Notes under the pieces: generated by a model
Told to the model about the DNA's origin: nothing
Databases searched by the model: none
The model's input: only the letters and a program-made list of their open reading frames with translations
Position numbers and translations under genes: made by a program
Shown here: piece by piece, positions 1 through 64,000 of the stretch
How the letters are laid out: every line of letters begins with the position of its first letter
Position numbering within the stretch: the first letter of the stretch is position 1
From: an uncultured Pirellulaceae bacterium
GTDB lineage: Bacteria > Planctomycetota > Planctomycetia > Pirellulales > Pirellulaceae
Length of the DNA stretch: 64,000 bases
Reading direction: 5' to 3'
Assembly (NCBI GenBank): GCA_938036435.1
Contig: CALHPU010000034.1
Span: forward strand, 1-64,000

Positions 1-1
1 T

Positions 2-73
2 CCATTGTTTCAGCCCGGAGCCAAGTTCACCTTCTTCATTGCGCTGTTGGTTGGTATCATTTTGCCTTTTTGA
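2..73 (+). CDS. C-terminal end of a membrane protein (partial)
   Basis: The first 72 bases read as an open frame ending in TGA at 71-73. The encoded tail is about 23 residues, with a hydrophobic run (FTFFIALLVGIILPF) that would form a C-terminal membrane segment. The rest of the gene lies left of the window, so no family can be assigned. It is on the same strand as the methyltransferase that follows after about 137 bases. Confidence 0.5.
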   Translation, partial: PLFQPGAKFTFFIALLVGIILPF

Positions 74-210
74 AACCTCAACCAAGAGCATTCCAGCACT
101 CATCCGTTTCGTTAGAAACATACTCCTTAATTAGCCATGCATCCCATTAAGGCAGAGATCGTTCTGCCCGGCAATCCAATGGCTATCAGGTGAAATATTC
201 GGAGAACCAC

Positions 211-957
211 GTGAACCAAGCAGCAGAAGAATTTACTTACGCGGAACAAGATCTCAATACGTACTCCGGAATATCGGACTACTACGATGTCTTGATGACC
301 AACGGGTACTACAACTACGAAGAGATCACGCGCAACCTATTGGAAGTGCTTGGTTCACGGCGACGAGTTTTGGAACTGGGTGTCGGGACGGGGCTGGTCG
401 CTGAAGGCTTGCTTCAACAAAACTCAGGTCTGTCACTTACCGGATTAGACAACACGGAATCGATGCTTGCTCAAGCCAAAGAGCGGTTGGGCGACAAGAT
501 CAAGTACGAGCTGCAAGATGTCACGACGTTCTCTTTGGACCGAACGTTTGAAGCTTCCTTTTCGGTAGGCGGCTGTTGGTACTTTATTGATCATGGAGAC
601 CGACTTGAGTTTTGCAGTCACATCGATGATCGCCAGACATGCGAGCAAAGCCTGCGGCGCGTGATTGAACATCTTGAGCCCGGTGGTGTTTTGAGTTTGG
701 CGCTACAGGATCCTCACACCGACTACTCAAAACCACTGACCGATGAGCTGACCTATTCGCAGGCCATCCATGATGAGGGCGCAGGCCTGTTTACCAAGCA
801 GTACACGTTCACCAAAGAGAACGAAGTCGTGGCGGAGCAATTTTACCGCTACCTAGTCATCTCGGAACAGGAGATCCACGACTTCTTTCTTGAGTTGGGA
901 TGCAAGCCGCTTGGCTTAAATTCAACTCGCAAGTTTTTCACCTACCAGAAGCAGTAG
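211..957 (+). CDS. Class I SAM-dependent methyltransferase
   Basis: About 248 residues with the Rossmann methyltransferase core. Motif I is VLELGVGTGLVAEGLL near residue 50, followed by an acidic post-I segment (LTGLDNTESML) and a later GGVLSLAL strand typical of methyltransferases of the Methyltransf_11/25 type. The substrate is unknown. I place the start at GTG 211 because GGAG lies at 201-204 with a 6-base spacer; an in-frame GTG at 190 is the alternative. The stop is only 4 bases before the GTG of the dehydrogenase-aminotransferase fusion, so the two are almost certainly co-translated and probably act in one small-molecule pathway (inference). Confidence 0.85.
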   Translation: MNQAAEEFTYAEQDLNTYSGISDYYDVLMTNGYYNYEEITRNLLEVLGSRRRVLELGVGTGLVAEGLLQQNSGLSLTGLDNTESMLAQAKERLGDKIKYELQDVTTFSLDRTFEASFSVGGCWYFIDHGDRLEFCSHIDDRQTCEQSLRRVIEHLEPGGVLSLALQDPHTDYSKPLTDELTYSQAIHDEGAGLFTKQYTFTKENEVVAEQFYRYLVISEQEIHDFFLELGCKPLGLNSTRKFFTYQKQ

Positions 958-961
958 AGCG

Positions 962-3220
962 GTGCCAGAAACAAAACCCTCCATCTACTTCGTGGGGTTG
1001 GGAAACATGGGAAACCCCATGGTTTGCAACCTGCTCAAGGCAGGCTACCACGTAACCGTATTCGACCTATCGAAATCCAAGGCCGAAAACTTGTTGGCCG
1101 TAGGGGCGACTTGGGCGAGCAACCTGACCGAAGGGTTGGAAAATTCGGACGTTGTGATTTCGTCGCTTCCAGGGCCACAGCAAGTCGCGGAAGTTTACCT
1201 CGGCGACCATGGCCTTTTATCGCATGCCAAGCCCGGAACAACTTTTATTGATACGACCACCAGTTCGGTAGAGCTTGCGGTGCAGATTGCGGAAAAGGCA
1301 AACACGCGCGATCTTAACTTCGTTGAAGCACCGATAACAAATGCGATCGACGGTGCCGCGCGTGGTGAGCTGGCATTCTTTATCGGAGGAGATGCCGATG
1401 TCTTTGCTGACCACAAGCCGATATTTGAGGTACTGGGAACCGACTTCTTCCTCACCGGTAGGCACGGAAACGGAGCCACGACCAAGCTGATCACTAATCT
1501 GCTTTGGTTTATCAACGCGGCCGCCATTGGTGAGGCTTTAATGATTGCTGCTCAGGCTGACATTCCTCTGGAAACGGTCGCGGCAGCCATTCGGTGCAGT
1601 GCTGGTAACAGCTGGGTCGCGGAACACGACATCGACTCCATATTCGCCGGACACTATGACCCGAGCTTTAGTTTGGAATTGTGCTGCAAAGACTTGCGAT
1701 TGGTCCACGAGATTGCAGAAGGCCAAGGACTTAGCCTGACGCTCGGTTCGGTTGCGCGATCCATGTTTGAAAAGGCCAAGGAAAAATACGGTGCCGATGC
1801 TCCCGAGCTTTCGGTCGCGCGGTTGGTTGAAGAGAAGATGGGCGTTCTGTTGCGCCCCAACGAAGCCGAATCCTCTGAGCCGAACAATGCAGTGGCTGAG
1901 AGTGGCGAGCGATCTAGTCAATCGGCTTTGATGGCAGAAGCTCACAAGCATATGCCGCAGGGAGTCGCGGAGAACTACCGCTACTGGGGCGACGATCGGA
2001 CGGTGTTTGTAGATCGTGCCAAAGGTTGCGAGATCGTTGACACCGATGGAAAGACCTACGTCGATTTCCGTTTGGGGTACGGCCCAATCATTTTGGGTTA
2101 CGGAGATGATCGTATTGATCAAGCGGTCGTTTCACAGATTCGCAAAGGCGGAACGCTTACCGGATTTGCCACCGCGCTTGATACTGAAGTGGTGAAACAA
2201 ATCAAAACACTGTGTCCGCAAGTTGAAAAAGTCCGTTTTGCTAACTCTGGTACCGAAGCCGTAATGGGTGCGGTGCGTACGGCGCGCGGGTACACCGGCC
2301 GCGACCGAGTAGCGACTTTCGAGGGTGGTTTTCATGGCCTCTATGATGAGATGATGTGGAAATCTGATGTCGAGAATTGGAACGACACCGGAGTATCGCC
2401 GAAGATCATTCCTTTTGGTGGAGGGATTCCTCATAAAACGAGAGATTTGGTAGACCTGCTTCCGCTGAATAGTTTTGAAGCCTTGGAAAACCAGTTCGCC
2501 ACCTATGGGCAGCAGCTGGCTGGTGTTGTGCTAGAACCAATTATTGGAAACTGCGGAAGCATCTCGGCCACCCAACAATGGTTGCAGCGCCTACGCGATC
2601 TCTGCACCGAGTACGGGACGATGTTGATCATCGATGAAGTCAAAACAGGATTCCGCGTGGCCAAAGGTGGCGCTCAACAACGCTACGGAATTTACGCGGA
2701 TCTCAGCACTTACGCCAAAGCGATCGGTAACGGGTATGCAGTTGCTGCTTTCGGAGGTCGCCAAGACGTAATGGATTCGGTGGGCTCCAATCCGGGAGGG
2801 GTTGTTCACGGTGGCACGTACACCGGAAACCTAGTCGGGCTGGCGGCCGCACATGCTACACTCGACATTCTCACTAACACCGACGCACTGAAAACGGTTG
2901 ACCGCGTAGGTGATGCCATTCAGGAAGTACTCGGACGCGTGTTTACCGCCGCAGGAATTGAACATCGCTTTGCCGGACCACCTGCGATGTTCGGCATTCA
3001 CTTTTCTGATGCAGTGCCAACCAATTATCGCCACTGGAAGCAAACGGACAGCAAACTCTATGAGGCATTCGCTTGGAATCTTATCGATGCTGGAGTGATG
3101 CTGGAGCCCGACTCGCGCGAGCCTTGGTTCATCTGTGAGGCTCACCAAAGCATGGACTTAGGTTGGTTGGAAGATGTTGCTACCCACTCAATGAAACGCG
3201 CCCAAGAAAGAAGCAGGTAG
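962..3220 (+). CDS. Fused beta-hydroxyacid dehydrogenase / class III aminotransferase
   Basis: 752 residues with two complete enzyme-like halves. Residues 1-290 are a 3-hydroxyisobutyrate dehydrogenase-family protein: an N-terminal NAD(P)-binding FVGLGNMGNPM, the substrate-binding region FVEAPITN, and the GNGATTKLITN helix carrying the catalytic lysine. After a linker at about 295-320, residues 320-752 are a class III PLP aminotransferase resembling glutamate-1-semialdehyde aminomutase. This half has FANSGTEAVMGAVRTAR, GGFHG, LIIDEVKTGFR (PLP-binding Asp) and YAKAIGNG with the Schiff-base lysine. Both active sites look intact, so coupled oxidation of a hydroxy acid and amination, or handling of a semialdehyde, is plausible (inference). 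Translation starts at GTG 962, right after the methyltransferase. Confidence 0.85.
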   Translation: MPETKPSIYFVGLGNMGNPMVCNLLKAGYHVTVFDLSKSKAENLLAVGATWASNLTEGLENSDVVISSLPGPQQVAEVYLGDHGLLSHAKPGTTFIDTTTSSVELAVQIAEKANTRDLNFVEAPITNAIDGAARGELAFFIGGDADVFADHKPIFEVLGTDFFLTGRHGNGATTKLITNLLWFINAAAIGEALMIAAQADIPLETVAAAIRCSAGNSWVAEHDIDSIFAGHYDPSFSLELCCKDLRLVHEIAEGQGLSLTLGSVARSMFEKAKEKYGADAPELSVARLVEEKMGVLLRPNEAESSEPNNAVAESGERSSQSALMAEAHKHMPQGVAENYRYWGDDRTVFVDRAKGCEIVDTDGKTYVDFRLGYGPIILGYGDDRIDQAVVSQIRKGGTLTGFATALDTEVVKQIKTLCPQVEKVRFANSGTEAVMGAVRTARGYTGRDRVATFEGGFHGLYDEMMWKSDVENWNDTGVSPKIIPFGGGIPHKTRDLVDLLPLNSFEALENQFATYGQQLAGVVLEPIIGNCGSISATQQWLQRLRDLCTEYGTMLIIDEVKTGFRVAKGGAQQRYGIYADLSTYAKAIGNGYAVAAFGGRQDVMDSVGSNPGGVVHGGTYTGNLVGLAAAHATLDILTNTDALKTVDRVGDAIQEVLGRVFTAAGIEHRFAGPPAMFGIHFSDAVPTNYRHWKQTDSKLYEAFAWNLIDAGVMLEPDSREPWFICEAHQSMDLGWLEDVATHSMKRAQERSR

Positions 3221-3766
3221 CGTTTGAACCGCTGTTGGTTTTCTCCTTTAGCGACCACTTCAAACTACCCTCCGCTTCAAACTTGGGACTTCTGTTTTAC
3301 GGCCTCTGCTACAGCGCGTTCAAATCTGATAGCTCCGCAAAACGTGCGTTGGGTCACAGAAAGTGTTTCTTGTTTAAAGGCAAATTCTAAGGCTGGGAAA
3401 CAGGTAGCCCGCGTTGTTTACGTTGACACAAGCTCTTAAAGCCTCGGCCAAAAGCCTCCCTAAAGGCCAAACTGACGCCATAAAAACCAGAGCTCAAATG
3501 GGCTTTTGTCGCGTTAGTTGGTCCCAACGTTTGTCAAAAAGTTTGCTTTTCGGGGCGAACCGACGTACACTTTCTTTCTTGATCCTACCTAATATTGGCT
3601 TTTTCGCCTCAAACCAACTTAAAGTCGCTGGGCTTTCTTGTCTTAGATTGGTAACGGTTTCCCCCGTGTTTCATGTAGCTTTCACGATTCGTCTCGATGA
3701 AGTGAGCACTTGGCAAGTTTGTCCCCGCCTGAATTCCCTTCCTTCCATCTAACCAACGAACTTTTC
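3221..3766. other. Non-coding stretch between the fusion enzyme and the GH5 gene
   Basis: About 545 bases with no convincing gene. Short open frames here show no family signature or start signal. The stretch must hold the end of the upstream transcript and the promoter of the GH5 gene, but I see no strong terminator hairpin. Confidence 0.4.
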
Positions 3767-5482
3767 ATGCAATCAAAACTTTTTCACTTGTTGCTGGCTT
3801 TAACGGTATGCCTTTGCGGTTCAGTGGATCGCACATCGGCGCAAAACACCAGCCTTTACCTCGAGGATTTTACGACCAACCAAACTCTAAGATATAGTTT
3901 TGGATCGTTCGACTCTCCTTCGGCCAGCTCGTTTTCGTCAGAGGGAGTTTCAACGAACATCCCAGCGAGTTCGGATTCTTTTGGTGGTCTAGGAGTAGAT
4001 CCAACAACTCCTCAAGTGGACATTACCGGTACGACGACGATCGAAGTCGTTGCGCGAGCAGACGCTGGGAACCAAAGCGATTTGGTTATTTCAATTCGCG
4101 AAGCCGCCGTTGGAGATCAAGCCCTTGGTGAATTCTTTTCTTACACAATCCCAGCCAGCAATTTCCCGATAGGTGGCGGTTTTGTAACAGTTTCCATCGA
4201 CCCTACTTCTGGGTTTAACGGAGATGTCACCGACGGTGTACTCAACGGCTCTCTCAGCGATACAGGAATACAATCCCCGTATGCAGGCACAGCCGCTCAC
4301 CGCTACACAGTCCAAAGCGTTGAATTCATCGGTATCGATCAGGGGACAGGACCGGGGCCGGGGCCGGAACCAAGCGAATGCGACGATCCTGTGTCGCTTC
4401 ACGGCGCGCTGAGTGTCAGCGGCACCAACATCGTGGACGAAAACGGCAACATCGTTAGTTTTGCAGGCAACAGCCTTTTCTGGTCAAACACCGGTTTTGG
4501 AGCTGAAAAGTACTACACATCAGGCGTCGTTCAATGGCTTCAAGAGGACTGGAATACGACCATCGTACGCGCCGCAATGGGCGTCGACGAATTTGGAGGT
4601 TACTTGAGTGATCCGCGAGGAAACATGAACCGGGTCACCACGGTAGTGGACGCCGCGATTGCAAACGGCATGTATGTCATCATCGATTGGCATTCCCATC
4701 ACGCTGAAGATTTTGAATCCGATGCCGTTCAATTCTTCACCCAGATGGCTCAGCAGTATGGCCACACACCAAACGTAATCTACGAAATTTATAACGAACC
4801 AATCACGCGTGATTGGTCTAACACGATCAAACCTTACTCCGAAGCGGTAATCGCAGCGATTCGAGCGATCGATCCTGACAACCTAATCATTGTCGGCACT
4901 CCATTCTTCTCACAGAATGTCGATGTGGTTTCGGAAGATCCGATTACGGGACACAGCAACATTGCCTATACCCTACATTTCTACGCAGGCACTCATGGGG
5001 ACAACCTTCGCGCTAGAGCGGAAACGGCAATCGACAACGGGCTTGCGCTGATGGTAACAGAGTGGGGAACTGTCAACGCCAATGGAGATGGCGGCGTTGA
5101 TCAAGTTTCGACCGAACAGTGGTTGCTGTTTATGGACATGCACAACTTGTCACATTTGAATTGGTCTGTTCACGACAAGGTCGAGGGAGCTTCAGTTCTC
5201 AGACCCAACGCCAATCCCAACGGTGGATGGTCGGATTCTGATTTGACTGCATCGGGAACTTACGTGAGAGGCATCATCCGAGACTGGTTCACTTGTGCCG
5301 AGGTGGATCCTTTTCTTCTAGGAGATTGCAACCAAGACGGCGTCGTAGACTTTTTGGACATCGCTCCGTTTATCGCATTGTTGACAACCGGCGACTATCT
5401 CGATGAAGCGGATTGCGACCGAAACGGTGTCGTGAACTTTCTTGATATTGCTCCGTTTATCGACATCCTGACAACCATCTAA
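3767..5482 (+). CDS. Secreted GH5 endoglucanase with dockerin-like tail
   Basis: 571 residues from ATG 3767. An open frame extends to 3710, but the signal peptide begins at MQSKLFHLLLALTVCLCG with cleavage near TSAQ. Residues about 29-190 form a beta-rich accessory module that also occurs in the GH16-like protein at 9489-10967. A GPGPGPEP linker near residue 192 leads into a GH5 (subfamily 2-like) catalytic domain. Its acid/base Glu344 is in YEIYNEP and its nucleophile Glu432 is in MVTEWGT, both intact. The last 60 residues are two EF-hand-like repeats (GDCNQDGVVDFLDIAPFI and DCDRNGVVNFLDIAPFI). The predicted role is extracellular hydrolysis of beta-1,4-glucan or a related polysaccharide; the tail presumably binds calcium and mediates attachment or sorting (inference). 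Confidence 0.9.
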   Translation: MQSKLFHLLLALTVCLCGSVDRTSAQNTSLYLEDFTTNQTLRYSFGSFDSPSASSFSSEGVSTNIPASSDSFGGLGVDPTTPQVDITGTTTIEVVARADAGNQSDLVISIREAAVGDQALGEFFSYTIPASNFPIGGGFVTVSIDPTSGFNGDVTDGVLNGSLSDTGIQSPYAGTAAHRYTVQSVEFIGIDQGTGPGPGPEPSECDDPVSLHGALSVSGTNIVDENGNIVSFAGNSLFWSNTGFGAEKYYTSGVVQWLQEDWNTTIVRAAMGVDEFGGYLSDPRGNMNRVTTVVDAAIANGMYVIIDWHSHHAEDFESDAVQFFTQMAQQYGHTPNVIYEIYNEPITRDWSNTIKPYSEAVIAAIRAIDPDNLIIVGTPFFSQNVDVVSEDPITGHSNIAYTLHFYAGTHGDNLRARAETAIDNGLALMVTEWGTVNANGDGGVDQVSTEQWLLFMDMHNLSHLNWSVHDKVEGASVLRPNANPNGGWSDSDLTASGTYVRGIIRDWFTCAEVDPFLLGDCNQDGVVDFLDIAPFIALLTTGDYLDEADCDRNGVVNFLDIAPFIDILTTI

Positions 5483-5492
5483 ACTACGGCAT

Positions 5493-6198
5493 CTAATTGC
5501 CAAAGGCGTGCCCGAGCGCGTCAAAGATTACCTCGATCTCTTCAAGGATGGGCTTCGATTCATTTTTTGTTGTGTCTTTCAGTTTCACTTCGAATTGGAA
5601 TCCGAAGCCCGCGGGCAGCGCAGACAGATCAACCTTGGCAGGCGTCTTGGCGATCTGTTTGGAGAACCCCTCGATATAATCGTAAGTCTCCTTGGCCTTG
5701 GTCCATTGGGTCCATTGGGTCCATTGGGTCCACTGGTCGATCGTTTGGTCATTGTCGATGTCCACACCCACCCGTACTTCGACATCCTCGACCCAAGGTC
5801 CCGGGCTAATGAAGTCGTCCTTTTGTTGGGTTGCAAGGTAGAACTTGCCCTCGGCGAACATGATATCTGGGTCTGGATGCCCTTTTCCTATCTGGCCGCA
5901 CCATTTGAATTGCTCGTCGATGCTGTCTGAAGTGAACCAACCGACGCTCATTTGCTTTCGTCGCCTCGGTCTTTGTTGGCGTGACTTTCCCATCACTAAT
6001 CTCTAGCCCTTGTTTCCTTAAGATGTTTTCCTTCCAGCTTTCGTCTGAGTCGATCAACCACGAATTGGACGCCTCGGCTTTTTCAGCTGGATCGTCATCG
6101 GGCTCTGGCGTTGGGGCGGCAAAGGAAAAAGAAACCGTCAGAAAGCAAATCAAGGCAAAAAACAACAAAGAAGCAAGCATAGATCTTATGGATGTCAT
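5493..6198 (-). pseudogene. Decayed secreted protein: signal peptide joined out of frame to C-terminal domain
   Basis: Read leftward from ATG 6198, there is a clear signal peptide (SMLASLLFFALICFLTVSFSF) followed by about 55 sensible residues up to VTPTKTEAT. The frame then becomes nonsense. In the next frame a well-formed C-terminal domain begins at about 5947 (SVGWFTSDSID) and runs through GKGHPDPDIMFAEGKFYLAT, PWVEDVEVRVGVD and FSKQIAKTP to the stop at 5493. The domain resembles the C-terminus of secreted planctomycete glycosidase-like proteins of roughly 500 residues (recalled, not searched). Here the expected middle is missing, so a deletion plus frame change is the best explanation. It converges with the GH5 gene. 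Confidence 0.7.
5701..5736. repeat. Four tandem copies of a 9-bp unit
   Basis: GTCCATTGG occurs three times exactly and a fourth time with one change (GTCCACTGG). In the decayed gene on the minus strand it encodes a repeated Trp-Thr-Gln, and the unit length keeps the frame. Confidence 0.95.
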
Positions 6199-6513
6199 TT
6201 GAGTTCCAAACTTCTTTGGGCCATTGCGTATTCAAAAATGGTTTACGAGAGAGTCCAAATTATACGGGAAATCGGCTGAGGGTTTCGCCATAGCGAAATA
6301 TCTCAAAGAACTCGCGTTTTATGCCTTCCGAGACCAATGGGTTTGCGGAAGCCCAGTTTGTGCTTTGGCATACTGGCTGGGAAAAAAGCAGAACAATTTT
6401 TTGGCCGGCGGGTAGGATCTCGCAGCCGCCTCTCTCTAAGGAAAAAATCATTCACCTGTCCATCGACTTGCCTTTGGACCACTTGAACATGCAACAAATC
6501 TTAGGAGAGAGAA
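6199..6513. other. Divergent promoter region
   Basis: 315 bases between the decayed gene (leftward) and the DUF1559 gene (rightward). No convincing coding signal. It should hold the DUF1559 promoter; the Shine-Dalgarno-like AGGAGAGAG lies directly upstream of ATG 6514. Confidence 0.4.
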
Positions 6514-7425
6514 ATGTTACAGCTTAGATCTTCGGCGAGGCGAGGTTTTACTCTGGTCGAACTGCTGGTTGTGATTGCCATTATAGGAATTCTCATTGGG
6601 ATGCTGTTGCCTGCGGTGCAGCAGGTAAGAGAGGCCGCCCGCCGAACTGAGTGTGCGAATAAACTTCGCCAACTGTCGCTTGGAGTGATCAACTTTGAAA
6701 GCGCTAACAGGCGATTCCCTTCTGGTTGGACCTCAGCACGTAATAGTGCAGACGGGCTACTGCCGGGATGGGGATGGTCTGCCGAAGTGCTTCCCTTTAT
6801 CGAACAAGCTAGTCTTTCAAATCAGATTGATTTTCGTTCCGCGATCCTTGATCCTTCTAATCTTCCGCTGACTACTGAAGTCGTCGATACCTACCTATGT
6901 CCTTCGGACCCCGCCCCTGAAATTTTGAATTTTGTGACTGAAGTTGCGGAACCTGTTGGCTCCGGTAGCGGCAACCGAAATAATAGCTCAAGCGTTGGTG
7001 ACGAAGTTCTGCTTGCCAGAAGCAATTACTCTGGAGTCTTTGGGAACATTGAGGCAGCCGAGGATCCCTTTAGAGGTGACGGGATCTTTTTTGGTAACAG
7101 CCGAATTGGGTTTCGCAACATTCGAGACGGGTCGAGCAATACCATGTTGATTGGTGAACGCAGAAACGACATTGGCGCTGTGACTTGGGTGGGCGTTATT
7201 GACGGGATCGATGAACCGTTCGCGCGTGTTGTTGGGGCAACCGATCGGGCTCCGAATAATCCAAACCAAGGCCTGCAAGATTTCCGCAGTTATCATCCGG
7301 GTGGGGTCAACATCGGTTTGGCTGACGGATCGACTCAATTTGTCTCCGACACTGTTGCTGATGATTTGTTCCAAGCCCTAGGCAGTCGCGCCGGTGGTGA
7401 AGTGGTTAGCCTTAACGATCTATAA
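6514..7425 (+). CDS. DUF1559 prepilin-like secreted protein
   Basis: 303 residues. The N-terminus has a type IV pilin-like leader: basic residues, then GFTLVELLVVIAIIGILIGMLLPAVQQVREAAR, with the G/F cleavage site and Glu at +5. The rest is a DUF1559 (SBP_bac_10-like) planctomycete domain, including CANKLRQLSLGVINFE, a CPSD motif (LCPSDPAPE) and a C-terminal YHPGGVNIGLADGSTQFVSD. Members are very numerous in planctomycetes and are thought to be exported by a type II/IV pilus-like system; their function is not established. ATG 6514 has a good ribosome site 5 bases upstream. Confidence 0.9.
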   Translation: MLQLRSSARRGFTLVELLVVIAIIGILIGMLLPAVQQVREAARRTECANKLRQLSLGVINFESANRRFPSGWTSARNSADGLLPGWGWSAEVLPFIEQASLSNQIDFRSAILDPSNLPLTTEVVDTYLCPSDPAPEILNFVTEVAEPVGSGSGNRNNSSSVGDEVLLARSNYSGVFGNIEAAEDPFRGDGIFFGNSRIGFRNIRDGSSNTMLIGERRNDIGAVTWVGVIDGIDEPFARVVGATDRAPNNPNQGLQDFRSYHPGGVNIGLADGSTQFVSDTVADDLFQALGSRAGGEVVSLNDL

Positions 7426-7626
7426 CCGCGATCGATAATCTGACATTGCTCAATGTTTGTAACAAAGCGGACAGAATTCTTATTTGGCTTTGAGCAAATC
7501 GGTGATACGAAAAAAATCTGACCCGGAGTCGAAACAAAAGACAGGCCCTTGTGGATATCAGCAACAAGCGTAACCAAGTGGGCTTGGATAGTTGCTTCGA
7601 ATTCTAAGGCAAGCCATAATGCCGTC

Positions 7627-8454
7627 GTGCAGAAATTCTCAATCAATTCAGTTTCCGATGGTTTGAAGCTTCAAGGCTATCGATGGTGCGCCAAAGATCC
7701 AGTCGCGGTGATGAGTCTCGTACATGGACTGGCCGAACACTGCGGGCGGTACGATAGAATCGCCGAATGCTTCAACAGAAATCGTATCGATGTCGTTGGT
7801 GTTGACTTGCGAGGGCACGGGTTGTCCGCCGGTCGGCGCGGTGTCTCAAGAAAGTACACTGATATCGCTGGCGATGTCAGTACGCTTGTTGAAGAAACGA
7901 AGTCTCAATATCTGGAGCTACCTCGGTTTCTGTTCGGACACTCGCTCGGAGGAGGGTTGGTGCTGCATCACGGCATGACGGCCAAGATCGACGAGGCGAT
8001 TTCAGGCTATCTGGTTTCGGCCCCGTTGATTCGGCCTTACAAACCAGTCTCTAGTTTGACTCGCGGGTTTGCGAAATTTTTACGCAAGATACACCCAACG
8101 GGGACACTGCCGATTCCTGTGTCGGGCCACAAAATTTCGACGATCCCTGCAGAGCAAGACCGCTACAACAACGATCCACTTCGGCATCGCGCAGTGGGAA
8201 TCGGGCTGGCCGTAGATATGATTGAAACCGGAGAAGAAGTTCTCGCGCAAGCCAACCGTTGGGACAAACAACTTCGACTATGGCATTCCAAAGCGGATAA
8301 AATCACGAGCTTCGATGCATCGGAGCATTTCGCCAATCAGGCGAGCAATTGTGACTTCACCGCTTTTAATGAAGCACGACACGAAACCCATCATGACCGA
8401 TCGCGCGACGACGTTCATTCATTGATGGTGGACTTCATCTTGAGCAATCTTTAG
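7627..8454 (+). CDS. Alpha/beta hydrolase, monoacylglycerol lipase-like
   Basis: 276 residues from GTG 7627; the open frame extends to TTG 7549, but homology-like sequence begins at KFSINSVSDGLKLQGY. The protein has the serine aminopeptidase S33/monoglyceride lipase plan. It has an oxyanion-region VHGLAEHCGRY, the nucleophile elbow FGHSLGGG, a likely catalytic Asp in WHSKADKITS and a C-terminal His in ARHETHHD. No signal peptide is seen from the chosen start, so it is predicted to be cytoplasmic. It probably hydrolyses an ester of a lipid or lysophospholipid. Confidence 0.8.
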   Translation: MQKFSINSVSDGLKLQGYRWCAKDPVAVMSLVHGLAEHCGRYDRIAECFNRNRIDVVGVDLRGHGLSAGRRGVSRKYTDIAGDVSTLVEETKSQYLELPRFLFGHSLGGGLVLHHGMTAKIDEAISGYLVSAPLIRPYKPVSSLTRGFAKFLRKIHPTGTLPIPVSGHKISTIPAEQDRYNNDPLRHRAVGIGLAVDMIETGEEVLAQANRWDKQLRLWHSKADKITSFDASEHFANQASNCDFTAFNEARHETHHDRSRDDVHSLMVDFILSNL

Positions 8455-8481
8455 CTCATGAAGCCAGAAGCGCAAAGCGGT

Positions 8482-9309
8482 TTATTGAGACAACCGTTGG
8501 ATAAACGGAGGAATATCGCTGAAGTTAACTACTCCATCAAAATTCATGTCTGCCAAAATCTCGTTGTAACCGTTTCGCAATACGTCAATAAATCGAGGGA
8601 TATCCCTGAAGTCGACAACTCCGTTGTAATCTAGGTCGCCATAATCTTCGGGACAAGGACCTACATGGGGCGGAAGTACGTGGACCGTTGCAGATCCAAA
8701 CGACGGGTTAGTTGGACTAGGAGCAATCGGCGCGACACCAGCTTGGCCCAAACTGAATTCTAGATCCGTAGAAAGAAAAAACTGAACGACTTCGAAATCT
8801 ACTCGGGCAAGCAACACAGTTCCATTTGGTCCTACATCAGTTTGAAAACCGGGGTCTTAAAGCGCACTTAAATTTGGGTTGACGCCATTGTTACCGAAGT
8901 TGTTACCAAAACTAAATGCAAGCAAACGTCCGGTATTGCTACCATCGGGGGCAATTTCAAACGATAGACTAGGGTCAGAAGGGCTCGAATAAAAACGCGT
9001 ACCACCGATCGTATTAAATGTCGGGTTGAACACCTCTCCACCGGTAACACTGATCGCATTTGAATGACCAAGTGTAAAATCAAGATCAATAGCGTGAAAG
9101 CCAAACAGACCATCAGAGAAAATGTATGCTGAGCCAGTAGCACCGATAGGGCCATCGTATGCTGAGGGATCCTCGCAGGGATCACCGGAAGCAAAATACA
9201 ATTCCGTGACTAACTCCGTTGGGCTGAAGGACCAAAAGATATCTTGAGCACCGGCCAATGCGGGGCTAGCGATCACGATCGCAGCAGCAATCAAAACATT
9301 TCGAAACAT
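8482..9309 (-). pseudogene. Secreted dockerin-tail protein with an internal stop codon
   Basis: Reading leftward from ATG 9309 (GGAGGGCG just upstream), there is a signal peptide (MFRNVLIAAAIVIASPALAGAQ) and a domain closely similar to the proteins at 13694-14467 and 14586-15338. The frame meets TAA at 8857-8859. The same frame then continues without a shift as DPGFQTDVGPNGTVLLARVDF, aligning with DPLFIEEVGPNGAFILARVDF of the 14586-15338 paralog. It ends in two EF-hand-like repeats (DLDYNGVVDFRDIPRFI and DMNFDGVVNFSDIPPFI) at 8482. The break is therefore a single nonsense codon aligned with a Val in the paralog. It is either a young pseudogene, readthrough or a sequence error. Confidence 0.8.
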
Positions 9310-9488
9310 AGCATCGCCCTCCAATGGAAGAGTTAGATATCGCAGGGAATCACTAGTGCAGCATCAGTCAGCAGGGTAGGCGAGATTCCCTCATCTGTCA
9401 AATTTATCTCCCCGTTCACTCAGCATCGAGTAAAACGGGCCTATCTCTAGCTATCTATATCGGCAACTTTAGGCCAATCATGCACCGT

Positions 9489-10967
9489 TTACTGATTGGT
9501 CAAGATTGCAATAAACGGTGCGATATCTAAGAAGTCGACCACCCCACTCTCATCAATGTCGGCTTCGGCTTTGAACGTTCCAGATTGCAAGAGAGCAATG
9601 AACGGAGCAATGTCCAAAAAATTGACGGTGCCGTTCATATCAACATCGCCCAAAATCATTACCGGGCTGCCGTTGATGACAGAGATGCGTTGAAGCAAAA
9701 AATCGACTGCATTACCAGATCCAAAAGGGGACTGGAAACTGACCTCAACAATCGTGCCGTTTAGGACGCCGTCTGCGGTGTCGCCGTTAAAGAAAAAATC
9801 ACTCAAGTTAACAATCGCTCGACCGTCGTCGGCAAGATCTGCCGCCGGCACGCTCACACTGAAGAACTCGCCACTGTCTTCGCGGATGGCAACTACCAAA
9901 TCGGTGTTATTGGTTCCACCAATAATTGCCTCGACCAGAAGCTGAGTATCGTTGTCGACGACAATACCCTCGGTGACCAAATTTTGATCGAACTCCGCCA
10001 CCAAACCAAAATTACTCCCCGCGGTTGCTGGTAAGGTAATCTCGTATCCGTTGTTTGTTAGGGCTCCTAAACCATCAAACCCTTCAAAGGCTTGGGCAGT
10101 GGTGCTGGTAGTGAAATCAGCAAGCACGAAAGTGCCGGGGGTCGCTTCGATCGGAAGTATTTGTGTGATTACTAGCGAATCGACTTCCATGATGATGATT
10201 TGATTATTAGCGGGGTTGGAAGTCGGTTGGATCTGAGCGCTGAAGGCGGCCGCAAACTCAGGCCCCTGCGCGTTGATGTTCAGCCGAAAATCCTGCGGCT
10301 CCAATGCGAGATCAGCCGTCTCTTCGCGAATCAGTTGATCGTTGACGAAGAAGCGCGTGTTGTCGATCTGAACTTCAATTCGATAGTCATTGAATTCCGT
10401 GAGGTCTAAACCGGGAACGTCGGTTATGACAAAATTACCGGCAACGTTGAATCCGTCATCGTTGAAAATGTTGGTCGATATCGAGTCTTGCGGATTGTTG
10501 CTGAGCAATTCGAAGTCAATTTCATCACGTTCGTTTGGGTTGGGGAAATTCGCGTCTAAGCCAAACAGAAAAATGCCACCGATAACGCCGGGCCTGAGTG
10601 GGTTGGTGGAATTATCTACGAAACGCGCACGGGTTTCGAATCGATAACCCAAATTCGCGGTAGGTGCGAAAGTTTGAATCGTCCGAACTTCATCCGCCCA
10701 AAAAAGCCTACCAGTATCAATTGGGTTGTACGATTGTAACCGTAGTCGCAATGTTCCATTTTGAACTGGCGGAGCATTCGGGTTGAGTCGCACTCGGCCA
10801 AATATTGTGCTGCCGCTATCAAAGGTGAAAACTGAAGTATCCACTGAGTTACCATCGAATTGTTCGTCGATGATCACTTGGCCGTGCGACTTCAAGGAAA
10901 CAAAAAATGCACACACAATAATAAGGGCGGCAGAGAGAAACAGGCTGCGGCCGAAATGCTGATTCAT
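9489..10967 (-). CDS. Secreted GH16-like glycoside hydrolase with dockerin-like tail
   Basis: 492 residues. A signal peptide (LFLSAALIIVCAFFVSLKSHGQ) precedes a jelly-roll GH16 family domain at about 30-270. The catalytic signature E149-I-D-F-E153 sits in NERDEIDFELL and is intact. Residues about 275-435 form the same accessory module as in the GH5 protein (shared blocks DLVVAIRE, GEFFSVSVPA, DGVLNG, QSP). The last 55 residues are two EF-hand-like repeats (GDVDMNGTVNFLDIAPFI and DIDESGVVDFLDIAPFI). The likely substrate is a beta-1,3/1,4-glucan, agar or carrageenan type polymer; specificity cannot be read from the sequence. It is transcribed divergently from metA. Confidence 0.85.
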   Translation of the reverse strand: MNQHFGRSLFLSAALIIVCAFFVSLKSHGQVIIDEQFDGNSVDTSVFTFDSGSTIFGRVRLNPNAPPVQNGTLRLRLQSYNPIDTGRLFWADEVRTIQTFAPTANLGYRFETRARFVDNSTNPLRPGVIGGIFLFGLDANFPNPNERDEIDFELLSNNPQDSISTNIFNDDGFNVAGNFVITDVPGLDLTEFNDYRIEVQIDNTRFFVNDQLIREETADLALEPQDFRLNINAQGPEFAAAFSAQIQPTSNPANNQIIIMEVDSLVITQILPIEATPGTFVLADFTTSTTAQAFEGFDGLGALTNNGYEITLPATAGSNFGLVAEFDQNLVTEGIVVDNDTQLLVEAIIGGTNNTDLVVAIREDSGEFFSVSVPAADLADDGRAIVNLSDFFFNGDTADGVLNGTIVEVSFQSPFGSGNAVDFLLQRISVINGSPVMILGDVDMNGTVNFLDIAPFIALLQSGTFKAEADIDESGVVDFLDIAPFIAILTNQ

Positions 10968-11196
10968 GGAGGAAAGCCGTCGAAGTTTGAGGATGGGAGT
11001 TTTTGCCGAGGAGCAAGAAGAAATCGAGTTATCGATCTACCTAAGTGTAGCTCCCCAAACGGGCATTTCAATCTAATAGGGTATAGCTTTTCCGGCGTGA
11101 TGCTTACGAGTCAGACGAATTCCTGTTTTACAATGGGCAATGGGGAGATTGGTCTGTAGAATGAGCAGCTTATTTAGTACCGACAAACGATAGAAA

Positions 11197-11218
11197 TCTC
11201 GACCTATTTGCGTCGAGA
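11197..11218 (+). promoter_or_regulatory. Hairpin in the metA leader
   Basis: TCTCGAC (11197-11203) pairs perfectly with GTCGAGA (11212-11218) around an 8-base loop, 26 bases before the metA ATG and followed by a short AT-rich run (ATTTTG). It could be part of a leader that controls metA, or a weak terminator. I do not recognise a known SAM riboswitch around it. Confidence 0.35.
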
Positions 11219-11244
11219 ATTTTGAAAAAGCTGAAGAGACACTG

Positions 11245-12321
11245 ATGCCACTAGTTGCTCACATACCACTGCCCACGTTCGAATATCTGCACAAACGCGG
11301 CGAAAACGTGCTTGAACTCGGGCAAGCGTTGCAGCAAGACATTCGCGAGTTGCATGTTGGTTTTCTCAACATGATGCCCGATTCGGCGCTGGTGGTCACT
11401 GAGCGACAGTTCATGCGATTGGTCGGTAGCAGCAACCAGATCGCTCAACTGTTTGTCCACCCGTTTACGATTCCCGGATTGCCGCGCGGGGCTGAGGCGC
11501 AGGCTTACATCGACAAGTATTATCTTCCCTTCGAACAGCTCAAGAGTGAGGGGCTAGACGCGCTGATAATCTCTGGCGCCAACGTCGCCAACCCGATCTT
11601 AGAACAGGAGCCATTTTGGAAAGCACTGTTCGAGATCATCGATTGGGCAGCCGAACACGTAACCTCCGTTCTCTGTTCCTGTCTTGCGACTCACGCGCTT
11701 GCCAAAGCGATTCACGGAATAGACCGCAAACGGTTGCCAGAAAAAAGATGGGGCGTCTACCCGCATCGGATCGCGCCGATAGACCATCCGCTACTGCGAG
11801 ACATCAATACCCGGTTTGATGTGCCGCATTCTAGATACAATGGCGTCAGCCGCGCTCAAATGGAGGCAGCTGGAATGAAAATTTTGGCCGATAGCGCCCA
11901 AAGTGGTGTTCACCTAGCGGTCAGCCCAGACCAGTTCCGTGTTGTCTATTTCCAAGGACATCCGGAATACGATCGCAACAGTCTGCTCAAGGAATACAAG
12001 CGCGAGGTCAGCCGATTCGTGGCCGGTGAGCGAGACGATTACCCAACCCACGTCGAGAACTATTTCTCGCCAGAAGCTGCCGAAATTGTGGACGCCTATG
12101 AGGCCATCGTTCACGCCTGCCTCAAGCAAAAATCCACTGTTCCACCTTTTCCCGAAAAACAAATCGAGCCCTTCTTAGATAATACTTGGCTGGACACAGG
12201 GAAATCGATTGTAAACAACTGGCTGGGAATGGTGTACCGATTAACTCATACCGACCGAACAATCTCGTTCGCCGAGGGCGTCGACCCCAACAATCCACTT
12301 GGAATTAAAACAGAAAACTAG
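11245..12321 (+). CDS. metA: Homoserine O-acyltransferase, MetA family
   Basis: 358 residues, a little longer than E. coli MetA. It has the family start MPLVAHIPLPTFE, FLNMMPDSALVVTERQF, a nucleophile cysteine in SVLCSCLATHAL (Cys146 by alignment), and the catalytic His239/Glu241 in FQGHPEYD. It activates homoserine by acylation as the first committed step of methionine synthesis. In E. coli-type enzymes Gly and in acetyl-using enzymes Glu sits at the fifth position of GAPxG/E. Here the aligned segment is GANVA, so Ala115 occupies the acyl-specificity position. The next gene is an O-acetylhomoserine sulfhydrylase-type enzyme only 11 bases downstream, which argues for acetyl-CoA use (inference). 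Confidence 0.85.
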   Translation: MPLVAHIPLPTFEYLHKRGENVLELGQALQQDIRELHVGFLNMMPDSALVVTERQFMRLVGSSNQIAQLFVHPFTIPGLPRGAEAQAYIDKYYLPFEQLKSEGLDALIISGANVANPILEQEPFWKALFEIIDWAAEHVTSVLCSCLATHALAKAIHGIDRKRLPEKRWGVYPHRIAPIDHPLLRDINTRFDVPHSRYNGVSRAQMEAAGMKILADSAQSGVHLAVSPDQFRVVYFQGHPEYDRNSLLKEYKREVSRFVAGERDDYPTHVENYFSPEAAEIVDAYEAIVHACLKQKSTVPPFPEKQIEPFLDNTWLDTGKSIVNNWLGMVYRLTHTDRTISFAEGVDPNNPLGIKTEN

Positions 12322-12332
12322 GACTGAAAAAA

Positions 12333-13604
12333 ATGAAACCAGAAACGATTGCGATTCACGGCGGATACGAAACAGATCCAACCACCAAATCCGTAGCAGT
12401 TCCAATTTATCAGACCGTCGCCTACGAGTTCGACAATGCTCAGCATGGTGCGGATCTATTCAATCTTGCCGTGCCCGGCAATATCTATACGCGCATCATG
12501 AACCCGACTGCTGACGTGCTGGAGAAGCGCTGCGCCGAACTGGACGGCGGCGTTGGTGGATTGGCCTTGAGCGCAGGCAGTGCGGCCATCAATTACTCGG
12601 TCCTCACGATCGCAGAAGCCGGACGCAACATCGTTTCAGTTCCAATGCTCTACGGCGGAACGTACACGCTGTTCGCTCATATGCTGCCCAAACAAGGTAT
12701 CGAAGTGCGGTTCGCCAAGGACGACAGCGCGGCGGCGCTGGAGGCTCTTATCGACGACAAAACCAGTGCCGTTTACTGTGAGTCGATCGGAAATCCCGCC
12801 GGTAACGTGGTCGACCTCGAAGCGATCGCCAACATGGCTCATAAACATGGCGTTCCGCTGATCGTCGATAACACCGTAGCCACGCCGGCGCTGATCAAAC
12901 CGATTCAATACGGTGCCGATATCGTTGTGTACTCGTTGACCAAATACATGGGCGGTCATGGTAATTCTGTCGGTGGAATGATCGTCGATTCGGGCAAGTT
13001 CCCTTGGGCCGATCATGCCGCTCGATTCCCGATGTTGAACGAGCCTGAGCCCTCCTATCACGGCGTCGTCTATACCGAGGCGCTTGGTCCGGCCGCCTAC
13101 ATTGGGCGTGCTCGGACGGTACCGCTTCGTAACACGGGATCATGCATCAGTCCGATGAACGCATTTTTCATCATGCAAGGCATGGAGACATTGGCGCTGC
13201 GGATGGAGCGTCATTGTGCAAACGCCCAAGCCGTCGCGGAGTACCTGGCGAAGCATTCCAAAGTGGCTTGGGTGAAGTATGCCGGCCTGTCTGATTCTCC
13301 GTACTACCAGAACGCTCAGAAGTACGCTGGCGGAAATCCGTCGGCGCTGATGTCGTTCGGAATCAAGGGCGGATTTGAGGCAGGCGTAAAATTCTATGAT
13401 GCGCTGCAATTGTTCAAGCGACTGGTGAACATCGGCGACGCAAAATCCTTAGCGGCTCACCCGGCGTCTACCACCCACCGTCAGCTTTCCGACGAAGAAT
13501 TGGCTTCTGCTGGCGTCACCTCGGATATGATTCGACTGTGCGTTGGCATTGAACACATCGACGATATCATCGCCGATGTGGAACAAGCTCTTGCGTCGGC
13601 GTAG
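12333..13604 (+). CDS. metY: O-acetylhomoserine (thiol)-lyase
   Basis: 423 residues, typical for the Cys/Met-metabolism PLP family (MetY/MET17 type). It opens with KPETIAIHGGYETDPTTKSVAVPIYQT. PLP Lys204 is in VVYSLTKYMGGHGNS, and YTRIMNPT, LSAGSAAI and the C-terminal HPASTTHRQLS are conserved. It forms homocysteine from O-acetylhomoserine and sulfide. It lies 11 bases after metA on the same strand and so completes direct sulfhydrylation in a two-gene operon. Confidence 0.92.
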   Translation: MKPETIAIHGGYETDPTTKSVAVPIYQTVAYEFDNAQHGADLFNLAVPGNIYTRIMNPTADVLEKRCAELDGGVGGLALSAGSAAINYSVLTIAEAGRNIVSVPMLYGGTYTLFAHMLPKQGIEVRFAKDDSAAALEALIDDKTSAVYCESIGNPAGNVVDLEAIANMAHKHGVPLIVDNTVATPALIKPIQYGADIVVYSLTKYMGGHGNSVGGMIVDSGKFPWADHAARFPMLNEPEPSYHGVVYTEALGPAAYIGRARTVPLRNTGSCISPMNAFFIMQGMETLALRMERHCANAQAVAEYLAKHSKVAWVKYAGLSDSPYYQNAQKYAGGNPSALMSFGIKGGFEAGVKFYDALQLFKRLVNIGDAKSLAAHPASTTHRQLSDEELASAGVTSDMIRLCVGIEHIDDIIADVEQALASA

Positions 13605-13693
13605 AGAGGATCACCAAGACACCGTTTTGCTTTAGGTCCATTGCAAAGCACGACTATTGTTCTTTTGCTGCAAACCGGTGCGTGTGCAACCGT

Positions 13694-14467
13694 TTACTCA
13701 GCGTTCAAGAAGAAAATGAACGCTGGGATATCGAAGAAATCAACCTCTCCGTTGAAATCGCAATCCGCCTCATCTTGATACCCTCCAGCGAGAAGAATCT
13801 CAATAAATGGTTGAATGTCCGAAAACGTGACCAATCCATCTTGATCAACATCGCCCGGCACAAAACCAAGGCAAAGAGGAACCGGAATGCCTGTAGACAG
13901 CGTAGCAGCCCCAAAAGTTAGACCATCCAGCTGTCCCACTCCATCGTTAAAGACACCTAGGTCACCCAAGATCAACGAGAATTCTGTATAACCAAATCCG
14001 ACGATATCGTAGTCCAATCGAGCAAGTAAAAATCCGCTCGCTCCCGGGCGGAAGTTAGATGCTCCAGAGCCGGGGATTTGGCCAGCCGATAGAAAAGAAG
14101 TTGCAAAAATTCTGCCTTCAGTTGCAGAACTCCAAGGATCTGCCCCCGCTACGTCCAAGAGGTCGAATGATGTGAAAGCACCACCGAAAACACTGCTGGA
14201 AGTACCTGAATCTGGAGTTCCTGGGTTGTAAACCACTCCACCAGTAAATGCAGCCACACTGGAGTTGCTGTTGTTAAATTGGAGATCCAGTTGATTGAAA
14301 TCGATTGCTTCGTCAGCAAAGATGAAGATTGAACCAGTGGAGTTGGAAAAACTATCTAAAGTGTTGACCCTGGCGTTTTCCTCGAAGGAGATAAAGAAAT
14401 CCTGAGCCAAAACGAACGAGGGACTGACGATAAAAAGCCCCGCCGCGATTAGTAAATTTTTCAGCAT
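13694..14467 (-). CDS. Secreted dockerin-tail protein (paralog 2)
   Basis: 257 residues. A signal peptide MLKNLLIAAGLFIVSPSFVLAQ precedes a beta-rich domain of unknown function (residues about 22-190; blocks FISFEENA, GSIFIFADEAIDF, GFLLARLDYDIVGFG). The C-terminus has two EF-hand-like repeats, GDVDQDGLVTFSDIQPFI and DCDFNGEVDFFDIPAFI. CAGGAG precedes the ATG. It is homologous along its length to 14586-15338 and to the interrupted gene at 8482-9309. The shared architecture suggests a cell-surface or extracellular structural or binding role; no enzyme motif is visible. Confidence 0.8.
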   Translation of the reverse strand: MLKNLLIAAGLFIVSPSFVLAQDFFISFEENARVNTLDSFSNSTGSIFIFADEAIDFNQLDLQFNNSNSSVAAFTGGVVYNPGTPDSGTSSSVFGGAFTSFDLLDVAGADPWSSATEGRIFATSFLSAGQIPGSGASNFRPGASGFLLARLDYDIVGFGYTEFSLILGDLGVFNDGVGQLDGLTFGAATLSTGIPVPLCLGFVPGDVDQDGLVTFSDIQPFIEILLAGGYQDEADCDFNGEVDFFDIPAFIFFLNAE

Positions 14468-14585
14468 GTGAAACTCCTGTGGTGATGAGGTTCAGAAAAA
14501 AGTAGTACTGCGAAGCAAAGAAGGCAGGCAGCTCTGCCGCCCTTCTCCGTCAAACGCCAACTAACTTCACGCGATTTGTTCTCGC

Positions 14586-15338
14586 TTATTGATTACTCAA
14601 AATAAAGACAAACGGTGGGATATCTCCGAAGTTGACCTCTTCATCCAAATTAATATCAGCTTCGGCTTGGAACACACCTGAAATGAGAACTGCGATGAAC
14701 GCCGGGATATCAAAAAAGTTGGTGTCGCCGTCCATGTTGACGTCTCCAACAATATCATCGATTGGTAACGAAGTATCTAGCGTCGCTGACCCGAATGTGG
14801 GTGCAGGATCAACTGGCTGGCCGGAAATATCAAGCGCACCATTATCCCCCAGCGAAAGTTCCAAATCAGCGGTACCTTCTCCAACAATGTCAAAATCTAC
14901 CCGAGCAAGTATGAAAGCGCCGTTGGGCCCCACTTCCTCTATGAACAAGGGATCAACCAACCGTTCTCGCGCAGGGTTTCTGATTGCTCGGCCAAGACCA
15001 TTAACGGTGAGGAAGAATCCTGAATTAGTTCCTGGCTCAATTCTTGCAGCCACACCAGGGGTATACCTCGTGCCGGTATTATCGGTTGCAACCGGGTTGA
15101 ACGCCTCTATACCGGTAAACCGAATCACATCTGAATTCGTAGTTGTGAAATCGAGATTGAGATTGTGAAAACCAAATAACCCATCAGACAAAATGTACGC
15201 TGAGAACGATCCATTGGCGTTTCCAGAGGAGCTGGTCCTTAACGTCATAGGACTGAAGGACCAAAAGATATCCTGAGCCAAAACCAAAGAGGGACTGGCG
15301 ACCAAAATAGCCGCCACGATTAGAATTTTCTTGAGCAT
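14586..15338 (-). CDS. Secreted dockerin-tail protein (paralog 3)
   Basis: 250 residues with signal peptide MLKKILIVAAILVASPSLVLAQ, almost the same as that of its neighbour. The domain starts DIFWSFSPMTLRT, matching DIFWSFSPTELVT in the interrupted paralog at 8482-9309, and contains AYILSDGLFGFHNLNLDF and VGPNGAFILARVDFDIVG. The C-terminal EF-hand-like pair is GDVNMDGDTNFFDIPAFI and DINLDEEVNFGDIPPFV. It lies head-to-tail with 13694-14467, with 118 bases between them, consistent with tandem duplication. Its function is unknown. Confidence 0.8.
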   Translation of the reverse strand: MLKKILIVAAILVASPSLVLAQDIFWSFSPMTLRTSSSGNANGSFSAYILSDGLFGFHNLNLDFTTTNSDVIRFTGIEAFNPVATDNTGTRYTPGVAARIEPGTNSGFFLTVNGLGRAIRNPARERLVDPLFIEEVGPNGAFILARVDFDIVGEGTADLELSLGDNGALDISGQPVDPAPTFGSATLDTSLPIDDIVGDVNMDGDTNFFDIPAFIAVLISGVFQAEADINLDEEVNFGDIPPFVFILSNQ

Positions 15339-15534
15339 CGAAACTTCCCATAGAAAAGAAAAAAGATAGCAAAGGCTAGAAACTTAGTCTTTGTCGTCAC
15401 GTTTAGAGTAACGCTGCTGGTTTCGCAAGTCAACGTTTTTCTCGCTTGTCCCAGAATCTATTCAAAAGTCGAAACAACTGGCATTTTTTGTGACGGTCTC
15501 TAGTTGGTCTGTTCTAAAAAAGTAGCCGTTGGGC

Positions 15535-17205
15535 CTACGTCATCGCTTTGCGCTTTCGTTTGTAGTGATTGATCAACCCGTTGGTAGAAGCATCGTGAGA
15601 GCTAATCTCGCCATCGGATTGAAGTTCGGGAAAGATAGTTTTGGCCAGTTTCTTTCCAAGCTCCACGCCCCATTGGTCAAAGCTATTGACGTTCCAAATG
15701 ATTCCTTGAACAAATATTTTGTGCTCGTACAACGCGACCAACTGACCTAAGGCGCGCGGCGTTAAACGGTCCACCATGATCGATGTCGTAGGACGATTGC
15801 CGGTAAAGGTTTTGTGAGTCACCAATTCTTCGGTAAATGGTTGCCCGGAGGCTGTTAGTTCCTCTCTAACTTCATCGGGCGTCTTACCGACCATAAGTGC
15901 TTCTGTTTGAGCAAAGTAATTGGCCAGCAGAATGTCGTGATGATCACCCAACGGATTTTGGCTGTGAACCGGCGCGATGAAGTCGCAGGGTATAAAACGA
16001 GTTCCCTGATGAATCAATTGGTAGAACGCGTGCTGACCATTGGTGCCGGGTTCACCCCAGATCACCGGCCCCGTCGTATAGTCCTCAATCCGTCGCCCCT
16101 GCCGGTCTACACCTTTGCCGTTGCTCTCCATGTCTCCTTGCTGAAAATAGGCCGCGAAACGATGCAGGTATTGGTCATAAGGAAGGATCGCGTGACTCTC
16201 GGCACCGAAAAAGTTATGATACCAAACACCCAACAGCCCCATAAGAGCCGGGATGTTCTGTGAGAAGTCTGTTGTGGTTCGAAAATGTTCATCGGCGTCG
16301 TGGGCGCCCGCAAGCAGTTCTTCGAACGCGTCCGGGCCAATGACGATCGCAATAGATAGTCCGATCGCCGACCACAGCGAGTAGCGCCCGCCGACCCAAT
16401 CCCAAAACTCGAACATGTTGGCCGTATCGATACCAAACTCTGAAACCCCCTCGGCATTGGTGGACAACGCAACAAAGTGAGACGCAACAGCCTTGGGATC
16501 TTTCAAGTGATCTAAGAGCCATGTCCGCGCTGATTTCGCATTAGTGATCGTTTCCTGGGTCGTGAACGTTTTCGATGCCACGCAGAAGAGTGTGGTTTCT
16601 GGGTCAAGTCCTTTCAACGTCTCGGCGATGTGAGTGCCATCAATGTTGGATACGTAGTGAGGCCGCAAGCCCTCCTTCCAATAGGGCTTCAGCGCCTCGG
16701 TCACCATCACCGGGCCGAGATCAGAACCACCAATTCCAATATTGACGACGTCGGTAAAGACTTTGCCAGTGAAACCTTTCTTCTCCCCGGAGCGGACGGC
16801 TTCGGCAAAGGCCCGGACCTTTTTCAAGGACGCATTGACCTCCGGCATGACATCTTCGCCGTCCACCGTGATCGGCCGATTGGAGCGGTTACGAAGCGCG
16901 ACGTGCAGCACAGCACGGTCTTCGGTGATGTTGATCTTCTTCCCCGAAAACATATCGTCGATGGCGTCAGCTAAACCGCATTCGGCCGCGAGATCAGTGA
17001 ACAGCTTGACCGTTTCTGCAGTAATCAAATTTTTTGAGAAGTCCACCAAAACACCGTCGAGACTGCGGGTAAAACTCGCGAACCGGTCTGGATCTTCGGC
17101 GAACATCTTTTTAAGGTCAGTCTGTTGTATCGCTTCCTTGTGCTGGCCTAGTTTTTTCCAAGTTGGCAATTCGTGCGGCTGTGGTTTTGTCTGTGTATCG
17201 GGCAC
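15535..17205 (-). CDS. pgi: Glucose-6-phosphate isomerase
   Basis: 556 residues, the usual length. Signature regions include [68 protein letters not shown] and the C-terminal [12 protein letters not shown]. It interconverts glucose 6-phosphate and fructose 6-phosphate in the cytoplasm, linking glycolysis with glycogen turnover (glgP lies 8 kb away). It appears monocistronic. Confidence 0.96.
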
Positions 17206-17455
17206 TACTTTTCTTTCCTGCGTCTGAAATGAACTCTTATGAAAGCCTTAAAGGCTTTGCAGATATTCTCCACTGTCAACCGCATTCTGTGTATAGCGCG
17301 ACAGGGGCGTGTTGGCCTGTTCCCCGAAAAACTGAGGATTGTTTTGACGCTAATTTGCCAATGTCTCACTCAGCCAACGGCGACAGACTTTAGGACCTTG
17401 ACGATAAAGACGTTTCCAAAGCACCTGCGATGAAATTAGACATCCATACTTAAAG

Positions 17456-18949
17456 TCAGCTTGACCTGCGAATCTTAAATTCGGTCCAGCCCGCGATTGC
17501 GTATAGCGTCAGTTGCAGCAAGAAGGTCATTGCGATGACAAGATGAATCTGAAACGAAAAATAGGGCTCGTTGGATTCGTAAATATCACGAAACAAAGGC
17601 GGCTTATCCAGTAGCGCGACCAAAGGTGCAGATAGATTTACCGCTGCCAAGATGGCGCCCAATCCGATCGCCCAGCGATAACCTCTCACGCAGAAAACCC
17701 CAACCACAATCGTTGTCAGTGATGTCGTTGCAGCAATCATCACAAGTTGCGGCAACATCGATGTGTACTGCTGAACGCTCAACATTCCGAAGCCAATCTT
17801 GAACAAATCACTTAAGATCAACCAAATAGCCAATACGCTTTGCGAAACGATTGCAAACCAACCAGCCATCGCCAACCAATTTTTTTGCAGCACCCAATAG
17901 CCGACTCGTTGTTTTAGGGTTTGCGACCGTCCGAGAATTTTCTGATTGGCCAAACATCGACGCAAGTCAGCAGCCAAGTCTGCGGCTGAAGTATAACGAG
18001 CGCGCGGGTTTCGCTTCAAACACGTCGATACGATGCGCTCCACGCACTGAGGAATACCCCCTCTCCCTTCACTACGATTCAATGACGCGGGCTTAGCTGA
18101 ACCATTCAATAATTGTAGGTAAGTCGCTCCCGATAAAGCGGGTTGTCCAGTCAACAGTTCGAAAAGAATTGCCCCTAAACTGTAAACGTCGCCGGCAACC
18201 GAACGCGCCATAGCACTCATCCCGTCGTATGGCGGTTTAACGTTCAGTCTCTCCGGAGCCATGTACATCGGTGTTCCAACCATCAAGCTCGAACGTGAAT
18301 CCACCAAAGCTACCTCGTTCAATTTCGCCAAACCAAAGTCTGTGATTTGAGGTTTATACTGCCGCAGCCCGTCGGTATTCAAATCCTCAACAAGAGTACT
18401 GGCCAGCAGGATGTTTGCTGGCTTAAGATCTCGATGAGCGATCCCATTTTCGTGGGCGTGATCGAGGGCATCGGCAACTTCAGCGATCAATTCAGTCGCC
18501 TCTCTCCAATCAGGTAAGGGAAGACCATCCTCTAGCCGAAAGGCAAGCCACTGGGAAAGGTCAGGGCCATCGCACCACTGCGTCGCGATAAACGGTACTG
18601 GACCCGCAACGTTCGACTCGTGTACCTTTACAATGCCGGGATGCTCAAGCTTTTCGATGATGTCGGCTTCGACTTGAAAACGTTGGCGTTTTTCAGGATC
18701 CAGCAATACTTCCACACGAGGCAGTTTCAACGCTACTGGTTGGTCCATGTTGGTATCGTCTGCCAGATACACAATCCCGAACGCTCCGCAGCCTAGAAGC
18801 GCTCTAATTCTAAAGTGCGCGACTTTTTGTCCCTGTTTAAGGGTGGTGTGCAACTGGCCAAAATCACCAAAGTTTTTTTCCCACAGTCGCTTCAATCGCG
18901 AGTCTAGCGCGTCATCAGCGTCGCCATCGGGCAGCTCCACTTCTGGCAT
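17456..18949 (-). CDS. Membrane Ser/Thr protein kinase with four-helix C-terminus
   Basis: 497 residues. The kinase domain spans about 45-330, with the glycine-rich loop LLGCGAFGIVYLAD, Lys75 in VALKLPR, the catalytic loop H172-R-D-L-K-P-A-N, DFG at 204-206 and the APE-like MAPERLN. After about residue 350 there are four predicted membrane segments (LAMAGWFAIVSQSVLAIWLI, PQLVMIAATTSLTTIVVGVF, WAIGLGAILAAVNLSAPLVA, LVIAMTFLLQLTLYAIAGW) instead of the usual repeat sensor. The start overlaps the stop of the ECF sigma gene by one base (TAATG), so the two are translationally coupled and the kinase probably works with that sigma factor. Confidence 0.92.
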   Translation of the reverse strand: MPEVELPDGDADDALDSRLKRLWEKNFGDFGQLHTTLKQGQKVAHFRIRALLGCGAFGIVYLADDTNMDQPVALKLPRVEVLLDPEKRQRFQVEADIIEKLEHPGIVKVHESNVAGPVPFIATQWCDGPDLSQWLAFRLEDGLPLPDWREATELIAEVADALDHAHENGIAHRDLKPANILLASTLVEDLNTDGLRQYKPQITDFGLAKLNEVALVDSRSSLMVGTPMYMAPERLNVKPPYDGMSAMARSVAGDVYSLGAILFELLTGQPALSGATYLQLLNGSAKPASLNRSEGRGGIPQCVERIVSTCLKRNPRARYTSAADLAADLRRCLANQKILGRSQTLKQRVGYWVLQKNWLAMAGWFAIVSQSVLAIWLILSDLFKIGFGMLSVQQYTSMLPQLVMIAATTSLTTIVVGVFCVRGYRWAIGLGAILAAVNLSAPLVALLDKPPLFRDIYESNEPYFSFQIHLVIAMTFLLQLTLYAIAGWTEFKIRRSS

Positions 18950-19581
18950 TATTCAGATCCTTCACCCAACATTATCCATTCGCGAAGTTTCATTTTACCT
19001 AAAGAATAGGCACTACGAACGGCGTTCTCGCTGATCCCCAATTGTCTGGCGATCTCAGCGTAGGTAAATCCGAACCGGTGTCTTCCTTCTACAGCGCGGC
19101 GTTGTTGAGGAGGCAACCGTTCGATCAAACGACGTAATTGCGTGTCAGACTCCTTGCGACGCAGCATGACGCTTGGCGTTTCGCCAATCTCATCAGGCAA
19201 CGCAAAAGCGACTTGGTCCATCGACCGTTCTCGATTGATGGCACGACTCTTGGTTCGAGTGTATCGCTTCGATTCATCGGTTAAGTTGTGAAGAACAATT
19301 CCCTTCATCCAAGCTCGAATCTCTGCTTCGGTGGATCCCTTGAACTGACTGATCGATTTACTTGCTTCAATCAAGCTCATTTGAACGACGTCCGATCCGC
19401 TAAACTTTGATCGTACTTGTTCACCAATTTGACCTCGCGCAACCAAAACGAGATAGTCGCGCAAATGCTGGACAATCCACGCTAGCGACTCATCACAGCC
19501 GTTTCTCGCGGCTACAATTTTGGCGTTCCAAGAATTTGCTTGCTGGTGACCAATTGCGGAGCTTGAGTGACGCTGATCCAT
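18949..19581 (-). CDS. ECF-type RNA polymerase sigma factor, kinase-linked
   Basis: 210 residues. Region 2 is near 35-100 (DVVQMSLIEASKSISQFKGSTEAEIRAWMKGI) and region 4 near 145-200 (LPPQQRRAVEGRHRFGFTYAEIARQLGISENAVRSAYSLGKMKLREWI). It resembles the planctomycete ECF groups found beside Ser/Thr kinases. It directs RNA polymerase to its own promoters; its activity is probably controlled by phosphorylation by the downstream kinase rather than by a classical anti-sigma factor, since none is adjacent (inference). Confidence 0.9.
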   Translation of the reverse strand: MDQRHSSSAIGHQQANSWNAKIVAARNGCDESLAWIVQHLRDYLVLVARGQIGEQVRSKFSGSDVVQMSLIEASKSISQFKGSTEAEIRAWMKGIVLHNLTDESKRYTRTKSRAINRERSMDQVAFALPDEIGETPSVMLRRKESDTQLRRLIERLPPQQRRAVEGRHRFGFTYAEIARQLGISENAVRSAYSLGKMKLREWIMLGEGSE

Positions 19582-20283
19582 AAGAAACCCGTATCTGATT
19601 AATCGTCAGCCAATTGAAACACATCTCAATCTTCATCGAGATTAGTTAAACTGCTAACTTTCTGAAATGCAAGTTTTTTGAAACGGTATTCTTTCACACA
19701 TCCAACGACACCCTTTCTAAAAATAAGCCTCCAGCGCCTATTGCAGATTTTGCCGTTATGTACCTAAGTCCGCCTATTTGCGAGACTTTCCGGTTGGGGG
19801 CCAGCAGGCCAACGACTCACTCTCGTTGTGTTTTTAGATGAATTTCTTTGACTGCAAATATTTATGAATTCGGAGTTTTTTGAAGATCCGCACGCCTAAA
19901 CGTCCGGTCTATTCATCTATCTAACAGCTTTTTGCTTTCAGGCCCACCACGCGCGAGGTCACAAAAAACAGCGGCAACGGCTTCAATCCTCACAGTAAAT
20001 ATTCGGTTTCTTGTGCAAACGAACTAGAACCGCGCCAGGCTGCTGGATTTTTTCTAAAGAAAATTCATTTTCTATCGGACGTTTTGGCCATCTTGTTCGC
20101 CTTTGAAATAGGGAGGGTCCGGGCTGATCTTCAAATTCATAGAAAATTGACATCAGCGCCCTTACCTGTCCAACGGACAGTAAACGTCTTTGGGCAGCAA
20201 ACATTTGGTGGGGTTGTCGGGGGCATTGCTTCTTCAAAGCGATTCTTTGAGACAATACCGAAGCAGCATTGGGGAAAGCAACG
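19582..20283. other. Intergenic region between ECF sigma and LuxR genes
   Basis: About 700 bases that hold the divergent promoters of the two regulators. A minus-strand frame of about 110 codons at 19983-20318 has no recognisable domain and overlaps the ribosome site of the LuxR gene, so I do not call it. I see nothing else that can be named. Confidence 0.4.
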
Positions 20284-20640
20284 ATGGGAGCTGTTTTAGT
20301 GAATTCATTGGATGTCAAAGTGCTGAAGGAACAGCAAATAGGTCAAAGCCAACTCTCGAGTCCACAATGGGAGCATGTTTGCAATTCATTGGGTCTTTCG
20401 AATCGTGAGGAGTTCGTGTGCCGGCTTCTTTGTGATGGACAAACCCGCGCGGCAATCGCCGAGGCGATGGGAGTTAGCACTCGAACTGTGCGGCACTACA
20501 TGGAGCAAATCCATCGAAAGCTCAAAGTCCACAATCGCGTCGGTGTGGTTTTACGTTTGATCCAAATCCGCGACTCTCTCGGAGCCATTCCAACGTCCCA
20601 TCCTTTGGTCCAAGAGCCTCTCACACACCGACCTGTGTGA
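20284..20640 (+). CDS. Small LuxR-type (GerE) DNA-binding regulator
   Basis: 118 residues from ATG 20284, which has GGGGAAAG 5 bases upstream. The C-terminal two-thirds is a GerE helix-turn-helix (LSNREEFVCRLLCDGQT, IAEAMGVSTRTVRHYMEQIHRKLKVHNR). No receiver or ligand-binding domain precedes it, so it is a stand-alone DNA-binding protein. Its targets are unknown; a hybrid histidine kinase follows 1.1 kb downstream but without an obvious coupling. Confidence 0.8.
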   Translation: MGAVLVNSLDVKVLKEQQIGQSQLSSPQWEHVCNSLGLSNREEFVCRLLCDGQTRAAIAEAMGVSTRTVRHYMEQIHRKLKVHNRVGVVLRLIQIRDSLGAIPTSHPLVQEPLTHRPV

Positions 20641-21149
20641 ATGTTGAAAAGACTTTCGATTCCGGTCCTCTCGATCCTAATCTTGGCCATTTAGTAGCTT
20701 CACGATCCGTTATGCAAATCTGGACGACGCAGAGTCCTTTGCGTTGCGAGTGATAGGTTAGCTATTAAGTTTCCTGCGAAGTTAGATATTTTATTGTTTA
20801 AAATGAAATGTTCGTGGGCCAGCTTTTGCTTCATCGCGAATTTCAACTGAGCCCCTTTTACTCTGGTCGATGAGTGCTTTAAACGCTTGGCGGAGATGAA
20901 AGCTGAAATGGTTTGGCATCGTCTTCATCCGTCGAAGCCCATTGGCTCCGCCTTGGGTGAGCTTCGTCAGATGAGCTGGAAAGAGATGGGCGGCTTCAAA
21001 CGCCTGTCGTCGAACTTGTAGAATTTCACAAAGTCGTCAGCGATCGCAAGGCAAGACCGAGTTTGTTTTACGCAGACTCGTTTCGTGGCCACAGTTTTTC
21101 GCGAGACGGAGCGAACGAAATACGAATCGCTTAGCCCCTTTATGGCTTA
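20641..21149. other. Non-coding stretch downstream of the LuxR gene
   Basis: About 510 bases without a supported gene. It adjoins the glgP relic and may be decayed sequence, but I could not match it to anything else in the window. Confidence 0.3.
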
Positions 21150-21298
21150 CGGATCTTATCCGCATTTTTTCCAATCGTGCGATCATTGGCGAACCCGTCA
21201 CTGCTTGAATTATTGATAACGCCTTGGCGGCTCCACGGTTACTGACTCACCTTTGAACACCACGTTTGCTACGCACATCGGCAATCGCAGGCAACTGA
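21150..21298 (-). pseudogene. Relic of the 3' end of a glycogen phosphorylase gene
   Basis: Read leftward, this stretch gives WSRQGVIN...SDGFANDRTIGKNADKI, which lines up with WSRQSIIN...SGWFSSDRTIGQYADEI at the C-terminus of the intact GlgP encoded at 25586-28057. Further upstream, QLPAIADVRS matches QWLTIADFRS. The two matches are in different frames, stops interrupt them, and a short deletion lies between them, so this is a dead fragment. It has the same orientation as the intact gene and lies about 4.3 kb from it. Weaker similarity may extend to about 21390. Confidence 0.75.
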
Positions 21299-21712
21299 CG
21301 TTGCGAATAAATCGTGCGTTGCTCGATGCGTCAACGTACTTGGTGAGGCGGCTAAAGATCTGCCGCGTAAGATTTTCGAACTCGGCTGCCGCCCCGACGA
21401 AACCGGTCTCAAAAGCTAGTAGACAAAATCATCAGAACTTGGCCAAGTCAGCAAGTGCAGTCGTTGGTGTCAGGCATCTACCGCGTACGCTTCGTCATAT
21501 TCGAAACGACCAGCGCATCCTTCCCTCGCAATGGGCGTAAACCACCGCAGAACAGGGGCGTTTGACAATGCTGAAAATTTTTGACGCGCCAAGGATGATC
21601 CATGTACTACGTTTCTTCCAACGCGTGTGAATCTTCTAACACACGACCCCAGATCGCATGGACAAACTAGATTCAATCTGGCTGTCCTCACTTTTCCGAG
21701 TCCCCCCACGCT
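21299..21712. other. Leader region of the hybrid kinase gene
   Basis: About 410 bases, part of which may be more of the decayed glgP copy on the minus strand. No intact gene. It must contain the promoter of the histidine kinase gene. Confidence 0.3.
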
Positions 21713-24700
21713 ATGTCTATTCAGCGCAAGAGAATCATGCATCCCACCCACTCAAGTGATTGGAACCTCAAACGGTACTTCAATCCTCAGGCCCAAAAAG
21801 GCCAAAATGTCAATCTGCCTCAGAACAGCTTCCCACGGCGGTTAACTGTCGCAATCACTTTTTTCACAATGATGCTTCTCTTTGGTTTCCAAACTGTTGT
21901 TCTTGCGGAAACCGAAATCTATAGATCCCTTAAATCGATTCGCGCGCTGAGTCCCGACGATGCCCCCGGTAATGTCGTCGATTTCGAGGCAACAGTTACC
22001 TATGTCTCCAGCATGCGTGATTTTATCTTTGTTCAGGATGGTCAAGATGCAATCTTTGTTCATCGACCGACTTTCAGCAGCATTGAGCCAAATCAACGTG
22101 TAAGAATCCAAGGCCGTTTGGCCAAAGGTGATCTGCTGCCGATAGTTTCAGATCCAGTGGTCACCGTAGTTGGAGAGGGCAGTCCGCCCGCAATTGAAGA
22201 TGTCGCAGTCATTGGTGTTGAGCATGATTGCCGACTATTGCAATTCGAGTATGAGATACTACAGACCACCGAGGGTGCAACCGAGACGTTTCTTTACGCA
22301 AAAACCAGCAATGACGAAGGCGTCTGTATCGCGGTTCAGCATCACGAAGACGCTTTTCTACCGGATGTTTCTAGGTTCGCAGGCAATCGAATCAGATGTA
22401 CTGGCGTGTTGGGTCTGTTGATTGAGGGCTTTGCTTTCCGGAAACCCGGTGAGCTCGGCTGCAATATCGTGGGCTACAAGATTTTTTGCAGTTCACCCAA
22501 AGACATCCAGATCGTCAAGCAGAAGAACAAGCTGGATGATTTCAAATCAGCTCAAGAGGTAGATCTGGCACTCCTGAAACGAGACGACTTTAAAGAAGGT
22601 CGTTTTGTCAGCTTTGCGCAAATTTGTATGGTTGAACAATCGTCTCCAAAAGGGTTTGTGATTTCCGACGGTTCAAATTTCAAGCGATTCGATCTTCATT
22701 CGACCGACGGCCTGAAAGCTGGAATGGTCGTAAGAGTAGGCGGCAAGAAAATTATCGATTCTAATGGTCAACCTCGATTCGAAGTCGATTATCTACGTCA
22801 GCTGCCCCTTTCTGAGTTTCCAAGTCTCGAAGTGAACTCTGTCCAAGCCGCAGCCGCCGATTTCGCACCTGATTGCCGAATTTCCATAGAGGGAACGCCG
22901 TTACATGTGGAAAACCGAGCCAATGGGCCGCATCTAATTTTGGAGGATAGTGGAACAACTGTTGCCGTGCAGTTTCAAGACGCCGCCGCTGATGTGCTCG
23001 CATCCCTTGATCCAAGTATCGCTCGAAAAGTGCGAGTAACGGGTGTGACCAAAGCTGACGACAAACACGACTTTAAAATCGTCGTTGCGCTCCACGGCGA
23101 CGCGCGATTGATCGAGAAAAAGGCATCTCTATCGAGCATTCTTTTGCCGGGGTTAGCGTCATTGCTGGGAGTCTGCGCTATGGCCGCAGTGTGGATCAAG
23201 GTGCTCAAATCTCAAGTTGCTCAGAAACAGAGGTTTGAGTCAATTTTTGACAACGCTGGATGTTCGATATTTGTTTTCAATGGAAACCTGGAGATCGTTG
23301 ATGCCAACCAATTGGCCGCCGACTTGACCGGCTACTCAAAAGATCAATTGCGCAACATGAGCTTCCTTGAGGTAGACCAAAACAGTCCTGAGGAACAATT
23401 TAAGGAAAATCTATTGAGGGCGATGAACACCCGAGAAGTTGCTGTGTTTCCAACCAAGATTAAAAATTTAGACAGCAGTCAACAAGAAGTTGAGGTGCAC
23501 TGCAAGAACTTGATCGCCTCGGATGACACTAGCAAGGCGACATATATTGCGATCGTCTCTGACATCTCTGCCCGTCTCAAATACGAAAACGAATTAAAAG
23601 AAGCTCGAGATGAAGCGATCAAGGCAAACAAAGCGAAAAGTCAATTCGTAGCTGCGATGAGCCACGAACTTCGCACGCCCCTCAATGGTGTTATTGGCAT
23701 GACACAACTACTTCAAACTACAGAACTAACACCAACACAATCTGACTATTTAGCTGCATGCAAAAGCAGTGGTGAGACACTGCTGACGGTCATCGGTGAT
23801 GTGCTCGATTTTTCCAAAATGGAAGCGAGCAAAATGGAATTGGATTCTCAGAAGACCGACCTGATCCCGTTTGTCGAAAATGTTGTTCGCGCGAGCAACC
23901 TCCAACTAGGGACACGCCATGTTGATCTGGCAAGTTTTGTTGACCCTCGCCTGAGCAAGAGCGTGATGGTCGACGCCGATAGGCTGCGGCAGGTGCTCTT
24001 CAACGTAATCGGTAACGCCATCAAGTTCACGTCCGAAGGAAGCGTCACTGTCTCCGCCGTATGCACCGCAGTCAACGACCAGTTCGCGGATATTCGGTTC
24101 GTTGTTTCGGATACTGGAATCGGCATGCCTCAAGAGAAGATTGACTTACTTTTCGAGCCTTTCGAGCAATGTGACTCCTCAACGACTCGTCAGTATGGAG
24201 GCACTGGTCTTGGCCTTACCATCTGTCGACAAATCGTTGAATTAATGGACGGCCGAATCTATGCTCAAAGCATCGAAGGCAAAGGCAGTGACTTCGTTTT
24301 TGAAATCCGTCTTCCATTTGCCACAGAAAACACCATCTGCAATGAGGGCAAAACCGAGATCATCCCCACGCAACAGCGATTGGCTGTCGTTGGGGTTGAA
24401 GAGCCGATTGAGAAAACCCTCGGTGAGATGTTTGCGGCATACCAAGTCGATGTTGCGTTCTTTAGCGAGACCGACCGATTACCCGAGAACCAATTTGATG
24501 TGGTCCTGCTGAATAATTCCTGTGACGCAGAATCTGTCGGTAGATACATTAACCAGCAACCCGCATTCTCAGACGCTGGCGCTCCGGTTGTCATTCCTGT
24601 CGTTCCGCCAAACTGTGTTATCGAGCAGCAAGAATGGGAAATTCAAGGTGCCATGCCCCCGATTTTCAAACCGTTCAATCAAACGCGCTTCTTACAGCCA

Positions 24701-25549
24701 CTCGTTTCCGGCCAACACGCTCAGCAACAGCCAGTGACAGAGCATTTGCCGGCACACGAACTAGCCGGACGAGCTTTGCGCATATTGATCTGCGAAGACA
24801 CAACGGTTAACCAAATGGTCGTTAAAGAGATCTGCCGAAGTGCTGGAATCGAGGTTGTTATTTGTGATAATGGTCAAGTTGGAATTGACAAACTCGTCAA
24901 CGATTCTGAGTTTGACGTAATCTTCATGGACTGCCACATGCCAGTGCTAGACGGGTTTGAAGCCGCAAAGAAAATTCAGGAGATGGTCCAACAGGGCTCT
25001 ATTGAAAAAATTCCAGTAATTGCACTGACGGCCAACGCGTTGGCTAGTGATCGCGAGAAGTGCCTTGAAGCAGGCATGGATGATTACTTGGCGAAACCTT
25101 TCGTCATCGACGACTTTCTGGAAAAGATTCACGCTCATACCAAGAAGCGCTCAAATCAAGGGTCAGCAAAAGTTCACCCAACGCATGTCTCGGACCAAAG
25201 CCACTCGGGCACACCAGTCTTTGACATCGAGAATCTGACCGACCAGTTTGACAATAGGGATTTCGCCCTCGACATCGCTAGCCAGTTCATCACTACTTTC
25301 CCCGAATACCGAGCGGAACTTGCTGTCTGTTTGAATCAACAGAATTTAGAGCAAACTGTTTGCCTCGCGCACCGCCTCAAAGGCTCAGCCGCAACAGTGA
25401 AAGCAGATAGGATCTTCAGCCTCGCGTTCGAAATTGAATCGGCGGCAAAGAAAGACCAACTGGAGCAAATTCAAAGCCAAGTAAATGAGCTGCTGTCGGA
25501 ATTCGACAAATTTACTGATGCAGTCAGTAATGAAAAAGCCGCAACGTAG
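21713..25549 (+). CDS. Hybrid sensor histidine kinase with PAS, two receivers and HPt
   Basis: 1278 residues. A signal or membrane segment lies at about 44-66 (LTVAITFFTMMLLFGFQTVV), followed by a roughly 410-residue periplasmic region. That region looks like three OB-fold-like beta units (FEATVTYVSSMRDFIFVQDG, then a middle unit with FVSFAQICMVEQ, then ISIEGTPLHVE...LILEDSGTTVAVQF). A second membrane segment is at about 475-495, then PAS (about 505-625) and HisKA with His near 652 in AAMSHELRTPLNG. The HATPase has VIGNAIKFTSEG, DTGIGMP and GGTGLGLTICRQ. A receiver-like domain without a clear phospho-Asp (about 880-1005) precedes an intact receiver (Asp near 1071 in IFMDCHMPVLDG). A terminal HPt carries His near 1220 in AHRLKGSAATV. 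It can run a full phosphorelay; the output regulator is not adjacent. Confidence 0.92.
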   Translation: MSIQRKRIMHPTHSSDWNLKRYFNPQAQKGQNVNLPQNSFPRRLTVAITFFTMMLLFGFQTVVLAETEIYRSLKSIRALSPDDAPGNVVDFEATVTYVSSMRDFIFVQDGQDAIFVHRPTFSSIEPNQRVRIQGRLAKGDLLPIVSDPVVTVVGEGSPPAIEDVAVIGVEHDCRLLQFEYEILQTTEGATETFLYAKTSNDEGVCIAVQHHEDAFLPDVSRFAGNRIRCTGVLGLLIEGFAFRKPGELGCNIVGYKIFCSSPKDIQIVKQKNKLDDFKSAQEVDLALLKRDDFKEGRFVSFAQICMVEQSSPKGFVISDGSNFKRFDLHSTDGLKAGMVVRVGGKKIIDSNGQPRFEVDYLRQLPLSEFPSLEVNSVQAAAADFAPDCRISIEGTPLHVENRANGPHLILEDSGTTVAVQFQDAAADVLASLDPSIARKVRVTGVTKADDKHDFKIVVALHGDARLIEKKASLSSILLPGLASLLGVCAMAAVWIKVLKSQVAQKQRFESIFDNAGCSIFVFNGNLEIVDANQLAADLTGYSKDQLRNMSFLEVDQNSPEEQFKENLLRAMNTREVAVFPTKIKNLDSSQQEVEVHCKNLIASDDTSKATYIAIVSDISARLKYENELKEARDEAIKANKAKSQFVAAMSHELRTPLNGVIGMTQLLQTTELTPTQSDYLAACKSSGETLLTVIGDVLDFSKMEASKMELDSQKTDLIPFVENVVRASNLQLGTRHVDLASFVDPRLSKSVMVDADRLRQVLFNVIGNAIKFTSEGSVTVSAVCTAVNDQFADIRFVVSDTGIGMPQEKIDLLFEPFEQCDSSTTRQYGGTGLGLTICRQIVELMDGRIYAQSIEGKGSDFVFEIRLPFATENTICNEGKTEIIPTQQRLAVVGVEEPIEKTLGEMFAAYQVDVAFFSETDRLPENQFDVVLLNNSCDAESVGRYINQQPAFSDAGAPVVIPVVPPNCVIEQQEWEIQGAMPPIFKPFNQTRFLQPLVSGQHAQQQPVTEHLPAHELAGRALRILICEDTTVNQMVVKEICRSAGIEVVICDNGQVGIDKLVNDSEFDVIFMDCHMPVLDGFEAAKKIQEMVQQGSIEKIPVIALTANALASDREKCLEAGMDDYLAKPFVIDDFLEKIHAHTKKRSNQGSAKVHPTHVSDQSHSGTPVFDIENLTDQFDNRDFALDIASQFITTFPEYRAELAVCLNQQNLEQTVCLAHRLKGSAATVKADRIFSLAFEIESAAKKDQLEQIQSQVNELLSEFDKFTDAVSNEKAAT

Positions 25550-25558
25550 TTAAGCGTT

Positions 25559-25582
25559 GGCAAGCGCATTGGCAAGCGCATT
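25559..25582. repeat. 12-bp tandem duplication between convergent genes
   Basis: GGCAAGCGCATT occurs twice in direct succession, preceded by a diverged third copy (AGCGTTGGC). It fills most of the 36-base gap between the kinase stop and the glgP stop. Confidence 0.95.
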
Positions 25583-25585
25583 GGC

Positions 25586-28057
25586 TTAGAGCTTTTTCGC
25601 TTTCCAAATCTCGTCAGCATACTGTCCAATCGTACGATCGCTGGAGAACCAGCCGCTGTTAGCAACATTAATGATGCTTTGACGGCTCCACTGTTCCTGA
25701 TCCTGATAAACGCTGCTGACGCGCTTCTGCGCATCTATGTAGCTGCGAAAATCAGCAATCGTCAGCCACTGGTCCTGAGCATCTCGAAGACCACGAGTCA
25801 AGATATCAAAGATCCCAGGCTCCGATTGATTGAAGTGGCCGCTTTCGACCAATTCCATCACACGCCTAATTTCGGGATCCGCAGCAATAATTTCGTTGGG
25901 TCGATAATTCTCGCGCGTCTTTTTAACTTCCGCCGCGTCGAGACCAAACAAGAAGAAATTCTCAGCGCCCGCTTTTTCGCGGATCTCAATGTTGGCTCCG
26001 TCGAGCGTTCCAATGGTCAGCGCACCGTTCATCATGAATTTCATATTTCCCGTACCAGAGGCTTCCTTTCCAGCGGTGGAAATTTGTTCTGAAAGATCCG
26101 TTCCTGGGCAAATCACTTCCATCGCCGAGACCCGATAGTTCGGAAAGAAGACAATGCGCAACCAGTCTTTTGCCTTGGGTTCAGAATTGACAACCGAGGC
26201 AACGTCATTGATCAGTTTCACAATCAATTTAGCCAAGTGGTAGCCGGGAGCCGCCTTGCCACCGATCAGAACGCAACGTGGCGTCATCCCTTGAGTATCG
26301 CCGGCAAGAATTCGATCGTACAGATGAACGCAATGCAAAACATTTAGCAGCTGCCGCTTGTATTCATGGATACGTTTGACTTGGACATCAAACAAGAACG
26401 AAGGATCAAACTCGACCCCAGCATTTTCGTTGACATACTTAGCCAGCGCTTGTTTGTTAACATGTTTGACCTCTCGCCATCGGACGCGAAATTCGGCGTC
26501 TTCGGCAGACGATTCTAATTTTTTGATATTGCTAAGGTCCTTCTGCCACTGGTCTCCAATCGTTTCGTTCAGCAGATCTTTCAGTTCTGGATTACAGTGA
26601 GCCAACCATCGTCGCTGTGTCACACCATTGGTTTTATTGTTGAACTTGCCCGGCCACATCTTATAGAAATCTGAAAACAAGCCCGCAGTCAACAGATCAG
26701 TATGCAGTTGAGCCACACCGTTGACGGAGTAGCTACCAACGATCGACAAGTACGCCATGCGAATCTGTGGATCGTGACCTTCCTCAATTAAGGAAACACG
26801 ACGCTGCAATTCAATATCCCCCGGATATTGCTCGGCTACGGTTTTTAGAAACCGGCGATTAATCTCGTAAATGATCTCCAGTAGACGCGGCAGCAGTTTC
26901 CCAAACAACCGCACCGACCAACGCTCGAGCGCCTCCGGCAGCAACGTATGATTGGTGTACGCCATGCAGCTGGTAGTGACCGCCCAAGCATCGTCCCACG
27001 ACTTCCCGTACTGGTCGATCAGCAAACGCATCAACTCCGGAACGGCACACGCGGGGTGGGTATCATTAAGCTGGAAGCAGTTCTTTTCAGCGAACCCTGT
27101 GAAATCTTCACCGTGCTTTTTCACCCACGAAGCCATCACGTCTTGAAGGCTGGCCGAGACAAGAAAGTATTGCTGCTTGAGACGAAGTTCTTTTCCGTTC
27201 TCACTGGCATCGTTGGGATAGAGCACCATCGTAATTTGTTCGGCGCTATTCTTCGAAGCGACGGCCTCGGTGTAACTCCCAGAGTTAAACTCTTCCAAGT
27301 CAAACACATCGGTGGCAGTGGCCTTCCAAAGTCGAAGCGTATTGACGGTAGAGTTTTTGAATCCGGGGATAGGCATATCAAACGGAATCGCCAACACGTC
27401 ATGCGTGTCGATCAAGACTTGGCGAATATCGCCATCTGCGTCGATGCTTTGTGTGGTGTTGCCGTAAAAACGAATCCTCCGCGCATCTTCAGGTCTTTCG
27501 ATCTCCCAAGTATTGCCGTCGCGCAACCAGTGATCGGGGTCCTCTACCTGACGACCATTTTCGATGTGTTGATGGAACATGCCGTACTCGTAACGGATGC
27601 CATATCCGACGACCGGCAGTTCCAAATTTGCGCAACTGTCAAGGAAACAGGCCGCCAAACGTCCGAGCCCTCCGTTGCCAAGCCCGGCGTCATGCTCCTG
27701 TTCGGCCAATTCTTCGAGACTAACACCGTAGTCGTGCGCAACCACTCGCGCCGCGTCGCCAAGTTCGAGATTGTGTACTGCGTTGGAGAATGAGCGACCA
27801 ATGAGAAACTCAAGCGACAAATAGTAAACGCGCCGACTGTCCGAAGCGTTCATTCGCTCTTGCGTTTTCAACCAGTTACTCACCAAGCGGTCTCGAACCG
27901 CGATCGCGAAAGCACGATAGACGTAACTGTGGTTGACGGTCTTGGAGTGATGTCCAAGCGAGTAGTTAAGATGACGAAGGACTTCGCTATCTAATGACGC
28001 AAGTGGAAAGTTCACGCATGTGCCTCGATAAAATGTTGACTTATCTTGGATCTCCAT
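25586..28057 (-). CDS. glgP: Glycogen/starch/maltodextrin phosphorylase
   Basis: 823 residues from ATG 28057 (TTG 28063 is an in-frame alternative), the normal length for the family. It has YYLSLEFLIGRSFSNAV, GNGGLGRLAACFLDS, LNDTHPACAVPELMRL, VQVKRIHEYKRQLLN and the PLP site EASGTGNMKFMMNGALTIGTLDGAN with Lys673. It releases glucose 1-phosphate from alpha-1,4-glucans. The gene stands alone and converges with the hybrid kinase. A decayed copy of its last about 60 codons lies at 21150-21298. Confidence 0.97.
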   Translation of the reverse strand: MEIQDKSTFYRGTCVNFPLASLDSEVLRHLNYSLGHHSKTVNHSYVYRAFAIAVRDRLVSNWLKTQERMNASDSRRVYYLSLEFLIGRSFSNAVHNLELGDAARVVAHDYGVSLEELAEQEHDAGLGNGGLGRLAACFLDSCANLELPVVGYGIRYEYGMFHQHIENGRQVEDPDHWLRDGNTWEIERPEDARRIRFYGNTTQSIDADGDIRQVLIDTHDVLAIPFDMPIPGFKNSTVNTLRLWKATATDVFDLEEFNSGSYTEAVASKNSAEQITMVLYPNDASENGKELRLKQQYFLVSASLQDVMASWVKKHGEDFTGFAEKNCFQLNDTHPACAVPELMRLLIDQYGKSWDDAWAVTTSCMAYTNHTLLPEALERWSVRLFGKLLPRLLEIIYEINRRFLKTVAEQYPGDIELQRRVSLIEEGHDPQIRMAYLSIVGSYSVNGVAQLHTDLLTAGLFSDFYKMWPGKFNNKTNGVTQRRWLAHCNPELKDLLNETIGDQWQKDLSNIKKLESSAEDAEFRVRWREVKHVNKQALAKYVNENAGVEFDPSFLFDVQVKRIHEYKRQLLNVLHCVHLYDRILAGDTQGMTPRCVLIGGKAAPGYHLAKLIVKLINDVASVVNSEPKAKDWLRIVFFPNYRVSAMEVICPGTDLSEQISTAGKEASGTGNMKFMMNGALTIGTLDGANIEIREKAGAENFFLFGLDAAEVKKTRENYRPNEIIAADPEIRRVMELVESGHFNQSEPGIFDILTRGLRDAQDQWLTIADFRSYIDAQKRVSSVYQDQEQWSRQSIINVANSGWFSSDRTIGQYADEIWKAKKL

Positions 28058-28063
28058 TTTCAA

Positions 28064-28321
28064 TCACGCTCGCCGATCAGGGGTTACTAACGGGACAGGG
28101 CATCACATCTTGAAGATACAATATAGGGTTATCGTCGCGAGATGTGCTGGTGTCCAGTATCATAAACTACCTAATCAGCGGAAGCTGACTGGTTTGCCAT
28201 TAAGTCCGCCGAAGGGAATCAGGGCTGCCCCATTACCGCAAATTGGCCAAAAATTAATTTCTGCCGGCAGTCACGAAACTTGGGTTGGTCTTTGACGCCC
28301 CTGCTGGTGCGTCATTACGTC
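28064..28321. other. Divergent intergenic region glgP / PIG-L, left part
   Basis: Holds the glgP promoter and reads into the structured element that follows. No gene seen. Confidence 0.35.
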
Positions 28322-28417
28322 TTGGATTTAGGATTGCCTTCAAACAGGCATGCCTCGCTGAGGCGTGAAAAAGTCGACTCGATGAGTCTAGCTACGTAGA
28401 TTGCAACCCTAAATCTG
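28322..28417 (+). ncRNA. Candidate structured RNA element (multi-hairpin, closed by a long stem)
   Basis: GATTTAGG (28325-28332) pairs perfectly with CCTAAATC (28408-28415), extended by two wobble pairs. Inside lie three hairpins in a row: TGCCT/AGGCA (28335-28350), TGCCTC/GAGGCG around GCT (28351-28365), and GACTC/GAGTC around GAT (28376-28388). This cloverleaf-like layout is not a tRNA, because loop sizes and the T-arm do not fit. It lies 56 bases upstream of the PIG-L gene, so it could be a 5' leader element of that gene, a separate small RNA or a dispersed structured repeat. Confidence 0.4.
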
Positions 28418-28472
28418 GGCTGGCACGCCGCACGATAAGAATCCCATGAGAATCTAACCTGAGGAATCTATA

Positions 28473-29165
28473 ATGAAATTGGATGTAATGGTGGTCGCTC
28501 CTCACCCTGATGACGCGGAACTGGGCATGGGCGGAGCAATCCTGAACATGCTCGCCTCCGGAATGAAGGTAGGCGTGTTAGACCTCACAACCGGCGAACC
28601 TACGCCCTACGGTTCATTGGAAAAACGAGCCGCCGAGACGGCCGCAGCCACTGAAGCCCTGGGCCTTTCGTGGCGCGAGAATCTGGGACTACCCAACCGA
28701 AGCTTAGAGGCAACTCTCGAAGCACGGAAGCTGTTGGCTTCCAAATTTCGCTTGCATCAACCCGATTGGATTTTCGCACCGTATTGGACTGACGCGCACC
28801 CCGATCATACGGCCGCGACGGAATTGGTGGAGGCCGCCCGATTCTGGGCGAAGCTGTCCAAGACAGACATGCCGGGCGAGCGTTTCCACCCCAAACGCAT
28901 TTACAACTATTACTGCGTCCACCTCAAGATGCATGCCCAACCAAAATTTGTTCTGGATATCTCCGATCAATGGGAGCAGAAATTTGAGGCCATTAAATGT
29001 TATCACAGCCAATTCATAAAAGGACGTGAAGACGTCAGTCCAGCGTTTCTCGATCAGCTGCGCGACGAGGCCAGTTACTGGGGTCGCTCGATTGGAGTGC
29101 GATACGGCGAGCCGTTTACCTCTCGTGAACCTCTGGGCATGACGGGGCTGGGGTTGCTGGTATAA
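28473..29165 (+). CDS. PIG-L/LmbE-family N-acetylglucosaminyl deacetylase, BshB1-like
   Basis: 230 residues. The zinc-binding AHPDDAELG-type motif is at APHPDDAELGMGG (His11, Asp13, Asp14), and the second metal ligand is in YWTDAHPDHTAA. The segment YNYYCVHLKMHAQPKFVLDISDQW, with KFEAIKCYHSQF, resembles BshB1, the deacetylase of bacillithiol synthesis. It removes an acetyl group from a GlcNAc-type substrate, probably GlcNAc-malate. The other bacillithiol genes are not in the window, so the specific role is an inference. Confidence 0.8.
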   Translation: MKLDVMVVAPHPDDAELGMGGAILNMLASGMKVGVLDLTTGEPTPYGSLEKRAAETAAATEALGLSWRENLGLPNRSLEATLEARKLLASKFRLHQPDWIFAPYWTDAHPDHTAATELVEAARFWAKLSKTDMPGERFHPKRIYNYYCVHLKMHAQPKFVLDISDQWEQKFEAIKCYHSQFIKGREDVSPAFLDQLRDEASYWGRSIGVRYGEPFTSREPLGMTGLGLLV

Positions 29166-29732
29166 GCAAAGCGACACGAGCGGTCTTTTAGAGATGAGTT
29201 GACATATCGCGCGATTGGCCAGAATTCCGCATTGGCCGAGGATTTTAGGTGAAACTCACTACTTGCAACTGATGATGGCGGCTTAGATGAACCATCAGCC
29301 ACCCTCTCGTTTCCAATCGAAATCTGAGGAAGTGGCCGCAAACTCAACCCAGTCAATTCAGGTTTACAAAGGCCGCTAGCGTTGAAGCAAATCAACTCTG
29401 CGGCCTAGCGAAGTTTTTCCCAGAAGATCGTCAAAATCGGAAATATTGTCTTTGATGGTGTCCGACGCTGCCGAAAACAAGGTTGGGTTCGTTGTTACGG
29501 AACCTGAAGGAAAAAATCTACGGCCGCCGATTGTTTGACTCGAATCTCGAGTGCCACGATCCGATTGTCGATGCTCGAGCCAAAGGATTGGTTTTGTTTT
29601 CACCTTCGGGCCACAAACAGTAGAACCTGCACCCGCAACAATTACAGACACACTTTTTTTGAACGCTCAGCGAACGGCAATTGGTACCCCAATTTTGTTT
29701 GCGATGCGTGATTACGAACCAGGAGGGATCCG
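29166..29732. other. Intergenic region containing a dispersed repeat copy
   Basis: About 565 bases with no supported gene. It contains one copy of a 50-bp dispersed repeat (29179-29228). GGAGGGATCC immediately before ATG 29733 is the ribosome site of the next gene. Confidence 0.4.
29179..29228 (+). repeat. Dispersed 50-bp repeat, copy A
   Basis: Begins AGCGGTCT, contains GATGAGTTGAC and ends AGAATTCC. It aligns without gaps to 62506-62555, 40 of 50 bases identical by my count. Both copies are intergenic and on the same strand. Confidence 0.75.
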
Positions 29733-30593
29733 ATGCGACGTTTAGTGCTTGGAATCGCAGTCGCGGTAACATCGCTCATGCCAGTCGTTGGCATGGCCGA
29801 TGACCAGCAGATTGCTGAGTATGTAAAGAGCCGACTCAAAACAGAACAAGATGCTGGAAACCTGAAAGGTTTCAATGTCGACATGCGTGTCGATGGCGGA
29901 ACGGTCTGGTTTGAAGGCTTTGTTTCTTCACCGCAACAGCAGATGACCATTCTGCGAACGGCACAACAGGCCGGTCACTTGGGAGTGGTTCAAGTGGTGG
30001 ATGATATTGAGGTTCGTAGAGCGAACCCTTATCAGGCTGCTCCGGCAGCGTACCAAGCGTATGGCCGACCGGCACCAGTTCAGTCAGCCAGCTATCGAGC
30101 ACCTATTGTTCCGGCTCGCGTTGCCCGACGTTTGCCGGCCGCCCCACGTGCTCCTTACGCTCCTACTCAGCAGTACACGGAAAGCTACAACGAGCCTCTA
30201 CCGTTTGCCAACTGTGAAAGCTGTTCTGGCGGCGGAGTCCCTTTCGATAGTGGTAGCTATGGTGGCGAGGTCATCGAAGGAACCATCGGTGATTCCTACG
30301 CTGGCGCACCATTGGCCTCTGGCTACAGTGGTGAACCACTAGCTGCAGGCTATGCAGACGGAAGCGGCGGGGGAGCAGGAGCTTCTGGACCGGCGAACTT
30401 GCCCGGTTACGCTTGGCCTTCCTACGCTGCTGCCCCGAACTATGGAGCCGTTAGCTACCCACGTCAGCACTCGGCGTCGGCATGGCCTTACATCGGTCCG
30501 TTTTACCCTTATCCGCAAGTTCCGCTGGGATGGCGTAAGGTAACTTTGGAATGGGATGACGGTTGGTGGAATCTAGATTTCCACGACAAGTAA
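29733..30593 (+). CDS. Secreted BON-domain protein with Pro/Tyr/Ala-rich tail
   Basis: 286 residues. Signal peptide MRRLVLGIAVAVTSLMPVVGMA. A BON domain follows at about 25-95 (IAEYVKSRLKTEQDAGNLKG, VWFEGFVSSPQQQMTILRTAQ, VVQVVDDIEVR). After that there is a low-complexity tail rich in Ala, Pro, Tyr and Gly (repeated APYAP- and GYSGEPLA-like units), ending in a Trp-rich segment (GWRKVTLEWDDGWWNLDF). BON domains bind membranes or cell-envelope polymers, so an envelope-associated role is likely. The ATG is preceded by GGAGGG, and a strong terminator follows. Confidence 0.8.
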   Translation: MRRLVLGIAVAVTSLMPVVGMADDQQIAEYVKSRLKTEQDAGNLKGFNVDMRVDGGTVWFEGFVSSPQQQMTILRTAQQAGHLGVVQVVDDIEVRRANPYQAAPAAYQAYGRPAPVQSASYRAPIVPARVARRLPAAPRAPYAPTQQYTESYNEPLPFANCESCSGGGVPFDSGSYGGEVIEGTIGDSYAGAPLASGYSGEPLAAGYADGSGGGAGASGPANLPGYAWPSYAAAPNYGAVSYPRQHSASAWPYIGPFYPYPQVPLGWRKVTLEWDDGWWNLDFHDK

Positions 30594-30613
30594 GCCATTG
30601 AAGTAAGCCATTG
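30588..30613. repeat. 13-bp tandem duplication across a stop codon
   Basis: AAGTAAGCCATTG occurs twice in direct succession; the first copy includes the TAA stop of the BON-domain gene. Confidence 0.95.
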
Positions 30614-30637
30614 AACTTGCTTGAACAAAAAAGCATC

Positions 30638-30674
30638 AAAGCCTTGCCGGCCTATCGCCAGCAAGGCTTTTTTG
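30638..30674 (+). terminator. Rho-independent terminator of the BON-domain gene
   Basis: AAAGCCTTGC (30638-30647) pairs with GCAAGGCTTT (30661-30670), and a run of T follows. Confidence 0.9.
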
Positions 30675-30700
30675 CGTTGCTCCCCAAGCGGCCTGAACGT

Positions 30701-30751
30701 ATTGCACTTAGCCTATTGCACTTAGCCGTTCGGGCTTACGTTCGGGCTTAC
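30701..30751. repeat. Two adjacent tandem duplications
   Basis: ATTGCACTTAGCC occurs at 30701-30713 and 30715-30727 (period 14). GTTCGGGCTTAC follows immediately at 30728-30739 and again at 30740-30751 (period 12). Confidence 0.95.
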
Positions 30752-30911
30752 GTTCGAGTTTCGTCGCTGACTTGAAGCGACCCAAGAAGCGACTGGCGAG
30801 AGTGCCTACAGTGCCCATCATACAGATAACCAACTTCGCCCTTGGTGCCCCAAGATGAGCGCTCTTGCCCGTCGTGCTATCCGAGGAACACGATCCCCGG
30901 GGGGCGCATGC

Positions 30912-30943
30912 AAAAACCTCCTCAGGATCTTCCGAGGAGGCTT
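30912..30943 (-). terminator. Rho-independent terminator of rpmF
   Basis: On the minus strand CCTCCTC pairs with GAGGAGG, and five T follow (30912-30916). It lies 27 bases past the rpmF stop. Confidence 0.85.
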
Positions 30944-30969
30944 TCAGATAGATTGACATCGCATCGAGC

Positions 30970-31164
30970 TTACTCGGCGCCAGCTTCATCGACTTCTGGA
31001 GTCACGACACGGCCCATGTAAAAACCACAGTTCGGACACACAACATGCGTCGGAATAGTCGTGCTGCACTTGGAGCACACGGCCAGAGGACGCGGCTTGA
31101 TGAAATCGTGTGCGCGTCGGCTACCGGTGCGAGCATTTGAGTGTTTGCGCTTTGGAACAGCCAT
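30970..31164 (-). CDS. rpmF: 50S ribosomal protein bL32
   Basis: 64 residues. It has the conserved start MAVPKRKHSNARTGSRRAHD and a zinc ribbon CSKC...CPNC, followed by YMGR. It is a component of the large ribosomal subunit. A terminator lies directly downstream, so the gene appears to be monocistronic here rather than followed by plsX/fabH as in many bacteria. Confidence 0.96.
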   Translation of the reverse strand: MAVPKRKHSNARTGSRRAHDFIKPRPLAVCSKCSTTIPTHVVCPNCGFYMGRVVTPEVDEAGAE

Positions 31165-31534
31165 TATAAATAACCTGCGTGATTTCTAAATTTTCTTGCG
31201 TTTAAATTTCGGAAGTGGCAGATTCTATCGACAACTTGGCCGTCACTCAATGCCGCGATTTGTCATTTTCACCAAATTTCGGCTATTTGGCAAGTGTTTT
31301 ACCGGACTTTACGCCCTCCCGCCGACGCAATCGGCCAACATCAAGTCATGGCCAAACCTCCGGCACCGCCCTAGCTGACTGCCCCTTACCTCGAACTGAT
31401 GTAGCAGTGTTTTCATTTCAACAATCGAAGCCAATTGAGTGAACCGCGCCCCTGAGGTCTCATATTCAAGCGCTCTATCACATCGACTACACTGTGTTGA
31501 TCAGAATTTTACTTTACCACTACTGGGAAAACAA
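31165..31534. other. Divergent promoter region rpmF / ROK kinase
   Basis: About 370 bases. The open frame of the ROK gene extends into it to 31439, but that extension (VSYSSALSHRLH...) is not part of the ROK fold. It probably holds promoters for both flanking genes. Confidence 0.4.
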
Positions 31535-32524
31535 ATGTCAGAAGCCTCGCAGGATTACTGGATTGGATTTGATCTGGGCGGCACCAAAATGCTGGCGATC
31601 GTATTTGACGACGACTTCAATCAGATCGGCAAGGCTCGAAAGAAGACCAAGGGCAACGAGGGCATGGAGGCAGGCCTTAAGCGCATCAACGCCACCATCA
31701 GCGATGCTTTGGAAGACGCCAACATTAAGGCCGCACAAGTGAAAGGGCTGGGGATCGGCTGCCCGGGTCCACTGGATCTCAAGAAGAAGTCCATTCGCTC
31801 AGCACCGAATCTGGGTTGGGAAAATGCTCCGGTCGGCAAATCGATTGAGAGTGAGTTTGGATTTCCGGTTGCGGTTGCCAACGATGTGGATGCCGGCGTA
31901 TTTGGCGAGTACAAATTCGGAGCCGGCAAGGGTGCGCGTTGCGTGGTGGGAATTTTCCCCGGCACCGGAATTGGCGGCGGTTGTGTCTATGAAGGGAAAC
32001 TGTTCTTGGGCGCCAACAGCACTTGTATGGAGATCGGTCACATTCCAGTCTTACCGGGCGGCCCCATCGATGGTGCCGGCAACCATGGCTCTTTAGAGGC
32101 CGTCGCTGCCCGGTTGAGCATTGCTGGCCAGTGTGCACTGGCTGCCTACCGAGGAGAGGCACCTCATCTGCTGGAGAAAGCTGGCACCGACATTTCCGAT
32201 ATTCGCAGCGGCGCGATTTCCTATGCGATTGAAAAAGGTGACAAAGCGGTCAAAGAAATCGTTGAAGATGCCTGCGAGTATTTGGCAGTCGCAGTTGTGA
32301 CGATGGTTCACTTGTTGGCGCCAGATGTTATCGTTTTCGGCGGCGGCATGATTGAAGCCATGGAGGACACGATGTTGCCCGTGATCAAAAAACGAGCTGA
32401 AAAACGAATGCTCCCTGCAATGCGTGACGTTTATAAACTCGTCCCGGCAAAACTTGGCGATGACGCTGGTGTCATGGGGGCCGCTGCATTAGCCAAACAA
32501 GCGGTGAAGGAAGCAACCGCTTAA
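31535..32524 (+). CDS. ROK-family sugar kinase (glucokinase-like)
   Basis: 329 residues from ATG 31535, with GGGAAAA upstream. It has the phosphate-1 motif IGFDLGGTKMLAIVFD, GIGCPGPLDL, VANDVDAGVFGEYKFGAGKG and GIFPGTGIGGGCVYEGKL. The catalytic-base region is ANDVD and the metal-site His is in MEIGHIPV. The usual ROK zinc motif CxCGxxGCxE is replaced by DGAGNHGSLE, so zinc is not bound in the standard way. It leads an apparent operon with exopolyphosphatase and polyphosphate kinase (39 bases to the next gene). The phosphoryl donor, ATP or polyphosphate, is open. Confidence 0.85.
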   Translation: MSEASQDYWIGFDLGGTKMLAIVFDDDFNQIGKARKKTKGNEGMEAGLKRINATISDALEDANIKAAQVKGLGIGCPGPLDLKKKSIRSAPNLGWENAPVGKSIESEFGFPVAVANDVDAGVFGEYKFGAGKGARCVVGIFPGTGIGGGCVYEGKLFLGANSTCMEIGHIPVLPGGPIDGAGNHGSLEAVAARLSIAGQCALAAYRGEAPHLLEKAGTDISDIRSGAISYAIEKGDKAVKEIVEDACEYLAVAVVTMVHLLAPDVIVFGGGMIEAMEDTMLPVIKKRAEKRMLPAMRDVYKLVPAKLGDDAGVMGAAALAKQAVKEATA

Positions 32525-32563
32525 GATTGATTTCAAGCTCTCCAGACCGACGAGTATTGACGC

Positions 32564-34156
32564 ATGATCAACCGTGACTCCAACTATCCCATTGACACGC
32601 TCACGCCATCGGAACCGAAACTGGTTGCGGTGATCGATGTTGGCGCATCATCGGTGCGAATGCAAATCGCCGAAATTCGTGTTGACGGCAGTATCCGCAA
32701 AATTGAATCTTTCTCCCAAGGGTTGAGCTTGGGGAAAGACTCTTTCAGCAAAGGTCTTATCGAACATAATACGATTGAGGATTGCGTTCATCTGCTGAGC
32801 GTTTATCGAGCAAAACTGGATGAATACGGCATCACCGATCCGGAGGCCATTCGCGTTATTGCGACAAGTGGCGTCAACGAAGCGTCAAATAGTTTGGCAT
32901 TTAAAGACCGAATCTTCATCGCCACTCAGTTCGAGATCGAGGACTTCGACCAATCGATTCTGCATCGGGTGACCTACCTCGGGCTATTGCCCTATCTCAA
33001 GAACCAACCGCAGTATTTTGCGAAGCAGTCGGTCGTCATCGAAGTTGGTGGTGGAACGACAGAGCTATTGCTGCTGGACAAACACGATGTGTCTTTCGCA
33101 AAAACCTATCGGCTGGGGGCGCTGCGTTTGCGAAAACAGCTTGAGGCCTACGACGCACCGCTGATCAAATCGCGCGAGCTAATGGAGGCACAAATCGAGC
33201 GCTTTCTTGAACAGTTCTTGCGTTCGGTAGGAGAGGTGGCACCAAAATACCTCGTGTCGATGGGCAGTGATGTTCGGTTTGCAGTACAGTCAATCAAGCA
33301 AAAATCTGTCGTCGATCAGATCGTCAAACTGTCAACGAAAGAGCTATCTAAATTCGCCGACGACGTACTGAAGCGATCGCCAGAGAGCCTTGTGACCAAG
33401 TACCATTTGAGCCTTCCCGATGCACAGAGCTTGGGACCAAGCTTGTTGACACATGTCATGTTCGCCAAAGCACTCAAGGTCGAAAAGATCGCTGTGGCCA
33501 ATGTGAATCTCCGCGATGGTCTGATCAAAGAAATGACGGACAACCATCAGTGGACCGATTCCATCCAAAAACAAATGGTTCGCAGCGCGATGTTGTTAGG
33601 GCGCAAGTACAGTTTTAACGAAACCCATGCAACGCACGTCGCCAGTCTAGCCTGTCAATTGTTTGATCAACTGGAAGTGTTGCATCAACTGCCCCGCCGC
33701 TGGCGTGGTCTGTTAGAGATTGGCGCATTGCTTCATGAGATTGGCTTGTACATTAGCAGTCGCTCCCGCCACAAGCATTCAATGTACTTGATTAACAACA
33801 GCGAAATGTTTGGCATTGGCGAACAAGAATTAGAGATGATTGCAATGATCGCTCGGTATTTTCGCGGCGCATGGCCTCAACCTTCACACCCTCCTTACGC
33901 CAAATTATCACGGAACAACCGTGTGGCCATCTCAAAACTTGCTGCAATTTTGAGGATTGCCAAGTCGCTTGATGTCACCCATCGGCAATCGTTTTCCAAA
34001 TTTGAGTGTAAGCTCGCGCCCGGGGAAATGGAACTGTTTGTTGATCAGTCAATTGACCTGTCACTTGAAAAGTTGGAACTCAAACAAACGGGGTCGCTAT
34101 TCACCTCAATTTTCGGAAGAACTCCCCGCCTCAAGTCTACACGCGATGAAATATGA
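32564..34156 (+). CDS. ppx: Exopolyphosphatase, Ppx/GppA family with HD-like C-terminus
   Basis: 530 residues. The N-terminal ASKHA fold has VAVIDVGASSVRMQIAEI, VIATSGVNEASNS and VIEVGGGTTELLLL. A C-terminal HD-type helical domain starts at about 340 (NETHATHVASLACQLFDQLEVLHQ, LLEIGALLHEIGLYISSRSRHKHSMYLI). It cleaves terminal phosphate from polyphosphate, or 5' phosphate from pppGpp. Its stop overlaps the start of ppk1 by 4 bases (ATGA), so degradation and synthesis of polyphosphate are translationally coupled. Confidence 0.92.
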   Translation: MINRDSNYPIDTLTPSEPKLVAVIDVGASSVRMQIAEIRVDGSIRKIESFSQGLSLGKDSFSKGLIEHNTIEDCVHLLSVYRAKLDEYGITDPEAIRVIATSGVNEASNSLAFKDRIFIATQFEIEDFDQSILHRVTYLGLLPYLKNQPQYFAKQSVVIEVGGGTTELLLLDKHDVSFAKTYRLGALRLRKQLEAYDAPLIKSRELMEAQIERFLEQFLRSVGEVAPKYLVSMGSDVRFAVQSIKQKSVVDQIVKLSTKELSKFADDVLKRSPESLVTKYHLSLPDAQSLGPSLLTHVMFAKALKVEKIAVANVNLRDGLIKEMTDNHQWTDSIQKQMVRSAMLLGRKYSFNETHATHVASLACQLFDQLEVLHQLPRRWRGLLEIGALLHEIGLYISSRSRHKHSMYLINNSEMFGIGEQELEMIAMIARYFRGAWPQPSHPPYAKLSRNNRVAISKLAAILRIAKSLDVTHRQSFSKFECKLAPGEMELFVDQSIDLSLEKLELKQTGSLFTSIFGRTPRLKSTRDEI

Positions 34157-36342
34157 AAAAGAACAAATCAAACTACCTCAATCGCGAACTCAGCTGGCTT
34201 GACTTCAACCAACGCGTGCTTGACCAAGCCTTTTTGAAAAACAACCCGTTGCTCGAAAGGCTAAAATTCTTAGCCATCAGTGCCTCCAACCTTGACGAAT
34301 TCGTGATGGTGCGGGTCGGTGGGCTCAAACTTGTTGAACAACAGGACGGCGGCATGCCTGACATCGCTGGCATGACCGCTTCCCAACAACTCTCAGCAAT
34401 CACAAAACGGATGAGGGAAATGTACGCGACGCAAGTCCGTTGTCTAAACGAGCTAGAGACTGACCTGCACGACAATGGCATTATCCGTTTAAGGCCCGAC
34501 GACCTCTCCGAGGCTCAACGCGATTTTCTTGAGCGTCAGTTTGAAACAGAGCTCTCTGCCGCAGCGGCTCCATTGGCGGTAGAGAACAATTTTGGATTCC
34601 CAATGCTGTCGGGAACAAGACTGTGCTTGTGCGTCAAACTGAAGTCTAACGAGCAAAAAAACATCAGCCTCCAGAAAGGGCAGGGCGTGCCGAAAACCGA
34701 TCAAACGGCACAAACATCAAACGAAAATGAAGAGCCTAACGCGCGATACGCGCTGGTTCCTCTGGGACGTTCGCTTAACAGAATTTGGGCAGTCCCCGGA
34801 GCGGAGTCTTTTACGTACATGTATCTGGAAGAAGTCTTCGGTATGTTTCTGTCAAAGATGTTTGGCGGGCAAGACATTTTGGAATGGGCTCCCTTTCGCG
34901 TGACACGTAACGGCGATGTCGAAATTGACCAAGACAGTCGCGCGGACTTGATGATCAATATGCAAGAAATGCTCGAGGTGCGCGAGACCAGCCAGTGCGT
35001 TCGACTTGAGATCAGCGCATCGGCGTCTGGATCACTCACCGGATTCCTCTGTGACGCGTTAGAGATCAGTTTGAATGACGTTTACGAAATCGATGGCCCG
35101 TTGGCGATGAAGGACCTTTTCGCGATTTGCGGTATGAAAGGATTCAATCACCTCAAAGATGTCCCTTGGCCGCCGCAACCAATCGCCGAAATGATGCGAC
35201 CGGGGGAACTTTTTGAAAAGATTGCAATCCAAGATCGATTGCTGATTCATCCCTATCAGTCTTATGATCCGGTAGTCGATTTCGTCCGAGCAGCGGCGGC
35301 GGATTCAAAAGTTATCGCCATCAAGCAAACCCTCTACCGCACCAGTGAAAATAGCGCTATCGCGTCGGCCCTTGAACAGGCTGCTCTCGATGGAAAGCAC
35401 GTGACGTGTATCGTCGAACTCAAAGCGCGATTTGACGAGGCTAGAAATATTCAGTGGGCCAAACGTTTGGAACTGGCAGGCGTCGATGTGATCTACGGAA
35501 TTCAAGGACTGAAAACGCACGCAAAAGTCTGCATCATCGTTCGAAAGGAGACCACCGGCATCCGTCGCTACGTTCATTTTGGAACGGGAAACTACAACGA
35601 ATCGACGGCCCGGCTGTATTCCGACATCAGTCTCTTCACGTGTGATGAACAGCTTGGGATGGACGCCATTCATTTCTTCAACGCGATCACGGGCCTGTCA
35701 GTTCCCCAGTCACTTGGCAAACTTGCCGCCGCACCGATTAATATGCGAGAGACGCTCCTCGAAATGATCGCCATCGAAATCGAGAACCAAAAGAAAGAAG
35801 GTTCTGGTTTGATCATTGCTAAACTGAACTCGCTGGTTGATCGAGAAATTATCGACGCGCTGTACAAGGCGTCTCAGGCAGGCGTAGAAATCCGTTTGAA
35901 CATTCGTGGAATTTGTTGCTTACTTCCCGGAAAAAAAGGCCTGAGTGAGAACATCACGGTGATCAGCATTGTTGATCGCCTTCTGGAACACGCTCGGGTA
36001 TTATACTTTCGACACGGCGGCGATGATCGCGTGTTCATCTCCAGTGCGGACTGGATGGGCCGGAATTTGGACCGGCGAGTCGAATTGCTGGTGCCTGTCG
36101 AACAGGACCATGCCAAGGGCCGATTAATCAAAATGCTGAACGCATATTTTCAAGACAACACGAACGCATCAATCTTGGGGGACGATGGAATCTACCGCGT
36201 CGTAGAGGAAAAAGAAAAGAAAAAAAAGAAACGCTCGTTTCGCAGCCAAGAGGCACTCTATAAAGAAGCCCATCAAATCTACCAAGCCCATTCGGACCGC
36301 AGAACAACCGTGTTCGAACCAATTCGCAAGCCAGAAATGTAA
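34153..36342 (+). CDS. ppk1: Polyphosphate kinase 1
   Basis: 729 residues, typical for PPK1. It starts with NRELSWLDFNQRVLDQA and contains LLIHPYQSYDPVVDFVRAAA. The phosphohistidine His456 lies in GLKTHAKVCIIV and the second conserved His613 in LLEHARVLYF, then SADWMGRNLDRRVELLVP. It makes polyphosphate reversibly from ATP at the membrane. A hydrophilic insert near residues 165-195 (QKNISLQKGQGVPKTDQT...) and a basic, lysine-rich C-terminal tail are mild oddities. It is the last gene of the ROK-ppx-ppk operon. Confidence 0.96.
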   Translation: MKKNKSNYLNRELSWLDFNQRVLDQAFLKNNPLLERLKFLAISASNLDEFVMVRVGGLKLVEQQDGGMPDIAGMTASQQLSAITKRMREMYATQVRCLNELETDLHDNGIIRLRPDDLSEAQRDFLERQFETELSAAAAPLAVENNFGFPMLSGTRLCLCVKLKSNEQKNISLQKGQGVPKTDQTAQTSNENEEPNARYALVPLGRSLNRIWAVPGAESFTYMYLEEVFGMFLSKMFGGQDILEWAPFRVTRNGDVEIDQDSRADLMINMQEMLEVRETSQCVRLEISASASGSLTGFLCDALEISLNDVYEIDGPLAMKDLFAICGMKGFNHLKDVPWPPQPIAEMMRPGELFEKIAIQDRLLIHPYQSYDPVVDFVRAAAADSKVIAIKQTLYRTSENSAIASALEQAALDGKHVTCIVELKARFDEARNIQWAKRLELAGVDVIYGIQGLKTHAKVCIIVRKETTGIRRYVHFGTGNYNESTARLYSDISLFTCDEQLGMDAIHFFNAITGLSVPQSLGKLAAAPINMRETLLEMIAIEIENQKKEGSGLIIAKLNSLVDREIIDALYKASQAGVEIRLNIRGICCLLPGKKGLSENITVISIVDRLLEHARVLYFRHGGDDRVFISSADWMGRNLDRRVELLVPVEQDHAKGRLIKMLNAYFQDNTNASILGDDGIYRVVEEKEKKKKKRSFRSQEALYKEAHQIYQAHSDRRTTVFEPIRKPEM

Positions 36343-36395
36343 CGCACTCCAACGCAACACCTAAGACTACCATTTGGTTTGGCGCTGGAGATTCA

Positions 36396-36776
36396 TTACC
36401 CGAACCAGCCTCGGTTGGCTAGTTTTCCCATGGCCGTTTCTTCGTCGGCATCGATTTCGAAAACCTTCTCCAAGTGCATTAGGTCAAACACTTTTCTCAC
36501 GTTGTCGTTGATACTGCAAAGACGCAGTTTGATCTTCTCCTTTTTGCACGCGTTGCCGAAATCAATTACTTTACTGATCATGGCGGACGACATAAAACCG
36601 ACGGATTGAAAATTAAGAGCGATTTTCTCGTTGACGCCACAGGTTGTCAGCTCAAGCAACTCTTCACCGACAGACTCAATTCGGGTTTCGTCGATCAGGC
36701 TAACATCTTGAAAATTGACGATCAAAACGGAACCTTCGCGTTTTGTTATTAGTGTTGTCACCCCAGCACCACTCAT
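36396..36776 (-). CDS. STAS-domain anti-sigma factor antagonist
   Basis: 126 residues from ATG 36776 (TTG 36803 is possible). A single STAS domain with VLIVNFQDVSLIDETRIESV and the phosphorylatable-serine region SVGFMSSAMISKVIDFG. Such proteins bind and release anti-sigma kinases (SpoIIAB/RsbW type) according to their phosphorylation state. No partner kinase is adjacent. It converges with ppk1. Confidence 0.85.
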   Translation of the reverse strand: MSGAGVTTLITKREGSVLIVNFQDVSLIDETRIESVGEELLELTTCGVNEKIALNFQSVGFMSSAMISKVIDFGNACKKEKIKLRLCSINDNVRKVFDLMHLEKVFEIDADEETAMGKLANRGWFG

Positions 36777-36965
36777 TCTTAAAATAGATTTTCCCAAGTA
36801 CAATCATCGATCACACACCGAAAGGAAAGGCTTGGTTCTATGGTTCAATTGTAGACCAGTGATTCGCATTGTAAACCAACCGAGCACCAAAGCCCAACTC
36901 GCAAGTCGACTATTCTGACTTAGCTCTAACGCTTGTCTTATAAAATCGCACACCAACCTTCCCCA

Positions 36966-38027
36966 ATGAGAATACTTGTTTTTGAATGGCTGGTCGGTGG
37001 AGGAGTCGCCGGTGACCAATCGCTATCACCTGACGATCCGTTTCTCGCACAAGGCGCGGACATGTATGGGGCGATCGTGGACGATTGCCTTGAACTAGGG
37101 TTCGAAGTTGCCTCTCCTCTCGATCCGCAACGCGCCGAGAGAATCGTCAATTTTGAAGAACTGCGCCACAACGACAACGTTCAATTTACTCCTGTCACCA
37201 GCGCAGGACAAATTAAGCAAACCCTTCTTTCGTTGGCACAAAGAGCGGATCATATTCTATTGATCGCACCTGAATGCGAGGGAATCCTCAATCGCTGCGT
37301 TCAATGGCTGGATGAGTTCCAATCAAAACTGCTTTGCGGCCCTAAAAATCTTATTGAGATATTCGCCAACAAAAATGCCACGCAAGAATTACTGACCTCA
37401 AAAGGTATTGCCGTGCCGCAGGGCATTGCACTAACACCGGACATTCTCGTCGGCGGAGTAGAAAAGGCGTTGCGGAGAATCATTACGGCAACCGATGGGA
37501 TTGCTTGGCCATTGGTGGTGAAACCTTCTGACGGCGCTGGCGGTGAAAATGTGCTGCTATGCAGTAATCCACAGCAACTGCAGTGGGCAATCACGATGCA
37601 GACAAAATGCACTGAAGATCTGCGAGCGGAACGCTATATTGCTGGGACACCAGCCAGTGTTTCAATTGCTCGCAACCAGCATGAGACGCGACTGCTTCCC
37701 GCAACCAAACAGCAATTCTCTAACGCATGCCAGCAGCGACGACCACTCGATTTTGAAAAAACAACCCCTGAACCGATTGGACACTTTTTGAAATCGACCT
37801 ATCCCCTTGAATACAAACTCCGGCAGCGGGCGGAGACATTGGCAGCTTCAGTCGCCGACGCTTTGCCAACTTGGCGAGGGTATTTGGGTATCGATATGGT
37901 ACTGGCTGATGAAGGTCCGGATGTTGTTGTCGAATTGAACCCGAGATTGACCGCCTCATACCCAACGGTTTGCGCCGACGGCCAGTTCAATCTAATCAGA
38001 TTCTTATTGGGCGTTAAAGTTAAATAG
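36966..38027 (+). CDS. ATP-grasp ligase, MfnD-like
   Basis: 353 residues from ATG 36966 (MRILVFEWLVGGG). It has the ATP-grasp layout: an N-terminal domain to about 105, LLCGPKNLIEIFANKNATQELL, the glycine-rich loop WPLVVKPSDGAGGENV, and the metal-binding strand DMVLADEGPDVVVELNPRLTASYPT. It resembles the tyramine-glutamate ligase/PylC-type branch used in methanofuran synthesis. Planctomycetes carry tetrahydromethanopterin C1 pathways, so a role in that cofactor set is reasonable but unproven, as none of those genes is next to it. Confidence 0.7.
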   Translation: MRILVFEWLVGGGVAGDQSLSPDDPFLAQGADMYGAIVDDCLELGFEVASPLDPQRAERIVNFEELRHNDNVQFTPVTSAGQIKQTLLSLAQRADHILLIAPECEGILNRCVQWLDEFQSKLLCGPKNLIEIFANKNATQELLTSKGIAVPQGIALTPDILVGGVEKALRRIITATDGIAWPLVVKPSDGAGGENVLLCSNPQQLQWAITMQTKCTEDLRAERYIAGTPASVSIARNQHETRLLPATKQQFSNACQQRRPLDFEKTTPEPIGHFLKSTYPLEYKLRQRAETLAASVADALPTWRGYLGIDMVLADEGPDVVVELNPRLTASYPTVCADGQFNLIRFLLGVKVK

Positions 38028-38039
38028 TCCGAGGCAAAT

Positions 38040-38071
38040 CGAAATGCAACCGTGCCGAAATGCAACCACGC
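38040..38071. repeat. 16-bp tandem duplication, slightly diverged
   Basis: CGAAATGCAACCGTGC is followed at once by CGAAATGCAACCACGC (2 differences), just after the ATP-grasp gene. Confidence 0.85.
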
Positions 38072-38131
38072 CTATCGATGGTGCGCTTCTTTTACACTCA
38101 ACAACTAACAGAAAAGTGCATTTTTAACGTC

Positions 38132-39079
38132 CTACTCCGTCGCCACTTCGCCTTCGGCAATCGTTGACAAAGATCTATACAAATCCAAGTCAATTGAGTC
38201 GCTTACAAATTCAACGTGCGAATCTCCGTAGATAAAATTCCCCCCTCCGGGGTGCGAACTACCAAACGCGCCGTTTCGCAGGTCAATGGTAATGCCAGCC
38301 CCGGGGCGAGTGTTGAGAGGGTTCGTTGTCGTTCGCAATGTATCAGCATTGGCGATTGCATAGGTCCAGACGTTGGACGATTCCCAAAGATCCGGACGTA
38401 AAACTTCGCCTACAAAAAAAGTATTGGAATGCCCGTCACGAATGCTCGCATGGCTACGCGGTGTGACATATACAAACGCGCCGTTGTTCTTGTACTTCGT
38501 CGTATGAACTAAATGGTCGGGACCAAGGGAACCATTAGAAAAAGCGTAACTCGACGTGGCCGCTTTGACTGGTAAATAGGCTTCGCTGATTCTCTCGCCC
38601 GTTTCACTGGGACACCAATATACAGGAGGCTGAACCAAGATCCCTTCGCGCTTTTGCTCACTGTACATCCACCAACCAAGATCATCAACATCGCGATTCC
38701 ACAACCCTCCATCGTCGACCGATAGCAAATTGAAAAGATTCGATTGTTCAAGTTGAGGCAGAATCGAAATAAATCCACCGGCTCCATTTTTGTCTTCTGG
38801 CGTCAACTCTCCGCTACATTGGCTGATAACAGCCATTGACTCGCCAATGTCATCGCAACCGATTCGGCCAGGCGGGAAGACCTCAAAAGAGGACTCATAA
38901 TTGGCAATCGCTAACCCGATTTGGCGTAGGTTATTCAGACACGTCGTTCGGCGAGCAGATTCTCTAACGGTTTGTACTGCCGGCAATAGCATTCCAACTA
39001 GAATGCCGATGATGGTGATTACGACCAATAATTCAACAAGAGTAAAGGCGTAGTGGCGAGAACATTGCTGAGTTTTCAT
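38132..39079 (-). CDS. DUF1559 prepilin-like secreted protein
   Basis: 315 residues from ATG 39079. The prepilin leader has HYAFTLVELLVVITIIGILVGMLLP with cleavage after Ala and Glu at +5, then CLNNLRQIGLAIANYESSFEVFPPG. A CPSE-type motif is at YWCPSETGE, and the C-terminus has SSHPGGGNFIYGDSHVEFVSDS. It is the same family as 6514-7425 and stands alone. It is probably exported through a pilus or type II-like pathway; its function is unknown. Confidence 0.88.
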   Translation of the reverse strand: MKTQQCSRHYAFTLVELLVVITIIGILVGMLLPAVQTVRESARRTTCLNNLRQIGLAIANYESSFEVFPPGRIGCDDIGESMAVISQCSGELTPEDKNGAGGFISILPQLEQSNLFNLLSVDDGGLWNRDVDDLGWWMYSEQKREGILVQPPVYWCPSETGERISEAYLPVKAATSSYAFSNGSLGPDHLVHTTKYKNNGAFVYVTPRSHASIRDGHSNTFFVGEVLRPDLWESSNVWTYAIANADTLRTTTNPLNTRPGAGITIDLRNGAFGSSHPGGGNFIYGDSHVEFVSDSIDLDLYRSLSTIAEGEVATE

Positions 39080-39240
39080 TTTTGCCCTACCGCCCAAAAC
39101 ACGGTAATAACCGAGAAATACTGAGTAAATTTAAAATTCAGCAATATGCCGAGTTAGATTTCGCTACGCTCGTGACAACTAAACAGTAGCAGGCATAATA
39201 GTACCGCAGGATGTCAAACAAGTAAATTTGGTTTCAAGAA

Positions 39241-39843
39241 TTGAATTCAGCTAGATCAACCAATGAGATAGAAACAGCTCGGCAACTGGCGGCGCGATGC
39301 AGTAAAGCGTCGCCGCGTTTGGCGATGATTGCTGCTGGAATTACGGGGAATCGATCGGATGCCGAAGATATCGTTCAACAGGCGATAGCAATAGCGATAG
39401 AAAAAAACATGAGTTTTTCGTCCGAATCACATTTTGTTGGATGGTTGGCAGGAGTCGTTCGAAACTGTGCCTTGAATTACAAAAGAAAGCTCTCGCGGCG
39501 AGATACTCATCCTACAGACCCCACCAAGATGGCTTCGGTTGAATCGGTCACTGAATCATCTAGCCCGATCGATTCAAAGACAGGCCAGTTGAAACCGTTG
39601 CAGAATTCTTTTGATGATCGAGTTAGAGCGGCGCTGCAATGCATTGCTCCAAACGCACGCAGCTGTTTGTTGCTTCGGACCGTTGAAGGATTGAGTTACA
39701 AAGAGATTTCGAATTTGATGAACATTCCCCAAGGCACCGCAATGAATTTGGTCCACCGAAGCAAAACGAAGCTTCGTGAAATCCTAGCGGACCATGAGTC
39801 GTCAGGTAAAACGAGTGCGACGAGGGAGAACCACCATGAATGA
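39241..39843 (+). CDS. ECF-type sigma factor
   Basis: 200 residues from TTG 39241. Region 2 has ITGNRSDAEDIVQQAIAIAIEKN and FVGWLAGVVRNCALNYKRK. Region 4 has CIAPNARSCLLLRTVEGLSYKEISNLMNIPQGTAMNLVHRSKTKLREIL. The 3' end overlaps the anti-sigma gene by 8 bases, the usual arrangement for a sigma factor and its partner. Confidence 0.88.
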   Translation: MNSARSTNEIETARQLAARCSKASPRLAMIAAGITGNRSDAEDIVQQAIAIAIEKNMSFSSESHFVGWLAGVVRNCALNYKRKLSRRDTHPTDPTKMASVESVTESSSPIDSKTGQLKPLQNSFDDRVRAALQCIAPNARSCLLLRTVEGLSYKEISNLMNIPQGTAMNLVHRSKTKLREILADHESSGKTSATRENHHE

Positions 39844-40636
39844 CCAACACCAACCAAACAACCACTCAGATCCCGCCTTAATGGACAGGTTCCTCGATGG
39901 CTTGTTGAATGACGCAGAAGCTGAGGAGTTTCTCTCCAATCCAGAAACTCGCCAAGAAGCCGCGCGACAACTCGAACTCCAAAATAATATCGATGAAGCA
40001 TTACGGCGGTCGTTCGAGTTTGAGCCGCTAAGCGCGGAGACTGTTACTCAGCAGGCTCTAGGGAGCCTCCTAGGGAAATCACACTCAGGGCCGCAAGCCA
40101 ATGGGTTGCTTTCAAAGCTTAATTCGGTTGCAGAAAGCTCCGTATTTAAGGTGGTTCTGGCAGCATCGCTGTTGATTGCCATCGGCGCTGTTGGGTGGAT
40201 GTATAGCGGCTCTAAAGTAATCGGCCCCGAATTCCGTCCCCGTTCGTTGGCGATGCTTTACGAGGAAACCAAAGATCGTGGATTTCGGCCCTACTACAAT
40301 TGCGAAGACCCGCAGCGTTTTTCTGATACCTTTGAAGCGCGGCACGGGCACCGACTAGCACTGTCGGAATTGCCCGAAGGCTCGCGCATGTTGGGGCTGT
40401 CTTATACCGGCGGTGTTAGTCGAAATACCACCGCTATGCTTGGTGAAGTGGACGGCAATCCCGTCATGGTATTTGTCGATGAAGCCAGTGAGCGCGACCA
40501 AGCTATCGCGAGCGTCGATACTGGTTCAAATTTGAATGTATTTCTGGTGGAGAAAAACGGACTCATTTTCTGTGAAGTCACGCCTTTGGATTCTGCTAGA
40601 TTGATTCAGTATTTTGAATTTCTTGAGAAGCGATAG
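39836..40636 (+). CDS. Probable membrane anti-sigma factor
   Basis: 266 residues from ATG 39836; the open frame extends to 39794, but the overlap ATGAATGA with the sigma stop favours the later start. The N-terminal about 100 residues are an acidic helical region (LMDRFLDGLLNDAEAEEFL) of the type that binds ECF sigma factors. One membrane segment (VFKVVLAASLLIAIGAVGWMY) follows at about 105-125, then a periplasmic domain of about 135 residues without known motifs. No CXXC zinc motif is present. It ends with a strong terminator at 40664-40699. Confidence 0.75.
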   Translation: MNDQHQPNNHSDPALMDRFLDGLLNDAEAEEFLSNPETRQEAARQLELQNNIDEALRRSFEFEPLSAETVTQQALGSLLGKSHSGPQANGLLSKLNSVAESSVFKVVLAASLLIAIGAVGWMYSGSKVIGPEFRPRSLAMLYEETKDRGFRPYYNCEDPQRFSDTFEARHGHRLALSELPEGSRMLGLSYTGGVSRNTTAMLGEVDGNPVMVFVDEASERDQAIASVDTGSNLNVFLVEKNGLIFCEVTPLDSARLIQYFEFLEKR

Positions 40637-40663
40637 CTTCTAACACGCATTTAATTCTTTCAC

Positions 40664-40699
40664 AAAGCCTATTGGATTAATCGATCCGGTAGGTTTTTT
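40664..40699 (+). terminator. Rho-independent terminator after the sigma/anti-sigma pair
   Basis: A 10-pair stem (40668-40677 with 40684-40693, two wobble pairs), a loop of 6, then six T. Confidence 0.9.
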
Positions 40700-40821
40700 G
40701 CTGCATGGTGTTGCTAGGTTTGAGAAGACGAATCGGTTTTCTTTTGAGAAATCTTGAAATCGTGCAAGAGAAGTTCGAGGGCGTGACAACTATAAGTGAG
40801 AGTCATATTGGGCGATGAAAC

Positions 40822-40980
40822 ATGGTTGTGAAACCCGTTTTTACCCGCAAACTGACACGACTGCTCATTGACGTCATCCGCGGCCAACGAACCGAGCCGC
40901 AGCGGCGCGAGTTCTCCGCATCAGCGCTGTTGGGCATCATGGGCCCAACAGGCCTCTATGGTCGGCATCACCGCAACTAA
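40822..40980 (+). CDS. Small basic open frame of 52 residues (or part of a small RNA)
   Basis: ATG 40822 to TAA 40980 gives a 52-residue Arg-rich peptide (VFTRKLTRLLIDVIRGQ, then LLGIMGPTGLYGRHH). It is followed immediately by two stacked intrinsic terminators, so something short is transcribed here. The 3' half contains an 8-pair hairpin TGTTGGGC/GCCCAACA (40928-40950), which fits a structured RNA equally well. No family is recognised, and no strong Shine-Dalgarno is seen. Confidence 0.4.
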   Translation: MVVKPVFTRKLTRLLIDVIRGQRTEPQRREFSASALLGIMGPTGLYGRHHRN

Positions 40981-41020
40981 GAGCAACGAGCGAAGACTCG
41001 AACGGTTGGTTGCTCTTTTC
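40979..41020 (+). terminator. First of two tandem terminators
   Basis: AAGAGCAAC (40979-40987) pairs with GTTGCTCTT (41009-41017), followed by TTC. The stem begins at the stop codon of the small frame. Confidence 0.7.
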
Positions 41021-41022
41021 TT

Positions 41023-41057
41023 AAAGCCAAGTCACCCTCGGATGACTTGGCTTTTTT
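41023..41057 (+). terminator. Second of two tandem terminators
   Basis: AAAGCCAAGTC (41023-41033) pairs with GACTTGGCTTT (41044-41054), and further T follow. A very strong intrinsic terminator. Confidence 0.92.
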
Positions 41058-41117
41058 AGTACGTTGACGCCTAACAATAGCTAACGACACCTAAGAAGGA
41101 ACAATTCTTTATCCGAT

Positions 41118-41567
41118 TCACTCGGTGGTGAACTCAACGGCGCCCAACTGCTCCTTGAGATGATCGACAATCTCCGTTGACATGCTCTTGCGGGCGATAT
41201 GGATCGAAGACACGTTCGGCAAAGCATCGATCAATCGCACAATACGAGTAATGTCGACTTCCGTCAGCGCGTTTCGCTTGAAGCGCGGGTGATCAAAGAA
41301 AATCAATTCGATTGGCGAAGTGTCCTTTACCAACCAGGAAGGAATCCAGCCTCGGCGACCATCGCGCATCGTTGCGGCCGCACCGTAGTTCTCCAAGTTT
41401 CTCAATCGCTGCCGATTGAGGTGATTGAAGGTGGTGCAATCGTGTATTCGATACCCCAAGATGGCCGCGATCAAAACAGCCGCCAACCCAATGAACAGAA
41501 ACCTCGTTGCAGGCTTGGCTACTCCGGAGTCGGAAACCTCGTTTCCTTTCAGATCTCTGGCAGACAT
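41118..41567 (-). CDS. Small single-pass membrane protein, unknown
   Basis: 149 residues. One membrane helix (FLFIGLAAVLIAAILGYRIH) at about 22-42, then a soluble domain with no recognised motif. It begins 3 bases after the DUF1501 stop on the same strand, so it is probably the last gene of the DUF1549/1553-DUF1501 operon. The C-terminal part (ITRIVRLIDALPNVSSIHI...) reads like one or two leucine-rich units, which is weak evidence. Confidence 0.7.
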   Translation of the reverse strand: MSARDLKGNEVSDSGVAKPATRFLFIGLAAVLIAAILGYRIHDCTTFNHLNRQRLRNLENYGAAATMRDGRRGWIPSWLVKDTSPIELIFFDHPRFKRNALTEVDITRIVRLIDALPNVSSIHIARKSMSTEIVDHLKEQLGAVEFTTE

Positions 41568-41570
41568 ATT

Positions 41571-42836
41571 CTAGATCAGGCCTTCGATCAGTTTGCCACT
41601 GTTGGCAATCTTCATCGGACGACCGCTGGTGCTGGTGAAGGTCGTTTCTAGATCAATTCCCAGCGCCTTGCAAACTGTCGCCATCAGATCTTCGGACGAA
41701 TAAGTTTGACCTTCGACACGCGTTCCATCTTCGTTTGTCTGACCGATCGCCACGCCCGGCGTCATGCCGGCTCCTCCAGCAACAACCGACCAGCTGCGCG
41801 CCCAATGGTCGCGTCCGGTGTTGCCGTTGATGTTTGGCGTGCGACCAAATTCCCCCATCCAGATCACAGCCGTATCGTCAAGCATGCCACGTTGGTCTAA
41901 GTCTTCAAAAAGAGCACTCATGCCACGGTCAAGTTCTGGAAGCTTGTTATTTTGCAGTGTGTCAAAAATATTCTGGTGGTTGTCCCATCCGCCGAGGTTC
42001 ACTTCTACGAAGGGCACGCTGGCTTCCACTAGTCGCCGCGCTAACAAACAGCCGCGACCGAAATTGGTATCGCCATATCGCTGTCGCACATTTTCGGGCT
42101 CGGTCTCCACTCGGAACGCCTTCATTTGCTCGCTGCTCATTAAAGTCACCGTTTTTCCGAGGACTTTGGCATGTTCGATAGCAGCTAAACCTCGATTCTG
42201 ATTGATGAATCCAGATTCCATCATTTTCAGTGCCTCAAGTCGGCTCGACACACGGTCCGGAGAGATGCCAAGGTTCAAATTTCGAATGCGTCCACTAGAG
42301 TTCACCGCGAACGGGGAGTACGCCATTCCCAAAAAGCCAGGGCCTTCACTGCCACCGCCAACGGAAACGAAAGCAGGAATCTCCAACTCTGGACGTTGCG
42401 AACCCAACTGGTGGGCCACGACAGAGCCGTAGCTGGGATGAATGATGTTTGGATTGGGCACGTAGCCGGTATGCATATAGTACCGCCCGCGCGAATGGTC
42501 TGCTTCGCGCGTGCTCATGCAACGTACGATGGATGCTTTATCCATTTGCTTCGCCATCATAGGCAGGTGCTCACAGATTTGCATATCGCCCTTGGTGGAG
42601 ATTGGACGAAACGGCCCGCCGGTGCTGGCGCCGGGCTTAAGATCCCACAGGTCGATTGATGATGGCCCACCGCCCATCCACAGCAAAATAGCCGCTTTGC
42701 GATTCTTGGTCAGCGTTTGGGCGTTGGCCTCCAGAGTTCTGCCCATCGCCATGGCACTACCGACAAAAGCCGATGCCCCGGCAAGGTGGCTCATGAAGTG
42801 CCGCCTGTTCATCCCGCGCGGAGTTTTATAGTTCAT
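41571..42836 (-). CDS. DUF1501 protein (Tat-exported, sulfatase-fold-like)
   Basis: 421 residues. A Tat-type leader (MNRRHFMSHLAGASAFVGSAMAMG) starts 8 residues into the frame. The body is DUF1501: KAAILLWMGGGPSSIDLWDLKPG, RCMSTREADHSRGRYYMHTGYVP, VEVNLGGWDNHQNIFDTLQ and MGEFGRTPNINGNTGRDHWARSWS. The family lies within the alkaline-phosphatase/sulfatase superfamily and is one of the most expanded in planctomycetes; its substrate is unknown. It is co-directional with the DUF1549/1553 gene upstream. Confidence 0.92.
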   Translation of the reverse strand: MNYKTPRGMNRRHFMSHLAGASAFVGSAMAMGRTLEANAQTLTKNRKAAILLWMGGGPSSIDLWDLKPGASTGGPFRPISTKGDMQICEHLPMMAKQMDKASIVRCMSTREADHSRGRYYMHTGYVPNPNIIHPSYGSVVAHQLGSQRPELEIPAFVSVGGGSEGPGFLGMAYSPFAVNSSGRIRNLNLGISPDRVSSRLEALKMMESGFINQNRGLAAIEHAKVLGKTVTLMSSEQMKAFRVETEPENVRQRYGDTNFGRGCLLARRLVEASVPFVEVNLGGWDNHQNIFDTLQNNKLPELDRGMSALFEDLDQRGMLDDTAVIWMGEFGRTPNINGNTGRDHWARSWSVVAGGAGMTPGVAIGQTNEDGTRVEGQTYSSEDLMATVCKALGIDLETTFTSTSGRPMKIANSGKLIEGLI

Positions 42837-42899
42837 TTTTTTGCCTGAGTTTCTAAGAAATTCGTTTTGTAATTGACTCGGTCAGTTCACCGACCAGCT

Positions 42900-44753
42900 T
42901 TAGTGAACCAAGATAAACTCATTGGTGTTGAGGATTACCCACCAAAGATCGCTCAACCCCTGAGGCAGATTGCCGTTGTTCGCATTGACCAGAGACTTTG
43001 CCAGAGCCACCTCATCGCGTGTAGGCTTACGTGACAAGCCCGCCATAAAGATTGCGTCGACCATCTGCTTCTGAGACATAGAACTGTTTGCGATATCCCA
43101 CACCAACGTGCCTTCGGCAACTCCTGTGGCTTCGCGAATCATGTCACTGTTGAACATCATCAGGACTTGCGGAATGGAGCCATTGAAATTGGTCGCTTCT
43201 CCACCCTCGTCATTACCGAAGGCGCGATTGAACTGTTGCAACCACTGATTCTTGATCTCTTCCTGCTGTTCCCACGAAAGATTCTTTTTCGCACCTCCAG
43301 TCGTCACCGCCAACGATTCATACAGTTGCTCGGCCTGCATCTGCCGGAGGTAAAAGTGTGAGAATTTTGGCGTTTCGCCAAGTAGCGGATCGTCCGATTT
43401 GTTGGTGCGGTTTTCCTTACTTGAAAGTGCGTAAGGCTTGCTAAGCACAATCCACTGCAGCAACTGACGAAAATTGAATTCGCTACCTCGGAACTCATTG
43501 CCAAGGTATTCCAACAGGGACCGATGGCTAGGAATGTTGTGCGGCCCCAGATCGTCGATGGGGCTAGTGAAACCGTATCCGAGAAAATGTGCCCACGTAC
43601 GATTGACGATTGCTTTAGCAAAAAACGGAGAGGCAATCGTAAGTTCAGCAAATTTCTCTCTCCGGTTAACGACACTCACATCGCCGCTTTTGTCCACTTC
43701 GGTGCCATCGACAAAAACTGGCCAAGCCGCAGCCACCAGACCGTTTCGCATCTCATAATAGATTTCGGCTTCGTCAAGATTGTTGCCACTCTCCCCAGCA
43801 AAGTTGACATCGCCAAGAGTCGCTGAGGTCTCCGTTGAAGATAGCATCTCGCCACGCATGGCGCGACTTTGACGGAAAAACGCATTCATCTCCCAGTACT
43901 TTTTCTGTTTCCAGTCGTTGAAAGGATGATTGTGGCACTGAGTGCACTGAACTTGTAAGCCCAAGAAGATACGACTGGTTGCCGCTGTCGCCTGAGAACC
44001 TTTTTCTGGGTTGACCTTGTCAATCAAAAAATTTGTCGCGCCGTTAAAGTCATCCATTCCCGGAGCAGTCGAACCTGTGGCCGTAATCAGCTCATGGGCA
44101 AACTGATCATAGGGTTTGCCGCGTGCGAAGGAATCTCTCAAGTACTTCAACATACCGTCGCGGTTGATCATCGATCCGTTAGCATTGCCGCCTGTTCGAC
44201 CAATCAATAAATTGGACCAAATCGTCGTCCAGTTCCGCGCTAATTCTTCGGTGTATGCGTCGTCATATAAAAGCCGTTCGACAAGCGCTTGCTTTTTGGT
44301 GGAAGCCTTGTCGCCAAGGAAGTTCTCGACTTCGTCAACCGAAGGGATCCGACCTATCAAATCAAGAAACACGCGCCGGCACCATTCCGAATCAGACGCA
44401 TTGCGAGAAGGGGTAAGCTCGTAAGCATCCCACACCTCTTCGATCATCGCATCGATTTGGACAACCTGCTCTGGCAAGTTAACCCCAGCCGAACTTTCGG
44501 ATGCTGGTTCGGTGGCGTGCAACACAGAGCAACCAAACATCGTCAGCATCATGGTCAACGCTGGGCATAACGTGAGCACCAATCGCAACCTACTGGCCTT
44601 CGTTTCTACGCCCTCGACTGTACTGACCGGGCACCGCGTACCCAATTGGATCTTTGCCTCAGATAGGCGATCAGCGGATAGGCGATCAGCGGGCTTTGAT
44701 TGCAACCACCTGAATTGGTTGAAATGGTGGATATTTGAATGGCTTCGGCGCAT
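42900..44753 (-). CDS. DUF1549/DUF1553 protein
   Basis: 617 residues as drawn. The true start may be further in, because the first about 50 residues are poorly formed and include a duplicated DRLSADRLS. A lipoprotein-like signal (LTLCPALTMMLTMFGC) lies at about 58-75. DUF1549 follows at about 100-300 (RRVFLDLIGRIPSVDEV; a heme-like CTQCHNHPF motif), then DUF1553 (AKAIVNRTWAHFLGYGF, LLEYLGNEF, KPYALSSKENRT, FNSDMIREATG). Such proteins always sit beside DUF1501 genes in planctomycetes. No separate cytochrome c domain is present in this copy. Confidence 0.88.
   Translation of the reverse strand: MRRSHSNIHHFNQFRWLQSKPADRLSADRLSEAKIQLGTRCPVSTVEGVETKASRLRLVLTLCPALTMMLTMFGCSVLHATEPASESSAGVNLPEQVVQIDAMIEEVWDAYELTPSRNASDSEWCRRVFLDLIGRIPSVDEVENFLGDKASTKKQALVERLLYDDAYTEELARNWTTIWSNLLIGRTGGNANGSMINRDGMLKYLRDSFARGKPYDQFAHELITATGSTAPGMDDFNGATNFLIDKVNPEKGSQATAATSRIFLGLQVQCTQCHNHPFNDWKQKKYWEMNAFFRQSRAMRGEMLSSTETSATLGDVNFAGESGNNLDEAEIYYEMRNGLVAAAWPVFVDGTEVDKSGDVSVVNRREKFAELTIASPFFAKAIVNRTWAHFLGYGFTSPIDDLGPHNIPSHRSLLEYLGNEFRGSEFNFRQLLQWIVLSKPYALSSKENRTNKSDDPLLGETPKFSHFYLRQMQAEQLYESLAVTTGGAKKNLSWEQQEEIKNQWLQQFNRAFGNDEGGEATNFNGSIPQVLMMFNSDMIREATGVAEGTLVWDIANSSMSQKQMVDAIFMAGLSRKPTRDEVALAKSLVNANNGNLPQGLSDLWWVILNTNEFILVH
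44662..44691. repeat. 15-bp tandem duplication in the 5' part of the DUF1549 frame
   Basis: GATAGGCGATCAGCG occurs twice in direct succession. If translated, it gives a duplicated five-residue unit, or it lies in an untranslated leader if the true start is later. Confidence 0.95.
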
Positions 44754-44843
44754 TTGCTATTTCCTTGTGCAATGGCGAGATCTCAATTATACCCCAAAAA
44801 AACTCCTAAGATCTTATGTCGTCGGAAGTTGTCACAACCTAAC

Positions 44844-44873
44844 TGGAACGAATTGGAACGAATTGGAACGAAT
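44844..44873. repeat. Three tandem copies of a 10-bp unit
   Basis: TGGAACGAAT is repeated three times exactly. Confidence 0.95.
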
Positions 44874-45093
44874 TGGACGGCGACGGTCTCAGCGAGACAT
44901 TCAAAAATCCTCCTGCGGTTGTACTGAACCAGCAGATATTGGAAAAATCGGCATTTTGCGAGGGAAAGAATCTAAGCCATTTTTTTGGAAAACGTCCAAA
45001 AAAACGAGCAGAGGTCGAAGAGAGCCTAAAACGAACGACAAAATGTGTTTGATTTTTAAACACATGTGCTTTTTTGATGTGTTCAAAAATGCA

Positions 45094-45127
45094 ACAGGCC
45101 GGTCTGCTGATCAGCAAACCGGCCTGT
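45094..45127. repeat. 34-bp near-perfect palindrome
   Basis: ACAGGCCGGT (45094-45103) and ACCGGCCTGT (45118-45127) flank TGCTGATCAGCA. Only one pair is mismatched, and in a minus-strand transcript that pair becomes G-U, so the RNA hairpin is complete on that strand. Confidence 0.9.
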
Positions 45128-45541
45128 ATTGAGCAAAATACTCTTATAATTGCGACCTTGATTGCCACTAAAAAGCGACAACCAAGGTACTGCCTCGTCT
45201 CTATTCCGCTCTTCATCACTTTCGCGATGAAGAACGAACCACTTCCAACTTACAGCAGTGCAAGAGGCGTGCCAAACATTGAAACGTCCTCCACGAAGAA
45301 CGAGAAGCAGCGATCTTTAATTTTCGCCGACAACCGAGAACACCCCTTAAAGCGTAATCCAATCGTGGTCTCGAGGGTTCTTATTGTTTTTCCTGAGTGC
45401 GAGGCCATTAACGAACAGTCGCCCGGCTGAAAACACCTTTTCGGTTGCTTTGGGTTGTCGGGGTCTAAAAGTTGTTCGACAATCGGTTATTCGACAATCA
45501 GGCAGGTCACTTTTTGAGCGATCCATCCAGTTTCCTAAGTC

Positions 45542-45814
45542 TTGAATACTCAACAGAAGCGCGGTCCTAATTTGGTAACGCCAACACGCAAATCCAAAAA
45601 ACTGGTTTTCTCGATTGGGTCCATGATGGTGCTCACTTTCGTGGTGGCGATTGTAGGGGTGCTGCTTGGACGCATGTTCATCGCCAGTCGTTCGGGCGAG
45701 ACTAACAGTGTGGGATACTTCGCTATCCTTGCTGCAGTTGCCCCGACGGCAGCATTGGTGGGTGCAGGTACGACCTTCCGCATCCTCCAGTGGATGCAAC
45801 GGCAGGGCAACTAG
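45542..45814 (+). CDS. Small membrane protein with two helices, unknown
   Basis: 90 residues from TTG 45542. A basic N-terminus is followed by two membrane segments (MMVLTFVVAIVGVLLGRMFI and YFAILAAVAPTAALVGAGTTF) separated by a short loop. No family is recognised. It may be co-transcribed with the very large gene 150 bases downstream. Confidence 0.6.
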   Translation: MNTQQKRGPNLVTPTRKSKKLVFSIGSMMVLTFVVAIVGVLLGRMFIASRSGETNSVGYFAILAAVAPTAALVGAGTTFRILQWMQRQGN

Positions 45815-45962
45815 TGTGCTAAAGCATGCCGCGCAGGAATCTACCTCTGATCACCAGAGATAGCTTTGTTGCCAAACCCTAGCTCGAACTTCGTCCCCTA
45901 GACCAAACGGAATCAGATTTTTACCATGGTGCCACCGAAGTACAGCATTGGGATGGAAATCT

Positions 45963-48900
45963 ATGGGAAAGCCTCAACCAGAATCACCAGTACAGGAAAT
46001 ACTGGAAAAGGTTCTCGGCTATCTAAATTTCTCTTCCGGTCAGCACGATCCAAAGTTCTTCTCCAATCTTGACTCGATCTTCCGTCATTGTGACGCGCTG
46101 ACGGCCTCGAAAGAATCATCGTTATCAACTGAGGACCACGCCAATCCTACGACCGCACTTGTTGATCGTGTTGCCCAACTACTCCGTCAACGGCTGAACC
46201 ACCTCAAAGAGTCCAACGATACATTTCGAGATTCGGTTCAGGCTGAGAACATATTGAATCTAGTATTCGAAGATTTTCTGCCCGCTTGGCTGCTGCATCA
46301 CCGCGACCTTTTCTACCACCAGAACAGAGATTCGTTATTCAATTCGTTTCTCACCGCGCGGGTGATTGAAACAGTCGCCGCCCAAGCATCCCAAAGCGAC
46401 AGCCCTCACGAGATTATTTCCAATAGCATTGCGTCTTTGAACGATCATATTGGCCATCGTCCTGTTGCGACGCTGACATCCCAGAAGATCGAGCCCTACG
46501 TAAACGAATGGGTTCGTCCAATTCCTATCTACGTCAAAGGCGCGGGTGTTTGTTTTGGGAAATACGAGACGCTCGCACGCATCGCCGTTGAAGTGCTTTA
46601 CGCAACTGACGCGGAAATACTACGCGCCGCTCAGTTCGACCCTGACCATTTAGAAGAACTGGCAATAGACCCGCGCTCATTCGATTTTGATCACCCGGTC
46701 AACAAACGCCCCAACCACCATTTTGGCACTTGGGACGAACATATCGTGGACAATCGAGGATACTACACGCGATTTATCGTTCACCAAGTCACGTTGGACT
46801 CCCTGTTGCAGCGTATTGACGAGCTGAAATCAAACGACGACTACGACCAAGACCAGCTCATGTTTGAAGCGGCTGCCGCACTCGCCGGCACGATGCTGAT
46901 GGGATCCGGGATCAGTGGCGGTGCGCCGGGGGCCTACGACTCTAATACTTCGCTGGGATCACTACTTCCGACCATCGCAGGCTACCGCGATTCGTTTTAC
47001 AGTTCGTTGGCCAAACAAATTCGTCCAAAGCATCAACAGCATTTGGAGAAAGAGTCGCAGATCAAGAAACAGATTTTTGGCGGCGTCCGTCAGCACTTGA
47101 ATGCCCAACTTGCTTCCCGCCGCGCGTATCAGTTGGTCAACTGCCGGTTGGCTTCGATTTTTGCTCGCATGGGTTTCCCGGCGGCCGCCAAGGAGCAATC
47201 GGAACTCGTGCCGGTCGCTTCGGCGCGAATCATTTGCCAGATCGACTGCCTTTTGAGCGAGGCCAACCGTGCGATTAAAAACGGGCAGCTCTCCGAAGCC
47301 CTCAAACGCATTCCGGAAGTCAAGCAACTGCTGAAGCGCGGCATCCAGTGCGGGGCGATCGTTGACCCATGGAACATCATCGGCTTTGACGGAAACTACA
47401 GCCTGTTTCCGGCCATCGAAAACTCGGTGCGTGATCATCGCGCTTATGAGTTGGTGGATTTGGTCGAGTGCATCATGGCAATTTGCTCAAAACTGTGGAG
47501 CGAGGCGGCGGCGCAGGACCAAGAAGAGATTTCTATGCAGATCCGCGAAGAGTTTTCCGCGCTGATTGATTGGTGGCGACCATTTGCGGCTCACGAAGTG
47601 ATGTCCATGGACGCCGTCGATGGACGTGACATCTTCCAAGCGGCCGAACTGGTGGCAAAAGCATTGCGATTGTGGCATCAGGGCGGCGCTGAAACTGGCG
47701 ACATCAGCTTTTGGGCTGGCCACGCTGACCTGTTCGATTCTCCTAAAGCTTATACGCTAGTGGTCGATTCGTTGATCCACCGAAAGGACTACTCAACGGC
47801 GATGGCGCTTCTAATTCACTGGCTCAGCCAAGCCAGCGTCATCGGACTACAACAAGCCGACAGTTCGTTTCACAACCTAGCATTCCGATGGGTTGTTGAA
47901 CAGAAAAAACTGTTGCTGGCTAATGGCAGTAGCCTCGACGAAGATAAATCTGAGGCCGAGAAATCGGATGCGGACCAATCTTCAGAGACCATCTGGAATC
48001 GAATCGCCAAATTTTATGACTTTATCGAAGCCAACGCGGATCAGTACTGGGAGGTCCCAGATTTCACCCTCGACCGTCTAGCCTCTGGCTCGAGCCGGGC
48101 TGAAGATTTGGTTACTGAGATCGACCAACAGGATTTCGATGGCGAAGATGAAGATGAAGAAACATCCCTCTTCAGCGCGGCCTACGAGAATGTCACGTTC
48201 AGTGATTCGGCCGACGACGGAAACGAAGGCGAAATTTACGACACGCGTGGATCTTCGGACGAGGCACTTGAGGCGGAGGCCGACCGAGTGATGGACCGGC
48301 TGGAATTTTTAGGAACCGTTGCCAGTTACTGGCGGATCGCGGCGACCATCCCATTGCCAATTGATCGAGAAAACGGCCCGCCAGAGCTGTCGCCCGGGGA
48401 TAAACAGCATCTTCAAAAAAAGCGTCAAACCGTTAGCAGTTGGCTGGATCAGGCAAAGCGAAATTTCGAGAAGCTAACCACCCTCGGCGAGACAATCAGC
48501 CGCTATAAAATCCCACGCAACGGAGTCGACCAAGATTCGATGTTGCAGTACGACCAAAATCGTCTGTACAAGGAATCTTTAACCGATCAAGCGATCCTGA
48601 CCTGCGTTGAGACAGAGAATGCGATGCGCACTCTGGAAGCTGTCGTGCGGGCCATCGATATTCTGCTGAACCCGCAAGACAACCTGGTCGATCGACTAAC
48701 GGAGTACGACGATTCTGGAACTGATTCCGATAGTTCCTCCCCGCAAGCGTTAATCGAAACTTATGCGGGCATCTTGCTAAAAGACAACGATCGCATCCTA
48801 GCCGTTTTCGATGAGCTTAAAGACTACTTCAACGAACGCACGACCCTGTATGTGCCCCTATCCAAAGGCGGGCGACCGAACAGCATTGTCGACGCGCGAG

Positions 48901-50132
48901 TAACGCAAACGGCGTTGTTGGATCTAATGCGATCATTTCCAGCAATTGGATTGCTAACGCCCACTTTTGAACTATCGCAAACGGCTTTGGACATGGAACG
49001 CAATCAGCCTCCGCTGCCGGGTGCGGTGACTGAGTTCGACGAAATGTTTGAAATTGCATTCACGTCTATGGTGGAATCCGTTGTCGCTTCGACTGAGCAA
49101 TATGAAGTTTATCTCAGCGGAACCGATAGGCCTGAAAAAGAGGTGATCGCTCAGAAAGAAAGCGTGCTGTTCGATTGTGTCGAAATGCTAACCGAGTCGA
49201 TGCTGATCTTGTGGCTTAAGCACAGTCAGACACTGCGGTTGAGCGTGATGGAAAAGGTCCACAAAAAAGCAGCGATGGACGAATTAGTAAAATTTATCAC
49301 CGAATACGGCGGCGATCTGTTTACTCAAAATTTCTTGCACGTCGGTAACATTCGCGCGATCCTTCATCAGGGCGTCGGCGATTGGTTGGGGCAAGTTCAA
49401 GAATCGCATAACCCACCAGACATCGCACTGTTTCGAGACCTAGGCACTAAATTGCCAATGAAGATAGCCGTGCGGTATCTGACGCTTGTCCTCGAAGGTG
49501 TGCTGGAAAACTTCAATGAATACCGGGATTACAATACGACCACGACGCAGTCTGATGACGGTGCGCTGCTGCATATATTTTTTCAGTTTCTGATTCTGCG
49601 TAGTCGACATGATCGGGTTTGCTGGAATCTAAACCCCGTCGTGTGGGCTCACCGAATCCTAGTACGGCGACAGCAAAGCTCCGTCGCGCGGATGTGGCGT
49701 AAGTCACTTAAAATGCGTGTCGGTTCGGAGGCCCAACGGTACGTAGAATCGCTTAATGAGTTGCGGCGGGAGTACTCGATTCAAATGAACTCTATCGGTC
49801 GAAGGGTTGAGGGGCGTTTCGGATCGGAGATGCAAATCGATCGTCTTACCGCGTTGGTAAAACCGGCCATGGCCGAAGACGCATCGGCGGAGAAGGCTTT
49901 CAACTTGCTCCACCAAGAAGCCAAAGCGTTTTCCCGAACCACGTTGGGGGTAGGCGTCGATCTGCCGGCTTGGTTGGCTGCGCTGGAAAACGAAGTCCAA
50001 CAACGCTTGCTTCCAGTGCGGCTCAGAACGCATCAGACATCACAGCACTGGGGGCAGAAACGTGTTCTTCCTGTCGCCGATTTGCGAGAACAATTAGAAG
50101 AGTTGCCTCGCCGCAATCCGGATCAACGGTAG
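45963..50132 (+). CDS. Very large cytoplasmic protein of unknown function
   Basis: 1389 residues from ATG 45963 (GGGATGG 6 bases upstream; TTG 45948 is possible). There is no signal peptide or membrane helix. The sequence reads as largely helical, with repeat-like stretches (CQIDCLLSEANRAIKNGQ, RKDYSTAMALLIHWLSQAS) that could be TPR/solenoid units. A strongly acidic segment lies near 725-780 (DFDGEDEDEETSLFSAAY...). GTMLMGSGISGGAPGAYDS near residue 325 is the only glycine-rich segment. I recognise no catalytic motif. Codon use and the full-length open frame support a real gene. A scaffold or regulatory role is only a guess. Confidence 0.85.
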   Translation: MGKPQPESPVQEILEKVLGYLNFSSGQHDPKFFSNLDSIFRHCDALTASKESSLSTEDHANPTTALVDRVAQLLRQRLNHLKESNDTFRDSVQAENILNLVFEDFLPAWLLHHRDLFYHQNRDSLFNSFLTARVIETVAAQASQSDSPHEIISNSIASLNDHIGHRPVATLTSQKIEPYVNEWVRPIPIYVKGAGVCFGKYETLARIAVEVLYATDAEILRAAQFDPDHLEELAIDPRSFDFDHPVNKRPNHHFGTWDEHIVDNRGYYTRFIVHQVTLDSLLQRIDELKSNDDYDQDQLMFEAAAALAGTMLMGSGISGGAPGAYDSNTSLGSLLPTIAGYRDSFYSSLAKQIRPKHQQHLEKESQIKKQIFGGVRQHLNAQLASRRAYQLVNCRLASIFARMGFPAAAKEQSELVPVASARIICQIDCLLSEANRAIKNGQLSEALKRIPEVKQLLKRGIQCGAIVDPWNIIGFDGNYSLFPAIENSVRDHRAYELVDLVECIMAICSKLWSEAAAQDQEEISMQIREEFSALIDWWRPFAAHEVMSMDAVDGRDIFQAAELVAKALRLWHQGGAETGDISFWAGHADLFDSPKAYTLVVDSLIHRKDYSTAMALLIHWLSQASVIGLQQADSSFHNLAFRWVVEQKKLLLANGSSLDEDKSEAEKSDADQSSETIWNRIAKFYDFIEANADQYWEVPDFTLDRLASGSSRAEDLVTEIDQQDFDGEDEDEETSLFSAAYENVTFSDSADDGNEGEIYDTRGSSDEALEAEADRVMDRLEFLGTVASYWRIAATIPLPIDRENGPPELSPGDKQHLQKKRQTVSSWLDQAKRNFEKLTTLGETISRYKIPRNGVDQDSMLQYDQNRLYKESLTDQAILTCVETENAMRTLEAVVRAIDILLNPQDNLVDRLTEYDDSGTDSDSSSPQALIETYAGILLKDNDRILAVFDELKDYFNERTTLYVPLSKGGRPNSIVDARVTQTALLDLMRSFPAIGLLTPTFELSQTALDMERNQPPLPGAVTEFDEMFEIAFTSMVESVVASTEQYEVYLSGTDRPEKEVIAQKESVLFDCVEMLTESMLILWLKHSQTLRLSVMEKVHKKAAMDELVKFITEYGGDLFTQNFLHVGNIRAILHQGVGDWLGQVQESHNPPDIALFRDLGTKLPMKIAVRYLTLVLEGVLENFNEYRDYNTTTTQSDDGALLHIFFQFLILRSRHDRVCWNLNPVVWAHRILVRRQQSSVARMWRKSLKMRVGSEAQRYVESLNELRREYSIQMNSIGRRVEGRFGSEMQIDRLTALVKPAMAEDASAEKAFNLLHQEAKAFSRTTLGVGVDLPAWLAALENEVQQRLLPVRLRTHQTSQHWGQKRVLPVADLREQLEELPRRNPDQR

Positions 50133-50329
50133 CTCACAATGGCGGTCGGCCAACCGCTTAGGTTACCGCCGCCTTGAAGCATAACGACGCAAGCCCAATG
50201 TCCCTTGCTCTCTCCGGTTACACAGAGTTTTGCCCAAATAAAACCGGGGAACTTGCGCTCCTCCGCTACAAGGCAAATGCCATTAGGCGCAAACCTTTTG
50301 GTATGAAGACCACTTGCTGCTAGGCGGCG

Positions 50330-51091
50330 CTATACCAGAACCAAACTCTCTAGCAATAGCCGCAGCTTCCGCAATTCACCATCGTGATCGATCTCTGGAT
50401 CGTCGGTGGGCTGAATATCCACGCAAAGAGCGCGCTGGTATTTGACCGAACGCAGCTGACTAATGATTCGGCCATAATCGACAACGCCTTGGCCCACACG
50501 AACCTGAAGTTTGTCGCCCGTCGAGTCGCGCAGATAAACGTTGTGCACATACTCCATCAGTTTGTCGTACGCCGTAGTCTCTGGGTTGCCCAGCATGTAG
50601 TGGCTGGGATCCAGTGACAGACCTAGCCCTTTAACGTGTCCGCAGATAACGCCAACGGTGTCTGGGTCCGACGACAGGTTGCCATCGCGCGTGCGCATCG
50701 CAACACGCACGCCGTGGCGTTCGGCGATCTTCACAAGGCTTTTATATCTTTCGACTTCTTCGTTGAACGGAGTACCTTGCTCGCCGGACTCGACGGTCAG
50801 CGTCACGATTTTAGCCGCCTTGGCCAATTCACAGCATTTAGTGAAGATCTCAAGGTAGTCCTCAGCTTCAGTGTCAATCTCAATACTGAGCCCCGTCACT
50901 ACCAGACGCTTGGTCTCAAGGCAGATGTCCAACGCTCTCTGAAAATCGTTCACGATTTCCGAAGGCTTCAGGTGGTTGCTGTCCTCGCTGACGTGGATAT
51001 CGATGTGAGAAAACTCAAGATGGGCAAGTTTTTCGATGGCTTGATCAAGTGGCAGATCGGGATAGCATTGCGTAGTTGCAGCGACGAACAC
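50330..51091 (-). CDS. Sugar phosphate isomerase/epimerase-like TIM barrel protein
   Basis: 253 residues from GTG 51091, with AAGGAG 5 bases upstream. It has AP endonuclease 2/xylose isomerase-like barrel features: HLEFSHIDIHVSEDSNHL, VTLTVESGEQG, GVRVAMRTRDG, LGLSLDPSHYML and VRVGQGVVDYGRIISQL. Metal ligands appear to be partly kept (Glu, Asp, His in the strands). The substrate is unknown; relatives include inosose dehydratases and hydroxypyruvate isomerases. Confidence 0.75.
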   Translation of the reverse strand: MFVAATTQCYPDLPLDQAIEKLAHLEFSHIDIHVSEDSNHLKPSEIVNDFQRALDICLETKRLVVTGLSIEIDTEAEDYLEIFTKCCELAKAAKIVTLTVESGEQGTPFNEEVERYKSLVKIAERHGVRVAMRTRDGNLSSDPDTVGVICGHVKGLGLSLDPSHYMLGNPETTAYDKLMEYVHNVYLRDSTGDKLQVRVGQGVVDYGRIISQLRSVKYQRALCVDIQPTDDPEIDHDGELRKLRLLLESLVLV

Positions 51092-51356
51092 ACGCAGTCT
51101 CCTTGGGTGTAGTACTTTTAGTTGATTAACTTACTGGGTAGCCGAGAAATCCTGCTTTAAGTAACAGACCCTCAGGCCCTCAGAAGCTTAAGGATTTACC
51201 GCGTTTCTGACAACACCAGTGTTAAATCAACTAGGATGGAGAACTGGCCAGAATGTAGCCCATCGGTCAGACTTAATGGTGTCAACGAGACCAGTTCCGT
51301 TGTGAAAAAAGGCAACCTGCCGCTGAAAATAAATTATCTCTCCAGAAGTGTGACAA

Positions 51357-51947
51357 ATGATCCATCGATTCCCATTTTTTGCCACGACTCGCTTGGCCAG
51401 CGGCGCGGCGTTATCGCTGATACTCAGTTTTAGCTGCCCTTCATCGACGCAAGCTCAGGCCCCCAAAGCCGCACCGACAATTGTTACCAACGGCCAGACG
51501 AACGGTCAAACCGATGGCGAAGCCAAGATCGCCGAGGAGCAACCAGACGTATCGCCCGAGCTAATCGAAAAGCTCGAAAAAGCACTCACTGGCACCACGT
51601 GGACCGGCCAGTTCACCGTCGATGGTGGTCAAGGTCCTCCTGCGCCAGAAAGCTACGTGATTGGAACGGTCTCTCACGAGGGAGCAAACAACTGGATCAT
51701 CAACGCGCAAATTGCTTACGGCGACCGCAACATTTCTTTCCCTGTTCCGGTGCAGGTGCGCTGGGCTGGACGCACACCGGTGATCACGTTGGATTCCGTA
51801 ACCATTCCGCCGCTGGGCACGTTCGATGCGCGAGTCTTGATGAGACGCGGCAGCTACGCGGGGACTTGGCGGCATGGAAAAAAAGGGGGCCACCTGTTCG
51901 GCAAATATCTCAAGAGCGAAACGGCGAAAAAGTTAATCCAGCAGTAA
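51357..51947 (+). CDS. Secreted protein of unknown function
   Basis: 196 residues. The signal peptide has a hydrophobic core LASGAALSLILSFSC and cleavage near TQAQA. A short NGQTNGQTDG segment precedes a beta-rich domain (GTTWTGQFTVDGGQ, PESYVIGTVSHEGANNWIINAQIAYGD, FPVPVQVRWAGRTPVITLDSVTIPP) ending in GTWRHGKKGGHLFGK. No family is recognised; it resembles small lipocalin-like or DUF planctomycete secreted proteins in composition only. It converges with the cytochrome/WD40 gene. Confidence 0.75.
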   Translation: MIHRFPFFATTRLASGAALSLILSFSCPSSTQAQAPKAAPTIVTNGQTNGQTDGEAKIAEEQPDVSPELIEKLEKALTGTTWTGQFTVDGGQGPPAPESYVIGTVSHEGANNWIINAQIAYGDRNISFPVPVQVRWAGRTPVITLDSVTIPPLGTFDARVLMRRGSYAGTWRHGKKGGHLFGKYLKSETAKKLIQQ

Positions 51948-51994
51948 CCGCGGGAAGCAGCCTGTGAGATGAAATAGTCCAATGAACCAGTTGA

Positions 51995-53986
51995 TCAGCG
52001 TCTAGCTTTCGCACCTTTGGCAAAATCCGCTTCGGATTTCCAGAACTGCAACACAGCGTTCAAACGATTGACTTCAGCGCGAGACGTTTCGAGCTGGTCT
52101 GCCATTGGTTTCCGCGAATCGTTGAGTCGCCCGGTTTCATGTTGCAAATCGGCGATTCGAGATTTCGCGGCAGTGGCCACCCCATCCCAAGCGACGGTCT
52201 GATTGTTCAGTACCGTCAACTGCTGCTGCAATTGCTTAATCAGTCTGCGGTGGGCCTTCAACTGCTTGCGTTGTTGATTCGATTTTGCCTCACCCTGTTC
52301 ACCAGCACTATCATTCGCGTCTTCCGCTGAGAGCAGTTCCTTCAACTTCGCTTTGGCAACCTGATTGTCCTGCCGCGCGGATGCGATTTTCGCTCTGGCA
52401 TCGGTTATTTTCTTCTGCATGTCGGAAAATTTGTTTTCAAACGCAATCACCTCGGTTGCAACCTGCTCAATTGTCACGTCGTGATTTTGCAGTTTGGCTT
52501 GATCCGCGTTGAACCTCTGACGTGCCGCCGACAACTGCTGTTGGACATCGATAATACGCTCTGAAATCGGTGGCGGGTTGGAATTTAACTGCCCTGATGA
52601 TTCAGGCTTTTGTTGATCCCAAACCAGAACGTCACCTTGAAAACTACCAGCAATGACCCGTTTGGTACTGGCGCAGTATGCCAATCCCATTCCCATATCG
52701 CTCAACCCATTAAAGGTTTGCAGTTGCTTGCCGTCTTGTTGCCAGAGCTTCACGTTCGTGTCGCGCCCGGTCGTCAGCAAGTTACCGCCCGGGAGGAAAC
52801 AAACCTCGGTGAGTCCTTTCCCGTCGGCCTCCCAATTCTTGATCTGCTTACCATTTTTCATCTCCCAGATCCTAACCGATTTGTCTTCGCTGGCCGAACC
52901 AAGAATCTTTCCATCGATTCGCCAAGAAATCGAACTGACCATCGCCTTATGTCCGGCGAGGTCGAAATTTTCATTTCCGGTCTCAGCGTCAGAGACAATC
53001 AGCCCGCCGTTGCGATCACCAGAAGCCAAGTTCTTGCCGTCGGGAGAAAATGCAATTGCCGTGATCCATTCGGTATGCTTACTCAACTCATATAGCAACC
53101 CACCATCTTCCGTTGAGTAAACACGCACGACTTTCTTTGGGCCACCCAGTGCCACCAAAGAGTGATCTGGCGAGATATCACAAGCGAGTACTGAATCCAG
53201 TTCGTCGCCAATGGTTTGCACAACCCTTCCTTTGGCAACATCCCACATCAACACGATTCCAGAATCACCAGCAACACCACCGCCGATCAGTAGGATCGAT
53301 CCGTTTCTGCTAAATCGCAACACTTCAGGGTTCCCGTTCGGAAACGAGATCACACCTTTGATCGCCAAGGTCTCAGTGTCAAACAGCACCACTTGTTTCG
53401 GTGCGGAGACAGCAGCGATCGGAGACCAAGGATTGACCGCGATAGCGCGAATCGGAGATTTCCTTTGTGTCCACAACTGTGGCTCCAGCGGCAATTTCGG
53501 CAGCGCGGGAAGCACGTCCGGACGCGCGTTGGGGTTAGCCGAAACTTTTGTCAAATCAGCTTTGGGTTTACGTTTCTTCGCCTTGCTGTTGGTGTTCTCC
53601 AAAGCGCCTTGATCGATCCAGTCACGCAACAACTTGATTTCAGCGGAAGGTATCTTTTGCCCGTTGGGCGGCATCTCCGGGCTGTCATCATGATTGACCA
53701 AGCGAAAGAGATAGCTTTCGTCAGCCGACCCGGCGTCGATCACCGAACCGCTACCGCCGCCTTGCATCAGCGCGACAAAATTAGCAATGTCCAAATCCGC
53801 TTCAGTACGATCGCCACTGTGGCAACTGGCGCAGCGTCGTTTCAGCAGCGGTCGGATTTGATCGTCGTAGGTGATTTTGGGCCTTTTCTCATCAGCGTCA
53901 CCATCGGCGCGCACCGCGGTAGTGCTGGCCAAAGCGCACAGCAGAGCAACAACGCAAACAATGGACCTAACAGAGAGGGCGGACAT
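51995..53986 (-). CDS. Secreted cytochrome c / WD40 protein with coiled coil
   Basis: 663 residues. Signal peptide SIVCVVALLCALASTTAVRA. Planctomycete cytochrome c domain (PSCyt1 type) at about 38-130, with CASCH and a later Met in SPEMPPNG. WD40 repeats run over about 165-490 (VALGGPKKVVRVYSTEDG, LASGDRNGGLIVSDAETG, GSASEDKSVRIWEM, NLLTTGRDTNVKLWQ). The C-terminus, about 495-655, is a long charged coiled coil. It is the last gene of the four-gene cassette, 27 bases after the DUF1549/1553 gene. The heme suggests periplasmic redox or a binding role. Confidence 0.92.
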   Translation of the reverse strand: MSALSVRSIVCVVALLCALASTTAVRADGDADEKRPKITYDDQIRPLLKRRCASCHSGDRTEADLDIANFVALMQGGGSGSVIDAGSADESYLFRLVNHDDSPEMPPNGQKIPSAEIKLLRDWIDQGALENTNSKAKKRKPKADLTKVSANPNARPDVLPALPKLPLEPQLWTQRKSPIRAIAVNPWSPIAAVSAPKQVVLFDTETLAIKGVISFPNGNPEVLRFSRNGSILLIGGGVAGDSGIVLMWDVAKGRVVQTIGDELDSVLACDISPDHSLVALGGPKKVVRVYSTEDGGLLYELSKHTEWITAIAFSPDGKNLASGDRNGGLIVSDAETGNENFDLAGHKAMVSSISWRIDGKILGSASEDKSVRIWEMKNGKQIKNWEADGKGLTEVCFLPGGNLLTTGRDTNVKLWQQDGKQLQTFNGLSDMGMGLAYCASTKRVIAGSFQGDVLVWDQQKPESSGQLNSNPPPISERIIDVQQQLSAARQRFNADQAKLQNHDVTIEQVATEVIAFENKFSDMQKKITDARAKIASARQDNQVAKAKLKELLSAEDANDSAGEQGEAKSNQQRKQLKAHRRLIKQLQQQLTVLNNQTVAWDGVATAAKSRIADLQHETGRLNDSRKPMADQLETSRAEVNRLNAVLQFWKSEADFAKGAKARR

Positions 53987-54013
53987 AGTTGTTCTTTTAG
54001 GAGGTGCTTCTAT

Positions 54014-56506
54014 TTAATGGTTGAACAAGAACTCGCTGGAGTTAAGCAGTGCCCAAAAGACATCTTCGAGCATCGTTTTCTTTTGTTTCTGATCCTCGGT
54101 GTCTTCAAACAGTGCCGTGATGTTTTCAATTTCAGCGACCTCCGGCATCCTTCCCAATATCCTTAAGTAAAGCCGCTGAATAATTTCTTCTTCGCCCAAT
54201 TTTTCTTTGAGCCATTTGCCAACGAGATTTCCGCTTCTAATTTTCTGTTCGACTGTTTTGCCATTGATCAAGTGCAACGCTTGGGACAGATTCGGTTCTT
54301 TCTTCACCTCGCACGAACATACCGATTCACGTTTGCTGCGCCCAAATGTTTCTAGAAAATAGTTCGTCGTATTGCCATTGGCGATTTCAATCGCGCGTGC
54401 TCCAAGTGGCAACCCCGGAAATTTATTCCTCGTATCGGTCACCTGAGCAATCACATCGATCAACACTTCGGCCGGCAACCGACGTAGATACGCGTGTGAG
54501 AAATTGGTCAAATCACTTGCGTTGGTTTCATTAGCCTCGGTGCTCAACTGATAAGTGCGTGAGTTGCAGATATCGCGAACCATCGCCTTGAAGTCGTATC
54601 CTGATTCGGAAAACTTCTCCGCCAGTTCAGACAACAAGGGTTCGTTGACTGGAGGGTTGCTGACGCGCACGTCGTCGACTTCGTCAATGATTCCACGTCC
54701 AAAAAAATGGGCCCAAACAATATTGGCGAGATTGCGTGAAAAGTATGGGTTGTCCTTGGACGTTAACCACTCGGCGAGGACTACACGGCGATCTTTCCCT
54801 TTGACCTCAGCCATCGCGCCACCCAAAAATTTCGGTTCCATCACCTTCCCACTGACCGGGTGTTTCGTCTTACCCCCGCCACTACCGACAATGATTCTTT
54901 CGCGCGGGTCACTGGCTGGCTTGCGTGCTACTTTGGCAAAAAACGCGGCGAACGAGTAATAGTCTTCCATCGTCCAGCGATCAAACGGATGGTTGTGGCA
55001 CTGGGCACACTGGATTCGCATCCCCATAAAACTCTGTGCGACATTCTCAGTAATCTTCAGCGGGTCTCTTTCCATTTCGTAGAAATTGGCCGGCGGATTG
55101 GTGAACGTACTTCCTCTCGCTCCCAACAATTCGACCACGATTTTATCGACGGGGGTGTTGGCTGAGATCTTTTCTTTCAACCAACGATGGTAGATCAACG
55201 CATTTTTTTGGCTGACGATATTTTTATAGGAGCGAATCTGCAAAAGCTGAGACCACTTCATCACCCAAATCGAAACAAACGCGTCCTGCTCCAACAAACG
55301 ATCTATGAATTTGGACCGCTTATCAGAACCTTCGTCGGCCACAAAGTTCTCAACCTCTTCTTCCGTTGGCACGACGCCACAAATATCCAATGACACGCGT
55401 CGGATAAAAACTTCGTCGCTACAAAGACCTGACGGCGTGATCCGTAGCTTGTTCAATTTTTCGTTGATACGCGCATCTATAAAATTATTGACAGGCATCG
55501 GTTCGGGCACGAAATCTAGCCCCCGAGGCAGAGTCACGAATTCAGCCCCCACGGTGTGCGTGCCAAAGCGAGCCATTACCAGTGCTTCGCCGCGCTGCCC
55601 GGCGACGACGATGCCGTCTTTTGACACACTGGCAACCGAGCCATTGGTCGTTGAAAAGGAAGCCAGATCAGTAACATCGCGGGTCGTTCCATCAGAATAA
55701 GACGCCGTTACGCACAACCGCTGAGTCGCCCCATCACCATCCAAAATGGCAGAGGGCGGCATCAACGTAACCGATTGGACCTCGGGCACTTCTTTTTTGT
55801 CAAATTCTGCACCTTCAACCAACCAACGTTTTAGTGTTTGGTAGTAATCCGAATCACGGGAGAAAACAGTTCCCCCGGAGTGGGCGACTTTTCCGGTCGC
55901 TTTATTGGACAACATACAATCATCGGGCGTCGCCACATCAATTCTGCGTCCCAGCATTTCGCGGGTCAGACGGAAGTAGTCTCCATCGGGATCATACCCA
56001 AATAGAGAAAGCCTAAACCCGTCTTTACCGCGCGCCGCACCATGACAACTCCCGCTGTTGCAACCCGTTCGGGAAAACACCGGCATGACATCCAATTGAA
56101 AACTGACCGGCGGGTCATCCTCGGCAGACGCAACGGTAACAGGCACCGTCACCTCAAGCTCCGCATGGCGAATGCGCAGCTTCGTCTGTCCCGCCCTGAG
56201 CGGAACTAACCTCGTACCGTCAAGTTTAGCAATATCTTGATCGTGGACGACAATTTGTACTTTGTCGGTGACGTCATCGGTGACGCCGTTGTGGCGAACA
56301 GCTTGCCCCACAATTTTTTGAAAATCACGTTTACCATGAAGCTGGATCGACTGTGGAAACACATTCAAAGAAACGGGATCTTCTCCTTGCCGAGCCGCCA
56401 TTGAATCATCGGGCAACCACACAACACAACTCAACAAGACCAGCGCCGCCGACAAAAACCTACCACAGTTGGTTCGAGCATTTCCTCTCACAAAATCTGT
56501 AATCAT
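54014..56506 (-). CDS. DUF1549/DUF1553 protein with Big-like N-terminal domain
   Basis: 830 residues. A signal segment (FLSAALVLLSCVVWLPDDSMA) is followed by an Ig-like bacterial Big_2 module (SLNVFPQSIQLHGKRDFQKIVGQAV). A cytochrome-like CNSGSCHGAARGKDGF motif lies at about 150, with a second Big-like stretch near 240-320. Then come DUF1549 (RRVSLDICGVVPTEEEVENF, IQCAQCHNHPFDRW) and DUF1553 (NPYFSRNLANIVWAHFFGRGI, ICNSRTYQLSTEAN, FLETFGRSKRESVCSC, LHLINGKTVEQKI). Its ATG overlaps the stop of the PPC gene (TAATG), so they are coupled. It belongs with DUF1501 in a surface-associated planctomycete complex of unknown function. Confidence 0.92.
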   Translation of the reverse strand: MITDFVRGNARTNCGRFLSAALVLLSCVVWLPDDSMAARQGEDPVSLNVFPQSIQLHGKRDFQKIVGQAVRHNGVTDDVTDKVQIVVHDQDIAKLDGTRLVPLRAGQTKLRIRHAELEVTVPVTVASAEDDPPVSFQLDVMPVFSRTGCNSGSCHGAARGKDGFRLSLFGYDPDGDYFRLTREMLGRRIDVATPDDCMLSNKATGKVAHSGGTVFSRDSDYYQTLKRWLVEGAEFDKKEVPEVQSVTLMPPSAILDGDGATQRLCVTASYSDGTTRDVTDLASFSTTNGSVASVSKDGIVVAGQRGEALVMARFGTHTVGAEFVTLPRGLDFVPEPMPVNNFIDARINEKLNKLRITPSGLCSDEVFIRRVSLDICGVVPTEEEVENFVADEGSDKRSKFIDRLLEQDAFVSIWVMKWSQLLQIRSYKNIVSQKNALIYHRWLKEKISANTPVDKIVVELLGARGSTFTNPPANFYEMERDPLKITENVAQSFMGMRIQCAQCHNHPFDRWTMEDYYSFAAFFAKVARKPASDPRERIIVGSGGGKTKHPVSGKVMEPKFLGGAMAEVKGKDRRVVLAEWLTSKDNPYFSRNLANIVWAHFFGRGIIDEVDDVRVSNPPVNEPLLSELAEKFSESGYDFKAMVRDICNSRTYQLSTEANETNASDLTNFSHAYLRRLPAEVLIDVIAQVTDTRNKFPGLPLGARAIEIANGNTTNYFLETFGRSKRESVCSCEVKKEPNLSQALHLINGKTVEQKIRSGNLVGKWLKEKLGEEEIIQRLYLRILGRMPEVAEIENITALFEDTEDQKQKKTMLEDVFWALLNSSEFLFNH

Positions 56507-59049
56507 TAAATCTCCTCCGATGAAGGAGAAGATTTCTCTGCAACGACTGCTGGCGTTTTTTTGGCTTGAGCCGACGTTTTCTCTGGCGCTGTCTTGGAGT
56601 CGGCCGATTTCTTTTTCGCAGGTCGATTGACTTGCAGCAACACGTTGCCGGCGCGTGCAGTGGAAACCCCTCCGCCAATGGGAATCGCCACTTCGACGAA
56701 CAGCCCTTTGTGAGTTCCATAGGGCGTTTTGTCAGTGGTGGTAATCTCAAATGTCAACGACTCGGTCTTGCTGTCGAACTCCAACGGTCCAGTGACGGTG
56801 GTATGTGGTGGCAGACTACGTAACTGCGCTCGCGCGGTGCCCTTAAAATCGACCAGTTGTTCTAACGCAACTTCCGCTGACAGTATTTGAGCGCGGCTAC
56901 CAACGACCCGGTCAGCTTGGGCCTTTACAAAGGGTTCGGCAATCTCCAATTCGCACAACTGTGAGGACGTCCATGCGAGGCCTTCGACATTCGAATTTGC
57001 GATCACATAAAACGGCCACTTGCCCAGTGCCGCACCGTTGTTCGCATTAACCGGATACTCGAACTCCGATTTATCAGGCCCGACTTGCAGTTGATGATTC
57101 GTACCGAGTCCCGGCGGACGATAGGGAAACTGCAAGCGGATGACTTCTTTGAATCCTTCATCACGTCGGATAAGAACTTTGACTTTAGCGGATCCGTTTC
57201 GAACCAGCGGCGCCTTCAATGGCACACAGTCGATCGAAAAAGGAAGCCGTTTGGTGACACCGACGGCCAGCCTATCAACATTGCAGTAGTGATAGGGAGT
57301 ATTATTGGGAATCCCAAGAGACCAAACCGCCGGCATCTCAAAGCGGCTGTCCAAGTCCATCGCTTCCGATTTCTCTTTGTTGTCTGACTGCGGATTCGGA
57401 TTGTAAATCGAGGCAGAGAAATCGACCAATGCACCGGCTAGCGGTGCGTCGTCATCTGCATCAAAGACGATCGGCAACTCTGCCACACTTCTGGGCATGG
57501 GGACCGCCGTCATGCAGACGCCATCGGGCAATGGGCCGTGATCTAAAGCAATTCCAGTGGAAACAAAGTCTTTCTTTACCGACATGATTGCCGCAAAACG
57601 ACCGCCTCGAGGAACAGCAATCGATTGTCGCTTCTGCGAGAATCGATCGTTGCGCTTGATGGCCAAAGCGACGCTGGGTTTTGCTAGGCTCATCTCTATC
57701 CGGTACGGGAAAGCTTGCTCAAACCGGTTTTGATAGTCCCTGATTCGAACATAGTAGTCGCCGTCGGCAGGGACCTTAAACCGCACCGTTGAATCAGGCC
57801 GAGACGGATTGTCGTCGTTACCCATGAGATGTTTTTTCTTCTCGTTGAAGATATTGAGCATTGGATCTAACCCCGATCCAATTTGTTTGGCAAACGCGTG
57901 AATGTCCCACGTCTGCCCCTTCCTCGCAGAAATCTTGAAGTATTGGACTTTGGTATTGAGCCTGCCGTTGATTGCCGATGGCACTTCGACCGTGACAGCC
58001 GTGTTGAAGTCAATATTTTTTGCATCGACCGGCAAATCAAAATCGTCTAAATCAGCAACGCGAAACTTCACCGGCGACGGCGAGACACCATCGGCATCTG
58101 CGACAATTATCCCATCTCGAAAGGCATCACGTTGAGGAACGTCAACGTCAAACATGGCGGTTGCATCCGCGGAAACCTGATTTAGGGAAACACCGTCTCC
58201 CGGTTTTCCGCCAGCGGGAAACACTGATTCGGGTCTCGGAAAATCACCCACATGCAGTCGGTAGTGCGACTGGGGCGTGCCTTGAAAAGCTGATTCGGAG
58301 ACGACGACGGTGTAGGTACCATCCTCGGGAATCATTACAGAAAAGAACCCATCTTGATTGGTCAGCACTGTGTCATCCGAGAAAGCAATCGATGCCGCGC
58401 TGGGAGCATCTGCGTAATGCGGCCCCAGCAGTTCGATAACAGGATCCACAAACGCGCCCAAACGCATCGCTTCAATTTCGACCGACAAACGTTGGCCCTT
58501 GCGTAATTCCAACCGAAAGCGATCGACATCCTCGGCGGGAAGCGTGCCATTGACCGTTTGATTCAAACTGACAGATTGTGCCTCTGAAAAACTATTATTA
58601 GGTTCAGCTTCTGTGACGTTAGGAAACGGACCAACGAACACGCTGCGAAAATCTGAGATGCCGCGGTCATTGCGAACCTGTGCGACGTGTTCACCCAACC
58701 GGCAGTCCTCCGCGACTAACACGACCACCTCAATTTTTTTCTGGTCGATGACCTTGAAAGATTTTGCTGTGATACCTTTATCGTAGAACAGAACCTCAAG
58801 TGCATTATCAAGCCTCAACCCAGAGAACGTGAGTGTACTTTCGCGTCCGCGTTGGACGCCTCGAGGCAGAATCAAATGAAGCTCGGGCGACGCACCAGGC
58901 GCAACAGGTGCAGCGGCGAACGTGACCACAGTTGCGCACAGCGACCAAAGCGTGATCACCAACAGCCCCATCGCAATCCCAAACCGATAGCGGCGGGCAA
59001 CAGGATCGCAACGGCAGACATCAGATTGAATCACCAACGGAAGTTTCAT
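56506..59049 (-). CDS. Secreted protein with pre-peptidase C-terminal (PPC) domains
   Basis: 847 residues from ATG 59049 (TTG 59073 is possible). A membrane/signal segment (FGIAMGLLVITLWSLCATVVTFAAA) is followed by an Ig/IPT-like unit (LILPRGVQRGRESTLTFSGLRL) and two PPC-type domains. The first is near 160-275 (EPNNSFSEAQSVSLNQTVNGTLPAEDVDRFRLEL) and the second near 370-465 (YFKISARKGQTWDIHAFA, DYYVRIRDYQNRFEQ). A Lys/Ala-rich tail follows. PPC domains bind collagen-like or polysaccharide ligands in other bacteria. It is the second gene of the four-gene cassette. Confidence 0.85.
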   Translation of the reverse strand: MKLPLVIQSDVCRCDPVARRYRFGIAMGLLVITLWSLCATVVTFAAAPVAPGASPELHLILPRGVQRGRESTLTFSGLRLDNALEVLFYDKGITAKSFKVIDQKKIEVVVLVAEDCRLGEHVAQVRNDRGISDFRSVFVGPFPNVTEAEPNNSFSEAQSVSLNQTVNGTLPAEDVDRFRLELRKGQRLSVEIEAMRLGAFVDPVIELLGPHYADAPSAASIAFSDDTVLTNQDGFFSVMIPEDGTYTVVVSESAFQGTPQSHYRLHVGDFPRPESVFPAGGKPGDGVSLNQVSADATAMFDVDVPQRDAFRDGIIVADADGVSPSPVKFRVADLDDFDLPVDAKNIDFNTAVTVEVPSAINGRLNTKVQYFKISARKGQTWDIHAFAKQIGSGLDPMLNIFNEKKKHLMGNDDNPSRPDSTVRFKVPADGDYYVRIRDYQNRFEQAFPYRIEMSLAKPSVALAIKRNDRFSQKRQSIAVPRGGRFAAIMSVKKDFVSTGIALDHGPLPDGVCMTAVPMPRSVAELPIVFDADDDAPLAGALVDFSASIYNPNPQSDNKEKSEAMDLDSRFEMPAVWSLGIPNNTPYHYCNVDRLAVGVTKRLPFSIDCVPLKAPLVRNGSAKVKVLIRRDEGFKEVIRLQFPYRPPGLGTNHQLQVGPDKSEFEYPVNANNGAALGKWPFYVIANSNVEGLAWTSSQLCELEIAEPFVKAQADRVVGSRAQILSAEVALEQLVDFKGTARAQLRSLPPHTTVTGPLEFDSKTESLTFEITTTDKTPYGTHKGLFVEVAIPIGGGVSTARAGNVLLQVNRPAKKKSADSKTAPEKTSAQAKKTPAVVAEKSSPSSEEI

Positions 59050-59112
59050 GGGATCGTGAGAATTGCAAAACAACGGGAGTCGCCACAGCGTTGTGCGACA
59101 CTTGACATCGGT

Positions 59113-60426
59113 TTAGACCAACAACTCCTTGCAGACTCTTCCACCGTCGACGATCTCGACAGGTCTGGCTCCGGGAGCCATGAGTTCTTTATCAGCGTTG
59201 ATTCCAAGACAAGAATAGATCGTCGTTGCCCAGTCCTGCACCGTCAGCGGGTTGTCAGCCGGTTCGCTGGCCGTTGCATCGGAACTTCCATAAACCTGAC
59301 CTGCTTTGATGCCGCCGCCGGCCAACAGACTGCTGAAAACCTTGGGCCAGTGATCGCGGCCCGCGTTAGCATTGACTTTAGGTGATCGCCCGAATTCGGA
59401 AGTCACGCACACCAACGTTTCATCAAGCAAGCCACGTTCTTTTAGGTCTTCGATCAATGTCGCATAAGCCTGATCGAACGAGGGCACCATTTTGTTCATG
59501 CCATCTTGAATTTTATCGTGGTGGTCCCAACCACCGTAGGTTAGCGTTACGAACCGCACACCTGACTCCACCAGTCGCCTAGCGAGTAACATTCGTGCGC
59601 CGGCTTGGTTACGCCCATATTTATCGCGCAGTTTCGGATCTTCTTTTTCCAGATCAAATGCCTCTCGCGCTTTTTGAGAACTGATCAGGCTATAAGCGCG
59701 ATTGTAAAACGTGTCGACCGCATCTAGCGAATCCGATTGCTCGCGCTGGCGAAAGTGATCGTTGACCACTTCCAACATCTTGCGGCGTTTGGCAAAACGC
59801 TCGGAGGTTACCCCCTCAAACAATTGCAGGTCGCGCACGCGAAAATTCTTGTCTGCTGGATCGGCACCCACACTAAATCCAGAGAACGAAGAGCTAAGGT
59901 ATCCCGCCCCAGCAAACTCATTAGGCTCATTGGGAATCAACACATAAGGCGGAAGGTTGTTGCGAGGCCCAAACTCATGCGACACGACACTGCCCATGCT
60001 GGGAAACTGTAACGCTGGCGATGGGCGATAACCAGTCATCATATTATGAACGCCACGTTCGTGCGCCGCTTCGCCGTGAGTCATGGAACGAACAATGGTC
60101 AGCTGGTCGGCGACCTTGGCCGTTTTTTTAAACAGCTCTCCAAAACGCACTCCACCAAGATTCGTCTCGATCGACTTAAAGGGGCCACGATACTCAAGCG
60201 GCGCCCACGGCTTTGGGTCAAAGGACTCTTGATGAGCCATCCCGCCAGGCAAAAAGATAAAGATCACAGACTTGGCCGAGCCTTCTTTGCTTTCGTAGAA
60301 CTTCTGTTCAGCGCAAGCAGATTGCATACGGAAAAAATTCGAAAGCGTCAGCCCGCCAATAGCGCCTACCGTTAACAGATTCCGACGGCTGAGAAGGTGG
60401 TCGGAACATTTTGCAGAATTCGACAT
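59113..60426 (-). CDS. DUF1501 protein (Tat-exported)
   Basis: 437 residues from ATG 60426, with GGGAG 8 bases upstream; an earlier in-frame start at 60456 lacks such a site. Tat-like leader (LLSRRNLLTVGAIGGLTLSNFF). DUF1501 body: SVIFIFLPGGMAHQESFDPKPWAP, RSMTHGEAAHERGVHNMMTGYRP, VTLTYGGWDHHDKIQDGM and CVTSEFGRSPKVNANAGRDHWPKVFS. It is the first gene of the cassette that continues with the PPC, DUF1549/1553 and cytochrome/WD40 genes. Confidence 0.92.
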   Translation of the reverse strand: MSNSAKCSDHLLSRRNLLTVGAIGGLTLSNFFRMQSACAEQKFYESKEGSAKSVIFIFLPGGMAHQESFDPKPWAPLEYRGPFKSIETNLGGVRFGELFKKTAKVADQLTIVRSMTHGEAAHERGVHNMMTGYRPSPALQFPSMGSVVSHEFGPRNNLPPYVLIPNEPNEFAGAGYLSSSFSGFSVGADPADKNFRVRDLQLFEGVTSERFAKRRKMLEVVNDHFRQREQSDSLDAVDTFYNRAYSLISSQKAREAFDLEKEDPKLRDKYGRNQAGARMLLARRLVESGVRFVTLTYGGWDHHDKIQDGMNKMVPSFDQAYATLIEDLKERGLLDETLVCVTSEFGRSPKVNANAGRDHWPKVFSSLLAGGGIKAGQVYGSSDATASEPADNPLTVQDWATTIYSCLGINADKELMAPGARPVEIVDGGRVCKELLV

Positions 60427-61319
60427 TAACAAACTCCCTTGTGGTGGTTGCTGCAATTGCGGGCGCTGGGCAATTCAAATTTCAGCGGCTTAGACCTAAT
60501 GCCACCGACTTCGGAATTACACCACGGCCTTTTAACTGTTCTTCGGATCGCTTAAGCCCGGATGGCGATACAACTTTTTACGCAGTACAAAACTCTAGTG
60601 CCTAGTTACAATCCCTCTGCCTTTACAGCTTCTACAGCTTTTGCATGAATCGAAGCAAGTAGATTACAAGTAGATTACGCTACACCGCGACAACGGAAGT
60701 ACAGCCGTGCCAACGCTTGCCGCAATCTCGTATTGACCATGGCCCTAGCGGCTTTCCCATTTCTTGGAACCTACTCCGACGCTGAATGTTCCGCCCAACG
60801 CCCAATGTTCCGCTGATTGGTATATTCTACGCCACAGTGATCAGTGCAGCATAGACAATTGCACTTAGGGATCTCCGACACCTGAACTTTATTGCCTAGT
60901 TTTAGGCCTTTTTCGGTAAAACGAGTGTTTGCTAACAAATAAGGTCGTCTCGCAGCTTGATTAAACCAAAGGGTTATTGGAGTCTAACCATGGTTTATTT
61001 CAGGTTGTTATCGGAAAAAGAGTGGGCCCGGTGCATGAAGTGGTGTGTGCGGACCAGCGATACCTTAGGTTCCAAGGGAGCCTATTAACTTATTGGGGAA
61101 AATTCATATTGGGCATGTTCGCTCTGACAGGGAAAAAGTTTGTCGATGGATGCGACAAGCTATAATCATGCAGATCGGAAACTTTTTCTGATTGAACAAA
61201 CCCGCCTCCAATCTCTCCTTCAATTTACGTCAGACAGTATCGGCGTTCGTCTCGGAGTTCAGAAGTAGTCAGTGAGATCCCGCAAAACGTTGTCCACCCT
61301 GTACCTTTAAAGGCAATCA
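60427..61319. other. Non-coding region upstream of both flanking genes
   Basis: About 890 bases with no supported gene. It contains two small tandem duplications (TACAGCTTC near 60624 and AAGTAGATTAC at 60657-60678) and the leader of the DUF1501 cassette. Otherwise nothing can be named. Confidence 0.4.
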
Positions 61320-61565
61320 ATGCTCAAGACGTGCCGAACTCCTCTTGTATTTTTGCTCGCAAAAGCCTGCCTTGTGCTTTGCCTATCGTTTGCTCTCTGC
61401 GAAAACACTTTGGGGCAGTTGGTCCACCCGGCTATTTCACATACGAGATCAGACCTTGAGCGCATGAAGCTCATGATCGAAGCCGGCGTTGAACCTTTTG
61501 AAGTTGTACAAATACAAGCCCGATGCGCAAAAGGATTTTGCATCAATTTCCTGCGCCGTTGGTAG
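61320..61565 (+). pseudogene. Truncated N-terminus of a secreted lyase-like protein
   Basis: ATG 61320 opens a good signal peptide (LVFLLAKACLVLCLSFALC). It is followed by LVHPAISHTRSDLERMKLMIEAGVEP, the kind of N-terminus seen in secreted alginate-lyase-family proteins (recalled, not searched). The family similarity stops near 61490, exactly where an inverted-repeat element begins. The frame then runs 20 odd codons (FEVVQIQARCAKGFCINFLRRW) to a stop inside that element. The rest of the lyase is absent, so this is a truncated gene of 81 codons. Confidence 0.6.
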
Positions 61566-61703
61566 CACCGCCTTTAGGCGGAATTGTAGCCCTCCGGCTA
61601 AAGCTGGTACTACGAACGCCATACAGGCCTCAATGCAAAATCCTAGCAAGCGAGCGGATATTTCCAAGAATTTCTGGATTCCTCGCTGGCGTGTCGGGCT
61701 TGT
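61514..61703. mobile_element. Non-coding inverted-repeat element (MITE/REP-like)
   Basis: ACAAGCCCGA (61514-61523) is the exact inverse of TCGGGCTTGT (61694-61703). Nested inside, AGGATTTTGCAT (61532-61543) is the exact inverse of ATGCAAAATCCT (61633-61644). The core holds a further palindrome, CCGCCTTTAGGCGG, and CTCCGGCTAAAGCTGG. About 190 bp, no transposase frame. It interrupts the lyase-like gene. Confidence 0.65.
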
Positions 61704-61787
61704 ACTAAAGCTGCTTCAAAAGCTGATCGTTAGCCGATAGCCGCAATCCGGGATTCCGCGCAGCTCTCGAAAGTTTGCAGGTGTGCT

Positions 61788-61830
61788 GCCTAGTAACCAC
61801 GGCAATTTTGCGGCCTAGTAACCACGGCAA
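61788..61830. repeat. 18-bp direct duplication of the 3' end of the next gene
   Basis: GCCTAGTAACCACGGCAA occurs at 61788-61805 and 61813-61830, with 7 bases between. On the minus strand the unit holds the last residues (CRGY region) and stop of the small secreted protein gene. Confidence 0.95.
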
Positions 61831-62234
61831 CTACCACCGGAACACCCAGCCTTGGGGACAACGAAAGTTGAACGGGCGGGAGCCGAAAAGGCGGGGCGCC
61901 GAAAAGCGTTCGTGGTCCTTGACACCGGTGCCTTGAAAACACGGCTCTGGAATGTTCGTGGTGTAGCATACGATTGCGGCACCGCGTAACTCACGGGGCT
62001 GGGTGCCGGTCTGTACCGCACGACGGGAGCGCTGCCGACTATATTTCTCTGAAGCGGTGCACGGTTAATAGGCGTCGAAAAGGACGCGGCACGGTCGAAC
62101 GAAGGTGCACTCTGAAAAGTAGGAACAGGAGCAGCTCCTCGTGTTCCACTTTGCGCTTGAGCGTCAGCGCAAACAACACTGACACATGAGATAACGGCAA
62201 AAGCAACAAACGCCGAAGATTGAATTTTGAACAT
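61815..62234 (-). CDS. Small secreted Ser/Arg/Pro/Ala-rich protein
   Basis: 139 residues from ATG 62234; the open frame extends to 62363, but the signal peptide begins at MFKIQSSAFVAFAVISCVSVVCADA. The mature part is low-complexity and basic (repeats such as FQSAPSFDRAASFSTP, RPAPSPVSYAVPQSY) and ends in a cysteine-containing GCSGGSCRGY. No known domain. It could be a cell-wall or matrix component. Its last codons are duplicated downstream of the stop. Confidence 0.65.
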   Translation of the reverse strand: MFKIQSSAFVAFAVISCVSVVCADAQAQSGTRGAAPVPTFQSAPSFDRAASFSTPINRAPLQRNIVGSAPVVRYRPAPSPVSYAVPQSYATPRTFQSRVFKAPVSRTTNAFRRPAFSAPARSTFVVPKAGCSGGSCRGY

Positions 62235-63021
62235 TGTGACCTCGTGGGGGGAACTAAGGTAAATAGGGGACTGCAAGATTTCTCTTGTAAAGCCATTGCT
62301 AGGACGCTCAGCCCACCACATCCTTTCTGTTGCTTTGGATAAATCAATTCCAACGTACGACAACTAACAGGCGAAGCTCCTAGAACCAACTGCGGTGCGA
62401 TTAATAGACGCTGATAGACGCTGCGATCATGGAATTGAACGACAGCTGATTCTTATAGACACTTCGGATTTCGCTAGCGGAATCACTGCACTGGGCGACG
62501 CTACTAGCGGTCTGTCAGAGCTGAGTTGACGTGTGGTGTGATTCGCGAGAATTCCTGATCGCCTAACCAATCATTTCAGCTCAGACGAACCAATAGACAT
62601 TCTCGTGATTGCTCGGGGGCCATATTTACGCGCTCTCCGATATGCGATTTGAGCGTGATACCGGAAACATGCTCACGCGTGCTCAACGGCTGCCTAATCC
62701 TATCGCTTCAGCATGCCCGCAATCGCTCGCCGCATTTCTCGCTAAGGCGTGAAGCATCTCACCCGAAAAATTAGTTTGCAACGCAATGGTCGGGCATTTT
62801 GCGAAGGAACTAGCGTTACAAGCTACACAGCACCCCTCTCCGAGGCGTGTTCTCACATCTCCGAATGGCGAGCCAACTAAACTCCTTAAGATAAAGTTTA
62901 ACGACTGGGATAGGGGGACCGCTTGTAGGCTTTTTTCAGAAAGTTGGGATGCTTCGGGTCGATGAAAGAAGTGGGGCGGCCCGATTCGAGGAGGCCAAGT
63001 CGTGATCATGGATAATTTGTC
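62235..63021. other. Divergent intergenic region with dispersed repeats
   Basis: About 790 bases. It contains ATAGACGCTG twice in tandem (62404-62423), copy B of the 50-bp repeat, and an inverted pair ATGCCCG/CGGGCAT near 62713-62800 that may be another structured repeat. A minus-strand frame at 62683-63009 has no recognisable domain and coincides with this repeat-like sequence, so it is not called. Confidence 0.4.
62506..62555 (+). repeat. Dispersed 50-bp repeat, copy B
   Basis: Begins AGCGGTCT, contains CTGAGTTGAC and ends AGAATTCC. It pairs with copy A at 29179-29228, with no gap and about 80 percent identity. Confidence 0.75.
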
Positions 63022-64000
63022 ATGTTTTCAAAATGTAATTTCAAAAGCTTGTCGACTGTAGCGCTAGCTTCGTGCGCCGTTTTAATTTCATGCGACGGGA
63101 GCATCGCTCAGGAAGGAGGCAGCGTTCGGGAAGGGGGCATCGCCCAGAACACCGCCTCGTTCGTACAGATGCGCGATCTTCCGCCAATGGCTACCCATAC
63201 GCAACAAGAGACGTCAACAGCCACTCGACTGATTACGATTAAAGAAGAAGAATCTGTTCCGCCTGCACCACAACATCAGCTAGGTGAAGCACGGATCATC
63301 ACCAGTAAGAGTCTCGGACCATCAACTCAGCCGCCGCAACAGAACACGTCACTTTCTCCGAAAGAACGGGCTTCTCCACCGACACCCCTACAGCAGCCAA
63401 ACGTCACCAGCGATGTATCGTTGACAAACAACGACTCCAGCACCGGCTACTACACTATCTCGTTTAGTCAATCGGACCAGCGCCCACAACCTGACGATGA
63501 CTTAAGCGCACTCGAAGGTGAGACGGAACCTGATTCCCCTGTTCTGGAACAGTCAGAAACAAACAATGTGACCATCGACGATGGTGACGAAGATTCCGAA
63601 CCAGAAAAGCTAAGCGACCTAGAGCTTACGGAAAACGAATCGGAAAACGAATCGGAAGAAGAATCGGAAGAAGAATCGGAAAACGAATCGGAAAACGAAT
63701 CGGAAGAAGAATCGGACGAACTCGACTTTGACGAAGACGATGCACCTATCGCCCAATCGGAATTCGGCAGATGGCCAAGCAAATCCATTCAAGAAGTCGA
63801 TTTGGATGTATTAGAAAGTGGTGCCGAAGCGCCCGAGGATCGCTCATTTGTGCTCTTTGAATCATCTCAAAGATTCGACGGTAACGTAAAGGCCGCAGAA
63901 AAAGTCTTCGCTTGGGCGGCCCCAAACATAAGCTATCAGCAGTTATACTTTGAAGACGTGGCTTTAGAACGATATGGGCAGACCGAGGGGCTGGTCAAGC
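63022..64000 (+). CDS. Acidic secreted protein with NESE/EESE repeats (partial, runs off the window)
   Basis: ATG 63022 opens a frame that stays open for 326 codons to the window end. An N-terminal signal, probably lipoprotein-like (VALASCAVLISCDG), is followed by a Pro/Gln/Thr-rich low-complexity region to about 150 and an acidic segment to about 240. The acidic segment includes seven four-residue Asn/Glu-Glu-Ser-Glu units. The last part (VFAWAAPNISYQQLYFEDVALERYGQ) looks like a conserved planctomycete domain (LYFEDxxLERYG), so the functional part lies mostly to the right of the window. Surface location is inferred. Confidence 0.75.
   Translation, partial: MFSKCNFKSLSTVALASCAVLISCDGSIAQEGGSVREGGIAQNTASFVQMRDLPPMATHTQQETSTATRLITIKEEESVPPAPQHQLGEARIITSKSLGPSTQPPQQNTSLSPKERASPPTPLQQPNVTSDVSLTNNDSSTGYYTISFSQSDQRPQPDDDLSALEGETEPDSPVLEQSETNNVTIDDGDEDSEPEKLSDLELTENESENESEEESEEESENESENESEEESDELDFDEDDAPIAQSEFGRWPSKSIQEVDLDVLESGAEAPEDRSFVLFESSQRFDGNVKAAEKVFAWAAPNISYQQLYFEDVALERYGQTEGLVK
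63631..63714 (+). repeat. Seven in-frame copies of a 12-bp coding repeat
   Basis: Two variants, GAAAACGAATCG (A) and GAAGAAGAATCG (B), are arranged A-A-B-B-A-A-B. The order suggests a block of four units was itself duplicated. Confidence 0.95.

Follow-up and report, generated by a model that had tools for sequence, protein, structure and literature searches.

The tailoring of aminoglycoside sugars follows an order in which oxidation is succeeded by transamination and then methylation, and a similar order is found in the daptides. There the steps of alcohol oxidation, class III transamination and N-methylation at the peptide C-terminus have been shown experimentally, and the enzymes are MpaC, an alcohol dehydrogenase acting as oxidative decarboxylase, MpaD, a class III aminotransferase, and MpaM, a methyltransferase (PMC10036551). 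The individual enzymes discussed below also have characterised relatives, in the 3-hydroxyisobutyrate dehydrogenase/tartronate semialdehyde reductase family, in HemL (GSA aminomutase, GSAM) and the guanitoxin PLP transaminase GntE, and in the methyltransferases CalS10, TylM1, CypM and KedS8.

The locus that we compare with these is at the beginning of the 64,000-nucleotide stretch of DNA that was analysed (the window, positions 1-64000), whose first base is the start of the contig, so that this genome offers no sequence for the left-hand neighbours that the earlier note proposed to look at. Two ORFs were called there, at 190..957 (+) and 962..3220 (+, 752 aa). The first encodes a methyltransferase (MT) and has its stop codon at 955-957. 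After a gap of 4 bases a GTG at 962 opens the second, which joins a dehydrogenase (DH) to an aminotransferase (AT) domain in one frame, so that the arrangement described in an earlier note is confirmed by ORFs and Pfam. For MT the evidence favours the start at 211 given in the earlier note over one at 190, as the GGAGA at 201-205 and the GTG are common to the planctomycete relatives L032 and L033. The features are:

6..86, + strand, conserved and apparently non-coding stretch 5' of MT (similarity to L032 and L033)
201..205, + strand, Shine-Dalgarno-like GGAGA ahead of GTG211, invariant in the window, L032 and L033
211..957, + strand, SAM-dependent MT, 248 aa from GTG211 (Pfam match and AF2 model)
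962..3220, + strand, DH-AT fusion, 752 aa (Pfam domains; fused homologues L032-L054 and L109)
962..1849, + strand, DH domain of 3-hydroxyisobutyrate dehydrogenase type (NAD_binding_2 and NAD_binding_11; K175 and N179 invariant)
1337..1345, + strand, DH residues T126-N127-A128, where solved relatives have S-G-G
1850..1915, + strand, linker between DH and AT, residues 297-318 (AF2 model, low confidence at 302-315)
1916..3220, + strand, AT domain, class III, GSA-aminotransferase fold (Pfam; invariant K586, R340, N530 and E720)

The stretch 6..86 shares 74% identity with L032 (9036-9116) across 81 bases and 77% with L033 across 47 bases; there is no open frame without interruption common to all three, and the stretch is probably a promoter or leader region. 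An Rfam scan of seven whole loci, all other than the window, gave a tRNA as its sole match and no riboswitch.

With regard to related loci, 80 were kept of 163 confirmed relatives, and all locus counts refer to those 80. DH is directly ahead of AT in 72 of them, and MT directly ahead of DH in 68 of the 72, the other four starting at a contig end; except for those four cut loci there is no DH-AT pair without MT among the 80. In 48 of the 72 DH-bearing loci DH and AT are separate adjacent genes, and in many of these the ORFs overlap or almost abut, as in L075 (MT 9288-10001, DH 9998-10900, AT 10897-12204), which is from Limnohabitans sp. Jir61 and whose record does not bear a MAG label. In the other 24, all from other records than the window, the two are fused in an ORF of at least 700 aa. 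The earlier note had raised the possibility that fused orthologs would be lacking and the fusion be an artefact of assembly or annotation, and these 24 loci dispose of it.

Our main reading, to which we give a probability of roughly 58%, is that the three enzymes make up a complete pathway of their own, in which a small molecule loses a hydroxyl and gains a methylated amino group in its place. In a first, NAD(P)+-dependent step DH would make an aldehyde or ketone from the alcohol. The PLP enzyme AT would then aminate this carbonyl, giving a primary amine whose nitrogen MT would methylate with SAM. The fusion, where present, would pass the reactive carbonyl straight to AT and hold DH and AT at equal amounts. 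This reading is supported by the fixed gene order, the fusion, the invariant residues, the MT fold, the neighbours of sister ATs and the daptide precedent. The dedicated pathway to a methylated amino compound suggested in the earlier note thus holds as far as the fixed-order unit is concerned, while the three reactions, their direction, nitrogen as the methylated atom, the class of substrate and the product are things that we infer.

The records that carry the cassette bear the labels Planctomycetota, Bdellovibrionota, Myxococcota and alpha- and betaproteobacteria, and within the window's order, with 246 genomes, it is confined to the window's own. Being rare and flanked by differing outer neighbours, MT-DH-AT is a self-contained and horizontally spread cassette. 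Rarity and movement between phyla would also be expected if the three genes were adjacent by chance or through common mobility and did not form one pathway, but the order is identical in every DH-bearing locus with a visible upstream side and DH is fused to AT in many loci, and we find this explanation very hard to credit. A phage or plasmid gene is out, as no plasmid (E-limit 1e-80) or phage (E-limit 1e-40) record matched the fusion by tblastn with 80% coverage, and a pattern-based search did not find the cassette in viral contigs.

AT is alone in 8 of the 80 loci, and must therefore also have a use without DH and MT, a point against our main reading. A search for DH in these eight genomes gave matches at E <= 1e-30 in six, all at most 35% identical, and none in two; the same search in two cassette genomes gave 66% and 59% identity. 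Three of the eight (L114-L116) have a DH of T-G-G type, and after it, in L115 and L116, comes an ORF resembling by eye an aldehyde dehydrogenase. This T-G-G type DH was considered as a partner for AT and rejected, as it is not the same enzyme as the cassette DH.

The history of the fusion was followed on two trees, one of DH+AT (39 of 70 rows, thinned by hand, with L098, L100 and L105 also left out) and one of AT (60 of 92 AT rows, again hand-thinned); alignments A1, A2, A3 and A4 have 35, 35, 37 and 62 rows. On the DH+AT tree the fused forms make three clusters and three changes of fusion state are required, of which the starred branches force at least two; the AT tree has four or five. A single fused clade is not rejected by the AU test (p 0.10). 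We do not claim repeated fusion, and splits are equally possible.

In the case of DH, both Pfam domains of the family are present, NAD_binding_2 (residues 8-163) at 146.7 bits against a gathering score of 21 and NAD_binding_11 (residues 169-288) at 93.8 bits against 30. K175 and N179, which we take to be the catalytic Lys and Asn of the 3-hydroxyisobutyrate dehydrogenase family, are invariant in all 70 aligned rows. One row is the window, and the other 69 come from the 72 DH-bearing loci without L060, L068 and L080, in which DH is either cut (two loci) or divided between two frames (one). However DH misses the cut-off of the curated HIBADH model TIGR01692 (184.3 against 291.6 bits), and the S-G-G of aligned solved relatives, presumably the substrate-carboxylate motif of the family, is replaced by T-N-A in 69 rows and T-N-G in one (residues 126-128). 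The earlier note's intact active-site motifs are therefore right for the catalytic residues of both domains and wrong for this one. With S-G-G gone, a simple acid resembling 3-hydroxyisobutyrate is an improbable substrate for DH.

In the case of AT, Aminotran_3 (PF00202) matches fusion residues 346-715 at 223.7 bits against a gathering score of 30.5. K586 (2717-2719) and D558 are invariant in 81 of 81 rows, as are R340 (1979-1981), N530 and E720 (3119-3121), and no catalytic residue of either domain is lost on alignment. AT is related to HemL/GSAM over the whole domain and has the catalytic Lys, and Arg340, Asn530 and Glu720 align to residues present in 28, 29 and 29 of 29 GSAM-like rows. Because these three pocket residues of GSA aminomutase are retained, AT probably acts on a compound bearing a carboxylate or a comparable anion. 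In class III aminotransferases other than GSA aminomutase the position of that Glu has a switch arginine, and its retention in AT, where ordinary amino-acid donors would be disfavoured, speaks against our main reading.

The same three residues could be taken to mean that AT is GSA-aminomutase-like, shifting the amino group within an amino-aldehyde made by DH to give an amino ketone, and is not a two-substrate enzyme. Other compared positions differ from GSAM, with Glu/Asp in 81 of 81 rows where 28 of 29 GSAM-like rows have Ser (one has a gap), and with Tyr for Trp, Phe for Tyr and Val/Thr for Tyr/Phe elsewhere in the pocket. The hemL model TIGR00713 is also missed (342.2 bits, curated cut-off 527.3), and we regard an aminomutase as quite improbable. 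The earlier note's GSA-aminotransferase-type domain is thus correct for fold and family, and by curated cut-offs is not GSA aminomutase itself. An accidental fusion of the housekeeping hemL is also out, given that cut-off and a second GSAM-like gene in the genome, at C80, that is 34% identical to AT. The curated NCBIfam model that scores highest is GntE (NF041362, 445.5 bits over 320-733), but its cut-off of 525 is missed, and no neighbour conserved across lineages was found beyond MT and DH.

MT matches Methyltransf_25 at 44.4 bits, above the gathering score, and its AF2 model has a pLDDT of 92.7. By VIA-align the closest fold is the aminopentose methyltransferase CalS10. N-methyltransferases occupy ranks 2-11 (TylM1 in 8 entries, CypM and KedS8), and DesVI, GSMT and GNMT are lower in the list. 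The fold is alike across 215-220 residues (Z 22.2-23.2), but identity is 16-20%, and the comparison is one of overall fold. On this model MT would methylate a nitrogen. However the C-methyltransferases SgMT, PsmD and SeMT are near in the list, and because their Z of 21.7-21.8 is similar the fold leaves N-methylation unsettled. MT might instead act first, or on an O, S or C atom, and supply DH with its substrate, with AT as the last step, so that the product would be an amine bearing its methyl group at another place in the molecule. Wherever MT is visible (68 loci) it is indeed the first cassette gene, and gene order frequently, though not always, follows reaction order. We nevertheless think this unlikely, as 10 of the 11 top fold matches are amine N-methyltransferases, and the gene row around a sister AT, described below, has the look of N-demethylation steps that would leave a primary amine.

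Identity to the window across relatives is far lower for MT (32-87%, in a set without L086, where MT is cut) than for AT (63-92%). MT could therefore act on varied products, which also counts against our main reading. A weak match of MT to mad2 in PADLOC (47.3 bits) was taken as general methyltransferase similarity and not as a role in defence; the fusion has no PADLOC match.

ORF clustering of the flanks, taken out to 10 kb at most, found no gene beyond MT-DH-AT conserved across lineages, and none of the transporter, demethylase, oxygenase or aldehyde dehydrogenase families is conserved with the cassette in this way, though the clustering picks antisense ORFs in GC-rich DNA and missed the MT of L047, L051, L052 and L105, recovered by tblastn, so that a conserved neighbour could escape likewise. 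Small ORFs upstream and downstream (65 and 76 loci, n=1,682) were compared at E <= 1e-3, and the three with cross-lineage matches are all Arg-rich frames, apparently non-coding. Close to the cassette (about 0.9-1 kb) no small ORF thus convincingly recurs between lineages as a precursor peptide, in a comparison blind to short, poorly conserved or distant peptide genes, and we do not favour a RiPP reading.

The closest outgroup of AT, from Fuscovulum, is 48% identical to the window AT. Its row has two Rieske proteins (best NCBIfam model the glycine betaine monooxygenase GbcA, below cut-off), a PotF-like transporter and a GcvT-type protein. Among NCBIfam models the GcvT-type protein scores best, below cut-off, with trimethylamine-N-oxide demethylase, and its top PDB match is an entry named simply aminomethyltransferase, with TMAO demethylase behind it. 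Sister ATs adjoin polyamine-type transport genes, and in the stretches read at three sister-AT loci a GcvT-type gene is present in two and Rieske genes in one. The demethylase-like neighbours belong to this 48% relative and not to the cassette. It is on the MT fold and on these sister ATs beside demethylase-like enzymes that the suggested N-methylated product rests.

The catabolic look of that row, with its transporter, suits a pathway running in the degrading direction, in which AT would deaminate an imported compound, DH reduce the aldehyde to an alcohol and MT modify or detoxify it, and transaminases and 3-hydroxyisobutyrate-type dehydrogenases are reversible. Yet none of the families named above was found conserved with the cassette across lineages, and an MT consuming SAM is unexpected in degradation, making this direction distinctly unlikely.

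Returning to synthesis of a methylated amine as the preferred reading, one could speculate further, and quite tentatively, that this is an undescribed mobile pathway from a free hydroxylated anionic metabolite to an N-methylated, possibly quaternary amine, an unrecognised aquatic solute or signal that is re-imported and demethylated elsewhere. The product would be a compatible solute or signal of fresh and coastal waters, and bacteria with the sister AT beside Rieske and GcvT-type enzymes would import and demethylate it. If the main reading is right, the cassette offers a ready-made enzyme pair for converting alcohol to amine and hints at a methylated amine made by aquatic bacteria. As the set is of two or three genes and seemingly complete, the product can be sought by heterologous expression.

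In comparison with the daptides, the cassette misses the daptide models by a wide score (MT 38 bits, cut-off 175; AT 136.6, cut-off 450), and no precursor-peptide gene (about 0.9-1 kb) or partner gene (flanks up to 10 kb) was found conserved beside it. The same flanks are without a further cross-lineage gene that could be a DUF-RRE accessory, as judged by ORF clustering and not by RRE models. A few narrow, strict-term searches of open-licence PMC literature gave no bare, horizontally spread three-gene set with the first two enzymes fused. The dehydrogenases differ, being PF03446/PF14833 in the cassette and PF00465 or PF13561 in the daptide pathway. Both the cassette and the daptide Dmp pathway combine an NAD(P)-dependent dehydrogenase, a PF00202 aminotransferase and a PF13649 SAM methyltransferase (PMC10036551). 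In the cassette these enzyme genes are together in every DH-bearing locus that is not cut, and in some loci DH and AT are fused.

The window starts where its contig starts (the source genome is in 176 contigs and is 89.75% complete) and carries two adjoining genes:

211..957 most likely (mechanical ORF 190..957), + strand, methyltransferase (MT), Methyltransf_25 in Pfam
962..3220, + strand, 752-aa ORF adjoining MT, fusion of a 3-hydroxyisobutyrate-dehydrogenase-type domain (DH) and a GSA-aminotransferase-type domain (AT)

The Pfam domains of the 752-aa ORF, NAD_binding_2 (8-163), NAD_binding_11 (169-288) and Aminotran_3 (346-715), each score far above gathering. For MT the start at 211, as proposed in the earlier note, is better than 190 and most likely right, because GGAGA (201-205) and GTG (211) are common to the window and its two nearest relatives. 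Two other planctomycete MAGs share the conserved stretch at 6-86, 5' of MT, while the sequence 3' of the fusion is not conserved in them, and therefore a promoter region may move together with the cassette MT-DH-AT. A - strand ORF at 5493-5996 has a short tandem repeat that reads TQWTQWTQWTK.

Our reading of the cassette, to which we give a probability of about 0.58, is a route from alcohol to carbonyl to primary amine to N-methylamine, in which DH would oxidise the alcohol to the carbonyl, AT would convert this to the primary amine, and MT would methylate the amine.

Relatives were taken from a pattern-based protein scan of a collection of species genomes, described as covering 84,980 species, the best 80 of 163 confirmed relatives being kept, and the gene content of the 80 loci was determined by tblastn with MT, DH and AT as queries. 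DH is directly 5' of AT on the same strand in 72 of the 80, and MT is directly 5' of DH in 68 of these 72; in the other four (L056, L060, L065 and L080) the contig ends 5' of DH. The fusion described in the earlier note is real: DH and AT form a single ORF of at least 700 aa in 24 of the 80 related loci as well as in the window. The remaining 48 of the 72 loci have them as separate ORFs, often touching or overlapping. In one of these 48, L068 (2463-3330), the DH between MT and AT is split over two frames, by a frameshift or a sequencing error.

AT occurs without MT or DH in eight loci (L088, L094-L096, L107, L108, L110 and L111), and no DH more than 35% identical was found in those genomes. 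These AT-only loci, and the fact that MT is poorly conserved, show that AT is not bound to MT everywhere. Three AT-only betaproteobacterial genomes have a different DH (L114 1068-1997, L115 1369-2460, L116 1-861), 34-35% identical to that of the window and with a T-G-G motif; in L115 and L116 the next ORF resembles an aldehyde dehydrogenase. Streptomyces sp. BHT-5-2 (L123) has a stand-alone MT homologue at 14977-15705 (38%), with no match to DH or AT in the 30 kb read.

In DH, K175 and N179 are kept in 70/70 rows, W182, F183 and W218 are likewise invariant, and T126-N127-[A/G]128 stands at the place of S-G-G of solved relatives. K586, D558, R340, N530 and E720 of AT are kept in 81/81 rows. Other AT positions differ from the 29 rows of the phylum search that resemble glutamate-1-semialdehyde aminomutase (GSAM): E337 is Ser in 28 and a gap in one, Y373 is Trp in 28 and Phe in one, and in all 29 F457 is Tyr, V615 is Tyr or Phe, and W466 is Val, Ile or Ser. 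Of the equivalent residues in GSAM, Arg32 lies near the bound substrate carboxylate and Glu406 stands at the switch-arginine place. AT misses the curated cut-offs for hemL (342.2 vs 527.3) and the guanitoxin transaminase GntE (445.5 vs 525), as DH does that for 3-hydroxyisobutyrate dehydrogenase (HIBADH; 184.3 vs 291.6), and therefore, judged by profile scores, neither domain should be named HIBADH, hemL or GntE.

The AF2 model of MT is confident (mean pLDDT 92.7). Its top match by VIA-align is the aminopentose methyltransferase CalS10, followed by TylM1, CypM and KedS8 (Z 22.2-23.2); the C-methyltransferases SgMT, PsmD and SeMT come just below (Z 21.7-21.8), alongside DesVI, and GSMT and GNMT rank lower. 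These fold matches lean towards an amine as methyl acceptor but are no proof of it. PADLOC gave a weak match for MT (211-957): its residues 26-171 score 47.3 bits against mad2, a component of the MADS defence system. The model of the fusion is moderate (pLDDT 82.7, pTM 0.57), and its linker at 302-315 is of low confidence.

In the DH+AT tree (39/70 rows) the fused state takes three changes, of which the starred branches force at least two, and a single fused clade is not rejected by the AU test (p 0.10); in the AT tree (60/92 rows) it takes four or five. By these trees, the fused state may have arisen several times, or once and been split again later.

The cassette is a portable unit. The flanking gene families next after MT, DH and AT are present in just 13/81 loci, with the reservation that this clustering uses mechanical ORFs. 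Two Burkholderiales groups with common neighbour genes have the cassette inside the same block, at positions that differ between L066 and L075. It is rare: with the DH profile at E <= 1e-100 it was found in one of 246 genomes of the window's order, the window's own, and in one of 200 of the family of Limnohabitans sp. Jir61, Jir61 itself. Among the matches listed for the phylum sample (392 genomes), the best from another genome has E 8.1e-83 vs 0 for the window's own; none of those listed begins before residue 261, which places them essentially in the AT part, and their identities are 32-42%. In both trees the window forms a cluster with Mariniblastus (L032), a Pirellulaceae MAG (L033), one Myxococcales MAG and three Bdellovibrionota (support 98 in the AT tree and 100 in the DH+AT tree, both starred), a grouping across phyla. 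MAG records can carry wrong taxon labels; those of L086, L098 and L109 seem doubtful to us, L098 being called Thermoflexus although it is almost identical to the betaproteobacterial L100. L034 (8293-9099) and L037 (12544-13020), two of the three Bdellovibrionota loci, have one more gene in common next to the cassette, on one side in L034 and on the other in L037; by eye it resembles another methyltransferase.

The closest non-cassette aminotransferases (AT-B) include one from Fuscovulum ytuae, which shares 48% identity with the window's AT, and two from 274 genomes sampled in the class of Thalassomonas. The tree unites the three and places them next to the cassette ATs, with a long-branch warning. 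Their loci are:

L122 (Fuscovulum), 14974-30229
L127, 7918-14064
L128, 5514-10247

In all three AT-B adjoins two FAD oxidoreductases (CrtO/CrtI-like) and Pot-like transport genes, divergently placed in L127 and L128. In the stretches read, a GcvT-type gene is present in two of the three (L122, L127) and Rieske genes in one (L122). For the Fuscovulum GcvT-type protein the best NCBIfam model is TMAO demethylase (259.5 vs a cut-off of 1100) and the best PDB match is an entry named plain aminomethyltransferase. The best model for its two Rieske proteins is GbcA (151.3 and 127.7 vs a cut-off of 670), and the one of them searched against the PDB also matched 4qup, named demethylase, and carnitine monooxygenase. 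L122 also has a DMSP-lyase-family cupin. From their gene rows these loci look like an uncharacterised route degrading a methylated amine, with import and N-demethylation that would leave a primary amine for the AT; at 48% identity this is a parallel to the cassette and not proof for it.

A comparison of 1,682 small ORFs on both sides of the cassette found no conserved precursor peptide; just three of them, all Arg-rich frames, had cross-lineage matches. The steps proposed for DH, AT and MT match three steps of the daptide pathway that have been studied by experiment, oxidation, transamination and methylation; however, the daptide dehydrogenase is of other families and acts on a peptide (PMC10036551).
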